DNA of 52,884 nucleotides from a virus: positions 1-52,884 of IMG/VR virus record IMGVR_UViG_3300037247_001071. One strand, given 5' to 3'. The number at the start of each line of letters is the position of its first letter. The first letter of the stretch is position 1. A program made the position numbers and the translations under genes. A model generated the notes under the pieces. It made no database searches, was not told the DNA's origin, and saw only the letters and a program-made list of their open reading frames with translations. This document shows positions 1 through 52,884 of this stretch, piece by piece.

Positions 1-114
1 TTTCTTGCCTCGGGCGACTACGCGAAGGAGCCGGCAGTAGCGCCACTCGTCCTTTACGTGAATGCGAAACCCGGAGGTGCGACCGGGCATGCTGTCGGTG
101 TAGACGGTTTCCAT
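1..114 (-). CDS. Hypothetical protein, 5' part only (full copy at 47875-48180)
   Basis: These are the first 38 codons of the 101-residue protein encoded in full at 47875-48180. The window edge removes the rest. The visible part is the same as the full copy, starting METVYTDSMPGR. No domain is recognised in it. It is the next gene downstream of the variable small gene in the leftward cluster. Confidence 0.85.
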   Translation of the reverse strand, partial: METVYTDSMPGRTSGFRIHVKDEWRYCRLLRVVARGKK

Positions 115-117
115 GGT

Positions 118-312
118 TTACTTGTCCCTTCTACGAAGCCAGCGAATTATGCTGACGTTCACATGGTAGCCCTTGTCCCACTGGCGCCCCAACAAACGGA
201 ACGCATCGTCTACGCTCAAGTCGCCCGCCTTGACGCGCTCACGAATGCGGTGGCCGCCCGGCCTCACGAGATCACCTCGACGTCGGCGCGTTTTAGCTAA
301 GGTCAAGGTCAA
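118..312 (-). CDS. Variable small basic protein, long allele (64 aa)
   Basis: The gene starts at a TTG inside the end of the upstream gene, with a GGGGAG ribosome site 7 nt before it. The ends (MTLTLAK at the start, WLRRRDK at the end) are shared with the 43-residue allele at 48184-48315, but the middle is unrelated. The middle here (RERVKAGDLSVDDAF, then a Trp and a WLRRR end) resembles small helical proteins I recall from other phage genomes, with no known function. Start and stop lie at equivalent sites in both alleles, and the 63-bp size difference is exactly 21 codons. That supports a translated gene with an exchangeable core. Confidence 0.65.
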   Translation of the reverse strand: MTLTLAKTRRRRGDLVRPGGHRIRERVKAGDLSVDDAFRLLGRQWDKGYHVNVSIIRWLRRRDK

Positions 313-481
313 GCTCCCCTTTCAGCATACCCAACATGGCACGCAAGACTTTCTCGTTCACGAATACCCACATATCCGATTGACCGCTGGAAGACAAGGC
401 ATCGATAAGTATGTCCCCTTCGGGGTCTGGGGTGCCATCGGTGGTGTAGGTCCATCCCCCAGCGGTCCACGTAATTTTCAC
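293..481 (-). CDS. Hypothetical protein (62 aa)
   Basis: This small acidic protein begins MKITWTAGGWTYTTDG. It overlaps the RNA ligase stop by 4 nt (ATGA type) and the TTG start of the next gene by 20 nt, so it is probably translationally coupled. Its last codons (LDLDLS) are a short internal repeat, and the same bases in another frame form the start of the variable gene. No domain is recognised. The identical copy is at 48296-48484. Confidence 0.7.
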   Translation of the reverse strand: MKITWTAGGWTYTTDGTPDPEGDILIDALSSSGQSDMWVFVNEKVLRAMLGMLKGELDLDLS

Positions 482-1149
482 GGGTGCACTCCTTTCGGGC
501 GGTTGTCCGCCGTGAGCTTGAGTTTTGTGCCGAACGCGGAGATGATGAGCCCCTCGCCCGGTATGGGTTCGGCCTGGCCGAGGGAGGCGGCGTCGACATA
601 GGATCGGTGCAGGACCGCTTCTAGTGCGACCGCAATGTGTTTCAGGCTGAATGGCGCCTTCTCCACGAGCACGGGCACGGTCGCCAGCTGATCGGGCACC
701 CCCAGCCCGTCACCGGTGCGGAAGGCCTCGAACTTCTCGGGCGGGTGCCTGTGCCAGTGGAACAGGAAAAACGTCCTCTCGTCGAGTCCTAGGGGGTTCT
801 TCTGGATCCCGGGGCCGGCCCACTCGCCATAGTGGTAGCCTTCGCCCAGAAACTCCACGAGGGCGGATTCATTGGCCCGGACCCAGGCGGCGAAGCCGTA
901 GTTGTCGCGGCATTCGCGCTTCTGGATCGTGCGGCCGGTGTCATGGTCCACCATGCGGGGGATGTCGGGCTCGATAGCCCGCTTGCGGCTGCCGATGCAG
1001 GTGACGCGAAGATCAGTATCTTCTGGGTGCCGTGGATTCTCCTGGGCGACGACGATCAGCCCGTTCGTGCCGTCGATCTTTTCGGTGACCGACATGGTCG
1101 CGCCCGCCAGCCGGGCGATTTTCGGGTAGGGTTCGAACATCTGTGTCAC
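478..1149 (-). CDS. RNA ligase family protein (Rnl2-like nucleotidyltransferase)
   Basis: The 223-residue protein has the covalent nucleotidyltransferase signature. Motif I is EKIDGTNG, with the nucleophile lysine at residue 24. A motif III-like segment is YGEWAGPG, motif IV is GEGLII near residue 200, and motif V-type lysines follow in TKLKL. It should join RNA 3'-OH to 5'-phosphate ends using ATP. I see no polynucleotide kinase/phosphatase partner in the genome. The GTG start is favoured because the whole upstream leader, including the first three codons (Met-Thr-Gln), is duplicated in front of the small terminase gene at 6261. It is smaller than T4 Rnl2 (334 residues), so the C-terminal domain appears absent. 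A second copy is at 48481-49152. Confidence 0.8.
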   Translation of the reverse strand: MTQMFEPYPKIARLAGATMSVTEKIDGTNGLIVVAQENPRHPEDTDLRVTCIGSRKRAIEPDIPRMVDHDTGRTIQKRECRDNYGFAAWVRANESALVEFLGEGYHYGEWAGPGIQKNPLGLDERTFFLFHWHRHPPEKFEAFRTGDGLGVPDQLATVPVLVEKAPFSLKHIAVALEAVLHRSYVDAASLGQAEPIPGEGLIISAFGTKLKLTADNRPKGVHP

Positions 1150-1230
1150 TTTCTATGATACCTGTGTCCCGGTACCCCAGGGTATATACTATATTACACA
1201 CTACCCCCTATAGAACAGGGGGGTCGTGTT
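1142..1230 (-). promoter_or_regulatory. Shared leader element, copy upstream of RNA ligase
   Basis: Read on the minus strand, this ~88-nt block matches 6179-6269 (upstream of terS) with about a dozen differences. Common parts are ACGACCC, a hairpin with a CCCCCT/AGGGGG stem and GTTCTAT loop, the run TGTGTAATATAGTATATACC, and a GGTACCGGGACA box. The match extends through ACACAG, the second and third codons. A -10-like TATAGT is present but no convincing -35, so an activator or phage factor may be needed. Whether it acts as promoter, operator or RNA leader cannot be told from sequence alone. Confidence 0.7.
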
Positions 1231-1289
1231 TTTACTTCACACACAACCCCCGGGGCAGCGCACGGCATAACCCCCGGGGTTCGTGGCGC

Positions 1290-2027
1290 TTAGAACGCCA
1301 GCGCCACCTCCGTGTCCACGGCCTCGTGCAGTCGGATCGTGCGACCCACGAGGCGCTCCGCGTTGGAGCCCTTCAGGGTCTCGGTGACAGCGTTGAAGAA
1401 GGTCCAGGCTGTGTCGCGGCCGTGCTCTTCGTGGCTCGGTGACTCGAACTCACTCAGGATCGCCGGGATCTTCGATGCGGGCAACCCGCCGCTGCGGACC
1501 AACCTCATGAGCGTACGATCCACCGCCGGCTCCATGAACGCCGTTTCGCGGTACGTGGTGTACCGGGCGGCGAGGCGGTCGGCTTCACCTAGCAGCCGGT
1601 CGAGTCCGGACTCCACACGGCCCGGCAAGTCCCGCCGGCAGTACATGGTGTTCTTGCGAGAGACCCTCACCTCACCAGTGAAGGCGAGATTGTCGCAGAC
1701 GAACACCTGGGAGCCCCCCACGAGGGACGCGGCGAAAGACTGGTCCAGGGAACCACGGATCCCGAGCGCCATGGTCCAGTCCGGGCTCACTGCCGAGCCC
1801 GGGTCCAGGATCAGGAGGCCGAAGTAGCGGAGTCCGTTCTTCGAGAGCGCGATTCGCTCCTCACGGATTTCGATCCCTCGCTCCTTGACGGAGTCCACCA
1901 CGGTGTCGCGGAGTACATCATGGGGCAAGGGGTAGTGACGGCTCCCGAGGATCTCGGGCTCGGGGACGCAACGCAGTTCGTCAAGCGTGGCGAACTTCGC
2001 ACCAGAATCCAGAGCAAGCGTGGACAT
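1290..2027 (-). CDS. DUF932 family protein
   Basis: The 245-residue protein matches the DUF932 (phage/plasmid-like) pattern: a central GSQVFVCDNLAFTGE segment, a basic middle (RVSRKNT), and a C-terminal TAWTFFNAVTETLKG block. DUF932 proteins are common in phages and plasmids and their biochemical role is unknown. The ATG follows a GGAAC site. It has its own strong promoter at 2079-2106 overlapped by a palindrome, so it is probably controlled separately from the methyltransferase gene upstream. The 140 bp between it and the ligase gene hold the shared leader element. A second copy is at 49293-50030. Confidence 0.8.
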   Translation of the reverse strand: MSTLALDSGAKFATLDELRCVPEPEILGSRHYPLPHDVLRDTVVDSVKERGIEIREERIALSKNGLRYFGLLILDPGSAVSPDWTMALGIRGSLDQSFAASLVGGSQVFVCDNLAFTGEVRVSRKNTMYCRRDLPGRVESGLDRLLGEADRLAARYTTYRETAFMEPAVDRTLMRLVRSGGLPASKIPAILSEFESPSHEEHGRDTAWTFFNAVTETLKGSNAERLVGRTIRLHEAVDTEVALAF

Positions 2028-2078
2028 ACTGGTTCCTTTCGGTGGGGGCGTGGCAAGTTGCCGTGCCGATTGTACTCA

Positions 2079-2106
2079 AGTATACCCGGTATACCAGAAT
2101 CGTCAA
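2079..2106 (-). promoter_or_regulatory. Sigma70-like promoter with palindromic operator for the DUF932 gene
   Basis: On the minus strand there is TTGACG (2101-2106), a 16-nt spacer and TATACT (2079-2084). A 15-nt odd palindrome, GTATACCCGGTATAC (2080-2094), covers part of the spacer and the -10 box, the right place for a repressor. It resembles the TATACCC...GGTACC block in the shared leader elements, so one regulator might bind both. The repeat copy is at 50082-50109. Confidence 0.6.
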
Positions 2107-2125
2107 GGAGGATCCCGTAAGTGGT

Positions 2126-2686
2126 CTAACTGTCGGCCTTTGTGAACATGTAGATTTCGAAGCTGCGGCACTTGTGGATGGACGGACAGGTTAGGCAATT
2201 CCACCCGCAGACGTTGCCGATTTCCATGGCCACGTTAACGCTGCCGTCTTGATAGATGCCAGCGTTCGTCCACCCCGCCAGCGGCACGTCACGGCGCACT
2301 GTGACGTACGCCACCCCGCCGGGCCGTAGCGCGGTCAGGATCCCTTGTACCACGAACATACGTTCCGCGGCGGTTGGGAGGGTGTCCAGGACGTGCGTGC
2401 AAAACACCACGTCAAAAGTCCCCATGGCGTGTTTGCCGCCTTCGGGGCAATGCACGGGGTCAAATCCCATGGCGTCTGCGCCGAGCCCCCGGAGCTCTTC
2501 AACGTCCTTCCCGTAGCCACACCCGTAATCCAGAACGCGCAGGCTCTTTTTGTAAAGGACATGCCCTTGCGTCGCAAGCCACCTACAAGGCACGCTCCAG
2601 GTTTTGCGGGTGAGCGCAGTGCGCCCAGACGCCTCGCGATGTTGGTGGATGATCTCGCTGGTGCTTGGTTCGTTGACGGTAGTCAT
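2126..2686 (-). CDS. Class I SAM-dependent methyltransferase with Cys-rich C-terminus
   Basis: The start is the ATG at 2686, 7 nt after a perfect GGAGGT; a GTG nine bases earlier is less well placed. The 186-residue protein has the SAM-binding motif VLDYGCGYGKD, an acidic residue after strand 2 (GFDPVHC), and a DVVFCTHVLDTL motif IV region, so it is a Rossmann methyltransferase. The target is unknown. The C-terminus carries CGWNCLTCPSIHKC, a four-cysteine cluster that could bind metal and is unusual in this fold. It lies directly downstream of the Gp88-like gene, so the two may act together. A second copy is at 50129-50689. Confidence 0.75.
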   Translation of the reverse strand: MTTVNEPSTSEIIHQHREASGRTALTRKTWSVPCRWLATQGHVLYKKSLRVLDYGCGYGKDVEELRGLGADAMGFDPVHCPEGGKHAMGTFDVVFCTHVLDTLPTAAERMFVVQGILTALRPGGVAYVTVRRDVPLAGWTNAGIYQDGSVNVAMEIGNVCGWNCLTCPSIHKCRSFEIYMFTKADS

Positions 2687-2698
2687 TATGGCCACCTC

Positions 2699-3457
2699 CT
2701 AGTGTACCACGAACGCACCGGCATCGGCCGGGTTCGTGTTGCCCTTGAATGTGAGCCCCGCGACGGTGCCGGGGGGATCCATGAATCGCGCGTCGGTTTC
2801 GTCGGCGTCCAGCACCGGGAAGCCCTTCCACGTGGCGGGGAGCTCTCCGCTGAATACTATCGCGACGTTGCCGCCGGCGGCGAGCACACGGACGCAATCG
2901 TTGTCATTGTCTCCGGAACGGGAAACCGTTACGTGGTAGTTTTCCCAGCTGGCCCGGCGGGTGTTCTTTGTGTAATCGTAGAATTGCACCCTCGGGAACT
3001 GTTGCGCGAAGTTCCACGCGGGGATCACGTCGCTTGTGCCATTCAAGCGGATTGCGGGCAGCATGCCGAGTCTCTCTGCCTTGCGTGCATGCTGGCGGAT
3101 TTCTTCGCGGAGCAGCGCCCAGAACACGGGCCTAGCGTACAGGAACAGCGCCGTTTTCCAGACTCGGGAGTTGCGCGACGGTCTGAAGACCATTTGCCCG
3201 CTACTGTGTCCGAGACATGCGACGCGACACCCCGCGGTTGCCCATGGACACATATCGCGTCCGGACTCTGTGGCTGGGGACAAGTAGGCGACGGCCGTAA
3301 GAATGCCCTTCTTCTCCCCTTTGAGGATCTTGACGGAAGCGCCTAGGATCCTAGGGTTTCGGGGCAACCGCGCGGCTCGCATTTGGGGTGTGGCGCGTGG
3401 ATCGGTTTGGACGCTTGTCCATGCGGCATGGACTAGGTCGTGCAGTTTCCTTTGCAC
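2699..3457 (-). CDS. Gp88-like Cys-containing phage protein
   Basis: The 252-residue protein starts at GTG with an AAGG site 7 nt upstream. It has a cysteine motif (MCPWATAGCRVACLG), preceded by YLSPAT and followed by basic segments. This pattern recalls the phage 'gene 88 protein' family (CPxAxxGCxxxC), whose function is unknown; the assignment is from memory. The three cysteines could hold an iron-sulfur cluster, but there is no classic CX3CX2C radical-SAM motif. Its end is 12 nt before the methyltransferase start. A second copy is at 50702-51460. Confidence 0.6.
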   Translation of the reverse strand: MQRKLHDLVHAAWTSVQTDPRATPQMRAARLPRNPRILGASVKILKGEKKGILTAVAYLSPATESGRDMCPWATAGCRVACLGHSSGQMVFRPSRNSRVWKTALFLYARPVFWALLREEIRQHARKAERLGMLPAIRLNGTSDVIPAWNFAQQFPRVQFYDYTKNTRRASWENYHVTVSRSGDNDNDCVRVLAAGGNVAIVFSGELPATWKGFPVLDADETDARFMDPPGTVAGLTFKGNTNPADAGAFVVH

Positions 3458-3459
3458 GG

Positions 3460-3678
3460 CTAGACCTTTTCCAGGTTACCGAAGTTGAAGTGTCGTGCGC
3501 GACCGAGTGGGTCGATTTCGTCAACGGCTACGAATGGTCCACCCTTCTTGCAGAGTCCGCAGCTGCACACTTGAATGATCCAGCGTGACAGCCCTTCTCC
3601 GCCTACGTACTGTCCGGTGTTCCGAAGGAATTCTCTGGTGAGGCGGACGCGGGTTCCGGGTTCTGGTTTCGCTCTCAT
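3460..3678 (-). CDS. Small hypothetical protein with CSCGLC motif (72 aa)
   Basis: Begins MRAKPEPGTRVRL and contains VCSCGLCKKGG near residue 40, a compact cysteine knuckle that could bind zinc. The first part (GTRVRLTREFL) is a short beta-rich opening seen in many small phage proteins. It overlaps the upstream gene by 4 nt (ATGA). No function can be assigned. A second copy is at 51463-51681. Confidence 0.65.
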   Translation of the reverse strand: MRAKPEPGTRVRLTREFLRNTGQYVGGEGLSRWIIQVCSCGLCKKGGPFVAVDEIDPLGRARHFNFGNLEKV

Positions 3679-3983
3679 TTCGTGCCTTTCCAGCTGGCGT
3701 TGGCGTACGAGCGCGCCTTTACAAGCGCGATCTTGAGAGTAGTGTGTTCCTGGAACGCACCCACCGTTTGGATCTGGCCACTTCGGTTAGAGAAGCGGAC
3801 AGTGTATCTGGGAAACCCGTTAGGGCTCTCGGAACTGACGAAGTAAACACCACGCTTGCCCCGGTAGCTGCCAGGGAACACGATGCTGGAGACGCGGGAC
3901 TTGAAGAGCCGCATAGTGGCGGGGTCGAACCATGAATGTCCAGTCTCGCCATTTCGTTGCTTGATGTCACCAAGGGTGAACAC
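3675..3983 (-). CDS. Hypothetical protein (102 aa)
   Basis: Starts at GTG after an excellent GGAAGGAG site. The sequence is rich in aromatic and basic residues (HSWFDPATMRLFKSRV, then YFVSSESPNGFPRYTVR) and looks like a small beta-rich folded domain. I recognise the general look from other phage early regions but no named family. It is coupled to the next gene by a 4-nt overlap. A second copy is at 51678-51986. Confidence 0.65.
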   Translation of the reverse strand: MFTLGDIKQRNGETGHSWFDPATMRLFKSRVSSIVFPGSYRGKRGVYFVSSESPNGFPRYTVRFSNRSGQIQTVGAFQEHTTLKIALVKARSYANASWKGTK

Positions 3984-3999
3984 AGTAGACTCCTTCCGG

Positions 4000-4080
4000 T
4001 TAGTCGGACTCGCCGCGCATAAGGGCTACGATGCGGGCCACGACATGGATCAGCATGACAACCGCGAGACTGCTCCACAT
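4000..4080 (-). CDS. Micro-protein with one membrane segment (26 aa)
   Basis: A 26-residue reading frame (MWSSLAVVMLIHVVARIVAL, then MRGESD) sits behind a strong GGAGAA site. Its start overlaps the stop of the preceding gene (TAATG). It is almost entirely one hydrophobic helix with a charged tail. Position, ribosome site and overlap all support translation; function is unknown. A second copy is at 52003-52083. Confidence 0.55.
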   Translation of the reverse strand: MWSSLAVVMLIHVVARIVALMRGESD

Positions 4081-4256
4081 TATGCTTTCTCCTGACACTT
4101 CTGGCATTGTCCGGTGATCAGGTATTCGCGTCGGCTTAACTCACTTGTGAAGTCTGTAGCCTTGCCGTCGCAGTATGCGCACTCGTCTGCGAGGATCGCC
4201 GTGCGTCGGCGAGGAAAGAAGTTGTCAACGGGACGGCGTGGTCCGGGGTCGGCCAT
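4080..4256 (-). CDS. Small zinc-ribbon protein (58 aa)
   Basis: The frame starts at the ATG at 4254-4256 and ends overlapping the next start. It has two CxxC knuckles, ECAYC near residue 26 and QCQKC near residue 52, separated by SRREYLITG. The ending REYLITGQCQKCQ resembles a motif I recall at the C-terminus of many small phage proteins. Likely one zinc ion is bound. The role is unknown; nucleic-acid or RNA polymerase binding are possibilities. A second copy is at 52083-52259. Confidence 0.65.
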   Translation of the reverse strand: MADPGPRRPVDNFFPRRRTAILADECAYCDGKATDFTSELSRREYLITGQCQKCQEKA

Positions 4257-4257
4257 G

Positions 4258-4365
4258 TTACTGTCCGTCCACGAGGTTGACCAGCGAGGTCAGGATTTGT
4301 GTTGCGGCGTAGAACGCGAAGGTGATGGGAACGAGGATCGCAGCGGCTTTCCAGCGGTAGTCCAT
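4258..4365 (-). CDS. Micro-protein with one membrane segment (35 aa)
   Basis: Starts MDYRWKAAAILVPITFAFYA after a GAGGAGG site and overlaps the previous stop (TAATG). It has a single hydrophobic helix of about 22 residues with a short polar tail. Together with the 26-residue protein it forms a pair of tiny membrane proteins in the early leftward cluster. Host takeover or superinfection exclusion are possible but unproven. A second copy is at 52261-52368. Confidence 0.6.
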   Translation of the reverse strand: MDYRWKAAAILVPITFAFYAATQILTSLVNLVDGQ

Positions 4366-4526
4366 TACTTCCTCCTCTGTTGCGCGTCTCTGCGTTGATG
4401 CTCCAGCTTCGCCAGCAAAAGATCTCGTGTGATTTTTGTGGCGAGAGCAACACGGTGTGGGTCGTTCGACTTGAGCGCTTCGGCGATTGCCTCTGCAATC
4501 TGTTGCGCGATCACTGTCGAGGACAT
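4365..4526 (-). CDS. Small helical protein (53 aa)
   Basis: Begins MSSTVIAQQIAEAIAEALKS and ends in a basic stretch (HQRRDAQQRRK). Predicted to be all helical. It is the first gene after the 450-bp noncoding region and is coupled to the next start by TAATG. GGGTAG lies upstream as a ribosome site. No family recognised. A second copy is at 52368-52529. Confidence 0.6.
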   Translation of the reverse strand: MSSTVIAQQIAEAIAEALKSNDPHRVALATKITRDLLLAKLEHQRRDAQQRRK

Positions 4527-4973
4527 GTCTACCCTCCGTTCTTGCCGCCTTCATTGGCGACACTTCAGACTATCATGTGGAAGCGTATCTGTCCAATGGA
4601 ATTGGCAAGTAAACTCTAACTCGTGGTGTGATAGGCAGTTATGGTAGTCGCACGAGAGACTACAGAGCACCAGTACAGTGATAGGCGTGGATCGGGGTGG
4701 TGCGGCTCGGACCCAATTGGTCCAGCCCGCACGTACAGCATGGTATGCACCGTCCCGCCCCGAAAGTATAAGGCATGCGCGTGGTGTGGTGCGGTCCGCT
4801 CCGTTACTGTAAGCGCCGTGCCAGGTTAGGGGTGTAGCAAGTAGCGTGCCGGGTGGGGTGGGTATGGTTTTTGCATGGGCGGACCGGGGGGAGGGGGGAA
4901 CTTCACCCCTTAGTATATGGGTGTGGCTGTGAACACGCCTGGGTATATAGGCTCCGAACCAGGGGCCGGGAGG
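4527..4973. other. Noncoding region with hairpin and G-rich tracts
   Basis: About 447 bp without a credible gene. It contains an imperfect hairpin at 4700-4732 (arms GTGCGG...GGACC and GGTCC...CCGCAC, AT-rich tip). Several G runs lie on the plus strand at about 4829-4898 (GGGTGGGGTGGG, then GGGGGGAGGGGGG). Two AT-rich words follow, TTAGTATATGGG and GGGTATATAGG, which resemble part of the shared leader element. It could be a replication origin, a packaging or terminus region, or a structured leader. The right copy of the overlap ends inside it. Confidence 0.5.
4569..4596 (-). promoter_or_regulatory. Possible promoter for the small-gene cluster
   Basis: On the minus strand there is TTGGAC (4591-4596), a 16-nt spacer and GATAGT (4569-4574). 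The match to sigma70 boxes is only moderate. It is about 45 bp upstream of the first small gene and just inside the long noncoding region, which is a sensible location. The repeat copy is at 52572-52599. Confidence 0.35.
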
Positions 4974-5330
4974 TTAGAGCGCTGCCTGAGCGGCCTGAGC
5001 GGCTGCTTTTAGCCGACTTACGACTCTAACACGTGCTTCCAGAATCGCTTCGGGGGTCGGGATGCCGGGGGTGCCCCGCAAGAGCTGCAGAGCATCGATG
5101 CAATCGATGATCTCGGGCGGGAACTTCAGGAGCCGCATCGCTTTGGGTAGATCTTGACCCTCTACAAGCACAGTGCCCTCCTCGACGCGACCGTACCCCA
5201 GGTACTTCTGGAGCCGTCGCGCCCGCATCGCAGCACCGGTGGGGATCTCGATGTAGACGCGGGTGCGCCTACCGGCCCTGCGGATCATCAATTTGCTGAA
5301 AATCGCCCAAATCGGAAAGTCCGCTTCCAT
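4974..5330 (-). CDS. Hypothetical protein (118 aa)
   Basis: The ATG at 5330 lies within the end of the HTH gene upstream (61-nt overlap). The sequence (MEADFPIWAIFSKLMIRRAG, later RRLQKYLGYGRVEEG) is mixed alpha/beta with a basic first third and an Ala-rich C-terminal helix. No motif or family recognised. It is the last gene before the noncoding region and follows the putative regulator, so it may share its transcript. Confidence 0.6.
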   Translation of the reverse strand: MEADFPIWAIFSKLMIRRAGRRTRVYIEIPTGAAMRARRLQKYLGYGRVEEGTVLVEGQDLPKAMRLLKFPPEIIDCIDALQLLRGTPGIPTPEAILEARVRVVSRLKAAAQAAQAAL

Positions 5331-5664
5331 CGATGTAACTCCTTACGGTAGCGATGATTTCGCAAACTCGGTCCCCAGACACCTGGAGCTCCACCTTGAT
5401 CTCTCGCACGGTGTAGCCCTGCATCCGCATGACCAAGATTGCGCGGTCGAGATCTCCCCACCCGCGAAGCATTGGCTGCAGGCAGACAATCAGGCTCTCC
5501 CACGCCTCTGCAGGGGAACAAGCCTCGGGACCGGGGGCGTTCCCCTGTAGGACAAGTGCGCCGCGCCGATGGGTCGCAGCGTACTGAAGGCCCTCCAACC
5601 CGGTCGTGGTTCTCCGCGGGAGGCGGGGGGTGTCCGCCAGCACGAGCAAAATGGGAGCATTCAT
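5269..5664 (-). CDS. HTH protein with sigma region 4-like domain
   Basis: With the ATG at 5664 the protein has 131 residues; a TTG start 63 nt upstream is possible but lacks a ribosome site. Residues 71-111 (LDRAILVMRMQGYTVREIKVEL, then a turn and recognition helix ending ATVRSYI) look like a sigma-factor region 4 helix-turn-helix. The N-terminal 65 residues are not recognised, and there is no region 2, so it is not a full sigma factor. It is the first gene behind the strong leftward promoter at 6013-6041. That makes it a candidate early regulator of the phage, for example of the -35-less leader elements. Its start codon overlaps that of the divergent GIY-YIG gene. Confidence 0.6.
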   Translation of the reverse strand: MNAPILLVLADTPRLPRRTTTGLEGLQYAATHRRGALVLQGNAPGPEACSPAEAWESLIVCLQPMLRGWGDLDRAILVMRMQGYTVREIKVELQVSGDRVCEIIATVRSYIDGSGLSDLGDFQQIDDPQGR

Positions 5665-6016
5665 GAAAGACCCCGAGGACCCTTTCTCCGTCACCCGAGA
5701 GTCATTCGTTCCGTTCAACGCCGACAAACCGCCACTCCTTTACCCAGGGGTGTACATCTTTCTGAAGAAGGACAAGGCAGTCTACGTCGGCGAGAGCGGG
5801 AACATTCCCAGGCGACTGAAGGAGCACCGCCGGAAGAAGTGGTTCGAGGAAGGCCTCGAAATACGCATCCTGTGGTGTGCTGACGATCAAGTCCGACTCG
5901 TGGCGGAGACTGTCATGATTCTTCGTGAGCGGCCGAGATTCAACCGCGTCATCAAGATCGGCCTGACCCAAACAGGGCGAGTCTATGGCCTGAACTTCCT
6001 TCGGTCATCTAGATGA
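5663..6016 (+). CDS. GIY-YIG nuclease domain protein
   Basis: Starting at the ATG at 5663 (GGGAG site upstream) the protein has 117 residues. It shows the GIY motif as GVYIF (29-33), YIG as VYVGES (40-45), the conserved Arg in PRRLKEH (49-55), and a glutamate-containing helix (AETVMILRERPRFN). This is a free-standing, UvrC-type GIY-YIG fold of normal domain size. It could be a homing-type or DNA-repair-like nuclease. It stands alone on the plus strand between the leftward early promoter and the leftward genes, with antisense transcription expected across it, which suggests insertion as an independent cassette. Confidence 0.8.
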   Translation: MKDPEDPFSVTRESFVPFNADKPPLLYPGVYIFLKKDKAVYVGESGNIPRRLKEHRRKKWFEEGLEIRILWCADDQVRLVAETVMILRERPRFNRVIKIGLTQTGRVYGLNFLRSSR

Positions 6017-6041
6017 TAGCACATCCTATGCCATTTGTCAA
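6013..6041 (-). promoter_or_regulatory. Strong leftward sigma70-like promoter
   Basis: On the minus strand there is a perfect TTGACA (6036-6041), a 17-nt spacer and TATCAT (6013-6018). Transcription would start near 6006, cross the GIY-YIG gene in antisense, and reach the HTH gene at 5664 and the rest of the leftward arm. It is one of the two best promoter matches in the window (with 46160-46188) and a good candidate for the main early promoter. Confidence 0.65.
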
Positions 6042-6174
6042 GTGGATTCTCAAGTTTTTTCAACAGCGAAACTACAGAAAGTGTACAGGATGTGGTCAAC
6101 CCTGGGTGTGGTGTGCCGACTCTGGGGGACCTTGTCCCGGCCGGCGAGTCGTAAGTCCAGTAAAAGATGTGTAA

Positions 6175-6269
6175 TATAATACGACCCCCCCTGTTCTATA
6201 GGGGGAGGGTGTGTAATATAGTATATACCCTAGGGTACCGGGACAGGGGGTCCATAATAAATGACACAG
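6175..6269 (+). promoter_or_regulatory. Shared leader element and late promoter region upstream of terS
   Basis: 6179-6269 matches the minus-strand leader of the RNA ligase gene at 1142-1230. It includes the CCCCCT/AGGGGG hairpin (around 6188-6206), TGTGTAATATAGTATATACCC, and a perfect 12-bp palindrome TACCCTAGGGTA. The match continues into the codons for Thr-Gln. A perfect TATAAT lies at 6175-6180 just outside the shared part, without a clear -35. This is the only sizeable intergenic space before the whole packaging and virion cluster, so it probably sets late expression. Confidence 0.65.
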
Positions 6270-6887
6270 GGCAGTGAAGACGTTCTGCAGCCCTCCGGGA
6301 GCGCACCTCCCCCGCGGAAGCGCAAGATGTCCACCACACTGACGAAGCTCGCGCAGCGCAGTCTTGACGTAGATGACGACGAGATAAGGACTTACGCACC
6401 CACCGAGATGGACCTCCAAATGGCGGAGGCCATGATCTCGGGCTGCATCACGTTCACCCAGATCGCGGAGCAAATCGGGGCTGACCCCTCCACGGTCTCC
6501 CGCGCGATGCGCCACCCCGTCCGATGCGGGTGGCTCTCCTCCCAGCTCCAACGCATCGTGGCCAAACGCATCGGTCTCGTGGACGCCGCCCTCGTCGCGC
6601 GCGCCCTCTCTGGCGACGTCCGGGCCATCAAGCTCTACTACGAGCGCTTTGGCGAGCTCGTCCACCGCTCCCACATCACCACGACCCGGCTCGATTTCGA
6701 CCCCTCGAAGCTCTCCGACGAGGACCTCGACATCATCATCCGCTCAGAGCGCGCCAAAGGGGCCACAGACGCCCATTTTACCGTCGCCTCACAGGAACCC
6801 GCTGAGAGCCCCTCAGAGGCCCCAGAAGCCACGCCAGAAACCCCCGTACCTCCCCCACCGGAAACACCCTCCGGCGAGCACCCGTAA
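6261..6887 (+). CDS. terS: Terminase small subunit
   Basis: The 208-residue protein has an N-terminal disordered segment and then a helix-turn-helix (ITFTQIAEQIGADPSTVSRA, about residues 53-72). A helical middle follows (QRIVAKRIGLVDAALVARAL, then LYYERFGEL), as in small terminases that recognise the packaging site. The tail is rich in Pro, Glu and Ser. It is separated from the large terminase by two small genes, but gene order and fold fit. The ATG is supported by the duplicated leader that includes the first codons. Confidence 0.75.
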   Translation: MTQGSEDVLQPSGSAPPPRKRKMSTTLTKLAQRSLDVDDDEIRTYAPTEMDLQMAEAMISGCITFTQIAEQIGADPSTVSRAMRHPVRCGWLSSQLQRIVAKRIGLVDAALVARALSGDVRAIKLYYERFGELVHRSHITTTRLDFDPSKLSDEDLDIIIRSERAKGATDAHFTVASQEPAESPSEAPEATPETPVPPPPETPSGEHP

Positions 6888-6896
6888 GGAGCCACC

Positions 6897-7178
6897 ATGC
6901 CAGATCCCCAAGCAGGAATGATCGTCCCTCTTCCCTGTCAAGGAAAGCCGAGAGGAAGGTTGGTCCGGCGGATCACCGCCTGCGGAGCCCGCCATCCCAT
7001 CGAACACACGGAGTTCTACGAGCGGATGTATGTCCGCATGATGCCCACCCTGCATCTCGTCAGCATCCACGACCTCCACAAGAACGTGAAGGTCACCGAG
7101 CGGGTCTTCGTCCACGAGGGCGAATTTGAGCGCACCGAAGACGGTTACCCCATTTACATCCTCAGGGAGCAATTGTGA
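6897..7178 (+). CDS. Hypothetical protein (93 aa)
   Basis: It lies between the terminase genes, with GGAG upstream of its ATG and a 4-nt GTGA overlap with the next gene. Sequence features include PCQGKPRGRLVRRITACGAR and an acidic C-terminal half. No motif or family recognised. Context suggests a packaging or morphogenesis accessory, but there is no direct evidence. Confidence 0.6.
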   Translation: MPDPQAGMIVPLPCQGKPRGRLVRRITACGARHPIEHTEFYERMYVRMMPTLHLVSIHDLHKNVKVTERVFVHEGEFERTEDGYPIYILREQL

Positions 7179-7789
7179 TCCACATCCGCATCCCCGACAT
7201 CTTCAACCAGGGCCCTCGCCACGCACTCGCGAAGAGCATCTGGGCCGCCGCGGCTGATCACTGGGGCGACGAGGTCGCGATTGACATGTACCCCCACCAG
7301 GGCACGCACAGGGACGCCCTGCGTAGTTGGTGGTTCCACGCGCACAAGCACCCGGACACCGTCCAGGTTTTCACCGAGACCGATTTCCTCCCAGAACCCA
7401 CCTTCCTGAAGGCCGCCCGCGCCGACGCCGCTCTCTACGGCCTCACGGGACCCCAGGCGCGCCACCGGGACTGTGGGAAGAGTTTGCCGGTGGATCACTC
7501 TCCCCAGGCCGGCGCGTGGCTGCTGGTAGCGGCCCCCGAGAGGATCCGGCAGCTAGATTTCTCCTCCAGCGAGCCCGGCCGGTCTTTACCCGAGGAGTGC
7601 CCCGGCATGAACCTCTTGGCCGGCGAGTGGCAGGATCCTGGCCTCTACTACCCCGGCTACGGCCTTCACACCTTCTGGAGCCGCGCCTGGCATGACGACG
7701 CCCCAGCCGGCGGCGCCTTCGACCTCGAAGACATCCGCCAGAAGATCGATGTCCATCTGCAGCACTACAGGGAGATCTGGAATGTCTGA
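7175..7789 (+). CDS. Hypothetical protein, possible GT-A-like fold (204 aa)
   Basis: GTG start with GGGAG 7 nt upstream. The protein opens with a short beta-type segment (MIHIRIPDIFNQGPRHALAK). Around residue 66 it has VQVFTETDFLPEP, which resembles the acidic metal-binding loop of GT-A glycosyltransferases. The second half holds many Trp, Tyr and His residues (LYYPGYGLHTFWSRAWHDD). Two clearer glycosyltransferase-like genes lie nearby at 10069 and 16711, which is why I consider this reading. The fold is not certain and it may be an unrelated protein. Its stop overlaps the TerL start. Confidence 0.4.
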   Translation: MIHIRIPDIFNQGPRHALAKSIWAAAADHWGDEVAIDMYPHQGTHRDALRSWWFHAHKHPDTVQVFTETDFLPEPTFLKAARADAALYGLTGPQARHRDCGKSLPVDHSPQAGAWLLVAAPERIRQLDFSSSEPGRSLPEECPGMNLLAGEWQDPGLYYPGYGLHTFWSRAWHDDAPAGGAFDLEDIRQKIDVHLQHYREIWNV

Positions 7790-9377
7790 GCGCCAGGAGA
7801 AGGAACGCTTCCTCCTCGCCATGCGCGAGAAGGCCCGTCGCGAGGGTGCCGCCCCCCTCATTTACTACACGCCCCACACGGGCCAGAAGCGCTTTCACCG
7901 CGCCCTGGAGGACTACAGAATCGTCATCGCGCACCCTGGCAACCGGTGGGGCAAATCCCATGCCAATGCCGCCGAAGTGGTGGCTCACATGTACGGTTAC
8001 CGGCCGTGGCTGGTCCCGGGCCTGCAACTCATCGCCGAGGGCGACTACCCTCCGCGCTCCTCGATCCCGCCGGAATACTGGATCCGCCGGGCGGACGGTG
8101 TTCCCCTGCAGCTCCCAAACAAACACCTCTGCGCCACCGGTCTCCCCGCGCGTCAGGGGATCCTAGGCACCATGTGGCCCAAGATCGAGTCCTTTTTCCC
8201 GCCGGCCGTTCGCGCCCACCCCAACTTCCGCTGCAACCGCGGCGCACAGTCTGTGCCCTTGCTCCTCCGCCTGCCGCCCGAGCTGAACACGTTCGGCGGG
8301 GAGATCCACTTCGCCTCCGGCGAGCAGGACCCCATGGCCTACGAGGCGCAATCCTTCGGGTCCGCCAGTTTCGACGAACCCCCGAAGCGCGCCATCTGGG
8401 CGCCGCTGTGGCGGGGACTCACGGATCTCATGGCGCGCCTCTGGATGACGTGTACGCCCATCGGACCCAATGCCCCCTGGATCTTCGAGATCTTCATCAT
8501 GCGGGGTGACGAACTCGACGTCACTATCGCCGCGATCCAAGGCTCCATCCACGACAACCCGCACCTGAGTGCGCGCTCGAAACACGAGTTCCTGGAGGGC
8601 GGCGGGTTCACCCAGGAGGAACGCGAAGCCCGGGAGTCCGGGACCTGGAGCCATCTCACCCACCGCGCCTTCCCGCAGTTCGATGCCGGGATCCACATCG
8701 TGCCCGAGGACAGCCCTATGCCCCCACGCGGCGTCGTCGGGGTAGCCTGCGATCCCGCCCACCGGCGGCCCTTCTTCTTCGTCTGGGGGATCTGGCACTC
8801 GGATGGAGAGCTCTACATCTACGACGAGTGGCCCCATGAGGACCACGCCTCGATGCGTACCAGCCCCCACACCATCCCCGACTACGCCCGCATCGTCCGG
8901 GCTGCTGAGAATGGCCGCGAGCCCCACTATCGCTGCCTCGATCCTCGCTTCGGCGCCGCGGCCCCGCGCATCAAGGGGGAGGTCCATACCACGATCCAAG
9001 AGGACTTCTCCAAGGAGCGCATGTACTTCGACTGTCGCATGGAGGGCACTGAGCGCGAGGAGATCGGGATCGAGAAGATCCGTCAGATGCTCTCCTGGGA
9101 CAAAGAACAAGCGTTGAGCCCTTGGAACCGCCCGAAGCTCCGCGTGAATGCCAAGTGCAAAAACACCATTGCCGCCCTAGCGTACTCTGTCTTCACGACC
9201 TCCCGCGACCCTGACATTCTGCCCGAGAAGATGGCCGAGCGCTACAAGGATGCCAGGGACGCTCTGAGGTACCTGATCCTCTTCCCTTGGATTCCCGAGG
9301 ACGTCGATAGCGACTCGTACTCCTACATCGACGATGAGACCCTTCGGAGGGAGAACGATGGTGATTGGTTCCACTAG
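7782..9377 (+). CDS. terL: Terminase large subunit
   Basis: The start is the ATG at 7782 behind GGGAGA; an upstream in-frame ATG at 7692 lies inside the previous gene and is not needed. The 531-residue protein has the ATPase Walker A HPGNRWGKS (residues 51-59), Walker B-like ASFDEPPK, a coupling motif MTCTPIG, and nuclease-domain acidic residues (VACDPAHRRP, CLDPRFG). It is the packaging motor that translocates and cuts DNA at the portal. The family suits headful or cos packaging; the sequence alone does not say which. Confidence 0.9.
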   Translation: MSERQEKERFLLAMREKARREGAAPLIYYTPHTGQKRFHRALEDYRIVIAHPGNRWGKSHANAAEVVAHMYGYRPWLVPGLQLIAEGDYPPRSSIPPEYWIRRADGVPLQLPNKHLCATGLPARQGILGTMWPKIESFFPPAVRAHPNFRCNRGAQSVPLLLRLPPELNTFGGEIHFASGEQDPMAYEAQSFGSASFDEPPKRAIWAPLWRGLTDLMARLWMTCTPIGPNAPWIFEIFIMRGDELDVTIAAIQGSIHDNPHLSARSKHEFLEGGGFTQEEREARESGTWSHLTHRAFPQFDAGIHIVPEDSPMPPRGVVGVACDPAHRRPFFFVWGIWHSDGELYIYDEWPHEDHASMRTSPHTIPDYARIVRAAENGREPHYRCLDPRFGAAAPRIKGEVHTTIQEDFSKERMYFDCRMEGTEREEIGIEKIRQMLSWDKEQALSPWNRPKLRVNAKCKNTIAALAYSVFTTSRDPDILPEKMAERYKDARDALRYLILFPWIPEDVDSDSYSYIDDETLRRENDGDWFH

Positions 9378-9401
9378 ACCCTGTAGAGAGGAGGTTCCCA
9401 T

Positions 9402-9671
9402 ATGCGTAGTTTCGTATTCGCGGCCATCCTGGCGGTGGCCATTTCGGGCTGTGTAGGCGGCCCTGACGTTTTGAGAGACCCGGACACCGGCGAGATCGCT
9501 CGGCCTGTCATCGAAGTGGTCGCCGATCTACTGGCTGAAGGCGCGCCTGGGGCAGCCGCGTCCGGCGGAGCCACTTTGCCCGCACTGGGCATTGCTGCGG
9601 CCGTCGCGGCGCTCATTGCGTACCGCAAGCGCAAGGTCATCTTGGCCAAAATTGCGTCCCGTGGTCCGTAG
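9402..9671 (+). CDS. Small lipoprotein with C-terminal membrane segment (89 aa)
   Basis: The N-terminus is a lipoprotein signal (MRSFVFAAILAVAISGC, lipobox AISGC, lipidated Cys at 17). A Gly/Ala-rich linker and a second hydrophobic helix (ALGIAAAVAALIAY) follow, then a basic tail. A good AGAGGAGG site precedes the ATG. This would place it in the envelope. A lysis role (holin- or spanin-like) or a superinfection-exclusion role would fit a late phage lipoprotein, but no family is recognised and the coiled coil of spanins is missing. Confidence 0.6.
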   Translation: MRSFVFAAILAVAISGCVGGPDVLRDPDTGEIARPVIEVVADLLAEGAPGAAASGGATLPALGIAAAVAALIAYRKRKVILAKIASRGP

Positions 9672-9734
9672 AACGGCCAGAATAATGAACAGGGGAGGGC
9701 ACCCAGCGCTGCGGCGACGGGCTCTCCCCACTGT

Positions 9735-9809
9735 ACAGGGAAGGCCGCTGGCGGCCCGTCCGGTTTCATATGCCGGGCTCCGCGGGTTCGATTCCCGCTC
9801 CCTGCACCA
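9735..9809 (+). tRNA. tRNA-Met (CAU), atypical D-arm
   Basis: The 3' half is textbook: anticodon stem CCGGT/GCCGG, loop TTCATAT with anticodon CAT (9767-9769), 5-nt variable loop, T-arm GCGGG-TTCGATT-CCCGC, acceptor strand TCCCTGC, discriminator A and encoded CCA. The 5' acceptor is ACAGGGA, pairing six of seven with an A-C mismatch at 1-72. The D-arm is odd (GGCCG-CTGG-CGGCC can form) and lacks the usual AG...GG loop. The lack of a 1-72 pair is reminiscent of initiator tRNA, but the anticodon stem lacks the three G-C pairs. A GGGGAG/CTCCCC hairpin lies just upstream. Whether it is functional is uncertain. Confidence 0.75.
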
Positions 9810-9827
9810 TTTGAAAGAGAGCACGAG

Positions 9828-10067
9828 ATGACTGATAGTTTCGACATGACGAAGGCGCGCCCCGAGAACTTCGAGGGCTTCATCAGAGCCAGAAAAAAGC
9901 CAGTGGAGATTGACGCGCTCCAGGTGAACTTGTCAGAAGGCTTTGTTGTCCACACGAAGGAAGGTAGCATGCGGGGTAAGTGCGGCGACTACCTCATCAT
10001 CGGTGTCGAGGGGGAACCGTATCCCTGCGACAAAGACATCTTCGAGAAGACCTATACGGTAGATTAA
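9828..10067 (+). CDS. Small conserved phage protein (79 aa)
   Basis: ATG behind AAAGAGAG. The first part contains RARKKPVEIDALQV and the second GKCGDYLIIGVEGEPYPCDKDIFEKTY. Proteins with a closing 'GDYII.GV.GE.YPC..DIF..TY' motif are widespread in tailed phages and have no agreed function. Here it sits between a tRNA and a glycosyltransferase-like gene in the late cluster. Confidence 0.7.
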   Translation: MTDSFDMTKARPENFEGFIRARKKPVEIDALQVNLSEGFVVHTKEGSMRGKCGDYLIIGVEGEPYPCDKDIFEKTYTVD

Positions 10068-10068
10068 C

Positions 10069-10857
10069 ATGGCATCGATCTCGGTCCGGCAAGTCGGCTT
10101 CCTCCTACGCGTGCACCGCCGCAGCGAATGGCTATCCGTCATCTTCTCCCAGATGCGGCAGGTCGCACGCGGACGGCGTGCCCACCTCGTCATCATGGCA
10201 GACCGACCATCCCCCAATGTGATCAGCGCACTCGCGAAGATCGAACGGCTGAAACCCGACAACTTCGACTTCACCCTCCTGGAGTGCCCGGAGCCCATCC
10301 GTACATCACAGGGATGCCGCTGGACCGAGACGATGCAGTTCATGTACCGCCACCTCCGTGAGGACGGGGCCTCCGGCGCCGGCATGCTGTGGGACGACGA
10401 CATCATCCTCTCGGACGTTGCCCTCCAGGAGATCCGCGCTCACCTGAATTTCATGGACGTGGACCGAGTCGAGGCCGACTGGTTCAACATCTGCAACGAG
10501 GAGGCGACTCACTACGACAGCGGGTTCCTCCGACATACTGGCACGCATCTCTTCCGCATCTACAAGGACGACGACTTCAGCGACATCCTCACGAGGACGA
10601 TGGGAGGTGGGGGTACGCAATCCCCCATCTTCGTCGCACGCTCTGCGAATTTCGTCCACATGAAAGGGCGCATTCTCCACATGGGGTACTGCAGTCCGGA
10701 TCACCGACAACTAGCCTGGAATGCGGCAAAAGCCTGCGGCCAGACAGATGGTTACTTCCGACATCTCTTCCGCGAGCCTGTGCCGAAAGTGTGCAGTGGG
10801 CCGACGATGACGAGTGAGGCTCTGACCAAGCATCTGGCCCAAGGCGCCGCGCTGTAA
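10069..10857 (+). CDS. Glycosyltransferase-like protein (GT-A fold)
   Basis: The 262-residue protein starts one base after the previous stop. It opens with a beta-alpha unit (VGFLLRVHRRSEWLSVIFSQ) like a family 2 glycosyltransferase or 'exchange words with the host' type. A DxD-type metal site follows (GMLWDDDIILSD, about residue 105). Later come an HMKGRILHMG segment and an aromatic acceptor-side region. It probably transfers a sugar from a nucleotide-activated donor. It lies immediately before the portal gene (10-nt gap), so it is expressed with capsid proteins. The donor and acceptor are unknown. Confidence 0.6.
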   Translation: MASISVRQVGFLLRVHRRSEWLSVIFSQMRQVARGRRAHLVIMADRPSPNVISALAKIERLKPDNFDFTLLECPEPIRTSQGCRWTETMQFMYRHLREDGASGAGMLWDDDIILSDVALQEIRAHLNFMDVDRVEADWFNICNEEATHYDSGFLRHTGTHLFRIYKDDDFSDILTRTMGGGGTQSPIFVARSANFVHMKGRILHMGYCSPDHRQLAWNAAKACGQTDGYFRHLFREPVPKVCSGPTMTSEALTKHLAQGAAL

Positions 10858-10867
10858 AGGAACAGAC

Positions 10868-12919
10868 ATGGCACTCTCTCGTGGGAACCCGATCTCGATC
10901 GAGGTACTCCAGGTCGCGCAAGCGATCGATGACGTGGAGTTGATGAAGCAGATCAAAGAGTTGATCCTCGACATCCGCGCCACAGACCAAGAACTCATAG
11001 GCTGGCTGCAGAAGCAAGCAGAGCTCGTTCGCATTCGCCTCGGCAGCCGCAAGGGGCGTAACATCCCCTGGAAGAACGCCTCGAACATCAACGTCCCTCT
11101 CATCGACGGCATCATTCGTCGCTGGCGCCCAGGCGTTGCGAGTTTGGTTCTCGATGCCGAGCCGGTTGCGTTCTTCACGGCCCAGTCTCCGAGTGACTTC
11201 GAGGCCGCCCGCTCGGCGGAGAAGTTTTTCACGTACCTCGTTCTCACTTACATGGAGTCGACCTACCCCGTCATCCAGCTCGTCGATCTCGTCGCTTGGC
11301 GTGGACACGCATACACGCGCGAGGGTTGGAAGTACGAAACGTCGCGCGAGGCGCGGGTGGTACCGATCGCGCATCTCTTCCCGAATGGCCTCACGCAGAC
11401 TGTGCAACAAATGCAACAACAGGCCGCGCGGACCCAGCAGGATCCCCCGACCGCCGAAGACATCGTGATGACCGCACTGGAGAGCGAGTATCAACTCGAC
11501 CGCCAGGACGAGCGCGAAGGCCCGATGCTCCTTGCCGCCGTCACCAGGATCCTTGCCGGCCAGGAGTACATCAAGCTCGTGTACCGGAAGGTCGCCATCG
11601 ACCGCCCAGACTGGGCCCCGATCGATCCCCTCAACGTCATTGTGCCCCAGAACCAAAACCCAGAGAAGGCCGACTTCTTCTGCCAGATCCACCACATGAC
11701 GCGCGACCAACTCAAGGCCATGGCCATAGACGGGCACCTGCCCGCGGGGCGCGTTGACAAATTGTTGAAGGGTATCTCCGGCGACAGTGAGGCGGCAGCT
11801 GGCGTGCCCACCACGGATGGCATGCGCGACCGCATCCAGGACATCATGGACCGCGTTGCCGGTAGGTCCCGCCGCGCGAATACCCGTCAGGGCAAGATCG
11901 GCAAGATCATCATCTGGGAGATCTTCGCCCGCTTGGACATCAACGGCGACGGCGAACGCGAGCGTTGCATCGTGTGGTACGCTCCCGGTGGCAAGAGCGA
12001 CGGGAGTGATCCTATCGAAGGGCAGGTCCTGGCGGTCCTCGATTACCCCTACCCCTTCGACACGTGGCCGATCACCCTCTACCCCTTCGAGGCCGCGGCC
12101 CGCCCCATCGACAATCGCGGGATCGCCGACATGCTGCGGCCCCTGCAGAAGGTCGTCACCGCTTTCCACAATGCCCGGATCGATGCCTCGCAGATCGTGC
12201 TCGCGCCTGTTCTCCTGATGCGGGTGTCCGGTGGGAACTACCGCAAGAGCATCAAGTGGCAGCCGGGCTCCGTCATCCCCGTGGCCAGCACCCAGGACAT
12301 CTTGCCGTTGACCCAGAACCTCGCGATTTTGGCCGGCCTTCTCCAGGAGGAGCAAGTTAACCAGCGCCTTGCGGAGACCTACGTGGGCGTGTTCGACGCG
12401 ACCCTGACGAACCTCCAGCAGCGCGGGGAGCGCCGGACAGCCGCCGAGGTGAACGCGATCCAAGGCATCTCCTCGAACATCTTCGGCCTCGACGCCAAGA
12501 TCTTCCAGGTGGCCCTCTCGAAGAGCTTCACCAAGCTCTGGCAACTCTACGTGGATCTCGGGCCAACCGAGCTCTTCTTCCGCGTGACCGAGGAAGAGCT
12601 CCCGAGGATTGCCCGAAAGCACGAGATCAACCGGTCCTACGACATCCGGGCCGCGGGCACCCCGGCGAATACCAACCGGTCCTTCCAGATCTCCGCCCTG
12701 GAGCGGATCATGTCCTCGCCGTTGACCCTCCCGCTGATGCAGGCCGGCCGCCTCGACGGCGCCGAACTCTTCCGTCAGTGGGTACAACTCGTGGACTACA
12801 ACGTGGCCAAGCGCATCATCCGGTCCGAGGAGGAGGGCGCCAACGTCCAGCTCGTCCTGGAAGCCGCCCAGCAGGCGGCCGAGCAGCGGGGCGTTGAGCC
12901 GCCGCCGCCGATCATCTAA
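10868..12919 (+). CDS. Portal protein (P22-like)
   Basis: The 683-residue protein has the size and pattern of P22-type portals: a helical N-terminus, an early conserved stretch (GRNIPWKNASNINVPLIDGI), a central wing with IDRPDWAPIDPLNVIVP, and a stem/clip region. A Gln/Glu/Ala-rich C-terminal helix (VLEAAQQAAEQR) could form the barrel. It forms the dodecameric DNA channel that docks the terminase. It is preceded by AAGGAACAG and ends in a TAATG overlap with the next gene. No frameshift or fusion is visible. Confidence 0.8.
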   Translation: MALSRGNPISIEVLQVAQAIDDVELMKQIKELILDIRATDQELIGWLQKQAELVRIRLGSRKGRNIPWKNASNINVPLIDGIIRRWRPGVASLVLDAEPVAFFTAQSPSDFEAARSAEKFFTYLVLTYMESTYPVIQLVDLVAWRGHAYTREGWKYETSREARVVPIAHLFPNGLTQTVQQMQQQAARTQQDPPTAEDIVMTALESEYQLDRQDEREGPMLLAAVTRILAGQEYIKLVYRKVAIDRPDWAPIDPLNVIVPQNQNPEKADFFCQIHHMTRDQLKAMAIDGHLPAGRVDKLLKGISGDSEAAAGVPTTDGMRDRIQDIMDRVAGRSRRANTRQGKIGKIIIWEIFARLDINGDGERERCIVWYAPGGKSDGSDPIEGQVLAVLDYPYPFDTWPITLYPFEAAARPIDNRGIADMLRPLQKVVTAFHNARIDASQIVLAPVLLMRVSGGNYRKSIKWQPGSVIPVASTQDILPLTQNLAILAGLLQEEQVNQRLAETYVGVFDATLTNLQQRGERRTAAEVNAIQGISSNIFGLDAKIFQVALSKSFTKLWQLYVDLGPTELFFRVTEEELPRIARKHEINRSYDIRAAGTPANTNRSFQISALERIMSSPLTLPLMQAGRLDGAELFRQWVQLVDYNVAKRIIRSEEEGANVQLVLEAAQQAAEQRGVEPPPPII

Positions 12920-13119
12920 TGTGGTGCCCCAAGTGCAAGAGGTCTGTGGGAGTGATAGTCACCCTGGAGAAAGTCGAGGGATGGCTGAATAAGGAGGACG
13001 ACTGCGATATGTACCCTGAGATGGGGGGCCAATGTGCGAACCAGGACGGCCCGGCGGAGTGCAGCGAATGTCAATATAAGGCCCCTCTTCGGGACTTTGG
13101 CGAGGATAGAAGAACATGA
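12919..13119 (+). CDS. Zinc-ribbon protein (66 aa)
   Basis: Starts MWCPKCKRSVGVIV and ends with AECSECQYKAPLRDFG; CxxC at each end makes a zinc ribbon. A central Cys (DDCDMYPEMGGQC) may also contribute. The start overlaps the portal stop (TAATG), so it is probably coupled to portal translation. Small zinc-ribbon proteins between portal and scaffold genes are known in several phages without a defined role. Confidence 0.65.
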   Translation: MWCPKCKRSVGVIVTLEKVEGWLNKEDDCDMYPEMGGQCANQDGPAECSECQYKAPLRDFGEDRRT

Positions 13120-13379
13120 GCCAGCACGACGAACGCCCCATGACAGAAGACGAGAGGTTCAGGGCCGGATATGCCCTGCTCTCTTCCCCAGACTTTCGGG
13201 TCATTTCAGACCTTCTCTACGACATGGAGCAAGAAGCCGTGCGGGCTCTACGGGGTGATCTCGGCAACCCCCAGGACCACGTCCTGACCATCCGCGCAGT
13301 CGATCGCTTCCGTACATCAATTCGCGCTCTCGCCGAGCTAACCGGGGTCAGAGAAGATCCCATCCGAAGGGAAGTCTGA
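13116..13379 (+). CDS. Hypothetical protein (87 aa)
   Basis: Acidic and helical (MTEDERFRAGYALLSSPDF, then YDMEQEAVRALRGDL). It overlaps the zinc-ribbon gene by 4 nt and ends 1 nt before the scaffold start. An in-frame internal ATG at residue 9 could also serve. No family recognised. Location suggests a head-assembly accessory. Confidence 0.6.
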   Translation: MSQHDERPMTEDERFRAGYALLSSPDFRVISDLLYDMEQEAVRALRGDLGNPQDHVLTIRAVDRFRTSIRALAELTGVREDPIRREV

Positions 13380-13380
13380 A

Positions 13381-14169
13381 ATGGCAGACGAACCAAAAAA
13401 GGAAGGCTCCGACCAGGAGCCTGGCGGAGTAGAGAAGCGCATCGCGCAACTCACTCGACAGAAACATGATGCAACGAGGCGCGCTGAAGGTGCGGAGGCG
13501 CAAACGACGGCTCTCTCCGGACAGATCGTCTCGCTGCAATCGACGGTGGACAAGCTCACTTCGCGTCTCGCCAGTCCTGCTCAACCCGCGCCTGCCGGCG
13601 ACCCGCTGGCGGCACTCCTCGGGAGCAAGGACAAGGGAGACCAGACTGCGCAGCCCGCGGGCCAGCCAGTTGACATCGAAGCCGTTGTCAAGAGCGCCGT
13701 CAACGAGGCCCTTGCACCACTGGTGGAAGGCCGCAAGCAGGAAGCCGAAGCAGCCCAACTGGCACAAGCGCAATCGCGCAGTTACCAGGAAGCCGCCAAG
13801 GAGTTCCTCCCGCAAGCACTTGTGGACGGAAGCGTAGAGCAATCTACCTTCGACGCAGTGTTCAGCCGGAGTCCCGCTTTGCAGCTCGATCCAGATGGGC
13901 CGGCTATCGCCCTCGCCGCTGTGGCGGGGATCCTTAGCCAAGGAGCACGAACGACTCAGGAGCAAGAGTCGAAGAAGCAGGCCGCCACTATGCCTGCCAC
14001 GGTACCGAACGTGCTTGCACGTATCGGCGATCTTCCATCCGGCAAAGCAGATACGAAGGAAGCAGTTCAAGCTCTTGCTGAGAAAGGCCAGAGCCAGGGA
14101 CTGACGACCAACGAGCTTGCCGCGATGATCGGTCTACAAACGGGCAGGGCCAAACTGACCGAGGAGTAA
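13381..14169 (+). CDS. Capsid scaffold protein (probable)
   Basis: The 262-residue protein is rich in Ala, Gln, Glu and Lys. It has a coiled-coil N-terminus (KRIAQLTRQKHDATRRAEGA, continuing through about residue 65), a Pro/Ala linker, then more helix and a basic C-terminal end. It lies directly upstream of the major capsid gene. Composition, predicted coiled coil and position are what a scaffolding protein should show. No protease signature is visible. Confidence 0.7.
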   Translation: MADEPKKEGSDQEPGGVEKRIAQLTRQKHDATRRAEGAEAQTTALSGQIVSLQSTVDKLTSRLASPAQPAPAGDPLAALLGSKDKGDQTAQPAGQPVDIEAVVKSAVNEALAPLVEGRKQEAEAAQLAQAQSRSYQEAAKEFLPQALVDGSVEQSTFDAVFSRSPALQLDPDGPAIALAAVAGILSQGARTTQEQESKKQAATMPATVPNVLARIGDLPSGKADTKEAVQALAEKGQSQGLTTNELAAMIGLQTGRAKLTEE

Positions 14170-14173
14170 CCTT

Positions 14174-15130
14174 TTGGCCAACCTTGTAACCTGGGACGAG
14201 TTTACTGCTGGCGCACGCCCTCAGGGCGGCACCATTGCGGAAACCGTCCTGGCAGAGGTCACGAACCTCATCTCCAAAGAGCGTCCGCTGTTGTCCATGA
14301 TCGGATCGCAGCCGGTGACCAACACGTATGTCGAGTTGCTCACTGACCTCTTGGGGACTCGTGGTCTCAACGCCCAAGTCGAAGGCGCGGCGGCAACTAA
14401 CCCCGCGCTCCAACAGCCCGTACGTCACTTTGCGCACGTTCAATCGTTCGCCAAGTGGGGTGTGGTTTCCGACGAGCAACGTCTCGTGGGGCACTACAAC
14501 GGCGACCCGTTCACTTACCAGGTGGCGAAGTCCGTTGATGAGCTGATGAACGACATCGAACACGCACTGCATCGCGGTTCCGCGATCACCGGTGCGACCG
14601 ACGCCGCGCGTCAACTTCATGGGATGCTCAACATCTTCTCCGGGCAGTCCGGTACCGCTACCTTCACGGATAGCTCCGGTACCACGCTGACCGAAGAGGT
14701 CTTCGTTGACCTCCTGCAGGTGTTCCGGGACCAGCGTCTGGGTATCCGCCCGACGCAGTGCTACGTCAACACGTTCCTCAAGCGTACCATCTCTGAGTAC
14801 TCGACCCGCGTTACGCGGAACATCGACGCCGCGGAGAAGGCCCAGATGCTCATCGTCGAACGCCACGAAAGTGACTTCGGCGCCATGGACATCCTCTACA
14901 CTGAGGACCAGCTCGTGTCGGCCTCGAAGACGACCTTCGGCAACTCGCTGATGTTCATCCAACCCGACAAGTTCGCCGTCGGCTGGCTCCGGCCGCCCAC
15001 GGTGGAACAACTTTCTCGGGACGGTCTCCGTGACCGCTTCCAGATCAACGCGCAGGCGACCCTGCTCTATGATCACGAGAAAGGTGGCGGTGGAGGCACC
15101 GGCTTCGTCGCGTACATCAACCAAGCCTAA
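14174..15130 (+). CDS. Major capsid protein (SU10/DUF5309-like)
   Basis: The start is a TTG at 14174, with GAGGAG overlapping the scaffold stop just upstream. The 318-residue protein begins MANLVTWDEFTAGARPQGG. It contains a typical capsid stretch (NDIEHALHRGSAITGATDAA), and its C-terminal third (FGAMDILYTEDQLV, then SLMFIQPDKFAVGWLRPP) resembles the DUF5309/SU10 major head proteins with an HK97 fold. A strong terminator follows directly, as expected for the most highly expressed virion gene. The family match is from recall of the pattern. Confidence 0.8.
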   Translation: MANLVTWDEFTAGARPQGGTIAETVLAEVTNLISKERPLLSMIGSQPVTNTYVELLTDLLGTRGLNAQVEGAAATNPALQQPVRHFAHVQSFAKWGVVSDEQRLVGHYNGDPFTYQVAKSVDELMNDIEHALHRGSAITGATDAARQLHGMLNIFSGQSGTATFTDSSGTTLTEEVFVDLLQVFRDQRLGIRPTQCYVNTFLKRTISEYSTRVTRNIDAAEKAQMLIVERHESDFGAMDILYTEDQLVSASKTTFGNSLMFIQPDKFAVGWLRPPTVEQLSRDGLRDRFQINAQATLLYDHEKGGGGGTGFVAYINQA

Positions 15131-15145
15131 CGTAGGCTGAAACAA

Positions 15146-15191
15146 AGGGTGGTCGTCTTCGTCGCGAATGGAGGCGACCGCCCTATTTTTT
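15146..15191 (+). terminator. Rho-independent terminator after the capsid gene
   Basis: A 10-bp stem (AGGGTGGTCG with CGACCGCCCT, one G-T pair), an open loop of about 19 nt, and ATTTTTT after the stem. It begins 16 nt after the capsid stop, and the T-run precedes the next gene's ribosome site. It should reduce read-through into the following decoration-type genes and so set relative amounts. Confidence 0.8.
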
Positions 15192-15203
15192 CAGAGGACA
15201 TCG

Positions 15204-15713
15204 ATGACGCATCTTTCTAACCAGATACTGTCCCAGCTTGTCGCAATGGCAGCGGACGTGGCTACCATTGCCGCCGTTGGAGGAGGATTCACCATGTCGG
15301 GTGTAAGACTAACCCGCACCTCTCTAATGAGTTTTACCGATGGATTAGGCGCTCCCGTGGAGTGGCAAACCGAAGACCTTGATGATGGTGATTGGGCAGA
15401 TCTAGTAGTTGATGACAAGATCATCACTGTACCCTCGGGTATCACGCGCATCATTATTTCAGCCGGCATACGGTGGGTCGGTAGCTCAGTTGGGCAGCGC
15501 GAGGGCTCGATACTCAAAAACGGTGGCACCAATGTGGTAACGACTAACTGGGACGCTACAAGCGTAGGTGAATGGGCTGCCACGCTCACCACCGGAGTCC
15601 TCGACGTGGTGGCTGGTGAAACGTACCAACTGCAGCTGACCCAAACCAGCGGGGGCGCTCTTAACCTCGTTCCCTCCGGTTCTTTCCTGTCTGCGTTTGC
15701 ATTGGATGCCTAA
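15204..15713 (+). CDS. Virion surface/decoration-like protein (169 aa)
   Basis: The start is the ATG at 15204 with AGAGGA 6 nt upstream; the longer frame would run into the terminator. After a helical N-terminus (about 35 residues) the protein is beta-rich: DKIITVPSGITRIIISAGIR, later GVLDVVAGETYQLQL and an FLSAFALDA end. This is the alternation of a C1q/TNF-like jelly roll often used in phage head or tail decoration proteins. It follows the capsid gene. The role is inferred from composition and place. Confidence 0.55.
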   Translation: MTHLSNQILSQLVAMAADVATIAAVGGGFTMSGVRLTRTSLMSFTDGLGAPVEWQTEDLDDGDWADLVVDDKIITVPSGITRIIISAGIRWVGSSVGQREGSILKNGGTNVVTTNWDATSVGEWAATLTTGVLDVVAGETYQLQLTQTSGGALNLVPSGSFLSAFALDA

Positions 15714-15721
15714 GGGAGCCC

Positions 15722-16270
15722 ATGACTTCAGGAGTCCAAAAAGACATCAAGCGCTATCAGTCGTTGCAAGTCGACGGCCTTCCTTTCTGGCAATTCGCCG
15801 GCATATCAGGATCAACGGCAGTGAGTGATGTAGAGATGATTCTAGATCATTCGGGTGCCGCCCAAGATTATTCTCTAATCCCACCCACCGGACAGATCTG
15901 GAAAGTCTCTCGAATGATAGTGTTTCTGCGGGACACCGGGCAGTACGCCGCAGAGAAATACGGAGCCGGCGCAGCGTTGACTAACGGGGTGCGCGTTTAT
16001 CACAGGAACTCTGCTGGGGCCGTAATCAAAGAACTCACGGGATCCCCTGTGAAAGAGAATGCTTCGTGGAGTGCTCACTGTCACGATGTGAACTTCTTCG
16101 ACTTTGGCGTGGGCGATAGTTTCCTCTCCGCTCGTTGGACTTTCCGAAGAGGAGGCCGGGCTTTGACACTTGATGGTACTGCAGGTGAGTACTTGGCTAT
16201 CAGGGGTAACGACGACTTCACCTTCTTACAGAACCACAGCTTCAAGTGTGATGGATACGTGGAGGCATAG
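15722..16270 (+). CDS. Virion surface/decoration-like protein (182 aa)
   Basis: ATG behind AGGGAG, 8 nt after the previous gene. The sequence is beta-rich (GQIWKVSRMIVFLRDTGQY, GDSFLSARWTFRRGGRALTL) and ends in an aromatic, acidic strand. It resembles other phage head-associated jelly-roll proteins in style, but no family name can be given. It pairs with the preceding gene, and both may decorate the capsid or form short head fibres. Confidence 0.55.
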   Translation: MTSGVQKDIKRYQSLQVDGLPFWQFAGISGSTAVSDVEMILDHSGAAQDYSLIPPTGQIWKVSRMIVFLRDTGQYAAEKYGAGAALTNGVRVYHRNSAGAVIKELTGSPVKENASWSAHCHDVNFFDFGVGDSFLSARWTFRRGGRALTLDGTAGEYLAIRGNDDFTFLQNHSFKCDGYVEA

Positions 16271-16313
16271 CACGGCTTGCTTGTCTATGGGATCGTGAAG
16301 AGTTGTGAGGACG

Positions 16314-16709
16314 ATGATAGATAAACCCGACTACGTGAAGGCGCGCGAGGGCAAACCCCTCATTCGTTCGCTTGCCAGTTCTAAAGCCGACCTACGCAGA
16401 CGGCGCGACTTGATCCGCCAGACGGTGCAGGCGTGGTATAACCTGAACCCCCGGTATGCAAAGTGGATGGCGACCTTCCTCAAGGAGATCACCAAAGTGG
16501 AGCACACCGGCGGCAAGTGGCGCAACGGTAAGGGCCACTGCTCCCTGCGCCTGCCTCGCGAATTGTTCATCTCCCTGCGAAAGGTCTTCCAGATCCACGC
16601 CCCAGACATGGAGCCGTTCGCAACCGACGACCTCGACATCAAAATTCTCTGCGAAGAGTTCCCCAACCTCATGCCGACGGGAAACCGCGGCCGGATCCGA
16701 AAGGACTAA
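16314..16709 (+). CDS. Hypothetical basic protein (131 aa)
   Basis: The ATG at 16314 has AGGACG directly upstream; a GTG nine bases earlier is an alternative. It is strongly basic in the first half (SSKADLRRRRDLIRQTVQAW) and ends GNRGRIRKD. Predicted mostly helical with a short beta part (GKGHCSLRLPRELF). It might bind DNA or a phosphorylated substrate. It lies directly before the large glycosyltransferase gene with a 1-nt gap. No family recognised. Confidence 0.55.
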   Translation: MIDKPDYVKAREGKPLIRSLASSKADLRRRRDLIRQTVQAWYNLNPRYAKWMATFLKEITKVEHTGGKWRNGKGHCSLRLPRELFISLRKVFQIHAPDMEPFATDDLDIKILCEEFPNLMPTGNRGRIRKD

Positions 16710-16710
16710 C

Positions 16711-19371
16711 ATGCACGGACCGCCGAACCAGCCTGTGATCACCAGCGAGATGCTGGCCGAGAAAGGCAAGAAGCACCAACCGGTGAGCTACAACCTCATC
16801 GTCAAGGGTAGCCCCCAAGCTGTACGCAAGTGCGTGGACAGCATCTACGGGGCGCTCTTCGTCCGCGGTTGCAAGGACGAGTGTGTCATCGTAGACACCG
16901 GCTCCACGAACAGTGCGTTCAAGAAGATCAAGCAACTGGAGAAGCTGTTTCCAAACCTCCGGGTGATTGACCGCCGCGACATCGCCGTGAACTACCTTCC
17001 ACTCGTGGAGAAATACTTGCACCCCGATGTCTTGGAGGCCTACATTGAACATATCGGTGATCCCCGGGGCATCCTCGACTTCTCCGCCGCGCGGCAGATC
17101 GCACAAGACGCCTCGAAGAACGATCTCATCTTCTGGATCGACTCTGACGACGTGTTGATGGAGGAAAAGCAAGGCGAACTTCGGAGGGCCATCAACTTCA
17201 TCTTCACGCACACGCCCATGACGCAAATCTTCATGGACTACGACTACGAATTCGGCCACGACGGAGTCTGCACCACCGTACTGCGCCGCGAGCGCATCTT
17301 CAAAAAGGACATCTTTCACTGGGTGGGCCGTTGCCACGAGACCGCCATCCCGCGCCCCGGCAAGGACTCCGGCTCCATGGCGTTCCTGGAGTGCGTGCAC
17401 TCGAAGATCGTCCACACCGATGCCCGGAAACCGCACAAGGTGTCCGACGTTCGGAACTACATCATTCTCCGCGACGAGTTCGAGGAGACCAAGGCGGCCA
17501 ACTGTCTCGATCCTCGCACCGTGTTCTACCTGGGCAACAGCGCCCGGGGCCTGGAACTGTTCAGCGAGGCTGAGAGCTACTACAAGTTCTTCGACTTCCA
17601 CTCTGGCAGCATCGAGGACCGGTACGCTGCGCACTACTACCGCGCCCAGATGTACATGGACCCCCGCGTGAAGCGGCCCTTTGATGCTCTGGATCACTTC
17701 TTCAAGTGCGTGGAGATCAAGCCCTTCGACCCCCGCGGCTACTTCGGCCTCTCCCGTGCCTACGGTTCGCTGGCGCGCTGGATGGAGGTTGTCCACTGGT
17801 ACAAGATGGGCCTCGGTGTCGAGATCCCGAAGGACCAAATGTTCTCCCACGACCCGACCCACATCCACTATCACCCGCACGTGATCGCCGCCTACGCCTA
17901 CAAGGAGATGTACCGCGGCGAGGAGGCCATGGAGTGCGCCGAACGCGCATACCGGTTCCGGCCCAATTCCGAGGAGGCGCAGGAGATGTGGAAGCGCTTC
18001 CGGATGAATCTGTACGGGGTGGAGATCCACAAGGCGGTCAACAACATCACCAACAACATCCGCTACCCGGGGGGCCTGGACTCCAAGCGGGTCGCTGTCC
18101 AGATCTGCGAGGAACTGACTGCGATCCCCGAATCATTGGAGCGGAACGGAGTTAGCAAGCTGGAACCACCCGAGGGGAGGGAAGAGGCTCCATCTGTCGC
18201 CATCATGTGTGGCCCGAGCGGGGAGCCTTGGGGCCCTTTCTGCCGCCAGGATGGCACCGGCGGCTCCGAGAAGATGGTCATCATCCTGGCGGACGCCCTC
18301 CAGCGCAAGGGCGTGAACGTCACGGTCTACGGCGAGGTTCCCGTGCCGGTTCGCGGCGTGTCCGCGGAGACCGGCGTGGACTGGCGGCACTGGGCGGAGT
18401 TCGACCCGAAGCGCCAGCGGGACGTGGTCGTCTTCTGGCGGGACCCCGACGGCGCCATGAAGGTGCGCTGCCCGGCGCGGTTGAGAATGTTGTGGAACCA
18501 CGACGTACAGGACGCGTCGCGGTACACGAAGGATGTGCTGGAGATGCTTGACTACATACAGTTCCAATCGGAGTTCCACCTGGACTCCGTCAAGGACGTT
18601 GTGCCCGCGGAGAAGGTGTGGGTGGCCCGCAACGCCATCGAGGTGAAAGATGCGTCTGAAGCGCCAACCCGCAACGCGAAACGGGTGCTCTTCTGCTCCT
18701 CCCCGGACCGCGGTCTGACGACGGCCGTCGAGGTGGTGCGGCGCGCCCGCCTCGTGGATCCCGAGATTACCCTGGTGGTGACCTACGGCGTGACGCCGTG
18801 GGCCCGCAAGATGTTCGCTCAGCAGACCCATAGGTTCGTGCCGGACTTGGGGCGCGACGTCAGTATGGACGAGTACGAGCGCTTTTTCCGCAACCGCATC
18901 GACGGGGTGGACGGCGTAGTGCTCAACCGGATCGGCTTCGAGCAGATGCGCGGCCTGATGCAGTCTTCTGGCGTGTGGATCTACCCGACCCGCTTCCCGG
19001 AGATCTCCTGCATGAGCGCAATGGAGGCACAGGCCAATGGGATGGTCGTATTGTCCACCCGCTACGGCGCCCTCAAGGAGACCATCTCGGTCGGCGCCTT
19101 CCCGGCTCTCCCGGACCTCCCGGAGGCCGGCGGCATCTCGAACGAGTGGTTCGATGAAGCCGCAGAGATGCTGGCCAAGGCGGTCAACGTACCCGCCGAG
19201 AGCCCAATTCGCGACGCGCACGCGCGCATCGCACAGGAGCGCTTCGACGTTGAGGCTCTCGCAGACGACTGGATTACAAAGCTCGGTCTGGGGGCGGCTA
19301 CGGCGGTTCCACCCCTGGCGCAAGAGGCGCTCGTGCCGCCTGCCGAGCCCATTTCAAAGGAAATCCCGTGA
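16711..19371 (+). CDS. Large glycosyltransferase: GT-A (family 2) + TPR + GT-B (family 4-like)
   Basis: From the ATG at 16711 (AAGGA upstream) the protein has 886 residues. Residues about 25-255 are a family 2 GT-A domain with VDTGSTN, DFSAARQIA and the metal site FWIDSDDVL (D144-D147). Residues about 255-450 are helical repeats of TPR type (AHYYRAQMYMDP, GYFGLSRAYGSLARW, VIAAYAYKEMYRGEEAMECA). Residues about 490-875 are a GT-B domain with DGTGGSE near its start and YPTRFPEISCMSAMEAQANG, the family 4 EX7E donor site. It could add two different sugars or extend a chain. It lies among virion genes, between capsid and adaptor, so it is probably expressed late. The acceptor is unknown. Confidence 0.8.
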   Translation: MHGPPNQPVITSEMLAEKGKKHQPVSYNLIVKGSPQAVRKCVDSIYGALFVRGCKDECVIVDTGSTNSAFKKIKQLEKLFPNLRVIDRRDIAVNYLPLVEKYLHPDVLEAYIEHIGDPRGILDFSAARQIAQDASKNDLIFWIDSDDVLMEEKQGELRRAINFIFTHTPMTQIFMDYDYEFGHDGVCTTVLRRERIFKKDIFHWVGRCHETAIPRPGKDSGSMAFLECVHSKIVHTDARKPHKVSDVRNYIILRDEFEETKAANCLDPRTVFYLGNSARGLELFSEAESYYKFFDFHSGSIEDRYAAHYYRAQMYMDPRVKRPFDALDHFFKCVEIKPFDPRGYFGLSRAYGSLARWMEVVHWYKMGLGVEIPKDQMFSHDPTHIHYHPHVIAAYAYKEMYRGEEAMECAERAYRFRPNSEEAQEMWKRFRMNLYGVEIHKAVNNITNNIRYPGGLDSKRVAVQICEELTAIPESLERNGVSKLEPPEGREEAPSVAIMCGPSGEPWGPFCRQDGTGGSEKMVIILADALQRKGVNVTVYGEVPVPVRGVSAETGVDWRHWAEFDPKRQRDVVVFWRDPDGAMKVRCPARLRMLWNHDVQDASRYTKDVLEMLDYIQFQSEFHLDSVKDVVPAEKVWVARNAIEVKDASEAPTRNAKRVLFCSSPDRGLTTAVEVVRRARLVDPEITLVVTYGVTPWARKMFAQQTHRFVPDLGRDVSMDEYERFFRNRIDGVDGVVLNRIGFEQMRGLMQSSGVWIYPTRFPEISCMSAMEAQANGMVVLSTRYGALKETISVGAFPALPDLPEAGGISNEWFDEAAEMLAKAVNVPAESPIRDAHARIAQERFDVEALADDWITKLGLGAATAVPPLAQEALVPPAEPISKEIP

Positions 19372-19467
19372 GTGACGCAGGTCTCTTTACACAACTCGGC
19401 CGCCAACAAGCCTATAGGCGCCGCACTAGAGTGGCTACTGGATAAACTACAGAAAGAAACGCGATGA
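19372..19467 (+). CDS. Micro-ORF A (31 aa), paired with 19685-19780
   Basis: A GTG directly after the glycosyltransferase stop opens a 31-codon frame ending EWLLDKLQKETR. Its stop overlaps the ATG of the next gene (ATGA). The C-terminal EWLLDKLQK is shared with micro-ORF B, and the first two DNA differences between the copies are silent. A GTG four bases earlier in another frame gives a 25-residue alternative, but only this frame is shared. It may be a true micro-protein or a coupling leader for the next gene. Confidence 0.4.
   Translation: MTQVSLHNSAANKPIGAALEWLLDKLQKETR
19429..19461 (+). repeat. 33-bp direct repeat, copy 1 (copy 2 at 19745-19777)
   Basis: The two copies differ at four positions. 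Each lies at the end of a micro-ORF and directly before the start of a following gene, with a purine-rich CAGAAAGA that could act as a ribosome site. The spacing is 316 bp. Confidence 0.75.
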
Positions 19468-19679
19468 GTATTCTGGACACGCTGCGGGCACTACGCGTTG
19501 AGATTAGCGCCCTGACCACGGAGGTGGACGCACTGAAGCGGGAAATAGCTGAGGCACCAGCCACCAGCGCCTTATACACGGAGCTTCGCACTCTAGTGAT
19601 CGAGGCGCTGGACGCTTACGACGAGGGAGTCGAGGAGAGTTTTGGGGTAGTCATGGTACTATTACGAGAGGCCCTCTAG
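19464..19679 (+). CDS. Small coiled-coil protein (71 aa)
   Basis: Begins MSILDTLRALRVEISALTTE; heptad-like leucines and isoleucines run to about residue 30, followed by an acidic helical half ending VVMVLLREAL. Its start overlaps micro-ORF A. It could be a small virion or neck accessory, but nothing specific is recognised. Confidence 0.6.
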   Translation: MSILDTLRALRVEISALTTEVDALKREIAEAPATSALYTELRTLVIEALDAYDEGVEESFGVVMVLLREAL

Positions 19680-19684
19680 CGAGA

Positions 19685-19780
19685 ATGAAAAGACTGTACC
19701 CTGTGCGCGATTGCGAAGACGGCGATTGTATACAAGTACACAGAGAGTGGCTACTCGATAAGCTACAGAAAGACAAGTAG
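19685..19780 (+). CDS. Micro-ORF B (31 aa), paired with 19372-19467
   Basis: Frame MKRLYPVRDCEDGDCIQ... ending REWLLDKLQKDK, stopping 1 nt before the adaptor gene's ATG. It has the same length and nearly the same C-terminus as micro-ORF A but an unrelated N-terminus. The 33-bp DNA repeat covers the shared part. Translation is plausible; function is unknown. Confidence 0.4.
   Translation: MKRLYPVRDCEDGDCIQVHREWLLDKLQKDK
19745..19777 (+). repeat. 33-bp direct repeat, copy 2
   Basis: Second copy of the repeat at 19429-19461, placed directly before the adaptor gene. See that entry. Confidence 0.75.
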
Positions 19781-20731
19781 ATGGCCTCAACCTTGGTGAA
19801 AGATCTCATCGACCGCGTGCAGCGGATCGCCGATCGTGTGGACCCTTCGTACCGGGTCCGCGTGTTGGACAGTCTCGATGAGGCTCAACAGTGGTACAGC
19901 AGCCAAGTTCCATGGGATGCGTTGAAGCGTATCGAGGATTTTCAGTCTACTGGTGAGTTTTTGACTCTACCCGATCGCGTGAACAAGATCATCCGCATAG
20001 GGGACAGAACCAATGCTCGCCCGCTGAACCCTGGCGAGTTCTTCGAGCACCGCCGCTCGGGTGCTTACTTCCAACGTACCACGGGTGCGCCGCTGGAGTG
20101 GCGTGACATGGGTTTCGTAGCCACGGTGAAAGATCTCTCCGCGGCCGCGGTCATTCACGTATCGTCCACGGCTTCGGAGGCGATCGCCGTACAAGTGCGT
20201 GGGCTGGTCAGTGACTCCACCGCCTCTGGTACCTCCCTGGCGCTGTATGAAGCCAAGGAGACCATGTCGCTAGTTGGCGCCACACTGGCCTCGACCAATA
20301 CCTACACTACGATCATCGCGATCCAGAAGGACAAAGGCACGACCAATGATGTGCTCATCGGCACAGCCGCCGACGGGCAGATCGCGCGCATTCCCTCGTG
20401 GGAAGCACGTCCGATGTATCGCAAGGTACAGTTTTCCCCCGTGCCGAGCGGCCAGGCCCTTGAGGTTGTCTACTTTCGACGTCCCGACCGCATCACGAGC
20501 GAGAACGATGCCTTGGATCCTGCGGTCAACGAAGAGGCACTCATGTGGCGCGCTGCGGGGAACCTTCACTGGATGGATAATGAGGGCCAAGCCGCTGAAC
20601 GAGCGTGGCAAAAGGCCAACGAGGTGATCGCCTTGAAACGAAACGAAGAAGAAACTTTCGGCGAAAAGGACTTTACGGTGAGTCCGTGGCTCGGCTACGT
20701 GAATCTCGAAGACGAGTTCTGGCAGGGGTAG
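19781..20731 (+). CDS. Head-tail adaptor/neck protein (probable)
   Basis: The 316-residue protein has a helical N-terminus (LVKDLIDRVQRIADRVDP, then LDSLDEAQQWYSSQVPWDAL) like adaptor proteins that dock under the portal. A beta-rich middle insert follows, with VIHVSSTASEAIAVQVRG and ARPMYRKVQFSPVPSG. The end returns to the adaptor pattern (DPAVNEEALMWRAAGNLHW). This layout resembles adaptors of SU10-like phages, which would agree with the capsid type. It lies directly before the hub gene. The role is inferred. Confidence 0.6.
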   Translation: MASTLVKDLIDRVQRIADRVDPSYRVRVLDSLDEAQQWYSSQVPWDALKRIEDFQSTGEFLTLPDRVNKIIRIGDRTNARPLNPGEFFEHRRSGAYFQRTTGAPLEWRDMGFVATVKDLSAAAVIHVSSTASEAIAVQVRGLVSDSTASGTSLALYEAKETMSLVGATLASTNTYTTIIAIQKDKGTTNDVLIGTAADGQIARIPSWEARPMYRKVQFSPVPSGQALEVVYFRRPDRITSENDALDPAVNEEALMWRAAGNLHWMDNEGQAAERAWQKANEVIALKRNEEETFGEKDFTVSPWLGYVNLEDEFWQG

Positions 20732-20732
20732 C

Positions 20733-22421
20733 ATGGCTGAGTTTCCAAAGCAACCGGAGCGCGGCTTCGAGCGGACGGTCTCTCTCCACGAGGGGGCGGT
20801 CCAGAGAAATGTCCCCTGGTTGATCAGCGAGACTCAGGGCGTTCAGATCCAGAACCAGGAGATCAACAGCGTAGGCTCCCGTTCCCGCCGGCGCGCCGTC
20901 CGCAGTTTCGGGGGCGTGCATGCGCAGGTGAAGCCTGGCGGCATGGCCGGTTACTCGGACGAGAACTTCGACGAGTTCCTGGTCGGTATCTGGGGCTCCT
21001 CCATCTACAAGTCCGACCTCGACGGCGGGTGGGCACAGCAGGCGTCTGCGGTCTCACTGATCGATGGGCTTCTCCACCAGATTGTGACCGGCCGGCAGGC
21101 AGGGCAGCTTGCCTACGTGACCGCGATGTGCGAGCGAGTGACCGACACCGCCTTGGGCATTGCCGGCCGCAGTCAGTTGGTAGTGTACAACATCGAGACC
21201 GACGAAGCCACCGCGGCTAGCCTCGCGCCCCGCACCGTGGCCATCTTCCAGAACCGGCTGTTTCATGGTGAGGATGAGACCATCGGCTGGTCCGAGATCG
21301 GCGACCTCGTCAGCTACTCGGACATCAATAGCATCCTGATCGAGCCGGGCGTTGGGGGGGAGATCACCGCGATCCTCCCGGCCCGCGACCTGGACCCGAA
21401 GCTGTGGATCTTCAAGGAGGGCGCGATCTTCCTGTTCACCCCGCGGTGGGGCACGGACAGTGCGATCATCCCAGGCGCCGGTGACGCACTCGACACGATC
21501 AACAGTTCGGTCCGCACCCTGACCCAGGGCGTGGGCTGCGTCGCGACCAAGAGTGCCGCCTGGGTACCCGGCCAAGACAATGCCGACGTCCTCTTTCTGT
21601 CCGCCGACGGGATCCGCTCCCTCAACCGTGCCGACAACGACGTGCAAACCGGGGCGAGTTTCCCACTTTCGTGGCCCATCAAGGCCTGGATCGACCGCAT
21701 CAACTTTACTCAGGCACACCGAGCGGTGGCCGCTGTGTTCGATAACGCCTACCACCTGGCGGTTCCCCTGGACGGGGCCATCGACAACACGCACGTGCTG
21801 CGCTACGACATCGAGAACAGGTCCTGGACGCTCCACAGCTGGGAGGCCCGAGACCTGTCGAGCTTCCAGGTGGCTTCCGTGGATCGCCTGTGGATGCAGA
21901 ACAATTACCCCGCGGGCGACACGTCCGTGACGAACGGTGAGACCGATGTCTCGAACCACTCGCACATGGTCTACTCCCTGTACGTCGGGGATATCGAGCC
22001 CTCGACCAACATTACCGAGCCGGCCCGAGTGCGCATACTGGAGGAGTCCCGGAGCTACACGCTGCAGGAGCCCCTCAAGAGGAAGCGTTGGGACCGGTTC
22101 ACTATGCAGATGTCGTCCTCGGAGACGTCCGCGATAGAGGTGGCATACAAGGCGGACCAGGGATCCTGGGTTCCCATGACCGACATGCGGATCTCCGGCA
22201 CCGTGGACACCGTGTTGTTCGGGGTGGAACCCCTGCCGTGGGTGTCCTCAGAAGACGCGATCCGTCGGCGTACGTTCAGTTTGTCGGACGTCGCGCCGAG
22301 CTACCACCTGCAGATCCGTCTCATGACAGCTACACAGACCACCGAGAGCGGTCGGCTGTTCTTCTACTTCACCGAGGTGAGCGGCCATGTCCTCACCGAC
22401 GACTACGCGAACGACGAGTAA
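20733..22421 (+). CDS. Tail hub/nozzle-like protein (P22 gp10 type, probable)
   Basis: The 562-residue protein consists of repeated beta blades (for example VVYNIETDEATAASLAPRTV, KLWIFKEGAIFLFTPRW, HVLRYDIENRSWTLHSW), like the beta-propeller hub that closes the portal channel in P22-type tails. The N-terminus (GFERTVSLHEGAVQRNVPWL) is the conserved start of such hubs. The C-terminus (RRRTFSLSDVAPSYHLQIRL) would contact fibres. It ends in a TAATG overlap with the first fibre-like gene. Confidence 0.6.
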   Translation: MAEFPKQPERGFERTVSLHEGAVQRNVPWLISETQGVQIQNQEINSVGSRSRRRAVRSFGGVHAQVKPGGMAGYSDENFDEFLVGIWGSSIYKSDLDGGWAQQASAVSLIDGLLHQIVTGRQAGQLAYVTAMCERVTDTALGIAGRSQLVVYNIETDEATAASLAPRTVAIFQNRLFHGEDETIGWSEIGDLVSYSDINSILIEPGVGGEITAILPARDLDPKLWIFKEGAIFLFTPRWGTDSAIIPGAGDALDTINSSVRTLTQGVGCVATKSAAWVPGQDNADVLFLSADGIRSLNRADNDVQTGASFPLSWPIKAWIDRINFTQAHRAVAAVFDNAYHLAVPLDGAIDNTHVLRYDIENRSWTLHSWEARDLSSFQVASVDRLWMQNNYPAGDTSVTNGETDVSNHSHMVYSLYVGDIEPSTNITEPARVRILEESRSYTLQEPLKRKRWDRFTMQMSSSETSAIEVAYKADQGSWVPMTDMRISGTVDTVLFGVEPLPWVSSEDAIRRRTFSLSDVAPSYHLQIRLMTATQTTESGRLFFYFTEVSGHVLTDDYANDE

Positions 22422-23287
22422 TGGTACTGAAGATCACCGCCGGCCCACTGCCGGCAGACGGCGAGCGAATGAAGATCGAGGAGGCGATGACCGCCTTCGT
22501 GCAGGGCACCGAGTTCACGGACTTCGGGCCCGACGAGTTCGCGGACGGCCCCGTCGGGTTTGTTGTCTCCGCCACCGAGGCCCCTGTCACCGACATCCGT
22601 GACCGTGGCACCCTGTGGTTCAAGCGCGGCTCCGGCAAGATGTACAAGTGGACGCCCCAGGCAATTCGCTCCGAGTTCTTCAGCCCCTCCCTGGCTGGCG
22701 CCGACGTGTCGGAATTCCAGTGGGTAGCGATGTCCGACCGCAAGGAGGCGCTTGTGAAGTGCCGATGGGGCTGGCTCGACAATATGGTCCTCCGCATGAA
22801 CAGCGCGAACAGCGAATGGAAATTCGAGATCTCCAAGGACCAGTTCGGGGCCGGTACCCCGAGACGCACGCTTGTAATGGCGTCCACCGCGGGCACGGAA
22901 GGCGGAGCGGGGCTGGGCTTCGAGTTCCAGAACGCGCGCTTCATGGGCCACCACATGCACACCGACCCAATTATGATTGCACTGGATAACGCCGCGGATG
23001 GCGACTACAAGGTGGTACTGGAGGTGGGTTTCGGAACCTGTCTGGTACAGGGACCCGGTGCCAACGACAACAATCACCCCCACCCGCTGTACCATTTCAG
23101 CCAGGGGGATCCGCACTACCGCCTCAAAGCCACGGGTGCCACGGCATGGACCAACGTGAGTTCTATCCTGGCGTACTGCGTGGAGAGTGCTGCTTCTAGC
23201 GTGGAGCAAGTACTCCAGATTTTTAAACCGGCAACCAGCACCAACATGGTGAAGGACCCAGACGCGCAGAGGTTCAACAACAACTAG
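22421..23287 (+). CDS. Fibre-like virion protein 1 (288 aa)
   Basis: The ATG at 22421 overlaps the hub stop; longer frames lie inside the hub gene. About 90 N-terminal residues contain FTDFGPDEFADGPVGFVV and GTLWFKRGSGKMYKW, a layout repeated in the next two genes. The rest is beta-rich (GAGLGFEFQNARFMGHHMHT, VVLEVGFGTC). First of three consecutive genes of nearly equal size, presumably tail fibres or appendages. No receptor-binding domain is recognised. Confidence 0.55.
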   Translation: MVLKITAGPLPADGERMKIEEAMTAFVQGTEFTDFGPDEFADGPVGFVVSATEAPVTDIRDRGTLWFKRGSGKMYKWTPQAIRSEFFSPSLAGADVSEFQWVAMSDRKEALVKCRWGWLDNMVLRMNSANSEWKFEISKDQFGAGTPRRTLVMASTAGTEGGAGLGFEFQNARFMGHHMHTDPIMIALDNAADGDYKVVLEVGFGTCLVQGPGANDNNHPHPLYHFSQGDPHYRLKATGATAWTNVSSILAYCVESAASSVEQVLQIFKPATSTNMVKDPDAQRFNNN

Positions 23288-24133
23288 ATGGCTACCATAG
23301 TACCAGGATACGACTTCGGCGTCCGCGAAGTCCCCACCGTGGAGACGATGCTCCGGCAGGCCAACGGTCTGAAGATCAGCGGGATCACCGTTGCTGAACT
23401 TGACGCGGGCATCGCCGGCATCAAGAGCGGCGACGATTCCGGCACCACCGACGCGCTGCGTACCAGCGACACGGTCGGCACGCTGTGGGTCTCCATGAAG
23501 GGGGACGTCTGGGTCCAGGAGCAGGCTGGCCCCGTCATCCTCAACCGCATCGAGTACGGATGGGAGACGCTCCGACTACACTTGGAGATCCAGGCAAACC
23601 CCGTGGACCATCGGCGCATCGGGGTCACCGTGCAGCAGGGCGGTGGCTTCGGCGTATGGGAAGATCTGCGCCGTGTGGAGGGCTTGGCTACCCGGCATTC
23701 TGGGATTCCGAGCCTGAACGTCTCGAACGCTGGAAGCTACAACAACGCCCGCGGAGGCGACCACTGGGGCTGTATCCAGGGCGACACTGCGACGAGTCCC
23801 GGGCGGCATCAACGAGTGGCTTTCCGCGGGTTGATCCAATACAGTGACCGGGAAACAGCGGGGAGCACACTAAGTAAAGAGTCCGAGATGTGCCTCAGCC
23901 AGCGCCTCAAGAGTCCGCAGGCAACTACCTCAATCCCACACATGCAGGCATTCAACTTCGGGACCTCAAGCAACCTCGGTGGGTGGAAGTACTTCGGCTG
24001 GGTAGGGAGCCCCTCGCCCTCTAGCTCGAAGCTTTCAAACGGAGCTGGGCAGCTGGGAGCCGACTACAAACAAGATTTCATGATGTGGGCCTTCGGGTAC
24101 ATGTCCTACACCAATCAGCAGGCAGGCCCCTAG
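23288..24133 (+). CDS. Fibre-like virion protein 2 (281 aa)
   Basis: Starts right after the previous stop. The N-terminus (VETMLRQANGLKISGITVAE, then SDTVGTLWVSMKGDVWVQ) matches the docking-type start of its neighbours. The C-terminal two thirds are Gly, Ser and aromatic rich (FGTSSNLGGWKYFGWVGSPS) and end in an exposed strand. Probably a paralogue of fibre-like proteins 1 and 3 whose tip has diverged. Confidence 0.55.
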   Translation: MATIVPGYDFGVREVPTVETMLRQANGLKISGITVAELDAGIAGIKSGDDSGTTDALRTSDTVGTLWVSMKGDVWVQEQAGPVILNRIEYGWETLRLHLEIQANPVDHRRIGVTVQQGGGFGVWEDLRRVEGLATRHSGIPSLNVSNAGSYNNARGGDHWGCIQGDTATSPGRHQRVAFRGLIQYSDRETAGSTLSKESEMCLSQRLKSPQATTSIPHMQAFNFGTSSNLGGWKYFGWVGSPSPSSSKLSNGAGQLGADYKQDFMMWAFGYMSYTNQQAGP

Positions 24134-24981
24134 TGGCACAACTGAACCCTCTGATCTCCTTCGACGAGCCATTCACGCGGCAGGACCTGTTCGATATGTG
24201 GGCCACTGCGGCCTTCTCGGAGATCACCACCGAAGACTTCGCGGATGGCTTCAATCCCATCGTCATCAGCTCCAGCTTCTCCGGCTTCCCCACGAGCCCC
24301 GACCCGGGCCAGCTCGTGTGGCACCAGGAGGAGAACGTAATGTACTGCTACCACGACGTCATCGACGACACCGGTGTCTCGCTCTGGCTGGCCATCGGGC
24401 CGGACAAGTTCGAGACGGCGATGCTGCTCAAGGGCCCCGCGGCTGTGGGGACGGGCGTCGAGCTCACCGGCCCCGGCCGCACGTGCCAGGTCTACGATTC
24501 TACCGGAACGCAAACGGACAAGAGACACATGGCCCCTGTAGTGGTGGGGTTCAACCAGTCACATATCAATAGCCAGCTGCGCCCCGATTACGACGACGAG
24601 TCGGTGCCCGGCGACTGGATCTACTTCAATACGTCCGGCGACGACAGCGGGGCAACTTACTTCATGGGCGAGACCGCAGTGTCGGGCGAGTGGATCCGGG
24701 TGGCCATCGATGGCCTCATGTACATGGCTTCGGCCCCAGGGTCGGCTATCACGTTGGGCCTAAGCACCTGGACGGACGGGCCAGGAACAGTAGGGATGAG
24801 TCTGGAGTTTCCCGGGACGGTGAACGACTCGAACGACAGCGAGGCCCCCTTCAACCTATTCATCGGCGTACAGCCGTTCTGGAACCTGCGTGAAGGTAGT
24901 CTCACGCGCACCGAGCCATGGTGGCTCACAAAGATTGCCTTCTGTCCGCGGTACTCGCGGAAGAACCAGTTCAACACTTAG
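24133..24981 (+). CDS. Fibre-like virion protein 3 (282 aa)
   Basis: GTG start overlapping the preceding TAG. The N-terminus (FTRQDLFDMWATAAFSEITT, EDFADGFNPIVISS, GQLVWHQEENVMYCYHD) again has the shared DG...V...LW...MY layout. The C-terminal part is a separate beta-rich region (YFNTSGDDSGATYFMGETAV). Third of the tandem set. The shared start and varied tips suit alternative receptor-binding or structural fibres. Confidence 0.55.
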   Translation: MAQLNPLISFDEPFTRQDLFDMWATAAFSEITTEDFADGFNPIVISSSFSGFPTSPDPGQLVWHQEENVMYCYHDVIDDTGVSLWLAIGPDKFETAMLLKGPAAVGTGVELTGPGRTCQVYDSTGTQTDKRHMAPVVVGFNQSHINSQLRPDYDDESVPGDWIYFNTSGDDSGATYFMGETAVSGEWIRVAIDGLMYMASAPGSAITLGLSTWTDGPGTVGMSLEFPGTVNDSNDSEAPFNLFIGVQPFWNLREGSLTRTEPWWLTKIAFCPRYSRKNQFNT

Positions 24982-24989
24982 GAGAGAAC

Positions 24990-25757
24990 ATGGCAGATAG
25001 TCCAGCCCATGGCGCAACCACAGGCGCCGCGGCCGGAGCGGCCGGAGGGCCCGCCGGCATCATCATCGGCGGGGCCCTTGGTGCCCTCGGCGGCGTCTTC
25101 GCGGCCCGCGCGTCCAAGCGCTTCAGGCGCCGGCAGCGGGGTGCAATTCAATCGGCACGAGAGTTCGCGGACGCGACGGTAGCGCGGATCACAGAAGATC
25201 CGCTCTTCCAGGGGGCCCGCGACTTCTTGTCGTCCACCTTCAACGAGGCCGGGCAGAGCCCTCTGGCCATCGACTTTGCTAAGAGCATCCGTGCGGCGCA
25301 GTCCGTCCGCGGCACCTTCGCCGGCAACATTGGGGCTGCACAAGAGGCGATCGGCACGTCCGGTTTTGCCCAGCGGCTCCGCACGCAGCTTCTTCCGCAG
25401 GCCATGAGTTTTGCTGAGGCCCCGGAACGACTGCGTCAGTCGATCCTCGGTTTCGAGGCTCCACTCCGTGTGGCGAGCGCCACGGGTGCTCAACTTCCTG
25501 GGCTCGGGCCTCAGGGTTCACTCGGCAGTCAGTTCGGTCAGGCCTTCACCGGTGGGATCTCCGGTGCCCTCGGCGGATTCCAGATCGGGTCCGCCTTCGA
25601 CGCGCAGCGCGCCTTCAGCCAGCAGCTCGATGCTCTTCGCCTTTCCAAGGCCGAGCGTGAGGGTACCGGTCAAGCAGCGCAGTTCGCGGGCGAGGGCATC
25701 AACATAGAAAGTAACGCCCTCCAGGAGCGCATCCGGCAACTGAGCGGCGTTGCGTAA
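24990..25757 (+). CDS. Internal virion/ejection protein with glycine zipper (255 aa)
   Basis: The ATG at 24990 follows TTAGGAGAG, an almost perfect ribosome site. Residues about 8-40 (GATTGAAAGAAGGPAGIIIG, then GALGALGGVFAARA) form a Gly/Ala-rich zipper able to enter membranes. A basic patch (KRFRRRQRG) and helical body follow. Proteins like this are ejected from podovirus heads to help DNA cross the cell envelope. It opens a run of four such genes ending with the 2349-residue protein. Confidence 0.6.
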   Translation: MADSPAHGATTGAAAGAAGGPAGIIIGGALGALGGVFAARASKRFRRRQRGAIQSAREFADATVARITEDPLFQGARDFLSSTFNEAGQSPLAIDFAKSIRAAQSVRGTFAGNIGAAQEAIGTSGFAQRLRTQLLPQAMSFAEAPERLRQSILGFEAPLRVASATGAQLPGLGPQGSLGSQFGQAFTGGISGALGGFQIGSAFDAQRAFSQQLDALRLSKAEREGTGQAAQFAGEGINIESNALQERIRQLSGVA

Positions 25758-26959
25758 TGACCCACAGAAGAGGGCCTACTAGAGCCGGCGCTAGGTTGGC
25801 ACGCGGGGCGACGGGCGGCATTGCCTCTCTCTCAGAGGCAGAACGCAACGTCATTCAGCGGCAAGAAGCCCGGCGACAGCAGGGAGGCGTCGGTGGATTC
25901 ACGGCCTTCGGAGCACTACTCGGCACGGTGCGCTCTCCTACCGGCAGGGTCATCTCGACTGATCCCTCCCAACGCGGCGCGGGTGGTGCAAGTCTTGCGG
26001 ACATCGCGGGCCAACAAGATATCCGGCTGGGCGAGGGGCAGGCCGATATCCTTCGGCAGTTCTTCAGCCCACGGGTGAACCAAGGCCAGCAGCAGGCCAT
26101 CGAGCAGCTCGCAAAGCGCGCTTCGGCTCAAGGCCTTGCCGGTGGCGCGGTGCGCGGTGTGCTCGGCGACCTCGCCACGCAGTTCGTCGCCGGTAACAGG
26201 GCCTCCGCCTTCCAGGGTGTACAGGGCATAGTCGGCCAGCGGCTCGGGGAGATCCAAGGAGCGGCGCTGCCTTTCCTCCAGCAGATCGGCGGGCTCCGGG
26301 GTAGCCTCGCGATGGGTGGAGTCACTGGTCTTTCCAGCGTGCTCCGCGCCGGCGGCGGCACGACCGGGGACTTCACGCAATTCGCGCAGCGGGGCCTCAC
26401 CGCCCTTTCCGCAGTCGGGCTCGGGGCGGATGCCCTGGCCGGGATTGCCCGGCGCCAGGGACTCGCCTTCTCGGGGGAGGGGTTGACCGGAGCCGGGGAC
26501 ATCTCCCAGGCGTTCCAGCAGTTCCTGGATCCCGGAACACAGGCCTTCGGGAGGTCCCTTTCCCAGCAGGGGATCGGTGTTCAAAGAGGGCCATCAGGCT
26601 TCTTCCGCGGCCGCTCCCAGCGTGTCGGCACCTTCGGCCGCAACCTCGCCCGCGCTAGTCAGCGTGTTGGTGCAGGAGAACAGCTCGCCGGCCGTGTTGG
26701 TGAGATCGTTCAAGGTTTCGCATCGGAGGCGGCGACGCTCTCCGGTCTCGGAACCGTAGCAGTCAACCAGTTCACGCAGTTCGGTGACCGCGGCTCAGCA
26801 GCCCGCCTTGCCGGACTCGACTTCTCTCGCTTCGAGAACATCACCCAGACGCTCGGCATCGGGCAGGGTGAGAGACAAGGCCAGGGAGCAGCGGGCGCCC
26901 TCGGAGGCACTCAGTTTCTCGCCGGCAACCCACTATTTCGAACTGTCTTTGGGAGTTAA
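25757..26959 (+). CDS. Internal virion protein, Gly/Ala/Gln-rich (400 aa)
   Basis: Overlaps the previous stop by 1 nt (TAATG). Basic N-terminus (THRRGPTRAGARLARG) and a long Gly/Ala/Gln-rich helical region with amphipathic segments (QQQAIEQLAKRASAQGLAGG, GVTGLSSVLRAGGG). Composition matches ejection proteins of short-tailed phages; no catalytic motif is seen. Confidence 0.55.
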   Translation: MTHRRGPTRAGARLARGATGGIASLSEAERNVIQRQEARRQQGGVGGFTAFGALLGTVRSPTGRVISTDPSQRGAGGASLADIAGQQDIRLGEGQADILRQFFSPRVNQGQQQAIEQLAKRASAQGLAGGAVRGVLGDLATQFVAGNRASAFQGVQGIVGQRLGEIQGAALPFLQQIGGLRGSLAMGGVTGLSSVLRAGGGTTGDFTQFAQRGLTALSAVGLGADALAGIARRQGLAFSGEGLTGAGDISQAFQQFLDPGTQAFGRSLSQQGIGVQRGPSGFFRGRSQRVGTFGRNLARASQRVGAGEQLAGRVGEIVQGFASEAATLSGLGTVAVNQFTQFGDRGSAARLAGLDFSRFENITQTLGIGQGERQGQGAAGALGGTQFLAGNPLFRTVFGS

Positions 26960-26962
26960 CAC

Positions 26963-27982
26963 ATGGCAGAACCTTTCGGCGGCAGCGTCGGCCAGATCAT
27001 CCTGCAGGCGGCACAAGGTATCGTCGCGCAGAAGCAGAAGCAGCAGCAGCTGCAGCTCCAGACCCTCCAGTTCGAGGAGCAGGTCAAGCAGCAGGAGAAG
27101 GTACTCGACCTCCGGCAGCAGGAGATGGAAGTCCGTCAGCGCACTGTGAAAGTGCAGGAAGAGCAGCTTGAGCGCGCCCAGGGCTTCGAGCCCCTGAAGC
27201 GAGCGCAGAGTGCAGCCGAGCTCCTGAAAACCCAGGCCGATATTGGCCTCGTGGAAGCACGCACCGCAGCCGCCATGCGTCCCGGCGGGCGGAAGCTCAC
27301 CGACAACCAACGCTTCGACGCGATTGAGGACATCGAACAGCGCTCCGTGCGGCTGGAGATGTCGCAGGTGGCACTGAAGCACGAAGAGCTGGGCGGCTCC
27401 GCAGTGCCCCGGCTTGGCTCCCCCGAGGAGTACATCAAGGAGCGCCGCCGGCTGCAGGGCTTGGTGAACAAGTTCCAGACCTCCAGTGCAGGTACCGAAA
27501 TCGCAGCGCAGCGGGCGCTCACCGGTAAGCAGGGCGACTTTGAGATCGACAAAATCTCTCGCCAGCTCGCCGCACTCGACGCGTTCATTTCGAGTGACGA
27601 CTTCACCACCACCCGAGACAAGCTCGATGAGCGTGGCGCCGATCCGCGCACCCGACAGGCGATCATCGAGAACTTTTACGCCCCGTTCAAGGATCAACTC
27701 TCCCCGAATGCGTCCCCGGGCAGGGTGAAAGCCTTCGACTTCGGGACCGTCCCAAGCGATCAGGTGGAGAATGCCTGGGCGCTGTTCGAGGATGGCAACG
27801 TCGAGGTGCTCATGGAGAAAACGCTCCTGGCCACCGGTGGTGCATGGACCGCAGCGGACAAGAAGGCCTTCGATGCGGAGTTGCTTCGTCGGTTTCCGAC
27901 CCCCGGCGAGGAGCAGGACGATGCCGTCGCCAACTACCGCAGGCTGCTTGACCGCATCAGCGCACAGAAAATCACTGAGTAA
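26963..27982 (+). CDS. Internal virion protein with coiled coil (339 aa)
   Basis: Residues about 20-75 are an almost uninterrupted Gln/Lys/Glu coiled coil (QKQKQQQLQLQTLQFEEQVK, then QQEMEVRQRTVKVQEEQLER). A helical region and an acidic C-terminal domain (EVLMEKTLLATGGAWTAADK) follow. It ends in a 1-nt overlap with the giant gene. It probably assembles with its neighbours inside the head. No enzyme motif recognised. Confidence 0.55.
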   Translation: MAEPFGGSVGQIILQAAQGIVAQKQKQQQLQLQTLQFEEQVKQQEKVLDLRQQEMEVRQRTVKVQEEQLERAQGFEPLKRAQSAAELLKTQADIGLVEARTAAAMRPGGRKLTDNQRFDAIEDIEQRSVRLEMSQVALKHEELGGSAVPRLGSPEEYIKERRRLQGLVNKFQTSSAGTEIAAQRALTGKQGDFEIDKISRQLAALDAFISSDDFTTTRDKLDERGADPRTRQAIIENFYAPFKDQLSPNASPGRVKAFDFGTVPSDQVENAWALFEDGNVEVLMEKTLLATGGAWTAADKKAFDAELLRRFPTPGEEQDDAVANYRRLLDRISAQKITE

Positions 27983-30900
27983 TGTCGAACCCATTCTCTG
28001 ATGTGGAGCCCTTGGACACTGAGCCCGAGGAGCCGCAGGCCGACAACCCGTTTGCCCAGATCACCCAACCGCAGCCGGTGCCCAACGCGCCGACGGATGC
28101 GGACCTCCTCTCTGAGAGGACTGAGCGGAAGATCTCTGAGCAATCCATGGAAGACGCCGCCCGCAAGCCGCGCTCCGCCAACGATGAGCGGGACTGGGCG
28201 CAGGCAAACGTGGAGTTTGAGGATCTCCCGAGCCCCCAGTCGTACACTGAGGCGCTGAGCATCGCGACCAAAATCCACGGCCAGAGCTACCGCCCCAACC
28301 CCGAAATTATGGACGACATCGAGGCGATGGCCGATCGCATGGCGGGGCTACACCTCTCGCGCTCCGGTATGATTGACAAGCACGGCCCGATCGCGGGCGT
28401 GGGTGCGGCACTCACGGACAGGCTCCGGGGCGCCTACCTCCACAACTTCACCACGCTCTACGGGGACATGACGCCCGAGGAGAACCTGCGCGTCACTCAG
28501 CGAGCCATTGGGCGGATCGCCGACCTCATCAAGTCGAACGCACAGGCCCGTCTACAGAGGGCGCAGCAGAACGGCACCCCGGATCTCGAAGCGGCGCAGC
28601 AGGACATGGCAATGGCCATCGAGCTGACCTCCCAGGCGGCGAACCCGCGCGTGCAGTCGTGGTTCCTGGGCACTGCCTACCGGGCGGCGGACCAGCTCAC
28701 CATGCTGGCGCCGAGCGACACCCTCCAGGCCAACGAAGCAGAGATCCTGTTCGGGATCCTCGACCACCCGTTCAAGCAGGCCCAAGCTGCAGGGTGGCCG
28801 GACGCTGCGAGCGGCGACGGCCCGATGGCGCGCCGGTTCGACGGGCTCCTGAAGCGCAACCTCGGCGCCGACACCCTGCTCCCTAGTGTGGTGGGGAGAG
28901 GGCGGGGTCTGCAGCTCAAGAAGACTCTGTCTCTCGCCTTCCGCGGCACGTTGGTCGAGGAGCGGCTCGGCATGTTGAACATCCCCATGGAGCTCGCCGA
29001 GACCATGGACCCCTCCGGCATGTTGGTCCACACACACCCCCGCCTCGTGGGGGAGATGGCCAGCGTACTCGCGACCCACAAAGAGCGCAACTTCGCGCCC
29101 GGTGAGACTCTGACTCCCCAGGAGATCGAGGAGCGGATGGAGGCCCAGCGCGCGGAGGACATCCACCTTCCGAATGGGCAGACCGTCGCGAGCGGGGGCT
29201 CAATAATCACCGACCGTGTCCTTAAAGGCGAAGAGGTGAAGACGGCCTCCGAACGAGTGGCACAGTTATTCGCCATTTCGGCGGTGGACGACCTCCTCAA
29301 CATCGGCATCGGGCCGCTCCAAGAGCTCCGGCTGCAGGCGGACACCTCCCTGCGCGAGGGGGCGGACAAGCTGAAGGACGAGATCGACGCCACACTGGAG
29401 AGCATCGGCGCCTACGCCATGACCTACTCCGACGAGGCCGGCGACGCGATCGGCAAGGCACAGGAGTTCTACGCTAAGGCTGGTGGAGAGCTCGGGGCCG
29501 GGCTCTCACTGATGCTCGGCGCCATGGGTGGCTTCACCCAGAAACGAATGGACGAGGCCGAGGCCGAGGGTGAGGAGGACGCGAAGCTCGCGGTGGACAC
29601 GCGCACCTTCTCGCACCACGCCAACCGGTGGCTTGGGGACATCGGTGCGCTCACCCAGCAGGTGACGGACGGCGACCGCATCCGCATGGGCCTTACGAAA
29701 GAGGTGTCGGACCGGATCTTCAACCCAAATGGCAACTCCTTCCGTGTGGCGCGCATCGCTTTGGCAGACGAGGTGGCGGCCATCACAGTGGAGCGCTTCG
29801 CCCCGCTTGGGTTCAGCCCGTCCACGATCCGGGAGTTCTTCAAGCAGATCCGCTCGGAGGAATTCGGGCGCCGGCTGGACTCCAGTATCCTTCGTGGAAT
29901 CACCGAAGAAGAATTCCAGACGTTCGCCCAGCGCGTACGCCTCAACCGGAAAGAGGCTGGCTTCAGCTTGAATCCTATCGTCATAGCCGATGGCATGATA
30001 GACACCATCGCGATGGGCGTCGCATTCATGGGTCGGGACCTCCGGGCCACTACGCAGATGCTCATGGAAGAGCCCGACGATCTCGCAGTGCTGATCGGCA
30101 CGGGCGCTGGGGGTGGGTACATCGGGAACCAGCTCCTTCGCGGGCTGAAAACTCAGACGATCGGCCGCATCGCACTCATGCAGACCATGCAGCGGGCCAG
30201 CATCGTGTTGCGCCGGGCGCTGAACAACAGCCCGGATGTCGTGGATCAACTACGGACCATCACTACGCGCATGCAGAGGGGCAAGAAGACGGGGCCCGCA
30301 CAGCGGGAGGCAGCTATCGAGGCGGCGACGGATGCCCTCGACTGGGCCTCTGACGCGCGGAAGTTCATGCTGGAGATCACGCCGGAGATGAAGAACCAGC
30401 GCCTGTCCAACTGGTATGACGGTATGCAGAAGGACGCCTCACGCAAGACGGCCGCCATCGTGAGACACCTGGACCCTCGCGAAATAGGCAATGTGTTGGA
30501 CGAGCTACAGATTGACGGTATCACGCGTAACTGGATTCAAGACGGCGGAGTATTCTCCACGTTGCGTCAGAAGGCGTCCCTGGCCCTCGGCTACTCGGCG
30601 GGAAACAAGAAAGTGCCCTTCGTGTCCGGCGTCGGGCGCAACCTCTTCGAGGCAATCCAGGACAACCCGGAGATCAGCCTCGCGGACCTGCCGATCTCCC
30701 CCGAGGCGATCACGCCACGCAACATCCGGTTCCTGGACGCCATGTTCCCGGGCAAACGGGAGAAGCTCGCCCGAGCGATGCACCAACAACAGGCCATGCA
30801 GTGGATGCAACGCTACCAGGCCGACACTATCGGCCGCCGCACCCTCGGCGCCGAGAACCGCGCGCTGCTGGAGGAGTGGACCGTCTACGGACGCACTGCA

Positions 30901-33900
30901 GAGGCCAACCGTCTCCGCCGCATCGCCGGCATGAAGGCAGTGGCCGAGGGTACCGCGGACCAAGGGCGCCTCGTAATGCTGCAGGAGCTGCGGGCTGCTA
31001 GCCTTACCCGGGTGTCCATGTTCCGTGGGTTGCGCCAGGAGCTCCTTGACTCCGGCACGCCGATGGACAAGACGCGCCTGCGGGGTCGTCCGGTCTTCGA
31101 CGAGTACACGCCTGAGCAGATGATCTCCTTCCTGGGCACACAGATGGACCACAACGGGATCTACCAGCGCCTGCGCCGGACGTTCGAGAGCTCCGATAGC
31201 TTCTGGGAGCGCATCGGAGACATGGGCCGCCGGTTCGATGGGGAGGGTGGTGACGCTGCAGCGGATTCCATGAAGCGCCAGATCATCGCCGAGTTCTTCG
31301 AGCAGCCGGGCCTCGCCGACGACATCCGCATCGATCTCCTGGAAGGACACATCAGCCCGAGCCGTCTGCGCCGCAACATCCGCGAGCGCAAGGACATCGG
31401 GCGCGCCTTCTTGAAGGACCAGCTGGACGAGCTGGCCGAGACGCTGGACAACGGCGCCGACAGGGCTTTCTTCAACGAGCTGCTGGAGGAGTACGACAAC
31501 GAGCTGGCAAAGCTCGGGGCCGGCGAAACGTCCGAGCTACTCGAAGGCCACTTCACCACGCGCAAGAACCTCGCGAGTGAGTGGAAAGAGATCCGTCGGC
31601 TCGCAACGCTCGAAACGGCCAACCGTTTCAGGGTGGTTGGCGGGATCTCCGGCGCTGCAGAGTGGGGCCTCCTGGCCGACATCTCCCGACGCATCGGGGA
31701 CGGACGGCTGCGCACTGCCCAGGCGGACGTCCGTGCCTATGGTCTACAACAGCGGTTGCTCGCGGGGGGCTACCTGAAGAAGATCGGTAACATGCAGCGT
31801 ATGCTCTCTCGCCTTACCCCCGAGGAGCGCAAACTCTTCAATGCCGTCGCAATGATCGCGAGGGACGAGGGCATTACTGGCCCCTTGAACAAGCTCCGGA
31901 AGCGGAAGGCGTTCAAGGAGTACTTCGATGAGATCGCACCGGAGACCGACGACGTCGCGGTGCAGCACCTCTGGGACACCACCGAGAACTTCCGCAAGAA
32001 CTTCCTACGCGACCTCAAGGACGTGGGCCTCATCGACGCCAAGCAGTTCGACAAGCTCATCGGCCCATACGCACCGCGCCTGTTCAGTAGCACGATGATG
32101 CCGAAGCTCTACGGTACCGGCGGTGTGGACCTCAACCTCCGCCCGTCCCCAATCCGGGGGGCGAGCCTGGGTGAGCTGTCTGCCCAGCGGCACCTCACGA
32201 AGGTGAAAGCACAGGTGTACCCGAAGGGTGGACGCCCGATCACGCAGAAGTTCGACAACGTGCACGACGCCGAGACCTGGATCGAGAACAACTACGGCAT
32301 CCGCGGCGGGCGTGAGGCGCTGGAGGAGGGCATCGGCGAGACCGGGAACACTACGGCCGGCAGCAAGTTCGCGATCCTCCGCCCGCTCGGGAAGGATGCG
32401 CAGCTCCTGGGCGCCGACCTGATCGGCCCCGGTGACGGCATGTTCATCCAGATGCGGAACCTGATCGAAGACATGACGCAGATCCGCTACTTCAACGCGT
32501 TCGACCGCAAGGGCATCGCATTCACGGAGGCGGAGTTCATTCAGCATCTAATCGAGACGCCCAAGGACGGCAATCGATTTGTGCGTCTGGCGGATAACGC
32601 GCGCTTCGGCTCCCTCCGAAACAAGTTCGTGCACCGTAGCATCGTGCGACAAATGGAGAACTTCACGGAGATCAAAGGCACCATGAATGCCATCTCTGAT
32701 GCAGTGGAGGCCGAGGTCATGCTCATGACGGGCAATGTAAACTCACTGATTGATAGTGCGCCCGGGATCATCACCTCGCTGAATGCGTACCAGAAGGCGG
32801 GCATCACCTACAACTTCATTGCTCGCAATCCCGCGACGCAAATCGGGAACCTACTCTCAGACTCTTTATTCTTCACCCGGCTCGCAGCGGGTCCCGAGAT
32901 CAACTTCACCGTGCGTGGTTGGCGCCTGGGGGTGGAGGCGTTCGGGGTCATTCGTGATATCCGCTCTGGCAAGCGGGCGCTTGATGCCATGCCCGCAGAC
33001 ATACGGCGCGCCGTGGAGCTCGGAGTAATCGACGAGTCCATCTTCGAGGTCACCGGGCTACAGTCATCCCGCAAGGTACTCGATATCGAGGCCATGTATG
33101 GCACGAAGAAGACCCCGGCCGAGGTGTTCCTCGCACCGCTACGGGACAAGAACCTGCAAAAGGCAATGGCCCGAGAGGAAGTGGTCGATCGTGCGCTCAA
33201 GCAGGGGAACCTGAGCCCACAAATGGAGGTGCGTCTGCTCCGCGAGCGGTTCGCCTTGCAGCAGCAGACGCAGGGGCAAATGGGCATCATGGCTAAGGGC
33301 ATGGCTCGGGCCGGCAACGTGCTCGATGCATTCGTCGGAAAGTACAAGGGCCGCACCGCTGACATCGAGGGTTTCAGCGCCACCTTCTACGGGGACCTAG
33401 GTAACACCAACCGCTTGCGCGCGTACCTATGGATGGTACGCGAGAAGGGCATGACCCCGGAGGCAGCGTCCTCGCGCGTGAACCGATACATGCAAACGTA
33501 CTCGCAAATCGGGACCACGGCCCTGGGCCGGCAAGTGCAGAAGTTCGGGAAGAGCACGCTCGGCTCGCCGATCGTCAGCTTCCCCTTTGAGCTGGGCCGT
33601 ATCACCTTAAACGCGGTGCGCCACAACCCAGCGGGCATGGCAGCGGTTATGGCGACGGGACTGTCTCGCAACATGATGGCTATGGCGGCAAGCGGCCTTG
33701 ATCCGTATGAGGCGGTGGATTTCTTGGTCGACCGCCCCGGTGGCTTCCTGAATTTTCAGGGCGACCAGTTCATTGGGCTCCCAAACCATCAGGCAATGGT
33801 GTGGAGCAACCCGGCGACGAGTGTATTCCCTCAGATCCTGAACAACTACGGTGTGATCAACGGCCTTGCAGGTGCGTGGGATGACGCAGGGGATGATACA

Positions 33901-35031
33901 CCACTCGCCACTCTGATGCGGATGGGCACTTCCCTTACCTCGAATTTCGCTTTCACCAACCCGCTGCTCAACGTTACGCTGTCGCAGATCTCGAAGCGCG
34001 ACGGATTGACTGGCGACGTGCAGAGAGACGGGATGCGCTTACTGGGCGATAACGTACAGAGGTTCATATCTCCCATGATCCATCCGTACACCCCCATCTT
34101 CGGGACGTTCAGCGAGAAGCTCCAGCGCACCCGCGACGCCTTCCCACACGCATACAGTGGCCGGGAGCACGCGCTGTTCAACAAGATGTTCGAACTCGGC
34201 GGCTTCAAGGTGCGCGGCGACGTGGCCGCCTTCCTCAACGCGTTGCCCCCGAGCCTCGGGGAACCGGCGAAGGACATCGCATTGCGGGGCACGAAGGCCG
34301 TGGCCTGGATGTCGCTGTGGAGCGACATACCCGACGAGCGCGTGTTTGGCAAGGAGCAGGGGCTGACCATGGAGGATTACTTCGCTCAGGTGGTGTCGAG
34401 CAGCTCCTATCTCGACCCCCAGAACGGGCACGACATGGCCGGCGCGAATGAGCAATCGATGACGGACCTTCGCCGGGCGCTGCGCATGCTGGACTCCGAG
34501 GATGCCACCGAACGGGCGCGGGGGGAGAAGCTCTCGACGAAAGCCCAGGAGGACATGATCCGCCTGCGTACCACGCGCCAGCAGGCCAACGGGATCCCGG
34601 TCGGCCGCAAGGGCACGGAGCGAGAGGTGCGCAACATCGTAGCCCGCATGCAGAAGCTCGGGGAGGGCTACGACGAGGCCCTGGAGAGCTTCAGCGTGCT
34701 GCGGCGCGCGGGTATCGTCACGAAGATGCTGGGCACCCGCGGTGTCCCGGAAGAGATGCAGGTGAGCCTGTTGCAGCAGTATCTCTTGACCCGGAGCGGT
34801 GGCTTGCGTGGCCCCGCCGGGGCGGAGGAGCTGGAACAGACCATGAATCTGCTCGCGGTCACGTTGGTGAAGCGGCCAGACTTGAACGACACGAGCCGCG
34901 AGCGCATCGAGGCCATGCTGAGGATCACCCAGGTGTGGCAGATCAAGGCCGAAGTGCGTGAGCGTATCGAGAACGTGAAAGAAGAAAAGTACCAGCGCGC
35001 ACTCCAAGTGATGAAGCTGGGGAGGAAGTAA
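27982..35031 (+). CDS. Giant internal virion protein (2349 aa)
   Basis: This single open frame is about 15% of the genome. It begins MSNPFSDVEPLDTEPEEPQ (disordered, acidic) and is mostly helical and charged through about residue 650. A short hydrophobic Gly-rich segment (LIGTGAGGGYIGNQLLRGL) and other apolar stretches (PAGMAAVMATGLSRNMMAM) occur later. A conserved-looking DAKQFDKLIGPYAPRLFSS segment lies in the middle. Size and place fit the huge ejected proteins of short-tailed phages, but I see no lysozyme, transglycosylase, protease or polymerase motif. Frame and codon use are uniform, so it is not a fusion artefact. Confidence 0.65.
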   Translation: MSNPFSDVEPLDTEPEEPQADNPFAQITQPQPVPNAPTDADLLSERTERKISEQSMEDAARKPRSANDERDWAQANVEFEDLPSPQSYTEALSIATKIHGQSYRPNPEIMDDIEAMADRMAGLHLSRSGMIDKHGPIAGVGAALTDRLRGAYLHNFTTLYGDMTPEENLRVTQRAIGRIADLIKSNAQARLQRAQQNGTPDLEAAQQDMAMAIELTSQAANPRVQSWFLGTAYRAADQLTMLAPSDTLQANEAEILFGILDHPFKQAQAAGWPDAASGDGPMARRFDGLLKRNLGADTLLPSVVGRGRGLQLKKTLSLAFRGTLVEERLGMLNIPMELAETMDPSGMLVHTHPRLVGEMASVLATHKERNFAPGETLTPQEIEERMEAQRAEDIHLPNGQTVASGGSIITDRVLKGEEVKTASERVAQLFAISAVDDLLNIGIGPLQELRLQADTSLREGADKLKDEIDATLESIGAYAMTYSDEAGDAIGKAQEFYAKAGGELGAGLSLMLGAMGGFTQKRMDEAEAEGEEDAKLAVDTRTFSHHANRWLGDIGALTQQVTDGDRIRMGLTKEVSDRIFNPNGNSFRVARIALADEVAAITVERFAPLGFSPSTIREFFKQIRSEEFGRRLDSSILRGITEEEFQTFAQRVRLNRKEAGFSLNPIVIADGMIDTIAMGVAFMGRDLRATTQMLMEEPDDLAVLIGTGAGGGYIGNQLLRGLKTQTIGRIALMQTMQRASIVLRRALNNSPDVVDQLRTITTRMQRGKKTGPAQREAAIEAATDALDWASDARKFMLEITPEMKNQRLSNWYDGMQKDASRKTAAIVRHLDPREIGNVLDELQIDGITRNWIQDGGVFSTLRQKASLALGYSAGNKKVPFVSGVGRNLFEAIQDNPEISLADLPISPEAITPRNIRFLDAMFPGKREKLARAMHQQQAMQWMQRYQADTIGRRTLGAENRALLEEWTVYGRTAEANRLRRIAGMKAVAEGTADQGRLVMLQELRAASLTRVSMFRGLRQELLDSGTPMDKTRLRGRPVFDEYTPEQMISFLGTQMDHNGIYQRLRRTFESSDSFWERIGDMGRRFDGEGGDAAADSMKRQIIAEFFEQPGLADDIRIDLLEGHISPSRLRRNIRERKDIGRAFLKDQLDELAETLDNGADRAFFNELLEEYDNELAKLGAGETSELLEGHFTTRKNLASEWKEIRRLATLETANRFRVVGGISGAAEWGLLADISRRIGDGRLRTAQADVRAYGLQQRLLAGGYLKKIGNMQRMLSRLTPEERKLFNAVAMIARDEGITGPLNKLRKRKAFKEYFDEIAPETDDVAVQHLWDTTENFRKNFLRDLKDVGLIDAKQFDKLIGPYAPRLFSSTMMPKLYGTGGVDLNLRPSPIRGASLGELSAQRHLTKVKAQVYPKGGRPITQKFDNVHDAETWIENNYGIRGGREALEEGIGETGNTTAGSKFAILRPLGKDAQLLGADLIGPGDGMFIQMRNLIEDMTQIRYFNAFDRKGIAFTEAEFIQHLIETPKDGNRFVRLADNARFGSLRNKFVHRSIVRQMENFTEIKGTMNAISDAVEAEVMLMTGNVNSLIDSAPGIITSLNAYQKAGITYNFIARNPATQIGNLLSDSLFFTRLAAGPEINFTVRGWRLGVEAFGVIRDIRSGKRALDAMPADIRRAVELGVIDESIFEVTGLQSSRKVLDIEAMYGTKKTPAEVFLAPLRDKNLQKAMAREEVVDRALKQGNLSPQMEVRLLRERFALQQQTQGQMGIMAKGMARAGNVLDAFVGKYKGRTADIEGFSATFYGDLGNTNRLRAYLWMVREKGMTPEAASSRVNRYMQTYSQIGTTALGRQVQKFGKSTLGSPIVSFPFELGRITLNAVRHNPAGMAAVMATGLSRNMMAMAASGLDPYEAVDFLVDRPGGFLNFQGDQFIGLPNHQAMVWSNPATSVFPQILNNYGVINGLAGAWDDAGDDTPLATLMRMGTSLTSNFAFTNPLLNVTLSQISKRDGLTGDVQRDGMRLLGDNVQRFISPMIHPYTPIFGTFSEKLQRTRDAFPHAYSGREHALFNKMFELGGFKVRGDVAAFLNALPPSLGEPAKDIALRGTKAVAWMSLWSDIPDERVFGKEQGLTMEDYFAQVVSSSSYLDPQNGHDMAGANEQSMTDLRRALRMLDSEDATERARGEKLSTKAQEDMIRLRTTRQQANGIPVGRKGTEREVRNIVARMQKLGEGYDEALESFSVLRRAGIVTKMLGTRGVPEEMQVSLLQQYLLTRSGGLRGPAGAEELEQTMNLLAVTLVKRPDLNDTSRERIEAMLRITQVWQIKAEVRERIENVKEEKYQRALQVMKLGRK

Positions 35032-35216
35032 TGGAAGAGCTCCTGAAGATTGCAGCCGGTGCGGGCGGCGGCGGGCTGGCAATCGTCCTGATGTACGCCA
35101 AGATGCTAGCCGGGAGACTGGACGGCATCAGCGCGAAACTCGACCGAATGAACGGGGCCATCACAGACCACGAAGTTCGGCTCCGTGTGATTGAAAAGGA
35201 AGACGATGCAACTTGA
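35031..35216 (+). CDS. Small membrane protein, possible lysis protein (61 aa)
   Basis: Begins MEELLKIAAGAGGGGLAIVL, so one N-terminal membrane helix, followed by a charged helix (AGRLDGISAKLDRMNGAITD) that can form a coiled coil. The start overlaps the giant gene's stop (TAATG). Size and topology could fit a small holin or a reduced inner-membrane spanin. Its place at the end of the late genes, where lysis genes often lie, is the main support. Confidence 0.5.
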   Translation: MEELLKIAAGAGGGGLAIVLMYAKMLAGRLDGISAKLDRMNGAITDHEVRLRVIEKEDDAT

Positions 35217-35490
35217 CGAGCTATCCGAGGGTGACGTGATCGAGGTCTCCTGGGACGACGCGACCGCGGACGCCGAGTGGACCACGCGCAAGGAGCTGGA
35301 CTTCCCCGAGATGCGTGCGCTCTCTGTGGGCTACTACGTGCGCCACGACAAGCGCGCCCTCATGATGGTCGGATGTTTGTTCGGGGACTACAGGAAAGAG
35401 GACGGCACGCTCGGCGGCATGCGCACCATCCCCCTCCCGATGGTCACGAAGGTGAAGCGTCTTCGGACGGCGGAGAGGCTGCGCTTCTAA
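35206..35490 (+). CDS. Hypothetical protein (94 aa), last rightward gene
   Basis: The ATG at 35206 follows AAGGAAG; the longer TTG frame is less likely. Sequence MQLDELSEGDVIEVSWDDAT, then YYVRHDKRALMMVGCLFGDY, suggests a small beta-barrel (SH3- or OB-like). It overlaps the previous gene by 11 nt and the last leftward gene by 47 nt on the other strand. No terminator is visible at this convergent junction. Function unknown. Confidence 0.6.
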   Translation: MQLDELSEGDVIEVSWDDATADAEWTTRKELDFPEMRALSVGYYVRHDKRALMMVGCLFGDYRKEDGTLGGMRTIPLPMVTKVKRLRTAERLRF

Positions 35491-35647
35491 TGATCTCGCA
35501 ACCACGCATCGCCTCCAGCACGACCCGCGCCGTGTGCGCGTCCGGACACTCCGCCACGCCGATCAGCGTGTCGGGATCGTCGTCCACGCTGCGGCACACG
35601 ACCCAACACTCATCCTTGATGCAGTAGAAGATGGCCCACTGTCTCAT
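35444..35647 (-). CDS. Hypothetical protein (67 aa), last leftward gene
   Basis: Starts MRQWAIFYCIKDECWVVCRS with an ATGA overlap to the gene upstream, which supports it despite its 3' end overlapping the rightward gene. Beta-rich N-terminal half, then a helical AHTARVVLEAMRGCE, and a Pro/Ser tail. No family recognised. Confidence 0.55.
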   Translation of the reverse strand: MRQWAIFYCIKDECWVVCRSVDDDPDTLIGVAECPDAHTARVVLEAMRGCEIIRSAASPPSEDASPS

Positions 35648-35799
35648 GGTACACTCGTCCCCTCCGGCGAGTAACCATGGTCGCTAAGCCAGACAGTGTA
35701 TTCCTCAAGAATCTGACGAACTGTCTTATCTGCAAGCCTTTGCTCGCGTTTGCCGCTGCCAACTACTTCAGACAAAAATTGATCCCATATTCCGTTCAT
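35644..35799 (-). CDS. Small hypothetical protein (51 aa)
   Basis: Begins MNGIWDQFLSEVVGSGKREQ and is helical and charged, ending YSPEGTSVP. ATGA overlaps tie it to the aminotransferase gene upstream and the 67-residue gene downstream, which is strong evidence that it is real. Function unknown. Confidence 0.6.
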   Translation of the reverse strand: MNGIWDQFLSEVVGSGKREQRLADKTVRQILEEYTVWLSDHGYSPEGTSVP

Positions 35800-36776
35800 G
35801 CGCTCAAGATCCTCACACACACACGCCGCACCGCCGCGGCGTCCATCTTCACGTGGCAAGGCAGCGTGATGATCTCTGACGAAACCTCCGCCGCGACCGG
35901 ACACTGCATGGTTTGCTCCTTGTTCAAAGGGTAGTGGTGTCCCCAGGCGATGCCCGCCGAGGTGAGCACCCGGCGCCAGTGGTCTCGCACTACCTCTGAG
36001 GGCGCCCGCACCACACACATGTGCCCCGATGCCTCCTCTGCCCGCCGGGTGAGGACGAGCTTTCCGAGGTGTCTCTCGTACCAGGCGAGGACCTGCCGCC
36101 GCCGCTCCCGCCGCTTGTCGTGCTGATTGATCCCTTCCCGGACGAGTGCCGCGGCCACGTCGCTCATGAGACCCTTGATGCCCCCGCCAGGTAACCCTGC
36201 CCAACGACGCATCACCAGATTTCCCCCGAGAACCACGCGAATCGCATCCGCGAGTCCGACCCCAAAACACACGACGACCCCGCCGTCAGGAGAGGGCACC
36301 TCTTTCTGCGGAGCGAAGGAGTAGACGATAGCCTGGGTGGCACCGACGCGGAGCATCTTACCATGCTTCGGGTCACCAAAGCGGTGAGCGGCGTCAAGAA
36401 TAGTGGGTATACCTTGGTTCAGGTCGTACGGGATGCCCCAGAGGTCCACGGCGATCTCCCGGTACTCCACCTCGGCTCCGTAGTCGAGCCACTTCGGGTA
36501 GCCATCCACTCCGGAGTACGTCGACGGCCACGTCAGTGGGCACACACGGGGGGACTCTACCTGGAGCACCTTGCACGCGGCCCACAGGGCAGCCGTAGCG
36601 GAAGAGGCGGCGACCACCTGCAGAGGATCCACCCCCAGGCGCTCCGCGATCATCTTCTCGACCGCCCGAGCCCGCGGCCCCGGAGCCCATTGTCCGGACT
36701 TCAGGGCCGCGACCACCCGCTCGATGCCTCGGGTGGCGAGTGCGGGCGGGGAGAGATCAGACTCCGGTCTTCTCAT
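35796..36776 (-). CDS. DegT/DnrJ/EryC1-type sugar aminotransferase
   Basis: From the ATG at 36776 (GGGGGAGAG upstream; ATGA overlap with the MazG-like gene) the protein has 326 residues. It shows the PLP pattern of the DegT family: a substrate/phosphate loop (ASSATAALWAA, 57-67), the cofactor-side LDAAHRFG (D128, H131), and the PLP lysine in YSFAPQKEV (K158) followed by the Gly-Gly turn. Such enzymes aminate keto-sugars bound to nucleotides. It is about 50 residues shorter than usual, with reduced end regions. Together with the SDR (39878) and PglD-like acyltransferase (45809) it could make an acetamido sugar. Confidence 0.75.
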   Translation of the reverse strand: MRRPESDLSPPALATRGIERVVAALKSGQWAPGPRARAVEKMIAERLGVDPLQVVAASSATAALWAACKVLQVESPRVCPLTWPSTYSGVDGYPKWLDYGAEVEYREIAVDLWGIPYDLNQGIPTILDAAHRFGDPKHGKMLRVGATQAIVYSFAPQKEVPSPDGGVVVCFGVGLADAIRVVLGGNLVMRRWAGLPGGGIKGLMSDVAAALVREGINQHDKRRERRRQVLAWYERHLGKLVLTRRAEEASGHMCVVRAPSEVVRDHWRRVLTSAGIAWGHHYPLNKEQTMQCPVAAEVSSEIITLPCHVKMDAAAVRRVCVRILSA

Positions 36777-37087
36777 TGTCTCTCCCCCTTCAGCTCTTCC
36801 CACACGCGCTCCACGACCATCGGGAAGTCCAGGTTGAGCTTGGAACAGTAACCCATGAGTGCTATCACGACGTCGCCAACACCATTTGAGCAGTGGAGCC
36901 GCCAACCGCCTGCAGGTTCAGTGGACGTTTTGTATTTGGCACGACACCCTCGGGTGTGTGCGTGAGCAAGCTCCCCCATCTCTTCGACAGCAATGAGTAT
37001 CAACTCCGCGCCCGACTGATAGCCGAACTTCCGCGCGCTCCAGTCCGCGTGCTCCTCTTGAATCTTAGTCAGCGGTGTGTGCGCCAT
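36773..37087 (-). CDS. MazG-like nucleotide pyrophosphohydrolase
   Basis: The ATG at 37087 follows GGAGAAG. The 104-residue all-helical protein has AVEEMGELAHA (E35, E36, E39) and NGVGDVVIALMGYC (D72), the metal-binding EExxE...D arrangement of MazG/dUTPase-type enzymes. These hydrolyse NTPs or dNTPs to monophosphates. Neighbouring dNMP kinase and polymerase genes suggest nucleotide-pool control; (p)ppGpp-related roles are also discussed for phage MazG. Confidence 0.75.
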   Translation of the reverse strand: MAHTPLTKIQEEHADWSARKFGYQSGAELILIAVEEMGELAHAHTRGCRAKYKTSTEPAGGWRLHCSNGVGDVVIALMGYCSKLNLDFPMVVERVWEELKGERQ

Positions 37088-37643
37088 AGAACTTCTCCAT
37101 CGCATTATTGAGCTCGCGGTGCAGCTGGTCCACGTTGCGGGCGAAGACCGTGTGATCGACCACCTCAGAGAGGCGAAGTGAAGCCATCTCTTCAGAGACA
37201 TGGCCGTAGCTGGGATTGTGGCACTGATCGTCAGTGCGGACGATCCCGAGTATCTGACCCCCGAGATCCCGAATCATCTCGACCTCGTTGTCAAATCGCA
37301 CATCGGTAATGACCACGTCCTTGTCCCGGAGGTCGCCGGTGGCGAGGCGTAGGCGCATGAGTTGGACCCAGTGGTCCTGGCCGAAGATGTCTCGCACGCT
37401 CTCGGTGCCGAGCTTCTGCAGCATGTGCCGCACGCTGAAGCCCCACGCCGGGTGGGCGGACTCGCGGTCGTAGTTCACTCCGTGGACTTCCTCATGGGAC
37501 AGCCCGAAGATGTGGCGCGCCGCGTCCTTCAGCGGCCCCGCGAACATGGCCCTGGCATCGAAGCCGTGGTTGGTCACAAGGTAGTTGCCAGCCGTGTCCT
37601 TGCCCGAACGAGCGAGGCCGGCGAGGCCGATGAGCCTACCCAC
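37065..37643 (-). CDS. Deoxynucleoside monophosphate kinase
   Basis: GTG start with GGAG upstream. The 192-residue protein opens with the P-loop GLARSGKDT (K15). It then has FAGPLKDAARHIFGLS, the lid/DNMP-binding pattern of T4 gp1-like kinases, with QKLGTESVRDIFGQDHW and a VITDVRFDNE Walker B segment. It converts dNMPs to dNDPs for replication. Its start overlaps the upstream coiled-coil gene by 8 nt. Confidence 0.85.
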   Translation of the reverse strand: MGRLIGLAGLARSGKDTAGNYLVTNHGFDARAMFAGPLKDAARHIFGLSHEEVHGVNYDRESAHPAWGFSVRHMLQKLGTESVRDIFGQDHWVQLMRLRLATGDLRDKDVVITDVRFDNEVEMIRDLGGQILGIVRTDDQCHNPSYGHVSEEMASLRLSEVVDHTVFARNVDQLHRELNNAMEKFYGAHTAD

Positions 37644-38091
37644 TGCGTTTCTCCAGCCGAGCGAGCGCGCCCTGAAAACGATCCATGCGGAGATCCATCT
37701 CAGACAAGCGCTTCTCCATACCGCGCGGTGCGTTGTGGCGGTCAAGCAGCTTGTCGATGGCGTCGAGGCGCTTGTCGGTCGCCTCCGCCAGGATGCTCAG
37801 AGCTTGCACGCCCTCATCTTGCAGTGCATCCGCGCGTTCCTGTAAGGTGAGGGTCGCAGCATGGAGAAGCGCGATGTCCTCATCGTGGCTGCCCGGCGCC
37901 AAGCTGTCCACGGCGAGCTGCATCTCCCCGAGGGTGCCCCTCATGGCCTCGACCTCGCGTTTCATGAACTGCTCCAGCGCGTCCCGCTTCTGGCGATTGC
38001 CCGAAAACTTCTGCACCATCTGGGTCTGGTTCAGATCCACCTGGCGCTGGATGAACCGGATCTGCTGCTGTACTTGATCTGCACTCGGCAT
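37636..38091 (-). CDS. Coiled-coil protein (151 aa)
   Basis: Nearly all helix: VQQQIRFIQRQVDLNQTQMV, then a long run of heptads through the C-terminus (KRLSEMDLRMDRFQGALARL). Starts with ATG after GAAAGGAG. Could act as a structural organiser or a DNA-replication accessory. No family recognised. Confidence 0.65.
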   Translation of the reverse strand: MPSADQVQQQIRFIQRQVDLNQTQMVQKFSGNRQKRDALEQFMKREVEAMRGTLGEMQLAVDSLAPGSHDEDIALLHAATLTLQERADALQDEGVQALSILAEATDKRLDAIDKLLDRHNAPRGMEKRLSEMDLRMDRFQGALARLEKRSG

Positions 38092-38167
38092 GCGGTGCTC
38101 CTTTCAAAAGAGGCCCGCCGCGGTCGGCAGCCGACGGAGCGACTCGGCGCGGCGGGCCATGGAAGGG

Positions 38168-38479
38168 TTACTCCGGGGAGACGACGACGATTTGCACGGT
38201 GCCCTGGATCTTTTCCACCGTGAGGCGGATGACCTTGCCGACGAGATCGTCATCGCCGAAGAGCGTCGCGAGCTGGTTGCCGCGGCCTTTGTTGAGCACG
38301 AGACGCTTCTTCGTCTCCGCGAAAGCCAACACGGGTTTGTCTTCGGCTTGTGCACCCTGGCCGACCTCCATGAGGTCCGCGAAGACGATGGTGAAAGCGT
38401 TGTCGGGGGCGAGGTCGCACGCCTCGTCAACGGTAAAGAAGCCCGGGAGCTTTTCCAAGAGAGATTTGGCGTTGGCCAT
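38168..38479 (-). CDS. Hypothetical early protein (103 aa)
   Basis: Starts MANAKSLLEKLPGFFTVDEA at 38479 behind GGAGAAG, overlapping the nuclease stop (TAATG). The second half (KKRLVLNKGRGNQLATLFGD, then VGKVIRLTVEKIQGT) is a beta-rich block seen in a class of phage proteins near recombination nucleases; I do not know its function. A DNA-binding role would suit the neighbourhood. Confidence 0.65.
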   Translation of the reverse strand: MANAKSLLEKLPGFFTVDEACDLAPDNAFTIVFADLMEVGQGAQAEDKPVLAFAETKKRLVLNKGRGNQLATLFGDDDLVGKVIRLTVEKIQGTVQIVVVSPE

Positions 38480-39312
38480 TACTTCTCCTTGTCGGGGGAC
38501 GTGCCTTTTCCAAGGCAAATGTCCCAGTGGTCACAGTACTTGGCCGAACAGAGCCCATGCCCCGGGGCCGCCAAAGAAAAAGGTTGCAGGTTGAAGCCAG
38601 CGACTTCGGGCGCTCCATTTCCGCACCCCGAGAGACGCTTTGCCTCCACCCACCTAGAGTCTACCACGTTCAGCGTAGTTGTCAACCACGATTCCGTAAG
38701 TGTAAGCTGAGCCTCGTCGAACGAGACCACAACGCCACGAACCGGCGCGCCCCCCGGCAGGTAGTAGATGAACCCCGCGTTACGGGCCCCCGTGGCGAGG
38801 CAATAGATCTGAAGCTGTAGGCTCCGCTTTGCCTCGTGCGGGGAATTGATTCGCATCGGGTTCCCGATCGTCTTGTGATCCAGGACACAGTGCCCCTCCG
38901 TGCTGCCGCACGGCTTGCCATTGGGATCGAACAATGGGGTGCGCGAGGACTGCAGATCGATCTTGCCGACAATCTTCAGCAGACCACAGTGATTGAACCA
39001 CTCCTCGACCTTGCCCTTCATGGGGGTGAGCTGCTCGAAAACAGGCACGGCGCGCTCCAGGTAGCTCGCGAGCACCGGCGCCTTCAGGTAGCCCTCCGGT
39101 GGGTCGCCGGCGACGAGCTCTGCCGCCTGCACGGCGGTCAGGCCCCCCGTCATGTGGGTCGCCATGTGTTCCAGCGCCGCGTGGACGTGGTTGCCCCGCT
39201 TGATGGGCGGGGTGTCCCAGTCGCCCGAGATCAACGCGGCGAAGGCACTCCGGCGCTCGCAGATGTCCGAAAAGGTGTTGAGCCTGGAGAAACTATGCTT
39301 CTTCGGGTTCAC
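38479..39312 (-). CDS. RecB/Cas4-like PD-(D/E)XK nuclease with Fe-S-type cysteines
   Basis: The 277-residue protein has the conserved helix GNHVHAALEH (H44, E48), KIVGKIDL (D119), VLDHKT (D145, K147) and the QLQIY motif (residues 166-170), that is, a full RecB-type catalytic site. One cysteine near the start (C18) plus C255, C260 and C266 match the split four-cysteine layout of Cas4/AddB iron-sulfur nucleases. Start is GTG. It probably trims DNA ends in replication or recombination. No CRISPR array or other Cas gene is present, so it is not a CRISPR component. Confidence 0.8.
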   Translation of the reverse strand: MNPKKHSFSRLNTFSDICERRSAFAALISGDWDTPPIKRGNHVHAALEHMATHMTGGLTAVQAAELVAGDPPEGYLKAPVLASYLERAVPVFEQLTPMKGKVEEWFNHCGLLKIVGKIDLQSSRTPLFDPNGKPCGSTEGHCVLDHKTIGNPMRINSPHEAKRSLQLQIYCLATGARNAGFIYYLPGGAPVRGVVVSFDEAQLTLTESWLTTTLNVVDSRWVEAKRLSGCGNGAPEVAGFNLQPFSLAAPGHGLCSAKYCDHWDICLGKGTSPDKEK

Positions 39313-39527
39313 GTCACCACCAGGATCTCGATAACCTCACCGCCCCTGAGGCGGGCCACAAACTTCGCTCCGAAGAGGTCGGAGAGCGTGCCGTAACAGA
39401 GCTCCGGCCCGACACGATCCTCCTCAGGTAGCTGGGCCGTGCGTTTTGAGGTGTGTACCTCCGCGTTTTTGCAGACGGTATCATTATCTTCAAAGCTGCG
39501 TACAAAGTACAGTCGCTTGGTTCTCAT
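39309..39527 (-). CDS. Hypothetical protein (72 aa)
   Basis: The ATG at 39527 follows GGAGAGAG and overlaps the upstream stop (ATGA); the longer open frame upstream is in the shadow of the next gene. Sequence MRTKRLYFVRSFEDNDTVCK, later FGAKFVARLRGGEVIEILVV. Small beta-rich protein of unknown role. Confidence 0.6.
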   Translation of the reverse strand: MRTKRLYFVRSFEDNDTVCKNAEVHTSKRTAQLPEEDRVGPELCYGTLSDLFGAKFVARLRGGEVIEILVVT

Positions 39528-39877
39528 CGTTCTCTCTCCAGCCGCTGCAGCGGCTCTTCGTCGTTGACGATCCCGGTCACAGCATCTTCCACGATCTCCT
39601 GGATGATCCGCAGGTGCGCCTCCCCAATCCCGTGGCGCCAGTTGGCTTCGTTCGTGGCGAGAAGCTCGATGAAGGCTCGCTCCGTCGCAAGCCATTCCAG
39701 GGACCGGGTGTGCGCTGCGACAGCATGCGCCTCGATCCTCTCGAAAGACCGCACGTCCGCAGCGATGGCGTGCGCCTCGATGGCATCGTGCTCGTATTCG
39801 CGCCACTGGTAGAGTCCATAGACACTGGCGCAGATGAGCACCTGGATCCACAGGAAACGTGCGATCTTCTTGACCAC
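39524..39877 (-). CDS. Membrane-anchored helical protein (117 aa)
   Basis: GTG start immediately after the SDR stop. The N-terminus VKKIARFLWIQVLICASVYG is a signal-anchor helix. The rest is a long charged helix with internal repeats (RSFERIEAHAVAAHTRSLEW). The layout (N-terminal membrane anchor plus periplasmic-type coiled coil, about 120 residues) resembles an inner-membrane spanin, but the early-gene location argues against that. Function unknown. Confidence 0.55.
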   Translation of the reverse strand: MVKKIARFLWIQVLICASVYGLYQWREYEHDAIEAHAIAADVRSFERIEAHAVAAHTRSLEWLATERAFIELLATNEANWRHGIGEAHLRIIQEIVEDAVTGIVNDEEPLQRLERER

Positions 39878-40717
39878 TTAGGTCTCCAATCCGTAGTACA
39901 GCTGCAGGTTCTCGGCGGCAATGGCATCTTCCCGGAGCGCTTCCTCGGTGCGAGGCGTATAAGCCAGGCGTTCCATGCGAAATTGGGTCTGAAGCACATT
40001 GTTAGGATGCTTGCCTCGCAGAAGTTCGCGTATCTCTTCCGCGGCGAGAGGCACAGGCATGTCAATGATGTTGGTGATGTCTGCATTCGCTATCCCAAGC
40101 GGCGAGAGACCGGGTGTCGCGGCAACCATGGCTGCTTTGTACAAAATCTCGACGGCGTCTCCGATGTGGGTAGTGAATGCGCTCCACGTGTCGCCAGTGA
40201 ACTTCCCACGAGACAGCGCGAAATTGAGCGCAGTGTTCGGGCGGTTGGGTAAGCGATCCGAGAAGTTGCCCCACACCGTGCCGAAACGGAACAGCCGCGC
40301 CGACGGTTTGCGTAAAAGGAATCGCTCTGCGCGCGCCTTCGTCTCTCCGTAGAGAGAGACCGTGTCGGTGAGTGCCCGCATGCTGCTGACGTAGATTATC
40401 TGGTGTGCGTACTTCGCGATCATCAGAGGCATCGACACCATGAGCTCCGCATACGCGCTGCGCCATTCCTCCTTGTTTGCACATCCGGCCGGCTCCCGGT
40501 GGAAGCTGGCAAGATACACGACCACTACACCTCGATAGGTACTGGCGGGGAGGTCGCGCACGTCTTTGATCACGGTGTGTGGAATGTTGTCCATTTTCTT
40601 CTTGCCAAAGATGCCAAGGTCAAACCCTTGGACCCAGTCCACGTTGTGCATCGAGAAGTGATCCATGAGCCGGGAGCCGATGTAGCCGCCGGCGCCGATG
40701 ACAATGATTTCGCGCAT
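39878..40717 (-). CDS. NAD(P)-dependent sugar epimerase/dehydratase (extended SDR)
   Basis: From the ATG at 40717 (TAATG overlap with the polymerase stop) the protein has 279 residues. It has the nucleotide-binding GAGGYIGSRL (8-17), VVYLAS (67-71), catalytic IYVSSMRA (S111/S112) and YGETK (Y123, K127), the extended SDR active site. Members act as epimerases, dehydratases or reductases of nucleotide sugars. The exact activity cannot be told, but it could supply the keto-sugar for the DegT-type aminotransferase. It follows the DNA polymerase gene, unusual company for a sugar enzyme. Confidence 0.75.
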   Translation of the reverse strand: MREIIVIGAGGYIGSRLMDHFSMHNVDWVQGFDLGIFGKKKMDNIPHTVIKDVRDLPASTYRGVVVVYLASFHREPAGCANKEEWRSAYAELMVSMPLMIAKYAHQIIYVSSMRALTDTVSLYGETKARAERFLLRKPSARLFRFGTVWGNFSDRLPNRPNTALNFALSRGKFTGDTWSAFTTHIGDAVEILYKAAMVAATPGLSPLGIANADITNIIDMPVPLAAEEIRELLRGKHPNNVLQTQFRMERLAYTPRTEEALREDAIAAENLQLYYGLET

Positions 40718-42819
40718 TACTTCCACACCTCGCTCATTTCAAAGGCCACAGGGGGTACGGGCACCGATGGACAAACAGTCCGAAGCGCGGCCTCCATGCA
40801 CTTCGTCAAAATCCGGCCGTCCCCTTGGGCCCAGACCGTCTTGGACTCTACGGTGATGCTGTCGTGCACCACGGCCACCACGTTGAGGCCGGCTACGCAG
40901 CAATTGTTGAACGCTTCGGTGATGACGTCGGCGCCGGTGCCCTGGAAGAAGGCGTTGGCGGCGGCGCTGTACCGGCGATCCGGGATGGTACGCCCAGTCG
41001 GCAGTACCACCGTGTAAACGGCACCCTTGTTGATCCGGCGCGTCAGCTCGAAGGCGCTGGGCCACGTTTCCTCGGGGTCGAACCCCAGACGCTCCAGCCA
41101 CTCGGTGGTGTCCATACCGGGGGGTTTCAACTGCTTGTACGGATTCACCTCGAACGTGTTCAGGTACTCCCGGATGTCAGGGTATGCCGCGAACCAGCGG
41201 TTGCGGATCTCGTACGCCTTCTTTCGATCCCAGCCCAGGTTCATGACCTTCGACTGCAGCCAGAAACGACGCACACCCATGCCGCCGGGGAGCCCGAAGT
41301 TCGCGACCTTCGCGGCCTGCCGCTCGTCCGCCGCCACGTTCTCGACGCCCTTGCCGTACATGAGCGCAGCGGTCTGCGTGTGTACGTCAACGCCGCTGAG
41401 GAGGGACTCCATCAAGCGGCCCCTGATCCCCATGCAATGCATGACATGGGCAAGCGTGTAGAGTTCGAGCGTCGAGTAGTCGGCTATCACAAACTGGCAA
41501 CCCTTCCGCGCACGGTAGATCTTGCGCAGCTTCTTCGGCACTTGTGTGATGTTGACTTTCCGGCATGCCCATCTTCCCGTGGCGGCGCCGGGGATGTAGT
41601 AGGAAGGCTTCACTTCCTTGGCGCGCGCCTCAGTGAGCGGGCGGAGGAACGCGGTCAAGTACTTGTAGGCCTTCTGGTACTCCAGGAAGACCTTCAGGTC
41701 ATCGGGCAGCGCGCCCTCATAATCCTTCCAGTCGTCCCGTTTCAAGGACACCCGGCTTTGCTTACCGGACGTGGGCGCCTCGAAGTCCTGCTCGTCAGCA
41801 AACGCCTGGAATGCGGTGCGCAGAGCACCCTCGTTCTTGACGACGCGGCCCTCGACCTGTTCCAGTTCACCCCTCCAGCGGCGGCGCATCATGGGCGGGT
41901 CGTCTTGGTAGGGCTCCCACCGTCGGCCGATGTCCGGAGAAACATCGAGCTTGGGGCACTCCACAACATGGGGGAATACCTCGGCGCCGGGCTTGCGGAC
42001 GATGCGCGCGAAGCCCGCTCGAACCATGGCGCCCTGGAGCCCGCGCACTGTGCGCTCGTAACCGTCTTGCTCCTTCGCCAGGACCTCCGGATCTACCTCC
42101 AGGCCCTTCGGCACGAGGTACCAGGAACACCACGCCGCGGCCTTGGAGTACACGATGTCCGGGTGCTCCATGTCGGTGCCCGGGTGGCAGGCGATGAGCT
42201 TGTTCGGCGGCGGAGTCTTCCAGTGATTGCGGAAGCTCCCCAGGGGCAACGCGGCGAGGACCTTGGCGATGTCCGCGGTGACGTGTGCGTCCTGCAGGGC
42301 GTAATCACGTTGCTCCTGGGTCAGCTCCATGTCCCGGCGGAACGAAGTGCGCACGTCGCCTTTCTCCAGGACCCGGTAGAGCAGCTTCTCCGAGAGGTAT
42401 GCCAGCGTGATGGCCTTGTCCGTCGGGTCCGGGTGGCGCAGCAGGTACATGACGCGGGTGTCCCGGACGCGACCTTCTTCGACGAGTGTCTCGATCCGCG
42501 GCCGGAGCTCCGGGAACTGCTTCGTGATGACGGCGAGGTCAAACGCCACGTTGTGGAAGCAATACACCACGTCGTCGTCCTGCTCGAACAGCCGGCGGTG
42601 GGCTTGCTCATCCTCCCAGGTTAGCAGCCCAGCCTGCGCGGCCTTGAGGATGATAGCGCTGCCGGGCGACAGCCTCACCGGCTCGGGCATGTCATGCTTC
42701 GCGCCGGCAAAGGCCCACGTGGTGACGATGAGGTCGGGTACGTGGTGCCGGGTGTTCACCTTTGCGGAGCCCTGCGGAGGGATCAGCGTGGTCTCGGTGT
42801 CCAGAGCTAGATACCGCAT
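40717..42819 (-). CDS. polA: DNA polymerase, family A with 3'-5' exonuclease
   Basis: The ATG at 42819 has GGAGG upstream; the longer frame lies over the HNH gene. The 700-residue protein has exonuclease motifs YLALDTETT (D7, E9), FHNVAFDLAV and YALQDAHVTAD. Polymerase motif A is FVIADYSTLELYTLAHV, motif B RQAAKVANFGLPGGMG, motif C VVAVVHDSI. Motif A has Tyr where family A polymerases usually have Arg, and motif C has HDS instead of HDE. It lacks the 5' nuclease domain. It is the replicative polymerase of the phage. Confidence 0.9.
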   Translation of the reverse strand: MRYLALDTETTLIPPQGSAKVNTRHHVPDLIVTTWAFAGAKHDMPEPVRLSPGSAIILKAAQAGLLTWEDEQAHRRLFEQDDDVVYCFHNVAFDLAVITKQFPELRPRIETLVEEGRVRDTRVMYLLRHPDPTDKAITLAYLSEKLLYRVLEKGDVRTSFRRDMELTQEQRDYALQDAHVTADIAKVLAALPLGSFRNHWKTPPPNKLIACHPGTDMEHPDIVYSKAAAWCSWYLVPKGLEVDPEVLAKEQDGYERTVRGLQGAMVRAGFARIVRKPGAEVFPHVVECPKLDVSPDIGRRWEPYQDDPPMMRRRWRGELEQVEGRVVKNEGALRTAFQAFADEQDFEAPTSGKQSRVSLKRDDWKDYEGALPDDLKVFLEYQKAYKYLTAFLRPLTEARAKEVKPSYYIPGAATGRWACRKVNITQVPKKLRKIYRARKGCQFVIADYSTLELYTLAHVMHCMGIRGRLMESLLSGVDVHTQTAALMYGKGVENVAADERQAAKVANFGLPGGMGVRRFWLQSKVMNLGWDRKKAYEIRNRWFAAYPDIREYLNTFEVNPYKQLKPPGMDTTEWLERLGFDPEETWPSAFELTRRINKGAVYTVVLPTGRTIPDRRYSAAANAFFQGTGADVITEAFNNCCVAGLNVVAVVHDSITVESKTVWAQGDGRILTKCMEAALRTVCPSVPVPPVAFEMSEVWK

Positions 42820-43136
42820 TGGCGCCTCCGTCTCGCGTGGGCTTCGACGTGACACGAGGCACAGAGCACCCGGAGCACGGGATAGTCCGGGTAATTGTGA
42901 CGCCGCAGCCAGATGTGCAGGTTTCGCCCCCCGTGACCACTCATCACAGCGCGGTGGGCGGCGCCGTCCCAGTTCACGTGGTGCAGCTGCAGCGCTTCGC
43001 CGGTATACCCGCAACTCGCACAGTGCCCGCCGTAGTGTCGGATCGCCTCGCGTTTCAGTCGCGCGTTGTAGGCGTTGTCCGAGTTCCGCTTTGCTTCGGA
43101 CGTGACACGTGGTTGCCCTTGGACCTTATTTGACAT
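42807..43136 (-). CDS. HNH endonuclease (109 aa)
   Basis: The ATG at 43136 overlaps the HD gene's end, and its stop overlaps the polymerase start. It has a zinc-stabilised HNH core: HCASCGYTGEALQLHHVNWD, then VLRVLCASCHVEAHAR (two CxxC pairs, HH). The fully coupled position between HD and polymerase genes suggests it is now an integral gene, though free HNH genes often act as homing nucleases. Confidence 0.8.
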   Translation of the reverse strand: MSNKVQGQPRVTSEAKRNSDNAYNARLKREAIRHYGGHCASCGYTGEALQLHHVNWDGAAHRAVMSGHGGRNLHIWLRRHNYPDYPVLRVLCASCHVEAHARRRRQCGI

Positions 43137-43746
43137 TCGCAGGCTCCTGACGTGCTTCCTGGATCCTGTCGTAGTAGACCTCCCAGAGACTCGCGCAGTC
43201 GTCTGGCGACATGGGCGTATAGTACTGAAGCAGATCGAGCTCGTGTTGCTTAAGATCTGTGTACTCAATCATACCATGATCGTTACGCATGAGCCAGTAG
43301 ATTTCGATTCGGCCCATGTCCTTATCCGCCGCGTGTACATGGTGGTCCATGCCGACATCTGTGAAAAGACCAGCCACTTCGTGAACCAGCCCAAGAATAC
43401 CTGCTTCCAGGATCTTGAATTGTTTTGCGTCGATCACTCTCTGCACCGGCGCGGTGAGATCTCCGACATACGCTTCGCCGGCGTCGTGAAGCAACCCCGC
43501 AAGCTGAACGTCGGGCCCGTAACCTCGCATGCGCAACAGCTTTACGACGTTGACACAGTGCTGGGCCACGGAGTAGAAGTGCTTCAGATGACCATTGAAC
43601 CTACACTGCATACCCAAAGCACGTGAGATGTCCGCGAGGTTGGGCTTCTTGTCACCGAGAAGGTCGAAGCCTTCGCCGGTCGCCGTGAACATGAACCCCC
43701 GAGAGCGGGGTTTGTTGCCGCCGTTGTACCAGTTATTTCCAGACAA
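43126..43746 (-). CDS. HD-domain phosphohydrolase (YfbR-like)
   Basis: The 206-residue protein has FYSVAQHCVNV (H63), LAGLLHDAGEAYVGD (H87, D88) and AADKDMGRIE, the H...HD...D metal site of HD enzymes, in the arrangement of YfbR-like 5'-deoxynucleotidases. It would act on dNMPs or related nucleotides. Place between primase and polymerase genes fits nucleotide metabolism. The substrate is inferred from family resemblance. Confidence 0.8.
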   Translation of the reverse strand: MSGNNWYNGGNKPRSRGFMFTATGEGFDLLGDKKPNLADISRALGMQCRFNGHLKHFYSVAQHCVNVVKLLRMRGYGPDVQLAGLLHDAGEAYVGDLTAPVQRVIDAKQFKILEAGILGLVHEVAGLFTDVGMDHHVHAADKDMGRIEIYWLMRNDHGMIEYTDLKQHELDLLQYYTPMSPDDCASLWEVYYDRIQEARQEPANVK

Positions 43747-45241
43747 AATCCGTTCCTTCCTGCACGACGGTCATGCCGAACGCGCGCGCGCCGAGGTCCG
43801 CCTGTGTGAGTTTGATCAAGAAATTGACACTACCGTGTATGAACTCGTCATTCAGCCCGCCGGCGGGAAAGTAGGGTTCATCGAGTTTCTCGGGGTGATT
43901 CTTCATGAGGCTACCGAGTACCCGTTTGTTGTACGTCTTGCCGCTGTTCAACGCGCGCTGCAATGCCCACCGTGCATGTGTCTGAGTCTCGCTGAACACC
44001 CGACAGTATGCAGCAAGACCCGCCTCCAGGAAGGGTGCCATACGTCCCATGCTCATGCCACCCTTAATCGGGTCGGCGTTGGCGTGCGCGTGCATGATCT
44101 CGTAGATGATCTCGTTGCGGTGCGCGCGGGCATAGTTGATTGGCACGACGGACAGCCGCTGAGACTCACCTGGGATCTCCACGCGGAGGATCCTAGCGAG
44201 CATGTCACAGTGAAAACTGGCCGCCCCGATCACGCAGTTCATGATGAACAGCTTGCCAGGAAACTCGGTGCTCTCTGCCTCGAACTTGCCGCGTGCCTGG
44301 ATCACCGCGGTAGACCCAGTCACAGCGATTCGGTGGATGTAGTCCACGGCCTTGTCGATGTTGTCGTGCACCTCGACGCGGTCGGTGCGCAAGGACGCGA
44401 TGCTCTCGTCGTCCACGGCATCCCGACCCCGGCGCATGGACTTGACGCCTTGCTTCTTGTCGATCAGGTACTTGATCGCTGAGGCCAACTCTGTCTTACC
44501 CCGGCCGCGCTCCCAGGAGTCAATCACCAGAATCGGCCGCTGTTCGGTGAGGCTGGCAACGTGGAATGTCCCCAGCAGAAACGTATACACAGCACAGTGA
44601 GAATGAGGTGGCAAGTCGAAGCCGCTGAACAGCGCGCGAAGGTGCGTGTAATCTTCCGGCCCCTGCCGCAGGTTCACAACGGGGTGCGCAGGCATCCACT
44701 CGGGATCGGGGTACCGGGGATCCTTGTGGTACGGGTGCTGGAGGATCCCCGCGGCGGCAGTGACCCCTTCCCAGTCGCCGGACTGCGACATAAGGCGGCA
44801 CAGGCCCTCCGGTGGAGAGCGCAACACGCGCCTCACATCGTCCCCTCCCTCCCCGGCCCGAACGAAGTCGTGCGCGGACTCGCAGCCATTACGGCTCCAG
44901 ATGCCCCATTCGTACGGCGGGCTGGGGCTCGGAGTGATGACGAAGAGCACCCGGCCCTGTAGCCACTTGGCGACCGCCGCCTCGTTATTCAAGGGGGCCC
45001 AGGTCTTCGCGCCCCGGGCGTAGAGCTTGTTCATGTACGTGCGCACCAGCCCGGCCTCCGACAGCGCGGCGGCGAGCTCAATCAAAAACTGCATGTCCGA
45101 GCGAACCACGTTGTTACGCACCATGGTGTGCCCCTCCGGGACAGTCACGAGCACACGATGGGGCCCCAAGTGCGACGGCAGGCGCCAGAAGCACGGGTCG
45201 CCGGGGTAGGTGCGGAATAGCGGGGCTTGCTCCCAGGTCAT
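43733..45241 (-). CDS. Primase/helicase-like P-loop ATPase (502 aa)
   Basis: The ATG at 45241 follows GAGGAG and overlaps the RHH gene stop. Around residue 245 is the Walker A ILVIDSWERGRGKTELASA; VEVHDNIDKAVDYIHR is a likely sensor/Walker B region, and a C-terminal domain (LNDEFIHGSVNFLIKLTQAD) follows. The N-terminal half is not a clear primase, but the layout (N-terminal domain plus D5/P4-like ATPase) and the position in front of the polymerase point to replication initiation or unwinding. Confidence 0.65.
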   Translation of the reverse strand: MTWEQAPLFRTYPGDPCFWRLPSHLGPHRVLVTVPEGHTMVRNNVVRSDMQFLIELAAALSEAGLVRTYMNKLYARGAKTWAPLNNEAAVAKWLQGRVLFVITPSPSPPYEWGIWSRNGCESAHDFVRAGEGGDDVRRVLRSPPEGLCRLMSQSGDWEGVTAAAGILQHPYHKDPRYPDPEWMPAHPVVNLRQGPEDYTHLRALFSGFDLPPHSHCAVYTFLLGTFHVASLTEQRPILVIDSWERGRGKTELASAIKYLIDKKQGVKSMRRGRDAVDDESIASLRTDRVEVHDNIDKAVDYIHRIAVTGSTAVIQARGKFEAESTEFPGKLFIMNCVIGAASFHCDMLARILRVEIPGESQRLSVVPINYARAHRNEIIYEIMHAHANADPIKGGMSMGRMAPFLEAGLAAYCRVFSETQTHARWALQRALNSGKTYNKRVLGSLMKNHPEKLDEPYFPAGGLNDEFIHGSVNFLIKLTQADLGARAFGMTVVQEGTDFVWK

Positions 45242-45516
45242 TCTAGCTCCTCGTGCCACCTAGGACGTGGGTCCCACACGTACTCCGTGAGCAGCTTGCG
45301 GATCAGATTCGCCGGCAACTTGCCGGTCCGTATGATCGCGGCCCAGACCTCGTCAGTCAGGCGCACCTGGAAGACCTCCCCGGGCTTGACCTTCTTCTCG
45401 GGCAAACCGAGCGACTCGCGGGCGAGCTTCTCGACCAGCTTCGAGAGCTTGATCTCCGGGTGTGCCTCCAAAAAGGCCAAGATGTCCTTCGGTAGGCGCA
45501 GGCGGAAGTCGTGCAT
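45238..45516 (-). CDS. Tandem ribbon-helix-helix protein (92 aa)
   Basis: The ATG at 45516 has a perfect GGAGGA site. Residues 3-38 (DFRLRLPKDILAFLEAHPEI, KLSKLVEKLARESL) and residues about 54-86 (VFQVRLTDEVWAAIIRTGKL, PANLIRKLLTEYV) each look like a beta strand plus two helices, so two RHH units in one chain. This would make a ready-made DNA-binding dimer. It precedes the primase gene and may regulate it. Confidence 0.55.
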   Translation of the reverse strand: MHDFRLRLPKDILAFLEAHPEIKLSKLVEKLARESLGLPEKKVKPGEVFQVRLTDEVWAAIIRTGKLPANLIRKLLTEYVWDPRPRWHEELE

Positions 45517-45523
45517 GTTCCTC

Positions 45524-45796
45524 CTAGAACTCGAGAAAGTCGTTCTTCTCCGGCTGCGGCGGAACCCCCGGGTTCTGATCCGCGTAACGCTCTTCAAGCA
45601 TGCGCGTTATCAGGTCCTGGGTGTGATCCACGGACGGCAGCACCATGAGCATGTAATCGCCACTCACGGCCTGCAGCTCGTAGCCCTGCTTCGAGAGGCC
45701 GTTGATCTCCTGCTCGGTGATCGAGATGTCGGCGTTGATCGAGAGCAGCCGGTACTTCGGCAGTACGTTCTCGACTTCGGGAGTATCGTCCGACAT
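45524..45796 (-). CDS. Hypothetical protein (90 aa)
   Basis: Acidic N-terminus (SDDTPEVENVLPKYRLLS), then a helical TEQEINGLSKQGYELQAVSG and a Pro-rich end. AAAGGG precedes the ATG. The middle resembles small 'sticky end' proteins (GYELV type, DUF4177-like) in pattern. Function unknown. Confidence 0.55.
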   Translation of the reverse strand: MSDDTPEVENVLPKYRLLSINADISITEQEINGLSKQGYELQAVSGDYMLMVLPSVDHTQDLITRMLEERYADQNPGVPPQPEKNDFLEF

Positions 45797-45808
45797 AGCG
45801 GACCCTTT

Positions 45809-46417
45809 CTAGCGTGCCGGCACGCCCTTCACAGTGGCGCCGGGTGGCACGTGTTTGGTGACTACGGAGCCGGCGCCGACAGTGGCCCAGGCTCCTATGT
45901 TGATTCCGGGTAAGATCGTGGCTCCGGCACCTATGTAGGCACCGGTGTCGAGGCAACACCGGCCACTGATGTTCACACCGTGCGCGATGAAGGAATGTGC
46001 CCCGATAAGGGTCTCGTGGCCGATGAGAGATCCCATGTGAATCGCAACGTTCGTTCCGAGAATGCAGCCGGCCTGGATCTTCACGCCCTCCTGGAAGTAG
46101 GCGCCTGGCCCAACGTGGGCATGCGCGCGACTCACGGACGGGTGAATCGCGGACGTGAGAGTATACCCTGCTACATGAATCTTGTCAAGGACTTCTTTCC
46201 GGGCGACCGTGGAATTGCAGACGGCGTTGATTACATTCGCGCGAGCGGGCGCCCCAGGGTACACAGGGTAGCCTAGATACTCGTGGTCATTCTCCGGGGT
46301 GTACTCGAACTTCTCCCAATCGTCGTCAAGGAAGGCCTCCAGCCGGTACCCCGGGATCGCCTCCACGAGCGCGACGAGCTCGGGGTTGCTGGCGCCGTAG
46401 ACGTACACGTGCTTCAT
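45809..46417 (-). CDS. PglD/NeuD-like sugar acyltransferase (hexapeptide repeat)
   Basis: The 202-residue protein has a Rossmann-like N-terminus (VYVYGASNPELV, then FLDDDWEKF), typical of PglD/NeuD. A left-handed beta-helix follows from about residue 100 (VGPGAYFQEGVKIQAGCILG ... GAYIGAGATILPGINIG) and ends GVPAR. LIGHETLIGAH (H134) matches the catalytic His region. PglD acetylates the 4-amino group of UDP-sugars and NeuD acetylates sialic acid. It is the natural partner for the SDR and DegT-type enzymes. It holds a strong internal promoter at 46160-46188. Confidence 0.75.
   Translation of the reverse strand: MKHVYVYGASNPELVALVEAIPGYRLEAFLDDDWEKFEYTPENDHEYLGYPVYPGAPARANVINAVCNSTVARKEVLDKIHVAGYTLTSAIHPSVSRAHAHVGPGAYFQEGVKIQAGCILGTNVAIHMGSLIGHETLIGAHSFIAHGVNISGRCCLDTGAYIGAGATILPGINIGAWATVGAGSVVTKHVPPGATVKGVPAR
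46160..46188 (-). promoter_or_regulatory. Near-consensus promoter inside the acyltransferase gene
   Basis: On the minus strand there is TTGACA (46183-46188), a 17-nt spacer and TATACT (46160-46165) preceded by GGG. Transcription would lead into the RHH, primase, HD, HNH and polymerase genes. The GGGTATACT word also occurs in the DUF932 promoter. It lies inside coding sequence, so chance similarity must be excluded. Confidence 0.5.
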
Positions 46418-46839
46418 TACGGCGCCTCCAGGATCGGCCGAGAACTACGGGGCTGTGCCGACTTCGCGCCGAAGCGGCGAACGGCCCAGTACCAGAGCTT
46501 CGCGCGCCAGCGCCACATGCCGGCCTTCACGAGGTGCTCGTAGAAGAGACGGTCTGCCTCCCAGCGGTAGCTCTTAGGCACAAGGCCCTGGCGCATGGCT
46601 TGGTACAGTGCGTCGTGGCACAGGGAGGCCCAGATCGAGGCCGGGGTGTCGCGGGTCGGGCCGCTGGGACCGTCCCAAGCATACCCGGGAGCGATGTGTA
46701 GTGTACCGCCCTTGTCCAGGCGCGCCCACATGTAGTCGAACTCGACCCCGAGGAGCATGAGCCCCAGGCTGAAGGTGGTCTCGGCGGCGCCGACGGCCAC
46801 TTGATACTTGTACCCCTTGCGGTACTTCACTCGTCCCAC
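46417..46839 (-). CDS. DUF1353 family protein
   Basis: GTG start; overlaps the upstream gene by 13 nt. The 140-residue protein has IAPGYAWDGPSGPTRDTPAS, WASLCHDALYQAMRQG and ADRLFYEHLVKAGM, the defining DUF1353 pattern (pG-DGaS-P, HDALYQ, DrlF). DUF1353 proteins occur in phages and prophages and their role is unknown. Confidence 0.8.
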   Translation of the reverse strand: MGRVKYRKGYKYQVAVGAAETTFSLGLMLLGVEFDYMWARLDKGGTLHIAPGYAWDGPSGPTRDTPASIWASLCHDALYQAMRQGLVPKSYRWEADRLFYEHLVKAGMWRWRAKLWYWAVRRFGAKSAQPRSSRPILEAP

Positions 46840-47102
46840 CCGATGTCCTTGCTGGCCTGTATCTGCTCGTCGTGAGGAGTCTTCTCACGTGCCCGAGCCA
46901 TGGCCGCGGAGAAGTATTCCCCGAGCTCGTCTTGAAACCACGGGCTCCCGACGGGCTCGAAACGCCACCGGCGCAGGAGTGCTGTATACGAGGCGTTGTC
47001 AATCCACTTGCGCATGTTCACTTCCGACATACCGAAAATCCTCTCGTAGTTGGTACTGTATTTGCGGGGGTCCACCCGGCGCAGGCGGTCACCTTTACTC
47101 AC
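46827..47102 (-). CDS. Hypothetical protein (91 aa)
   Basis: GTG start overlapping the upstream stop by 8 nt. Basic first half (SKGDRLRRVDPRKYSTNYER), Trp-rich middle (RRWRFEPVGSPWFQDELGEY). No family recognised. Confidence 0.6.
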   Translation of the reverse strand: MSKGDRLRRVDPRKYSTNYERIFGMSEVNMRKWIDNASYTALLRRWRFEPVGSPWFQDELGEYFSAAMARAREKTPHDEQIQASKDIGWDE

Positions 47103-47319
47103 CGTCTGGCACTAACCCGTCCATGATTTCCTTCCAACACTCGGGACAGTAGGTGCAGTGAGTGTAGGGATCGAATGCGACCCAGCCTTTTGAGGCCATG
47201 TCCTCAATGGCCCCCCTTAAGGGCACGGTGCGCAGCGGCTCCTCGTAGGTTTGCTGAAGGGTCTTACACCCGTCAATGGTAGCGTCGCAGCCATCGCACT
47301 CAAATTTCACGGTTATCAT
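47095..47319 (-). CDS. Small zinc-ribbon-like protein (74 aa)
   Basis: Begins MITVKFECDGCDATIDGC and later has HCTYCPECWKEIMDG; the two CxxC knuckles form a zinc ribbon. It is the first gene behind the promoter and structured leader at 47350-47454. No exact function is known for this class. Confidence 0.65.
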   Translation of the reverse strand: MITVKFECDGCDATIDGCKTLQQTYEEPLRTVPLRGAIEDMASKGWVAFDPYTHCTYCPECWKEIMDGLVPDGE

Positions 47320-47349
47320 GCGGTGAATGTCCTTCCTATTCGACGCAAA

Positions 47350-47419
47350 GTGAGGACGGCAGTTCGGATCTCGGACCCGACCCCGGGAGCTACCCAGGGC
47401 TCCAACACGCCGTCCTCAC
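47350..47419 (-). promoter_or_regulatory. Structured 5' leader: long stem-loop
   Basis: A perfect 11-bp inverted repeat (GTGAGGACGGC with GCCGTCCTCAC) closes a 48-nt segment that can itself fold (GGAGC...GCTCC). On the minus strand the stem begins almost exactly where transcription from the promoter just upstream (47425-47454) should start. It may stabilise or regulate the mRNA of the 74-residue gene, or act as an attenuator. There is no T-run, so it is not a simple terminator. Confidence 0.6.
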
Positions 47420-47424
47420 GTATT

Positions 47425-47454
47425 AGCCTACCATGCTCCCCGGGATCTGTCAAG
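47425..47454 (-). promoter_or_regulatory. Leftward promoter upstream of the structured leader
   Basis: On the minus strand TTGACA (47449-47454), a perfect -35, is followed after 18 nt by TAGGCT (47425-47430), a weak -10. The -35 overlaps the stop codon of the gene upstream. The only sizeable gap in this part of the leftward arm lies here, supporting a real promoter. Confidence 0.5.
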
Positions 47455-47878
47455 AAGATTCTAGGGGAACGTACAGGGGGCACCATTTTGAATGGCGGCC
47501 GCCGACCTTGCCCGCCCCGCATTCGCATTTGGGTGGCCTGAGCGCCTCAGCGCAATTCAAGTGCGAGGTCCCATCGAGTGGGTAGAGATCGAGGTGCCCG
47601 AGAGGGTGTAGGCGCAGGGCCGCCTGCACCGCGGCGCTGCGAGGTTTGCCTGCCCCGCCCCCCTGATACAAAGGCACCTCGCGGATCGTAACGGTGACCT
47701 CGTAGTCACACTGGTCACAAAATACCATGACTCCAGGGGGCGTGCCCTTCTGCATGTAGTGATAGAGCTCCTTCGCAGATCTGCGAACAGTCTCCACGAG
47801 GAGATCCTTGCCAACCTGGGCAAGCTCCCAGCCTGCGAGACGCACAAGGAGGTGGCGCGGTGGGCTGGAGCTGCTCAC
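47450..47878 (-). CDS. Cys-rich hypothetical protein (142 aa)
   Basis: GTG start in a GTGA overlap. It has CDQCDYEVTVTIREV in the middle and PPKCECGAGKVGGRHSKWCP at the end, two probable zinc sites. The N-terminal 50 residues are helical (ELAQVGKDLLVETVRRSAKE). No named family. Confidence 0.6.
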   Translation of the reverse strand: MSSSSPPRHLLVRLAGWELAQVGKDLLVETVRRSAKELYHYMQKGTPPGVMVFCDQCDYEVTVTIREVPLYQGGGAGKPRSAAVQAALRLHPLGHLDLYPLDGTSHLNCAEALRPPKCECGAGKVGGRHSKWCPLYVPLESS

Positions 47879-48180
47879 TTGCGCACCAGCTTCGCAAGAG
47901 GCGGGGCAGCCTTGAACATCACCCCGCCGCCGGCCACGTTGTGGGCGGTCACGTCACGGAGGTAGGTGCCGCAGCAGGTGCAGAGGATCTCCGCGGGGCT
48001 CACGGTGTACGCTTTCCACGGGCGTCCCGCGCTGGCACAGGGAACCTCGACCACGACCATACCTTTTTTCTTGCCTCGGGCGACTACGCGAAGGAGCCGG
48101 CAGTAGCGCCACTCGTCCTTTACGTGAATGCGAAACCCGGAGGTGCGACCGGGCATGCTGTCGGTGTAGACGGTTTCCAT
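47875..48180 (-). CDS. Hypothetical protein (101 aa), full copy
   Basis: Begins METVYTDSMPGRTSGFRIHV and includes RLLRVVARGKKKGMVVVEV and ILCTCCGTYLRDV. Beta-rich with a short cysteine knuckle. The ATG follows 3 nt after the stop of the variable small gene. The first 38 codons are repeated at 1-114. Confidence 0.65.
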   Translation of the reverse strand: METVYTDSMPGRTSGFRIHVKDEWRYCRLLRVVARGKKKGMVVVEVPCASAGRPWKAYTVSPAEILCTCCGTYLRDVTAHNVAGGGVMFKAAPPLAKLVRK

Positions 48181-48183
48181 GGT

Positions 48184-48315
48184 TTACTTGTCCTTTCTAC
48201 GAAGCCAGCAAACTAGGCCGCGGGCCGTGAAAGGCTTCGGGTTATGCACCCGGGCTCGTGGCGTCCGTGGTGCGATGAGCAGAGGCCTGCGCTTCTTAGC
48301 TAAGGTCAAGGTCAA
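48184..48315 (-). CDS. Variable small basic protein, short allele (43 aa)
   Basis: Same TTG start, ribosome site and stop as the 64-residue allele at 118-312. After MTLTLAK the sequence differs completely (KKRRPLLIAPRTPRARV...) and becomes similar again only in WLRRKDK. It is very basic and rich in Pro and Arg. The frame is kept despite the exchanged core, supporting expression of both alleles in the phage population. Confidence 0.6.
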   Translation of the reverse strand: MTLTLAKKRRPLLIAPRTPRARVHNPKPFTARGLVCWLRRKDK

Positions 48316-48484
48316 GCTCCCCTTTCAGCATACCCAACATGGCACGCAAGACTTTCTCGTTCACGAATACCCACATATCCGATTGACCGCTGGAAGACAA
48401 GGCATCGATAAGTATGTCCCCTTCGGGGTCTGGGGTGCCATCGGTGGTGTAGGTCCATCCCCCAGCGGTCCACGTAATTTTCAC
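48296..48484 (-). CDS. Hypothetical protein (62 aa), second copy
   Basis: Identical to 293-481. Confidence 0.7.
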   Translation of the reverse strand: MKITWTAGGWTYTTDGTPDPEGDILIDALSSSGQSDMWVFVNEKVLRAMLGMLKGELDLDLS

Positions 48485-49152
48485 GGGTGCACTCCTTTCG
48501 GGCGGTTGTCCGCCGTGAGCTTGAGTTTTGTGCCGAACGCGGAGATGATGAGCCCCTCGCCCGGTATGGGTTCGGCCTGGCCGAGGGAGGCGGCGTCGAC
48601 ATAGGATCGGTGCAGGACCGCTTCTAGTGCGACCGCAATGTGTTTCAGGCTGAATGGCGCCTTCTCCACGAGCACGGGCACGGTCGCCAGCTGATCGGGC
48701 ACCCCCAGCCCGTCACCGGTGCGGAAGGCCTCGAACTTCTCGGGCGGGTGCCTGTGCCAGTGGAACAGGAAAAACGTCCTCTCGTCGAGTCCTAGGGGGT
48801 TCTTCTGGATCCCGGGGCCGGCCCACTCGCCATAGTGGTAGCCTTCGCCCAGAAACTCCACGAGGGCGGATTCATTGGCCCGGACCCAGGCGGCGAAGCC
48901 GTAGTTGTCGCGGCATTCGCGCTTCTGGATCGTGCGGCCGGTGTCATGGTCCACCATGCGGGGGATGTCGGGCTCGATAGCCCGCTTGCGGCTGCCGATG
49001 CAGGTGACGCGAAGATCAGTATCTTCTGGGTGCCGTGGATTCTCCTGGGCGACGACGATCAGCCCGTTCGTGCCGTCGATCTTTTCGGTGACCGACATGG
49101 TCGCGCCCGCCAGCCGGGCGATTTTCGGGTAGGGTTCGAACATCTGTGTCAC
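48481..49152 (-). CDS. RNA ligase family protein, second copy
   Basis: Identical to 478-1149 (motif I lysine at residue 24). Confidence 0.8.
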   Translation of the reverse strand: MTQMFEPYPKIARLAGATMSVTEKIDGTNGLIVVAQENPRHPEDTDLRVTCIGSRKRAIEPDIPRMVDHDTGRTIQKRECRDNYGFAAWVRANESALVEFLGEGYHYGEWAGPGIQKNPLGLDERTFFLFHWHRHPPEKFEAFRTGDGLGVPDQLATVPVLVEKAPFSLKHIAVALEAVLHRSYVDAASLGQAEPIPGEGLIISAFGTKLKLTADNRPKGVHP

Positions 49153-49233
49153 TTTCTATGATACCTGTGTCCCGGTACCCCAGGGTATATACTATATTAC
49201 ACACTACCCCCTATAGAACAGGGGGGTCGTGTT
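49145..49233 (-). promoter_or_regulatory. Shared leader element, overlap copy
   Basis: Same as 1142-1230, upstream of the second copy of the RNA ligase gene. Confidence 0.7.
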
Positions 49234-49292
49234 TTTACTTCACACACAACCCCCGGGGCAGCGCACGGCATAACCCCCGGGGTTCGTGGCGC

Positions 49293-50030
49293 TTAGAACG
49301 CCAGCGCCACCTCCGTGTCCACGGCCTCGTGCAGTCGGATCGTGCGACCCACGAGGCGCTCCGCGTTGGAGCCCTTCAGGGTCTCGGTGACAGCGTTGAA
49401 GAAGGTCCAGGCTGTGTCGCGGCCGTGCTCTTCGTGGCTCGGTGACTCGAACTCACTCAGGATCGCCGGGATCTTCGATGCGGGCAACCCGCCGCTGCGG
49501 ACCAACCTCATGAGCGTACGATCCACCGCCGGCTCCATGAACGCCGTTTCGCGGTACGTGGTGTACCGGGCGGCGAGGCGGTCGGCTTCACCTAGCAGCC
49601 GGTCGAGTCCGGACTCCACACGGCCCGGCAAGTCCCGCCGGCAGTACATGGTGTTCTTGCGAGAGACCCTCACCTCACCAGTGAAGGCGAGATTGTCGCA
49701 GACGAACACCTGGGAGCCCCCCACGAGGGACGCGGCGAAAGACTGGTCCAGGGAACCACGGATCCCGAGCGCCATGGTCCAGTCCGGGCTCACTGCCGAG
49801 CCCGGGTCCAGGATCAGGAGGCCGAAGTAGCGGAGTCCGTTCTTCGAGAGCGCGATTCGCTCCTCACGGATTTCGATCCCTCGCTCCTTGACGGAGTCCA
49901 CCACGGTGTCGCGGAGTACATCATGGGGCAAGGGGTAGTGACGGCTCCCGAGGATCTCGGGCTCGGGGACGCAACGCAGTTCGTCAAGCGTGGCGAACTT
50001 CGCACCAGAATCCAGAGCAAGCGTGGACAT
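49293..50030 (-). CDS. DUF932 family protein, second copy
   Basis: Identical to 1290-2027, with the same promoter and palindrome at 50082-50109. Confidence 0.8.
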   Translation of the reverse strand: MSTLALDSGAKFATLDELRCVPEPEILGSRHYPLPHDVLRDTVVDSVKERGIEIREERIALSKNGLRYFGLLILDPGSAVSPDWTMALGIRGSLDQSFAASLVGGSQVFVCDNLAFTGEVRVSRKNTMYCRRDLPGRVESGLDRLLGEADRLAARYTTYRETAFMEPAVDRTLMRLVRSGGLPASKIPAILSEFESPSHEEHGRDTAWTFFNAVTETLKGSNAERLVGRTIRLHEAVDTEVALAF

Positions 50031-50128
50031 ACTGGTTCCTTTCGGTGGGGGCGTGGCAAGTTGCCGTGCCGATTGTACTCAAGTATACCCGGTATACCAG
50101 AATCGTCAAGGAGGATCCCGTAAGTGGT

Positions 50129-50689
50129 CTAACTGTCGGCCTTTGTGAACATGTAGATTTCGAAGCTGCGGCACTTGTGGATGGACGGACAGGTTAGGCA
50201 ATTCCACCCGCAGACGTTGCCGATTTCCATGGCCACGTTAACGCTGCCGTCTTGATAGATGCCAGCGTTCGTCCACCCCGCCAGCGGCACGTCACGGCGC
50301 ACTGTGACGTACGCCACCCCGCCGGGCCGTAGCGCGGTCAGGATCCCTTGTACCACGAACATACGTTCCGCGGCGGTTGGGAGGGTGTCCAGGACGTGCG
50401 TGCAAAACACCACGTCAAAAGTCCCCATGGCGTGTTTGCCGCCTTCGGGGCAATGCACGGGGTCAAATCCCATGGCGTCTGCGCCGAGCCCCCGGAGCTC
50501 TTCAACGTCCTTCCCGTAGCCACACCCGTAATCCAGAACGCGCAGGCTCTTTTTGTAAAGGACATGCCCTTGCGTCGCAAGCCACCTACAAGGCACGCTC
50601 CAGGTTTTGCGGGTGAGCGCAGTGCGCCCAGACGCCTCGCGATGTTGGTGGATGATCTCGCTGGTGCTTGGTTCGTTGACGGTAGTCAT
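50129..50689 (-). CDS. SAM-dependent methyltransferase, second copy
   Basis: Identical to 2126-2686. Confidence 0.75.
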   Translation of the reverse strand: MTTVNEPSTSEIIHQHREASGRTALTRKTWSVPCRWLATQGHVLYKKSLRVLDYGCGYGKDVEELRGLGADAMGFDPVHCPEGGKHAMGTFDVVFCTHVLDTLPTAAERMFVVQGILTALRPGGVAYVTVRRDVPLAGWTNAGIYQDGSVNVAMEIGNVCGWNCLTCPSIHKCRSFEIYMFTKADS

Positions 50690-50701
50690 TATGGCCACCT
50701 C

Positions 50702-51460
50702 CTAGTGTACCACGAACGCACCGGCATCGGCCGGGTTCGTGTTGCCCTTGAATGTGAGCCCCGCGACGGTGCCGGGGGGATCCATGAATCGCGCGTCGGT
50801 TTCGTCGGCGTCCAGCACCGGGAAGCCCTTCCACGTGGCGGGGAGCTCTCCGCTGAATACTATCGCGACGTTGCCGCCGGCGGCGAGCACACGGACGCAA
50901 TCGTTGTCATTGTCTCCGGAACGGGAAACCGTTACGTGGTAGTTTTCCCAGCTGGCCCGGCGGGTGTTCTTTGTGTAATCGTAGAATTGCACCCTCGGGA
51001 ACTGTTGCGCGAAGTTCCACGCGGGGATCACGTCGCTTGTGCCATTCAAGCGGATTGCGGGCAGCATGCCGAGTCTCTCTGCCTTGCGTGCATGCTGGCG
51101 GATTTCTTCGCGGAGCAGCGCCCAGAACACGGGCCTAGCGTACAGGAACAGCGCCGTTTTCCAGACTCGGGAGTTGCGCGACGGTCTGAAGACCATTTGC
51201 CCGCTACTGTGTCCGAGACATGCGACGCGACACCCCGCGGTTGCCCATGGACACATATCGCGTCCGGACTCTGTGGCTGGGGACAAGTAGGCGACGGCCG
51301 TAAGAATGCCCTTCTTCTCCCCTTTGAGGATCTTGACGGAAGCGCCTAGGATCCTAGGGTTTCGGGGCAACCGCGCGGCTCGCATTTGGGGTGTGGCGCG
51401 TGGATCGGTTTGGACGCTTGTCCATGCGGCATGGACTAGGTCGTGCAGTTTCCTTTGCAC
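50702..51460 (-). CDS. Gp88-like Cys-containing protein, second copy
   Basis: Identical to 2699-3457. Confidence 0.6.
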   Translation of the reverse strand: MQRKLHDLVHAAWTSVQTDPRATPQMRAARLPRNPRILGASVKILKGEKKGILTAVAYLSPATESGRDMCPWATAGCRVACLGHSSGQMVFRPSRNSRVWKTALFLYARPVFWALLREEIRQHARKAERLGMLPAIRLNGTSDVIPAWNFAQQFPRVQFYDYTKNTRRASWENYHVTVSRSGDNDNDCVRVLAAGGNVAIVFSGELPATWKGFPVLDADETDARFMDPPGTVAGLTFKGNTNPADAGAFVVH

Positions 51461-51462
51461 GG

Positions 51463-51681
51463 CTAGACCTTTTCCAGGTTACCGAAGTTGAAGTGTCGTG
51501 CGCGACCGAGTGGGTCGATTTCGTCAACGGCTACGAATGGTCCACCCTTCTTGCAGAGTCCGCAGCTGCACACTTGAATGATCCAGCGTGACAGCCCTTC
51601 TCCGCCTACGTACTGTCCGGTGTTCCGAAGGAATTCTCTGGTGAGGCGGACGCGGGTTCCGGGTTCTGGTTTCGCTCTCAT
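51463..51681 (-). CDS. Small CSCGLC protein, second copy
   Basis: Identical to 3460-3678. Confidence 0.65.
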   Translation of the reverse strand: MRAKPEPGTRVRLTREFLRNTGQYVGGEGLSRWIIQVCSCGLCKKGGPFVAVDEIDPLGRARHFNFGNLEKV

Positions 51682-51986
51682 TTCGTGCCTTTCCAGCTGG
51701 CGTTGGCGTACGAGCGCGCCTTTACAAGCGCGATCTTGAGAGTAGTGTGTTCCTGGAACGCACCCACCGTTTGGATCTGGCCACTTCGGTTAGAGAAGCG
51801 GACAGTGTATCTGGGAAACCCGTTAGGGCTCTCGGAACTGACGAAGTAAACACCACGCTTGCCCCGGTAGCTGCCAGGGAACACGATGCTGGAGACGCGG
51901 GACTTGAAGAGCCGCATAGTGGCGGGGTCGAACCATGAATGTCCAGTCTCGCCATTTCGTTGCTTGATGTCACCAAGGGTGAACAC
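51678..51986 (-). CDS. Hypothetical protein (102 aa), second copy
   Basis: Identical to 3675-3983. Confidence 0.65.
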   Translation of the reverse strand: MFTLGDIKQRNGETGHSWFDPATMRLFKSRVSSIVFPGSYRGKRGVYFVSSESPNGFPRYTVRFSNRSGQIQTVGAFQEHTTLKIALVKARSYANASWKGTK

Positions 51987-52002
51987 AGTAGACTCCTTCC
52001 GG

Positions 52003-52083
52003 TTAGTCGGACTCGCCGCGCATAAGGGCTACGATGCGGGCCACGACATGGATCAGCATGACAACCGCGAGACTGCTCCACAT
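52003..52083 (-). CDS. Membrane micro-protein (26 aa), second copy
   Basis: Identical to 4000-4080. Confidence 0.55.
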   Translation of the reverse strand: MWSSLAVVMLIHVVARIVALMRGESD

Positions 52084-52259
52084 TATGCTTTCTCCTGACA
52101 CTTCTGGCATTGTCCGGTGATCAGGTATTCGCGTCGGCTTAACTCACTTGTGAAGTCTGTAGCCTTGCCGTCGCAGTATGCGCACTCGTCTGCGAGGATC
52201 GCCGTGCGTCGGCGAGGAAAGAAGTTGTCAACGGGACGGCGTGGTCCGGGGTCGGCCAT
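52083..52259 (-). CDS. Zinc-ribbon protein (58 aa), second copy
   Basis: Identical to 4080-4256. Confidence 0.65.
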   Translation of the reverse strand: MADPGPRRPVDNFFPRRRTAILADECAYCDGKATDFTSELSRREYLITGQCQKCQEKA

Positions 52260-52260
52260 G

Positions 52261-52368
52261 TTACTGTCCGTCCACGAGGTTGACCAGCGAGGTCAGGATT
52301 TGTGTTGCGGCGTAGAACGCGAAGGTGATGGGAACGAGGATCGCAGCGGCTTTCCAGCGGTAGTCCAT
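52261..52368 (-). CDS. Membrane micro-protein (35 aa), second copy
   Basis: Identical to 4258-4365. Confidence 0.6.
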   Translation of the reverse strand: MDYRWKAAAILVPITFAFYAATQILTSLVNLVDGQ

Positions 52369-52529
52369 TACTTCCTCCTCTGTTGCGCGTCTCTGCGTTG
52401 ATGCTCCAGCTTCGCCAGCAAAAGATCTCGTGTGATTTTTGTGGCGAGAGCAACACGGTGTGGGTCGTTCGACTTGAGCGCTTCGGCGATTGCCTCTGCA
52501 ATCTGTTGCGCGATCACTGTCGAGGACAT
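52368..52529 (-). CDS. Small helical protein (53 aa), second copy
   Basis: Identical to 4365-4526. Confidence 0.6.
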   Translation of the reverse strand: MSSTVIAQQIAEAIAEALKSNDPHRVALATKITRDLLLAKLEHQRRDAQQRRK

Positions 52530-52884
52530 GTCTACCCTCCGTTCTTGCCGCCTTCATTGGCGACACTTCAGACTATCATGTGGAAGCGTATCTGTCCAAT
52601 GGAATTGGCAAGTAAACTCTAACTCGTGGTGTGATAGGCAGTTATGGTAGTCGCACGAGAGACTACAGAGCACCAGTACAGTGATAGGCGTGGATCGGGG
52701 TGGTGCGGCTCGGACCCAATTGGTCCAGCCCGCACGTACAGCATGGTATGCACCGTCCCGCCCCGAAAGTATAAGGCATGCGCGTGGTGTGGTGCGGTCC
52801 GCTCCGTTACTGTAAGCGCCGTGCCAGGTTAGGGGTGTAGCAAGTAGCGTGCCGGGTGGGGTGGGTATGGTTTTTGCATGGGCG
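52530..52884. other. Noncoding region, second copy (incomplete)
   Basis: Repeats 4527-4881, including the hairpin (52703-52735) and the first G-rich run. The window ends at the base equivalent to 4881, just before the longest G run. Confidence 0.5.

What the first reader, a model, noticed from the sequence alone, without database searches (positions are those of the whole stretch)
16711..19371. Chimeric GT-A/TPR/GT-B glycosyltransferase inside the virion gene cluster
One 886-residue protein joins a family 2 domain (DSDD metal site), TPR-like repeats and a family 4-like GT-B domain (EX7E). It lies between the decoration-like genes and the neck genes, so it should be made with virion proteins. 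TPR segments could hold a protein acceptor, as in O-GlcNAc-type transferases. Phage-encoded glycosylation of capsid or tail proteins has been reported in actinobacteriophages. A two-domain enzyme with a TPR linker would be an unusual tool for it.
Basis: partly seen in the sequence, partly recalled or inferred. Interest (0 to 1): 0.8.

Follow-up and report, generated by a model that had tools for sequence, protein, structure and literature searches.

The report
Phage dual glycosyltransferase beside capsid gene
An uncultured short-tailed phage carries, next to its capsid gene, one protein that joins two sugar-transferring enzymes through a protein-gripping TPR arm; the same fusion sits beside the capsid gene in scores of uncultured phages, which suggests they sugar-coat their own particles.

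Summary
Window 16711-19371 encodes one 886-aa protein with a GT-A (family 2) domain (~25-240), a TPR solenoid (~242-480) and a GT-B domain (~490-860). The AlphaFold2 model is confident (pLDDT 92.7, pTM 0.91). The front half resembles protein glycosyltransferases (GmaR 3e-38, SunS 2e-26). The back half is GT4-like; TPR plus GT-B resembles OGT/SPINDLY in layout only.

It is not a one-off. Among 82 long homologues from uncultured viruses, GT-A residues D144/D146/D147/H209 and GT-B residues W576/R577/H597/D598 never change. An SU10-type capsid gene was found in 81 of 85 loci, usually just upstream. Starting from capsid genes instead, 53 of 55 assessable loci carry a match (51 clear). A small helical protein of unknown function usually precedes it.

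The window also encodes a sugar aminotransferase, a NeuD/PglD-like sugar acetyltransferase and a methyltransferase, and no recognisable base-hydroxylating enzyme. Best reading: a cytoplasmic protein glycosyltransferase whose TPR holds a virion protein, probably the capsid protein, while GT-A adds the first sugar and GT-B extends it. Acceptor, sugars and order are inferred. Host unknown; an actinobacterial host is unsupported. New variant of a known kind.

The parts
16711..19371 (+). 886-aa GT-A/TPR/GT-B glycosyltransferase
16783..17430 (+). GT-A (family 2) domain, residues ~25-240; DSDD at 144-147, W204, H209-E210
   Evidence: Pfam GT2; profile vs PDB GmaR 3e-38, SunS 2e-26, ThuS 1e-24; motif conservation
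17434..18150 (+). TPR solenoid, residues ~242-480
   Evidence: consecutive helices at high pLDDT; profile vs PDB TPR and OGT TPR regions; Pfam TPR above cut-off in relatives
18178..19290 (+). GT-B (GT4-like) domain, residues ~490-860; GxGGSE 515-520, WR 576-577, HD 597-598, E764
   Evidence: profile vs PDB D-inositol 3-phosphate glycosyltransferase 6.5e-8; Pfam Glycos_transf_1 above cut-off in relatives
16305..16709 (+). orf16305, 134-aa helical protein of unknown function, usually directly before the glycosyltransferase
   Evidence: found in 81 of 85 loci; within 60 nt of the GT in 62 of 80; no PHROG match in 71 members; model pLDDT 80.8 with no PDB fold match
14174..15130 (+). SU10-type major capsid protein, the leading candidate acceptor
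   Evidence: PF17236 1.9e-43; linkage to the GT
15168..15713 (+). putative head/decoration protein, an alternative acceptor
   Evidence: PHROG 13989 virion structural protein 2e-13
15722..16270 (+). second putative decoration-like protein
   Evidence: weak PHROG 31450 match; present in a few close relatives
10868..12919 (+). SU10-type portal
   Evidence: PF23899 2.9e-20
19781..20731 (+). SU10-type adaptor
   Evidence: PF24175 4.1e-9
35796..36905 (-). DegT/DnrJ/EryC1 sugar aminotransferase, likely donor-sugar enzyme (PLP lysine motif present; true start may lie inside this ORF)
   Evidence: PF01041 1.6e-28; WbpE, ArnB; SFxPxK and DxxH motifs aligned with relatives
45809..46417 (-). NeuD/PglD-like sugar N-acetyltransferase, likely donor-sugar enzyme
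   Evidence: TIGR03570 3.2e-43, just below its curated cut-off; perosamine N-acetyltransferase, pilin glycosylation protein, PglD
2126..2695 (-). methyltransferase, possible sugar-capping enzyme (role unknown)
   Evidence: PF13489 7.5e-12

Best explanation
It is a cytoplasmic, phage-encoded protein glycosyltransferase with two catalytic sites. The TPR solenoid grips an acceptor protein made at the same time, most likely the major capsid protein (or a head protein encoded beside it). The GT-A domain, which resembles the directly protein-modifying GmaR and SunS, attaches the first sugar from a nucleotide-sugar donor; the GT-B (GT4-like) domain adds a second sugar; in some relatives a fused methyltransferase may cap the chain. 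In this phage the donor is probably an N-acylated amino sugar made with the phage's own aminotransferase and acetyltransferase. Shown by sequence or structure prediction: the domains, intact active sites, capsid linkage, sugar enzymes. Inferred: acceptor, sugars, order of action, benefit.
For: Confident three-domain model. Foldseek: SunS matches the GT-A+TPR half (7msp, TM 0.70 on target); OGT/SPINDLY match in TPR+GT-B layout, with high rmsd. GT-A profile hits GmaR, SunS and ThuS well ahead of polysaccharide enzymes; a relative also hits the NCBIfam SunS model at 2e-8. Both active sites kept in 82 homologues. No transmembrane stretch. MCP found in 81/85 GT loci; from the MCP side, 53/55 assessable loci carry a GT match, including a lineage that moved the GT next to terL, and the 8 contigs of the MCP scan nearest the window are ones that carry it. 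GT divergence tracks MCP divergence (Spearman 0.67) better than portal does (0.45). Own sugar genes; DegT in 7 of 9 nearest relatives against 1 of 13 others. Neighbouring genes in other loci include sugar dehydratases, epimerases, aminotransferases and methyltransferases. FlmG shows a TPR region selecting the acceptor of a cytoplasmic protein glycosyltransferase (PMC7591256); mycobacteriophage capsids are glycosylated (as cited in PMC11256854).
Against: No glycan, acceptor or activity has been observed. Linkage and co-divergence fit vertical inheritance with the head module even if the substrate is something else. Cultured SU10-type relatives found by MCP are not among the GT hits. The second glutamate of EX7E is replaced by Lys in most homologues, so GT-B chemistry may differ. 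The window lacks a recognisable 4,6-dehydratase for its sugar pathway, and the sugar genes lie far from the enzyme on the other strand.
Confidence: 0.6

Rival explanations
1. It glycosylates a protein other than the capsid protein, such as the small orf16305 product, a decoration or fibre protein, or a host protein.
For: orf16305 ends within 60 nt of the first possible GT start in 62 of 80 loci and also precedes the GT in a contig binned as Taylorbacteria. GmaR and FlmG have a dedicated non-capsid acceptor, flagellin (PMC9638930, PMC7591256).
Against: orf16305 stays beside the MCP when the GT sits elsewhere, e.g. L143 and L164, and varies greatly. Decoration genes are kept only in a few close relatives.
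Confidence: 0.2
2. It alters the host's surface glycans during infection, blocking superinfection or changing receptors.
For: Phage glycosyltransferases are known to do this (general knowledge); neighbours such as LicD, epimerases and dehydratases also occur in surface-polysaccharide clusters.
Against: No membrane segment, a TPR arm, and GT-A similarity to protein-modifying enzymes. A place in the late virion cluster is poorly timed for this (inference).
Confidence: 0.1
3. It glycosylates modified bases in phage DNA, as T4-type enzymes do.
For: The window encodes a deoxynucleotide monophosphate kinase and an HD-domain protein, and phage DNA glycosyltransferases are common.
Against: No hydroxymethylase, thymidylate-synthase-like or other base-hydroxylating gene among the ORFs scanned. 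TPR plus GmaR/SunS-type GT-A fits a protein acceptor, and linkage is to the capsid gene.
Confidence: 0.06
4. It is a bacterial protein-glycosylation gene picked up recently as passenger cargo with no virion role.
For: GT2-TPR and TPR-GT-B pieces occur in bacteria.
Against: The full fusion was seen in one contig of the bacterial genome set, which has phage-like neighbours; it is old in these viruses (~25% identity to most members with catalytic residues kept) and carried by nearly all assessable members of the capsid clade.
Confidence: 0.04

Closest known systems
SunS/ThuS glycocin S-glycosyltransferases (SunS is SPbeta-prophage encoded)
   Same: GT-A domain followed by TPR-like helices on one chain; sequence profile and fold match
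   Different: No GT-B domain; acceptor is a small bacteriocin peptide; homologues score far below the curated SunS cut-off
GmaR, Listeria flagellin O-GlcNAc transferase and anti-repressor (PMC9638930)
   Same: N-terminal GT-A then TPR; best sequence match in the PDB (3e-38)
   Different: C-terminal part is an anti-repressor, not a second glycosyltransferase; acceptor is flagellin
OGT / SPINDLY (GT41) and FlmG
   Same: TPR arm plus GT-B domain acting on proteins; OGT/SPINDLY are top Foldseek matches
   Different: No GT-A domain; the GT-B here is GT4-like by profile; global superposition is poor (~20 A rmsd)
ctKR88 'beta4glucosyltransferase' (MW202524.1, Manatee Spring) and MW202497.1
   Same: Same three-part protein (ctKR88) beside a related capsid gene
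   Different: Deposited with generic or misleading names; MW202497 is split by groEL
Mycobacteriophage virion glycosylation (Che8 and others; Freeman et al. 2023, as cited in PMC11256854 and PMC12619734)
   Same: Phage-encoded glycosyltransferases linked to glycosylated capsid and tail proteins
   Different: Shown by experiment there, in another phage group; whether those enzymes share this fusion was not examined here

Membership tests
GT2-TPR protein glycosyltransferases (GmaR/SunS type) | GT-A fold with DxD metal site | tested here: met
GT2-TPR protein glycosyltransferases (GmaR/SunS type) | TPR-like helices directly after the GT-A domain | tested here: met
GT2-TPR protein glycosyltransferases (GmaR/SunS type) | direct transfer to a protein or peptide | not testable with these tools
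   needs an assay
SunS family (TIGR04195) | score above the curated cut-off of 350 bits | tested here: not met
   no hit for P0001; 33 bits for the ctKR88 homologue
O-GlcNAc transferase (GT41) | TPR arm plus GT-B domain | tested here: met
   layout only
O-GlcNAc transferase (GT41) | GT-B domain of the GT41 family | tested here: not met
   the GT-B profile hits a GT4-type enzyme and no OGT at 1e-4
GT4 (Glycos_transf_1) | Pfam Glycos_transf_1 above cut-off | tested here: inconclusive
   below cut-off in P0001, above it in several relatives
GT4 (Glycos_transf_1) | EX7E motif | tested here: inconclusive
   E764/E772 present here; position 772 is Lys in 51 of 82 homologues
Phage virion glycosylation system | glycan on a virion protein | not testable with these tools
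   no isolate
Phage DNA glycosyltransferase | companion gene making a hydroxylated base | tested here: not met
   none among ORFs scanned
SU10-like (Kuravirus-type) short-tailed phage | SU10-type portal, MCP and adaptor | tested here: met

The most novel reading that the evidence does not exclude
A widespread, nearly virus-only family of bifunctional protein glycosyltransferases in which one TPR arm serves two catalytic domains that build a two-sugar (sometimes methylated) glycan in sequence on the major capsid protein, so that particle glycosylation is a core, ancestral trait of a large uncultured phage clade.
Probability: 0.35. Interest if true: 0.82.

Novelty: new variant of a known kind. 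Interest (0 to 1): 0.66.

Why it matters
Phage particle glycosylation is known in few phages. If this family glycosylates capsids, glycosylation would be a standing feature of a large clade of uncultured short-tailed phages, with a defined enzyme to test. A single chain that holds a protein and adds two sugars in turn would also be a compact tool for building defined glycans on proteins, and a clean way to ask how a TPR arm picks its acceptor.

Tried and rejected
MCP alignment A4 was too diverse for a scan; A5 and A6 were used instead. A group I intron was considered for the split genes and dropped: the ORF between the halves is a full GroEL (PF00118, 1.6e-48), so this is a gene split. orf16305 gave no PHROG, Pfam or PDB-fold lead. 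Neither orf10069 nor orf7175 matched Pfam or PHROGs. The one full fusion in a bacterial genome set (L085) has GroEL and orf16305 beside it and is probably a phage contig. NeuD is not clade-wide: window plus one relative. The window's DegT, NeuD and methyltransferase found no homologue in the fetched loci by single-sequence search, so DegT was re-tested on whole records. Paper searches found no report of this fusion as a family; the library is open-access only, and Freeman 2023 itself was not held.

Full report
What is there. The ORF at 16711-19371 is real, well started (AAAGGA at 16700-16705; the previous gene stops one base earlier) and 886 aa long. Pfam finds the GT2 domain above cut-off and the C-terminal GT-B only weakly in this member, but in relatives it finds GT2, TPR and Glycos_transf_1 on one chain above cut-offs. 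An AlphaFold2 model from 69 sequences is confident throughout (pLDDT 92.7, pTM 0.91): GT-A ~25-240, TPR ~242-480, GT-B ~490-860. There is no membrane segment.

What it resembles. A profile of the GT-A part hits GmaR (3e-38), SunS (2e-26) and ThuS (1e-24), all enzymes that glycosylate proteins or peptides, far ahead of chondroitin synthase and similar enzymes (2e-9). The GT-B part hits a GT4-type D-inositol 3-phosphate glycosyltransferase (6.5e-8) and no OGT. Foldseek ranks SPINDLY/OGT and SunS at the top; whole-length superposition on OGT is poor, so that match is one of layout. The protein looks like a SunS/GmaR-type enzyme and an OGT-like layout that share one TPR.

How widespread. A scan of IMG/VR with four homologues gave 331 stretches encoding a relative, of which the best 80 were kept. 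In 82 long homologues the residues D144, D146, D147, W204, H209, H235, G515, G518, E520, W576, R577, H597, D598, N641, R667, Y692 and G693 are invariant; E764 is kept in 79; position 772 is Lys in 51 and Glu in 25. The family is old (about 25% identity to most members) and conserved at both catalytic sites.

Where it sits. Iterated profiles over ORFs of 85 loci found an SU10-type MCP in 81 and a small protein, orf16305, in 81, mostly in the order MCP - orf16305 - GT; these sets include the window and an overlapping copy of it (L005). In 62 of 80 loci the first possible GT start lies within 60 nt of, or overlaps, the end of orf16305. Because those loci were chosen for the GT, the test was reversed with an MCP alignment. 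Of 80 MCP loci, 55 have enough flank to judge (47 of the 72 new ones, plus 8 fetched earlier, which carry the GT downstream): 43 have the GT downstream of the MCP (within 3 kb for the 35 counted), 10 have a GT match upstream (L140 and L163 show only a GT-B stretch, so 51 are clear) and 2 lack it. Some of these contigs are the same as in the first scan, recovered independently. An MCP scan nearest the window found 8 contigs, the same ones that carry the GT in the first scan. Pairwise GT divergence follows MCP divergence (Spearman 0.67, 0 of 999 permutations) more closely than portal follows MCP (0.45). Cultured SU10-type phages found by MCP similarity, such as Pseudomonas phage Bjorn and Vibrio phage Vp_R1, are not among the GT hits.

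Sugar supply. The window encodes a DegT/DnrJ/EryC1 aminotransferase with the PLP lysine motif, a NeuD/PglD-type sugar acetyltransferase whose PDB relatives include perosamine N-acetyltransferase and a pilin glycosylation protein, and a methyltransferase. Among whole records, DegT occurs in 7 of 9 of the window's nearest relatives and in 1 of 13 of the others. Neighbouring genes in other loci include sugar dehydratases, epimerases, DegT, LicD and methyltransferases, and five of nine tested homologues (mostly chosen for their length) carry a fused C-terminal methyltransferase. This points to amino-sugar donors and capped glycans, by inference.

Mechanism and doubt. The most likely mechanism is that the TPR arm holds a virion protein, the GT-A domain attaches the first sugar and the GT-B domain extends it. 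FlmG gives direct precedent for TPR-based acceptor choice (PMC7591256), and a TPR role in acceptor choice is proposed for GmaR (PMC9638930). Capsid and tail glycosylation is established in mycobacteriophages (as cited in PMC11256854 and PMC12619734). Linkage alone cannot separate the capsid protein from its neighbours as acceptor. DNA glycosylation is disfavoured by the lack of a recognisable base-hydroxylating gene; host-surface modification by the TPR arm, the lack of membrane segments and the gene's place. The host is unknown.

Verdict. The domain architecture and its near-fixed link to one capsid type are shown. Function on virions is a well-supported inference that needs mass spectrometry. 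New variant of a known kind, with interest from its spread and its testability.

Noticed in passing
L003 3472-7791 (MW202497.1); L155, L160, L162, L164, L170: In a sister lineage the glycosyltransferase gene lies upstream of the portal and is cut in two between the Rossmann halves of its GT-B domain, with a complete GroEL gene between the halves and overlapping the second one; possibly a two-subunit GT-B enzyme.
   Followed up: partly
L056 7929-11288 (also L057): An intein with LAGLIDADG endonuclease motifs interrupts the GT-B domain of this homologue, a usual sign of an important gene.
   Followed up: no
window 16305-16709: orf16305: a small, very divergent helical protein between MCP and glycosyltransferase in 81 of 85 loci, with no PHROG, Pfam or PDB-fold match; a candidate head protein or glycosylation partner.
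   Followed up: partly
L085 1-4419: A contig binned as Candidatus Taylorbacteria carries GroEL, orf16305 and the full glycosyltransferase fusion; probably a phage contig in a bacterial MAG.
   Followed up: partly
window 1-4881 and 48004-52884: The two ends are near-identical (4674 of 4881 bases; mismatches begin at the very first bases), a long terminal repeat or an assembly overlap of a ~48 kb genome.
   Followed up: partly
window 7175-7789 and 10069-10857: Two genes conserved near the terminase and portal in close relatives have no family match; short acidic DxD-like stretches (TETDF, WDDD) suggest further GT-A-like enzymes.
   Followed up: no
window 19428-19457 and 19744-19773: A 30-nt direct repeat (93% identical) brackets a short stretch between the glycosyltransferase and the adaptor gene.
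   Followed up: no
window 37065-37745 and 43126-43746: A deoxynucleotide monophosphate kinase and an HD-domain protein, weak hints of unusual nucleotide metabolism without a recognisable base-modifying enzyme.
   Followed up: partly
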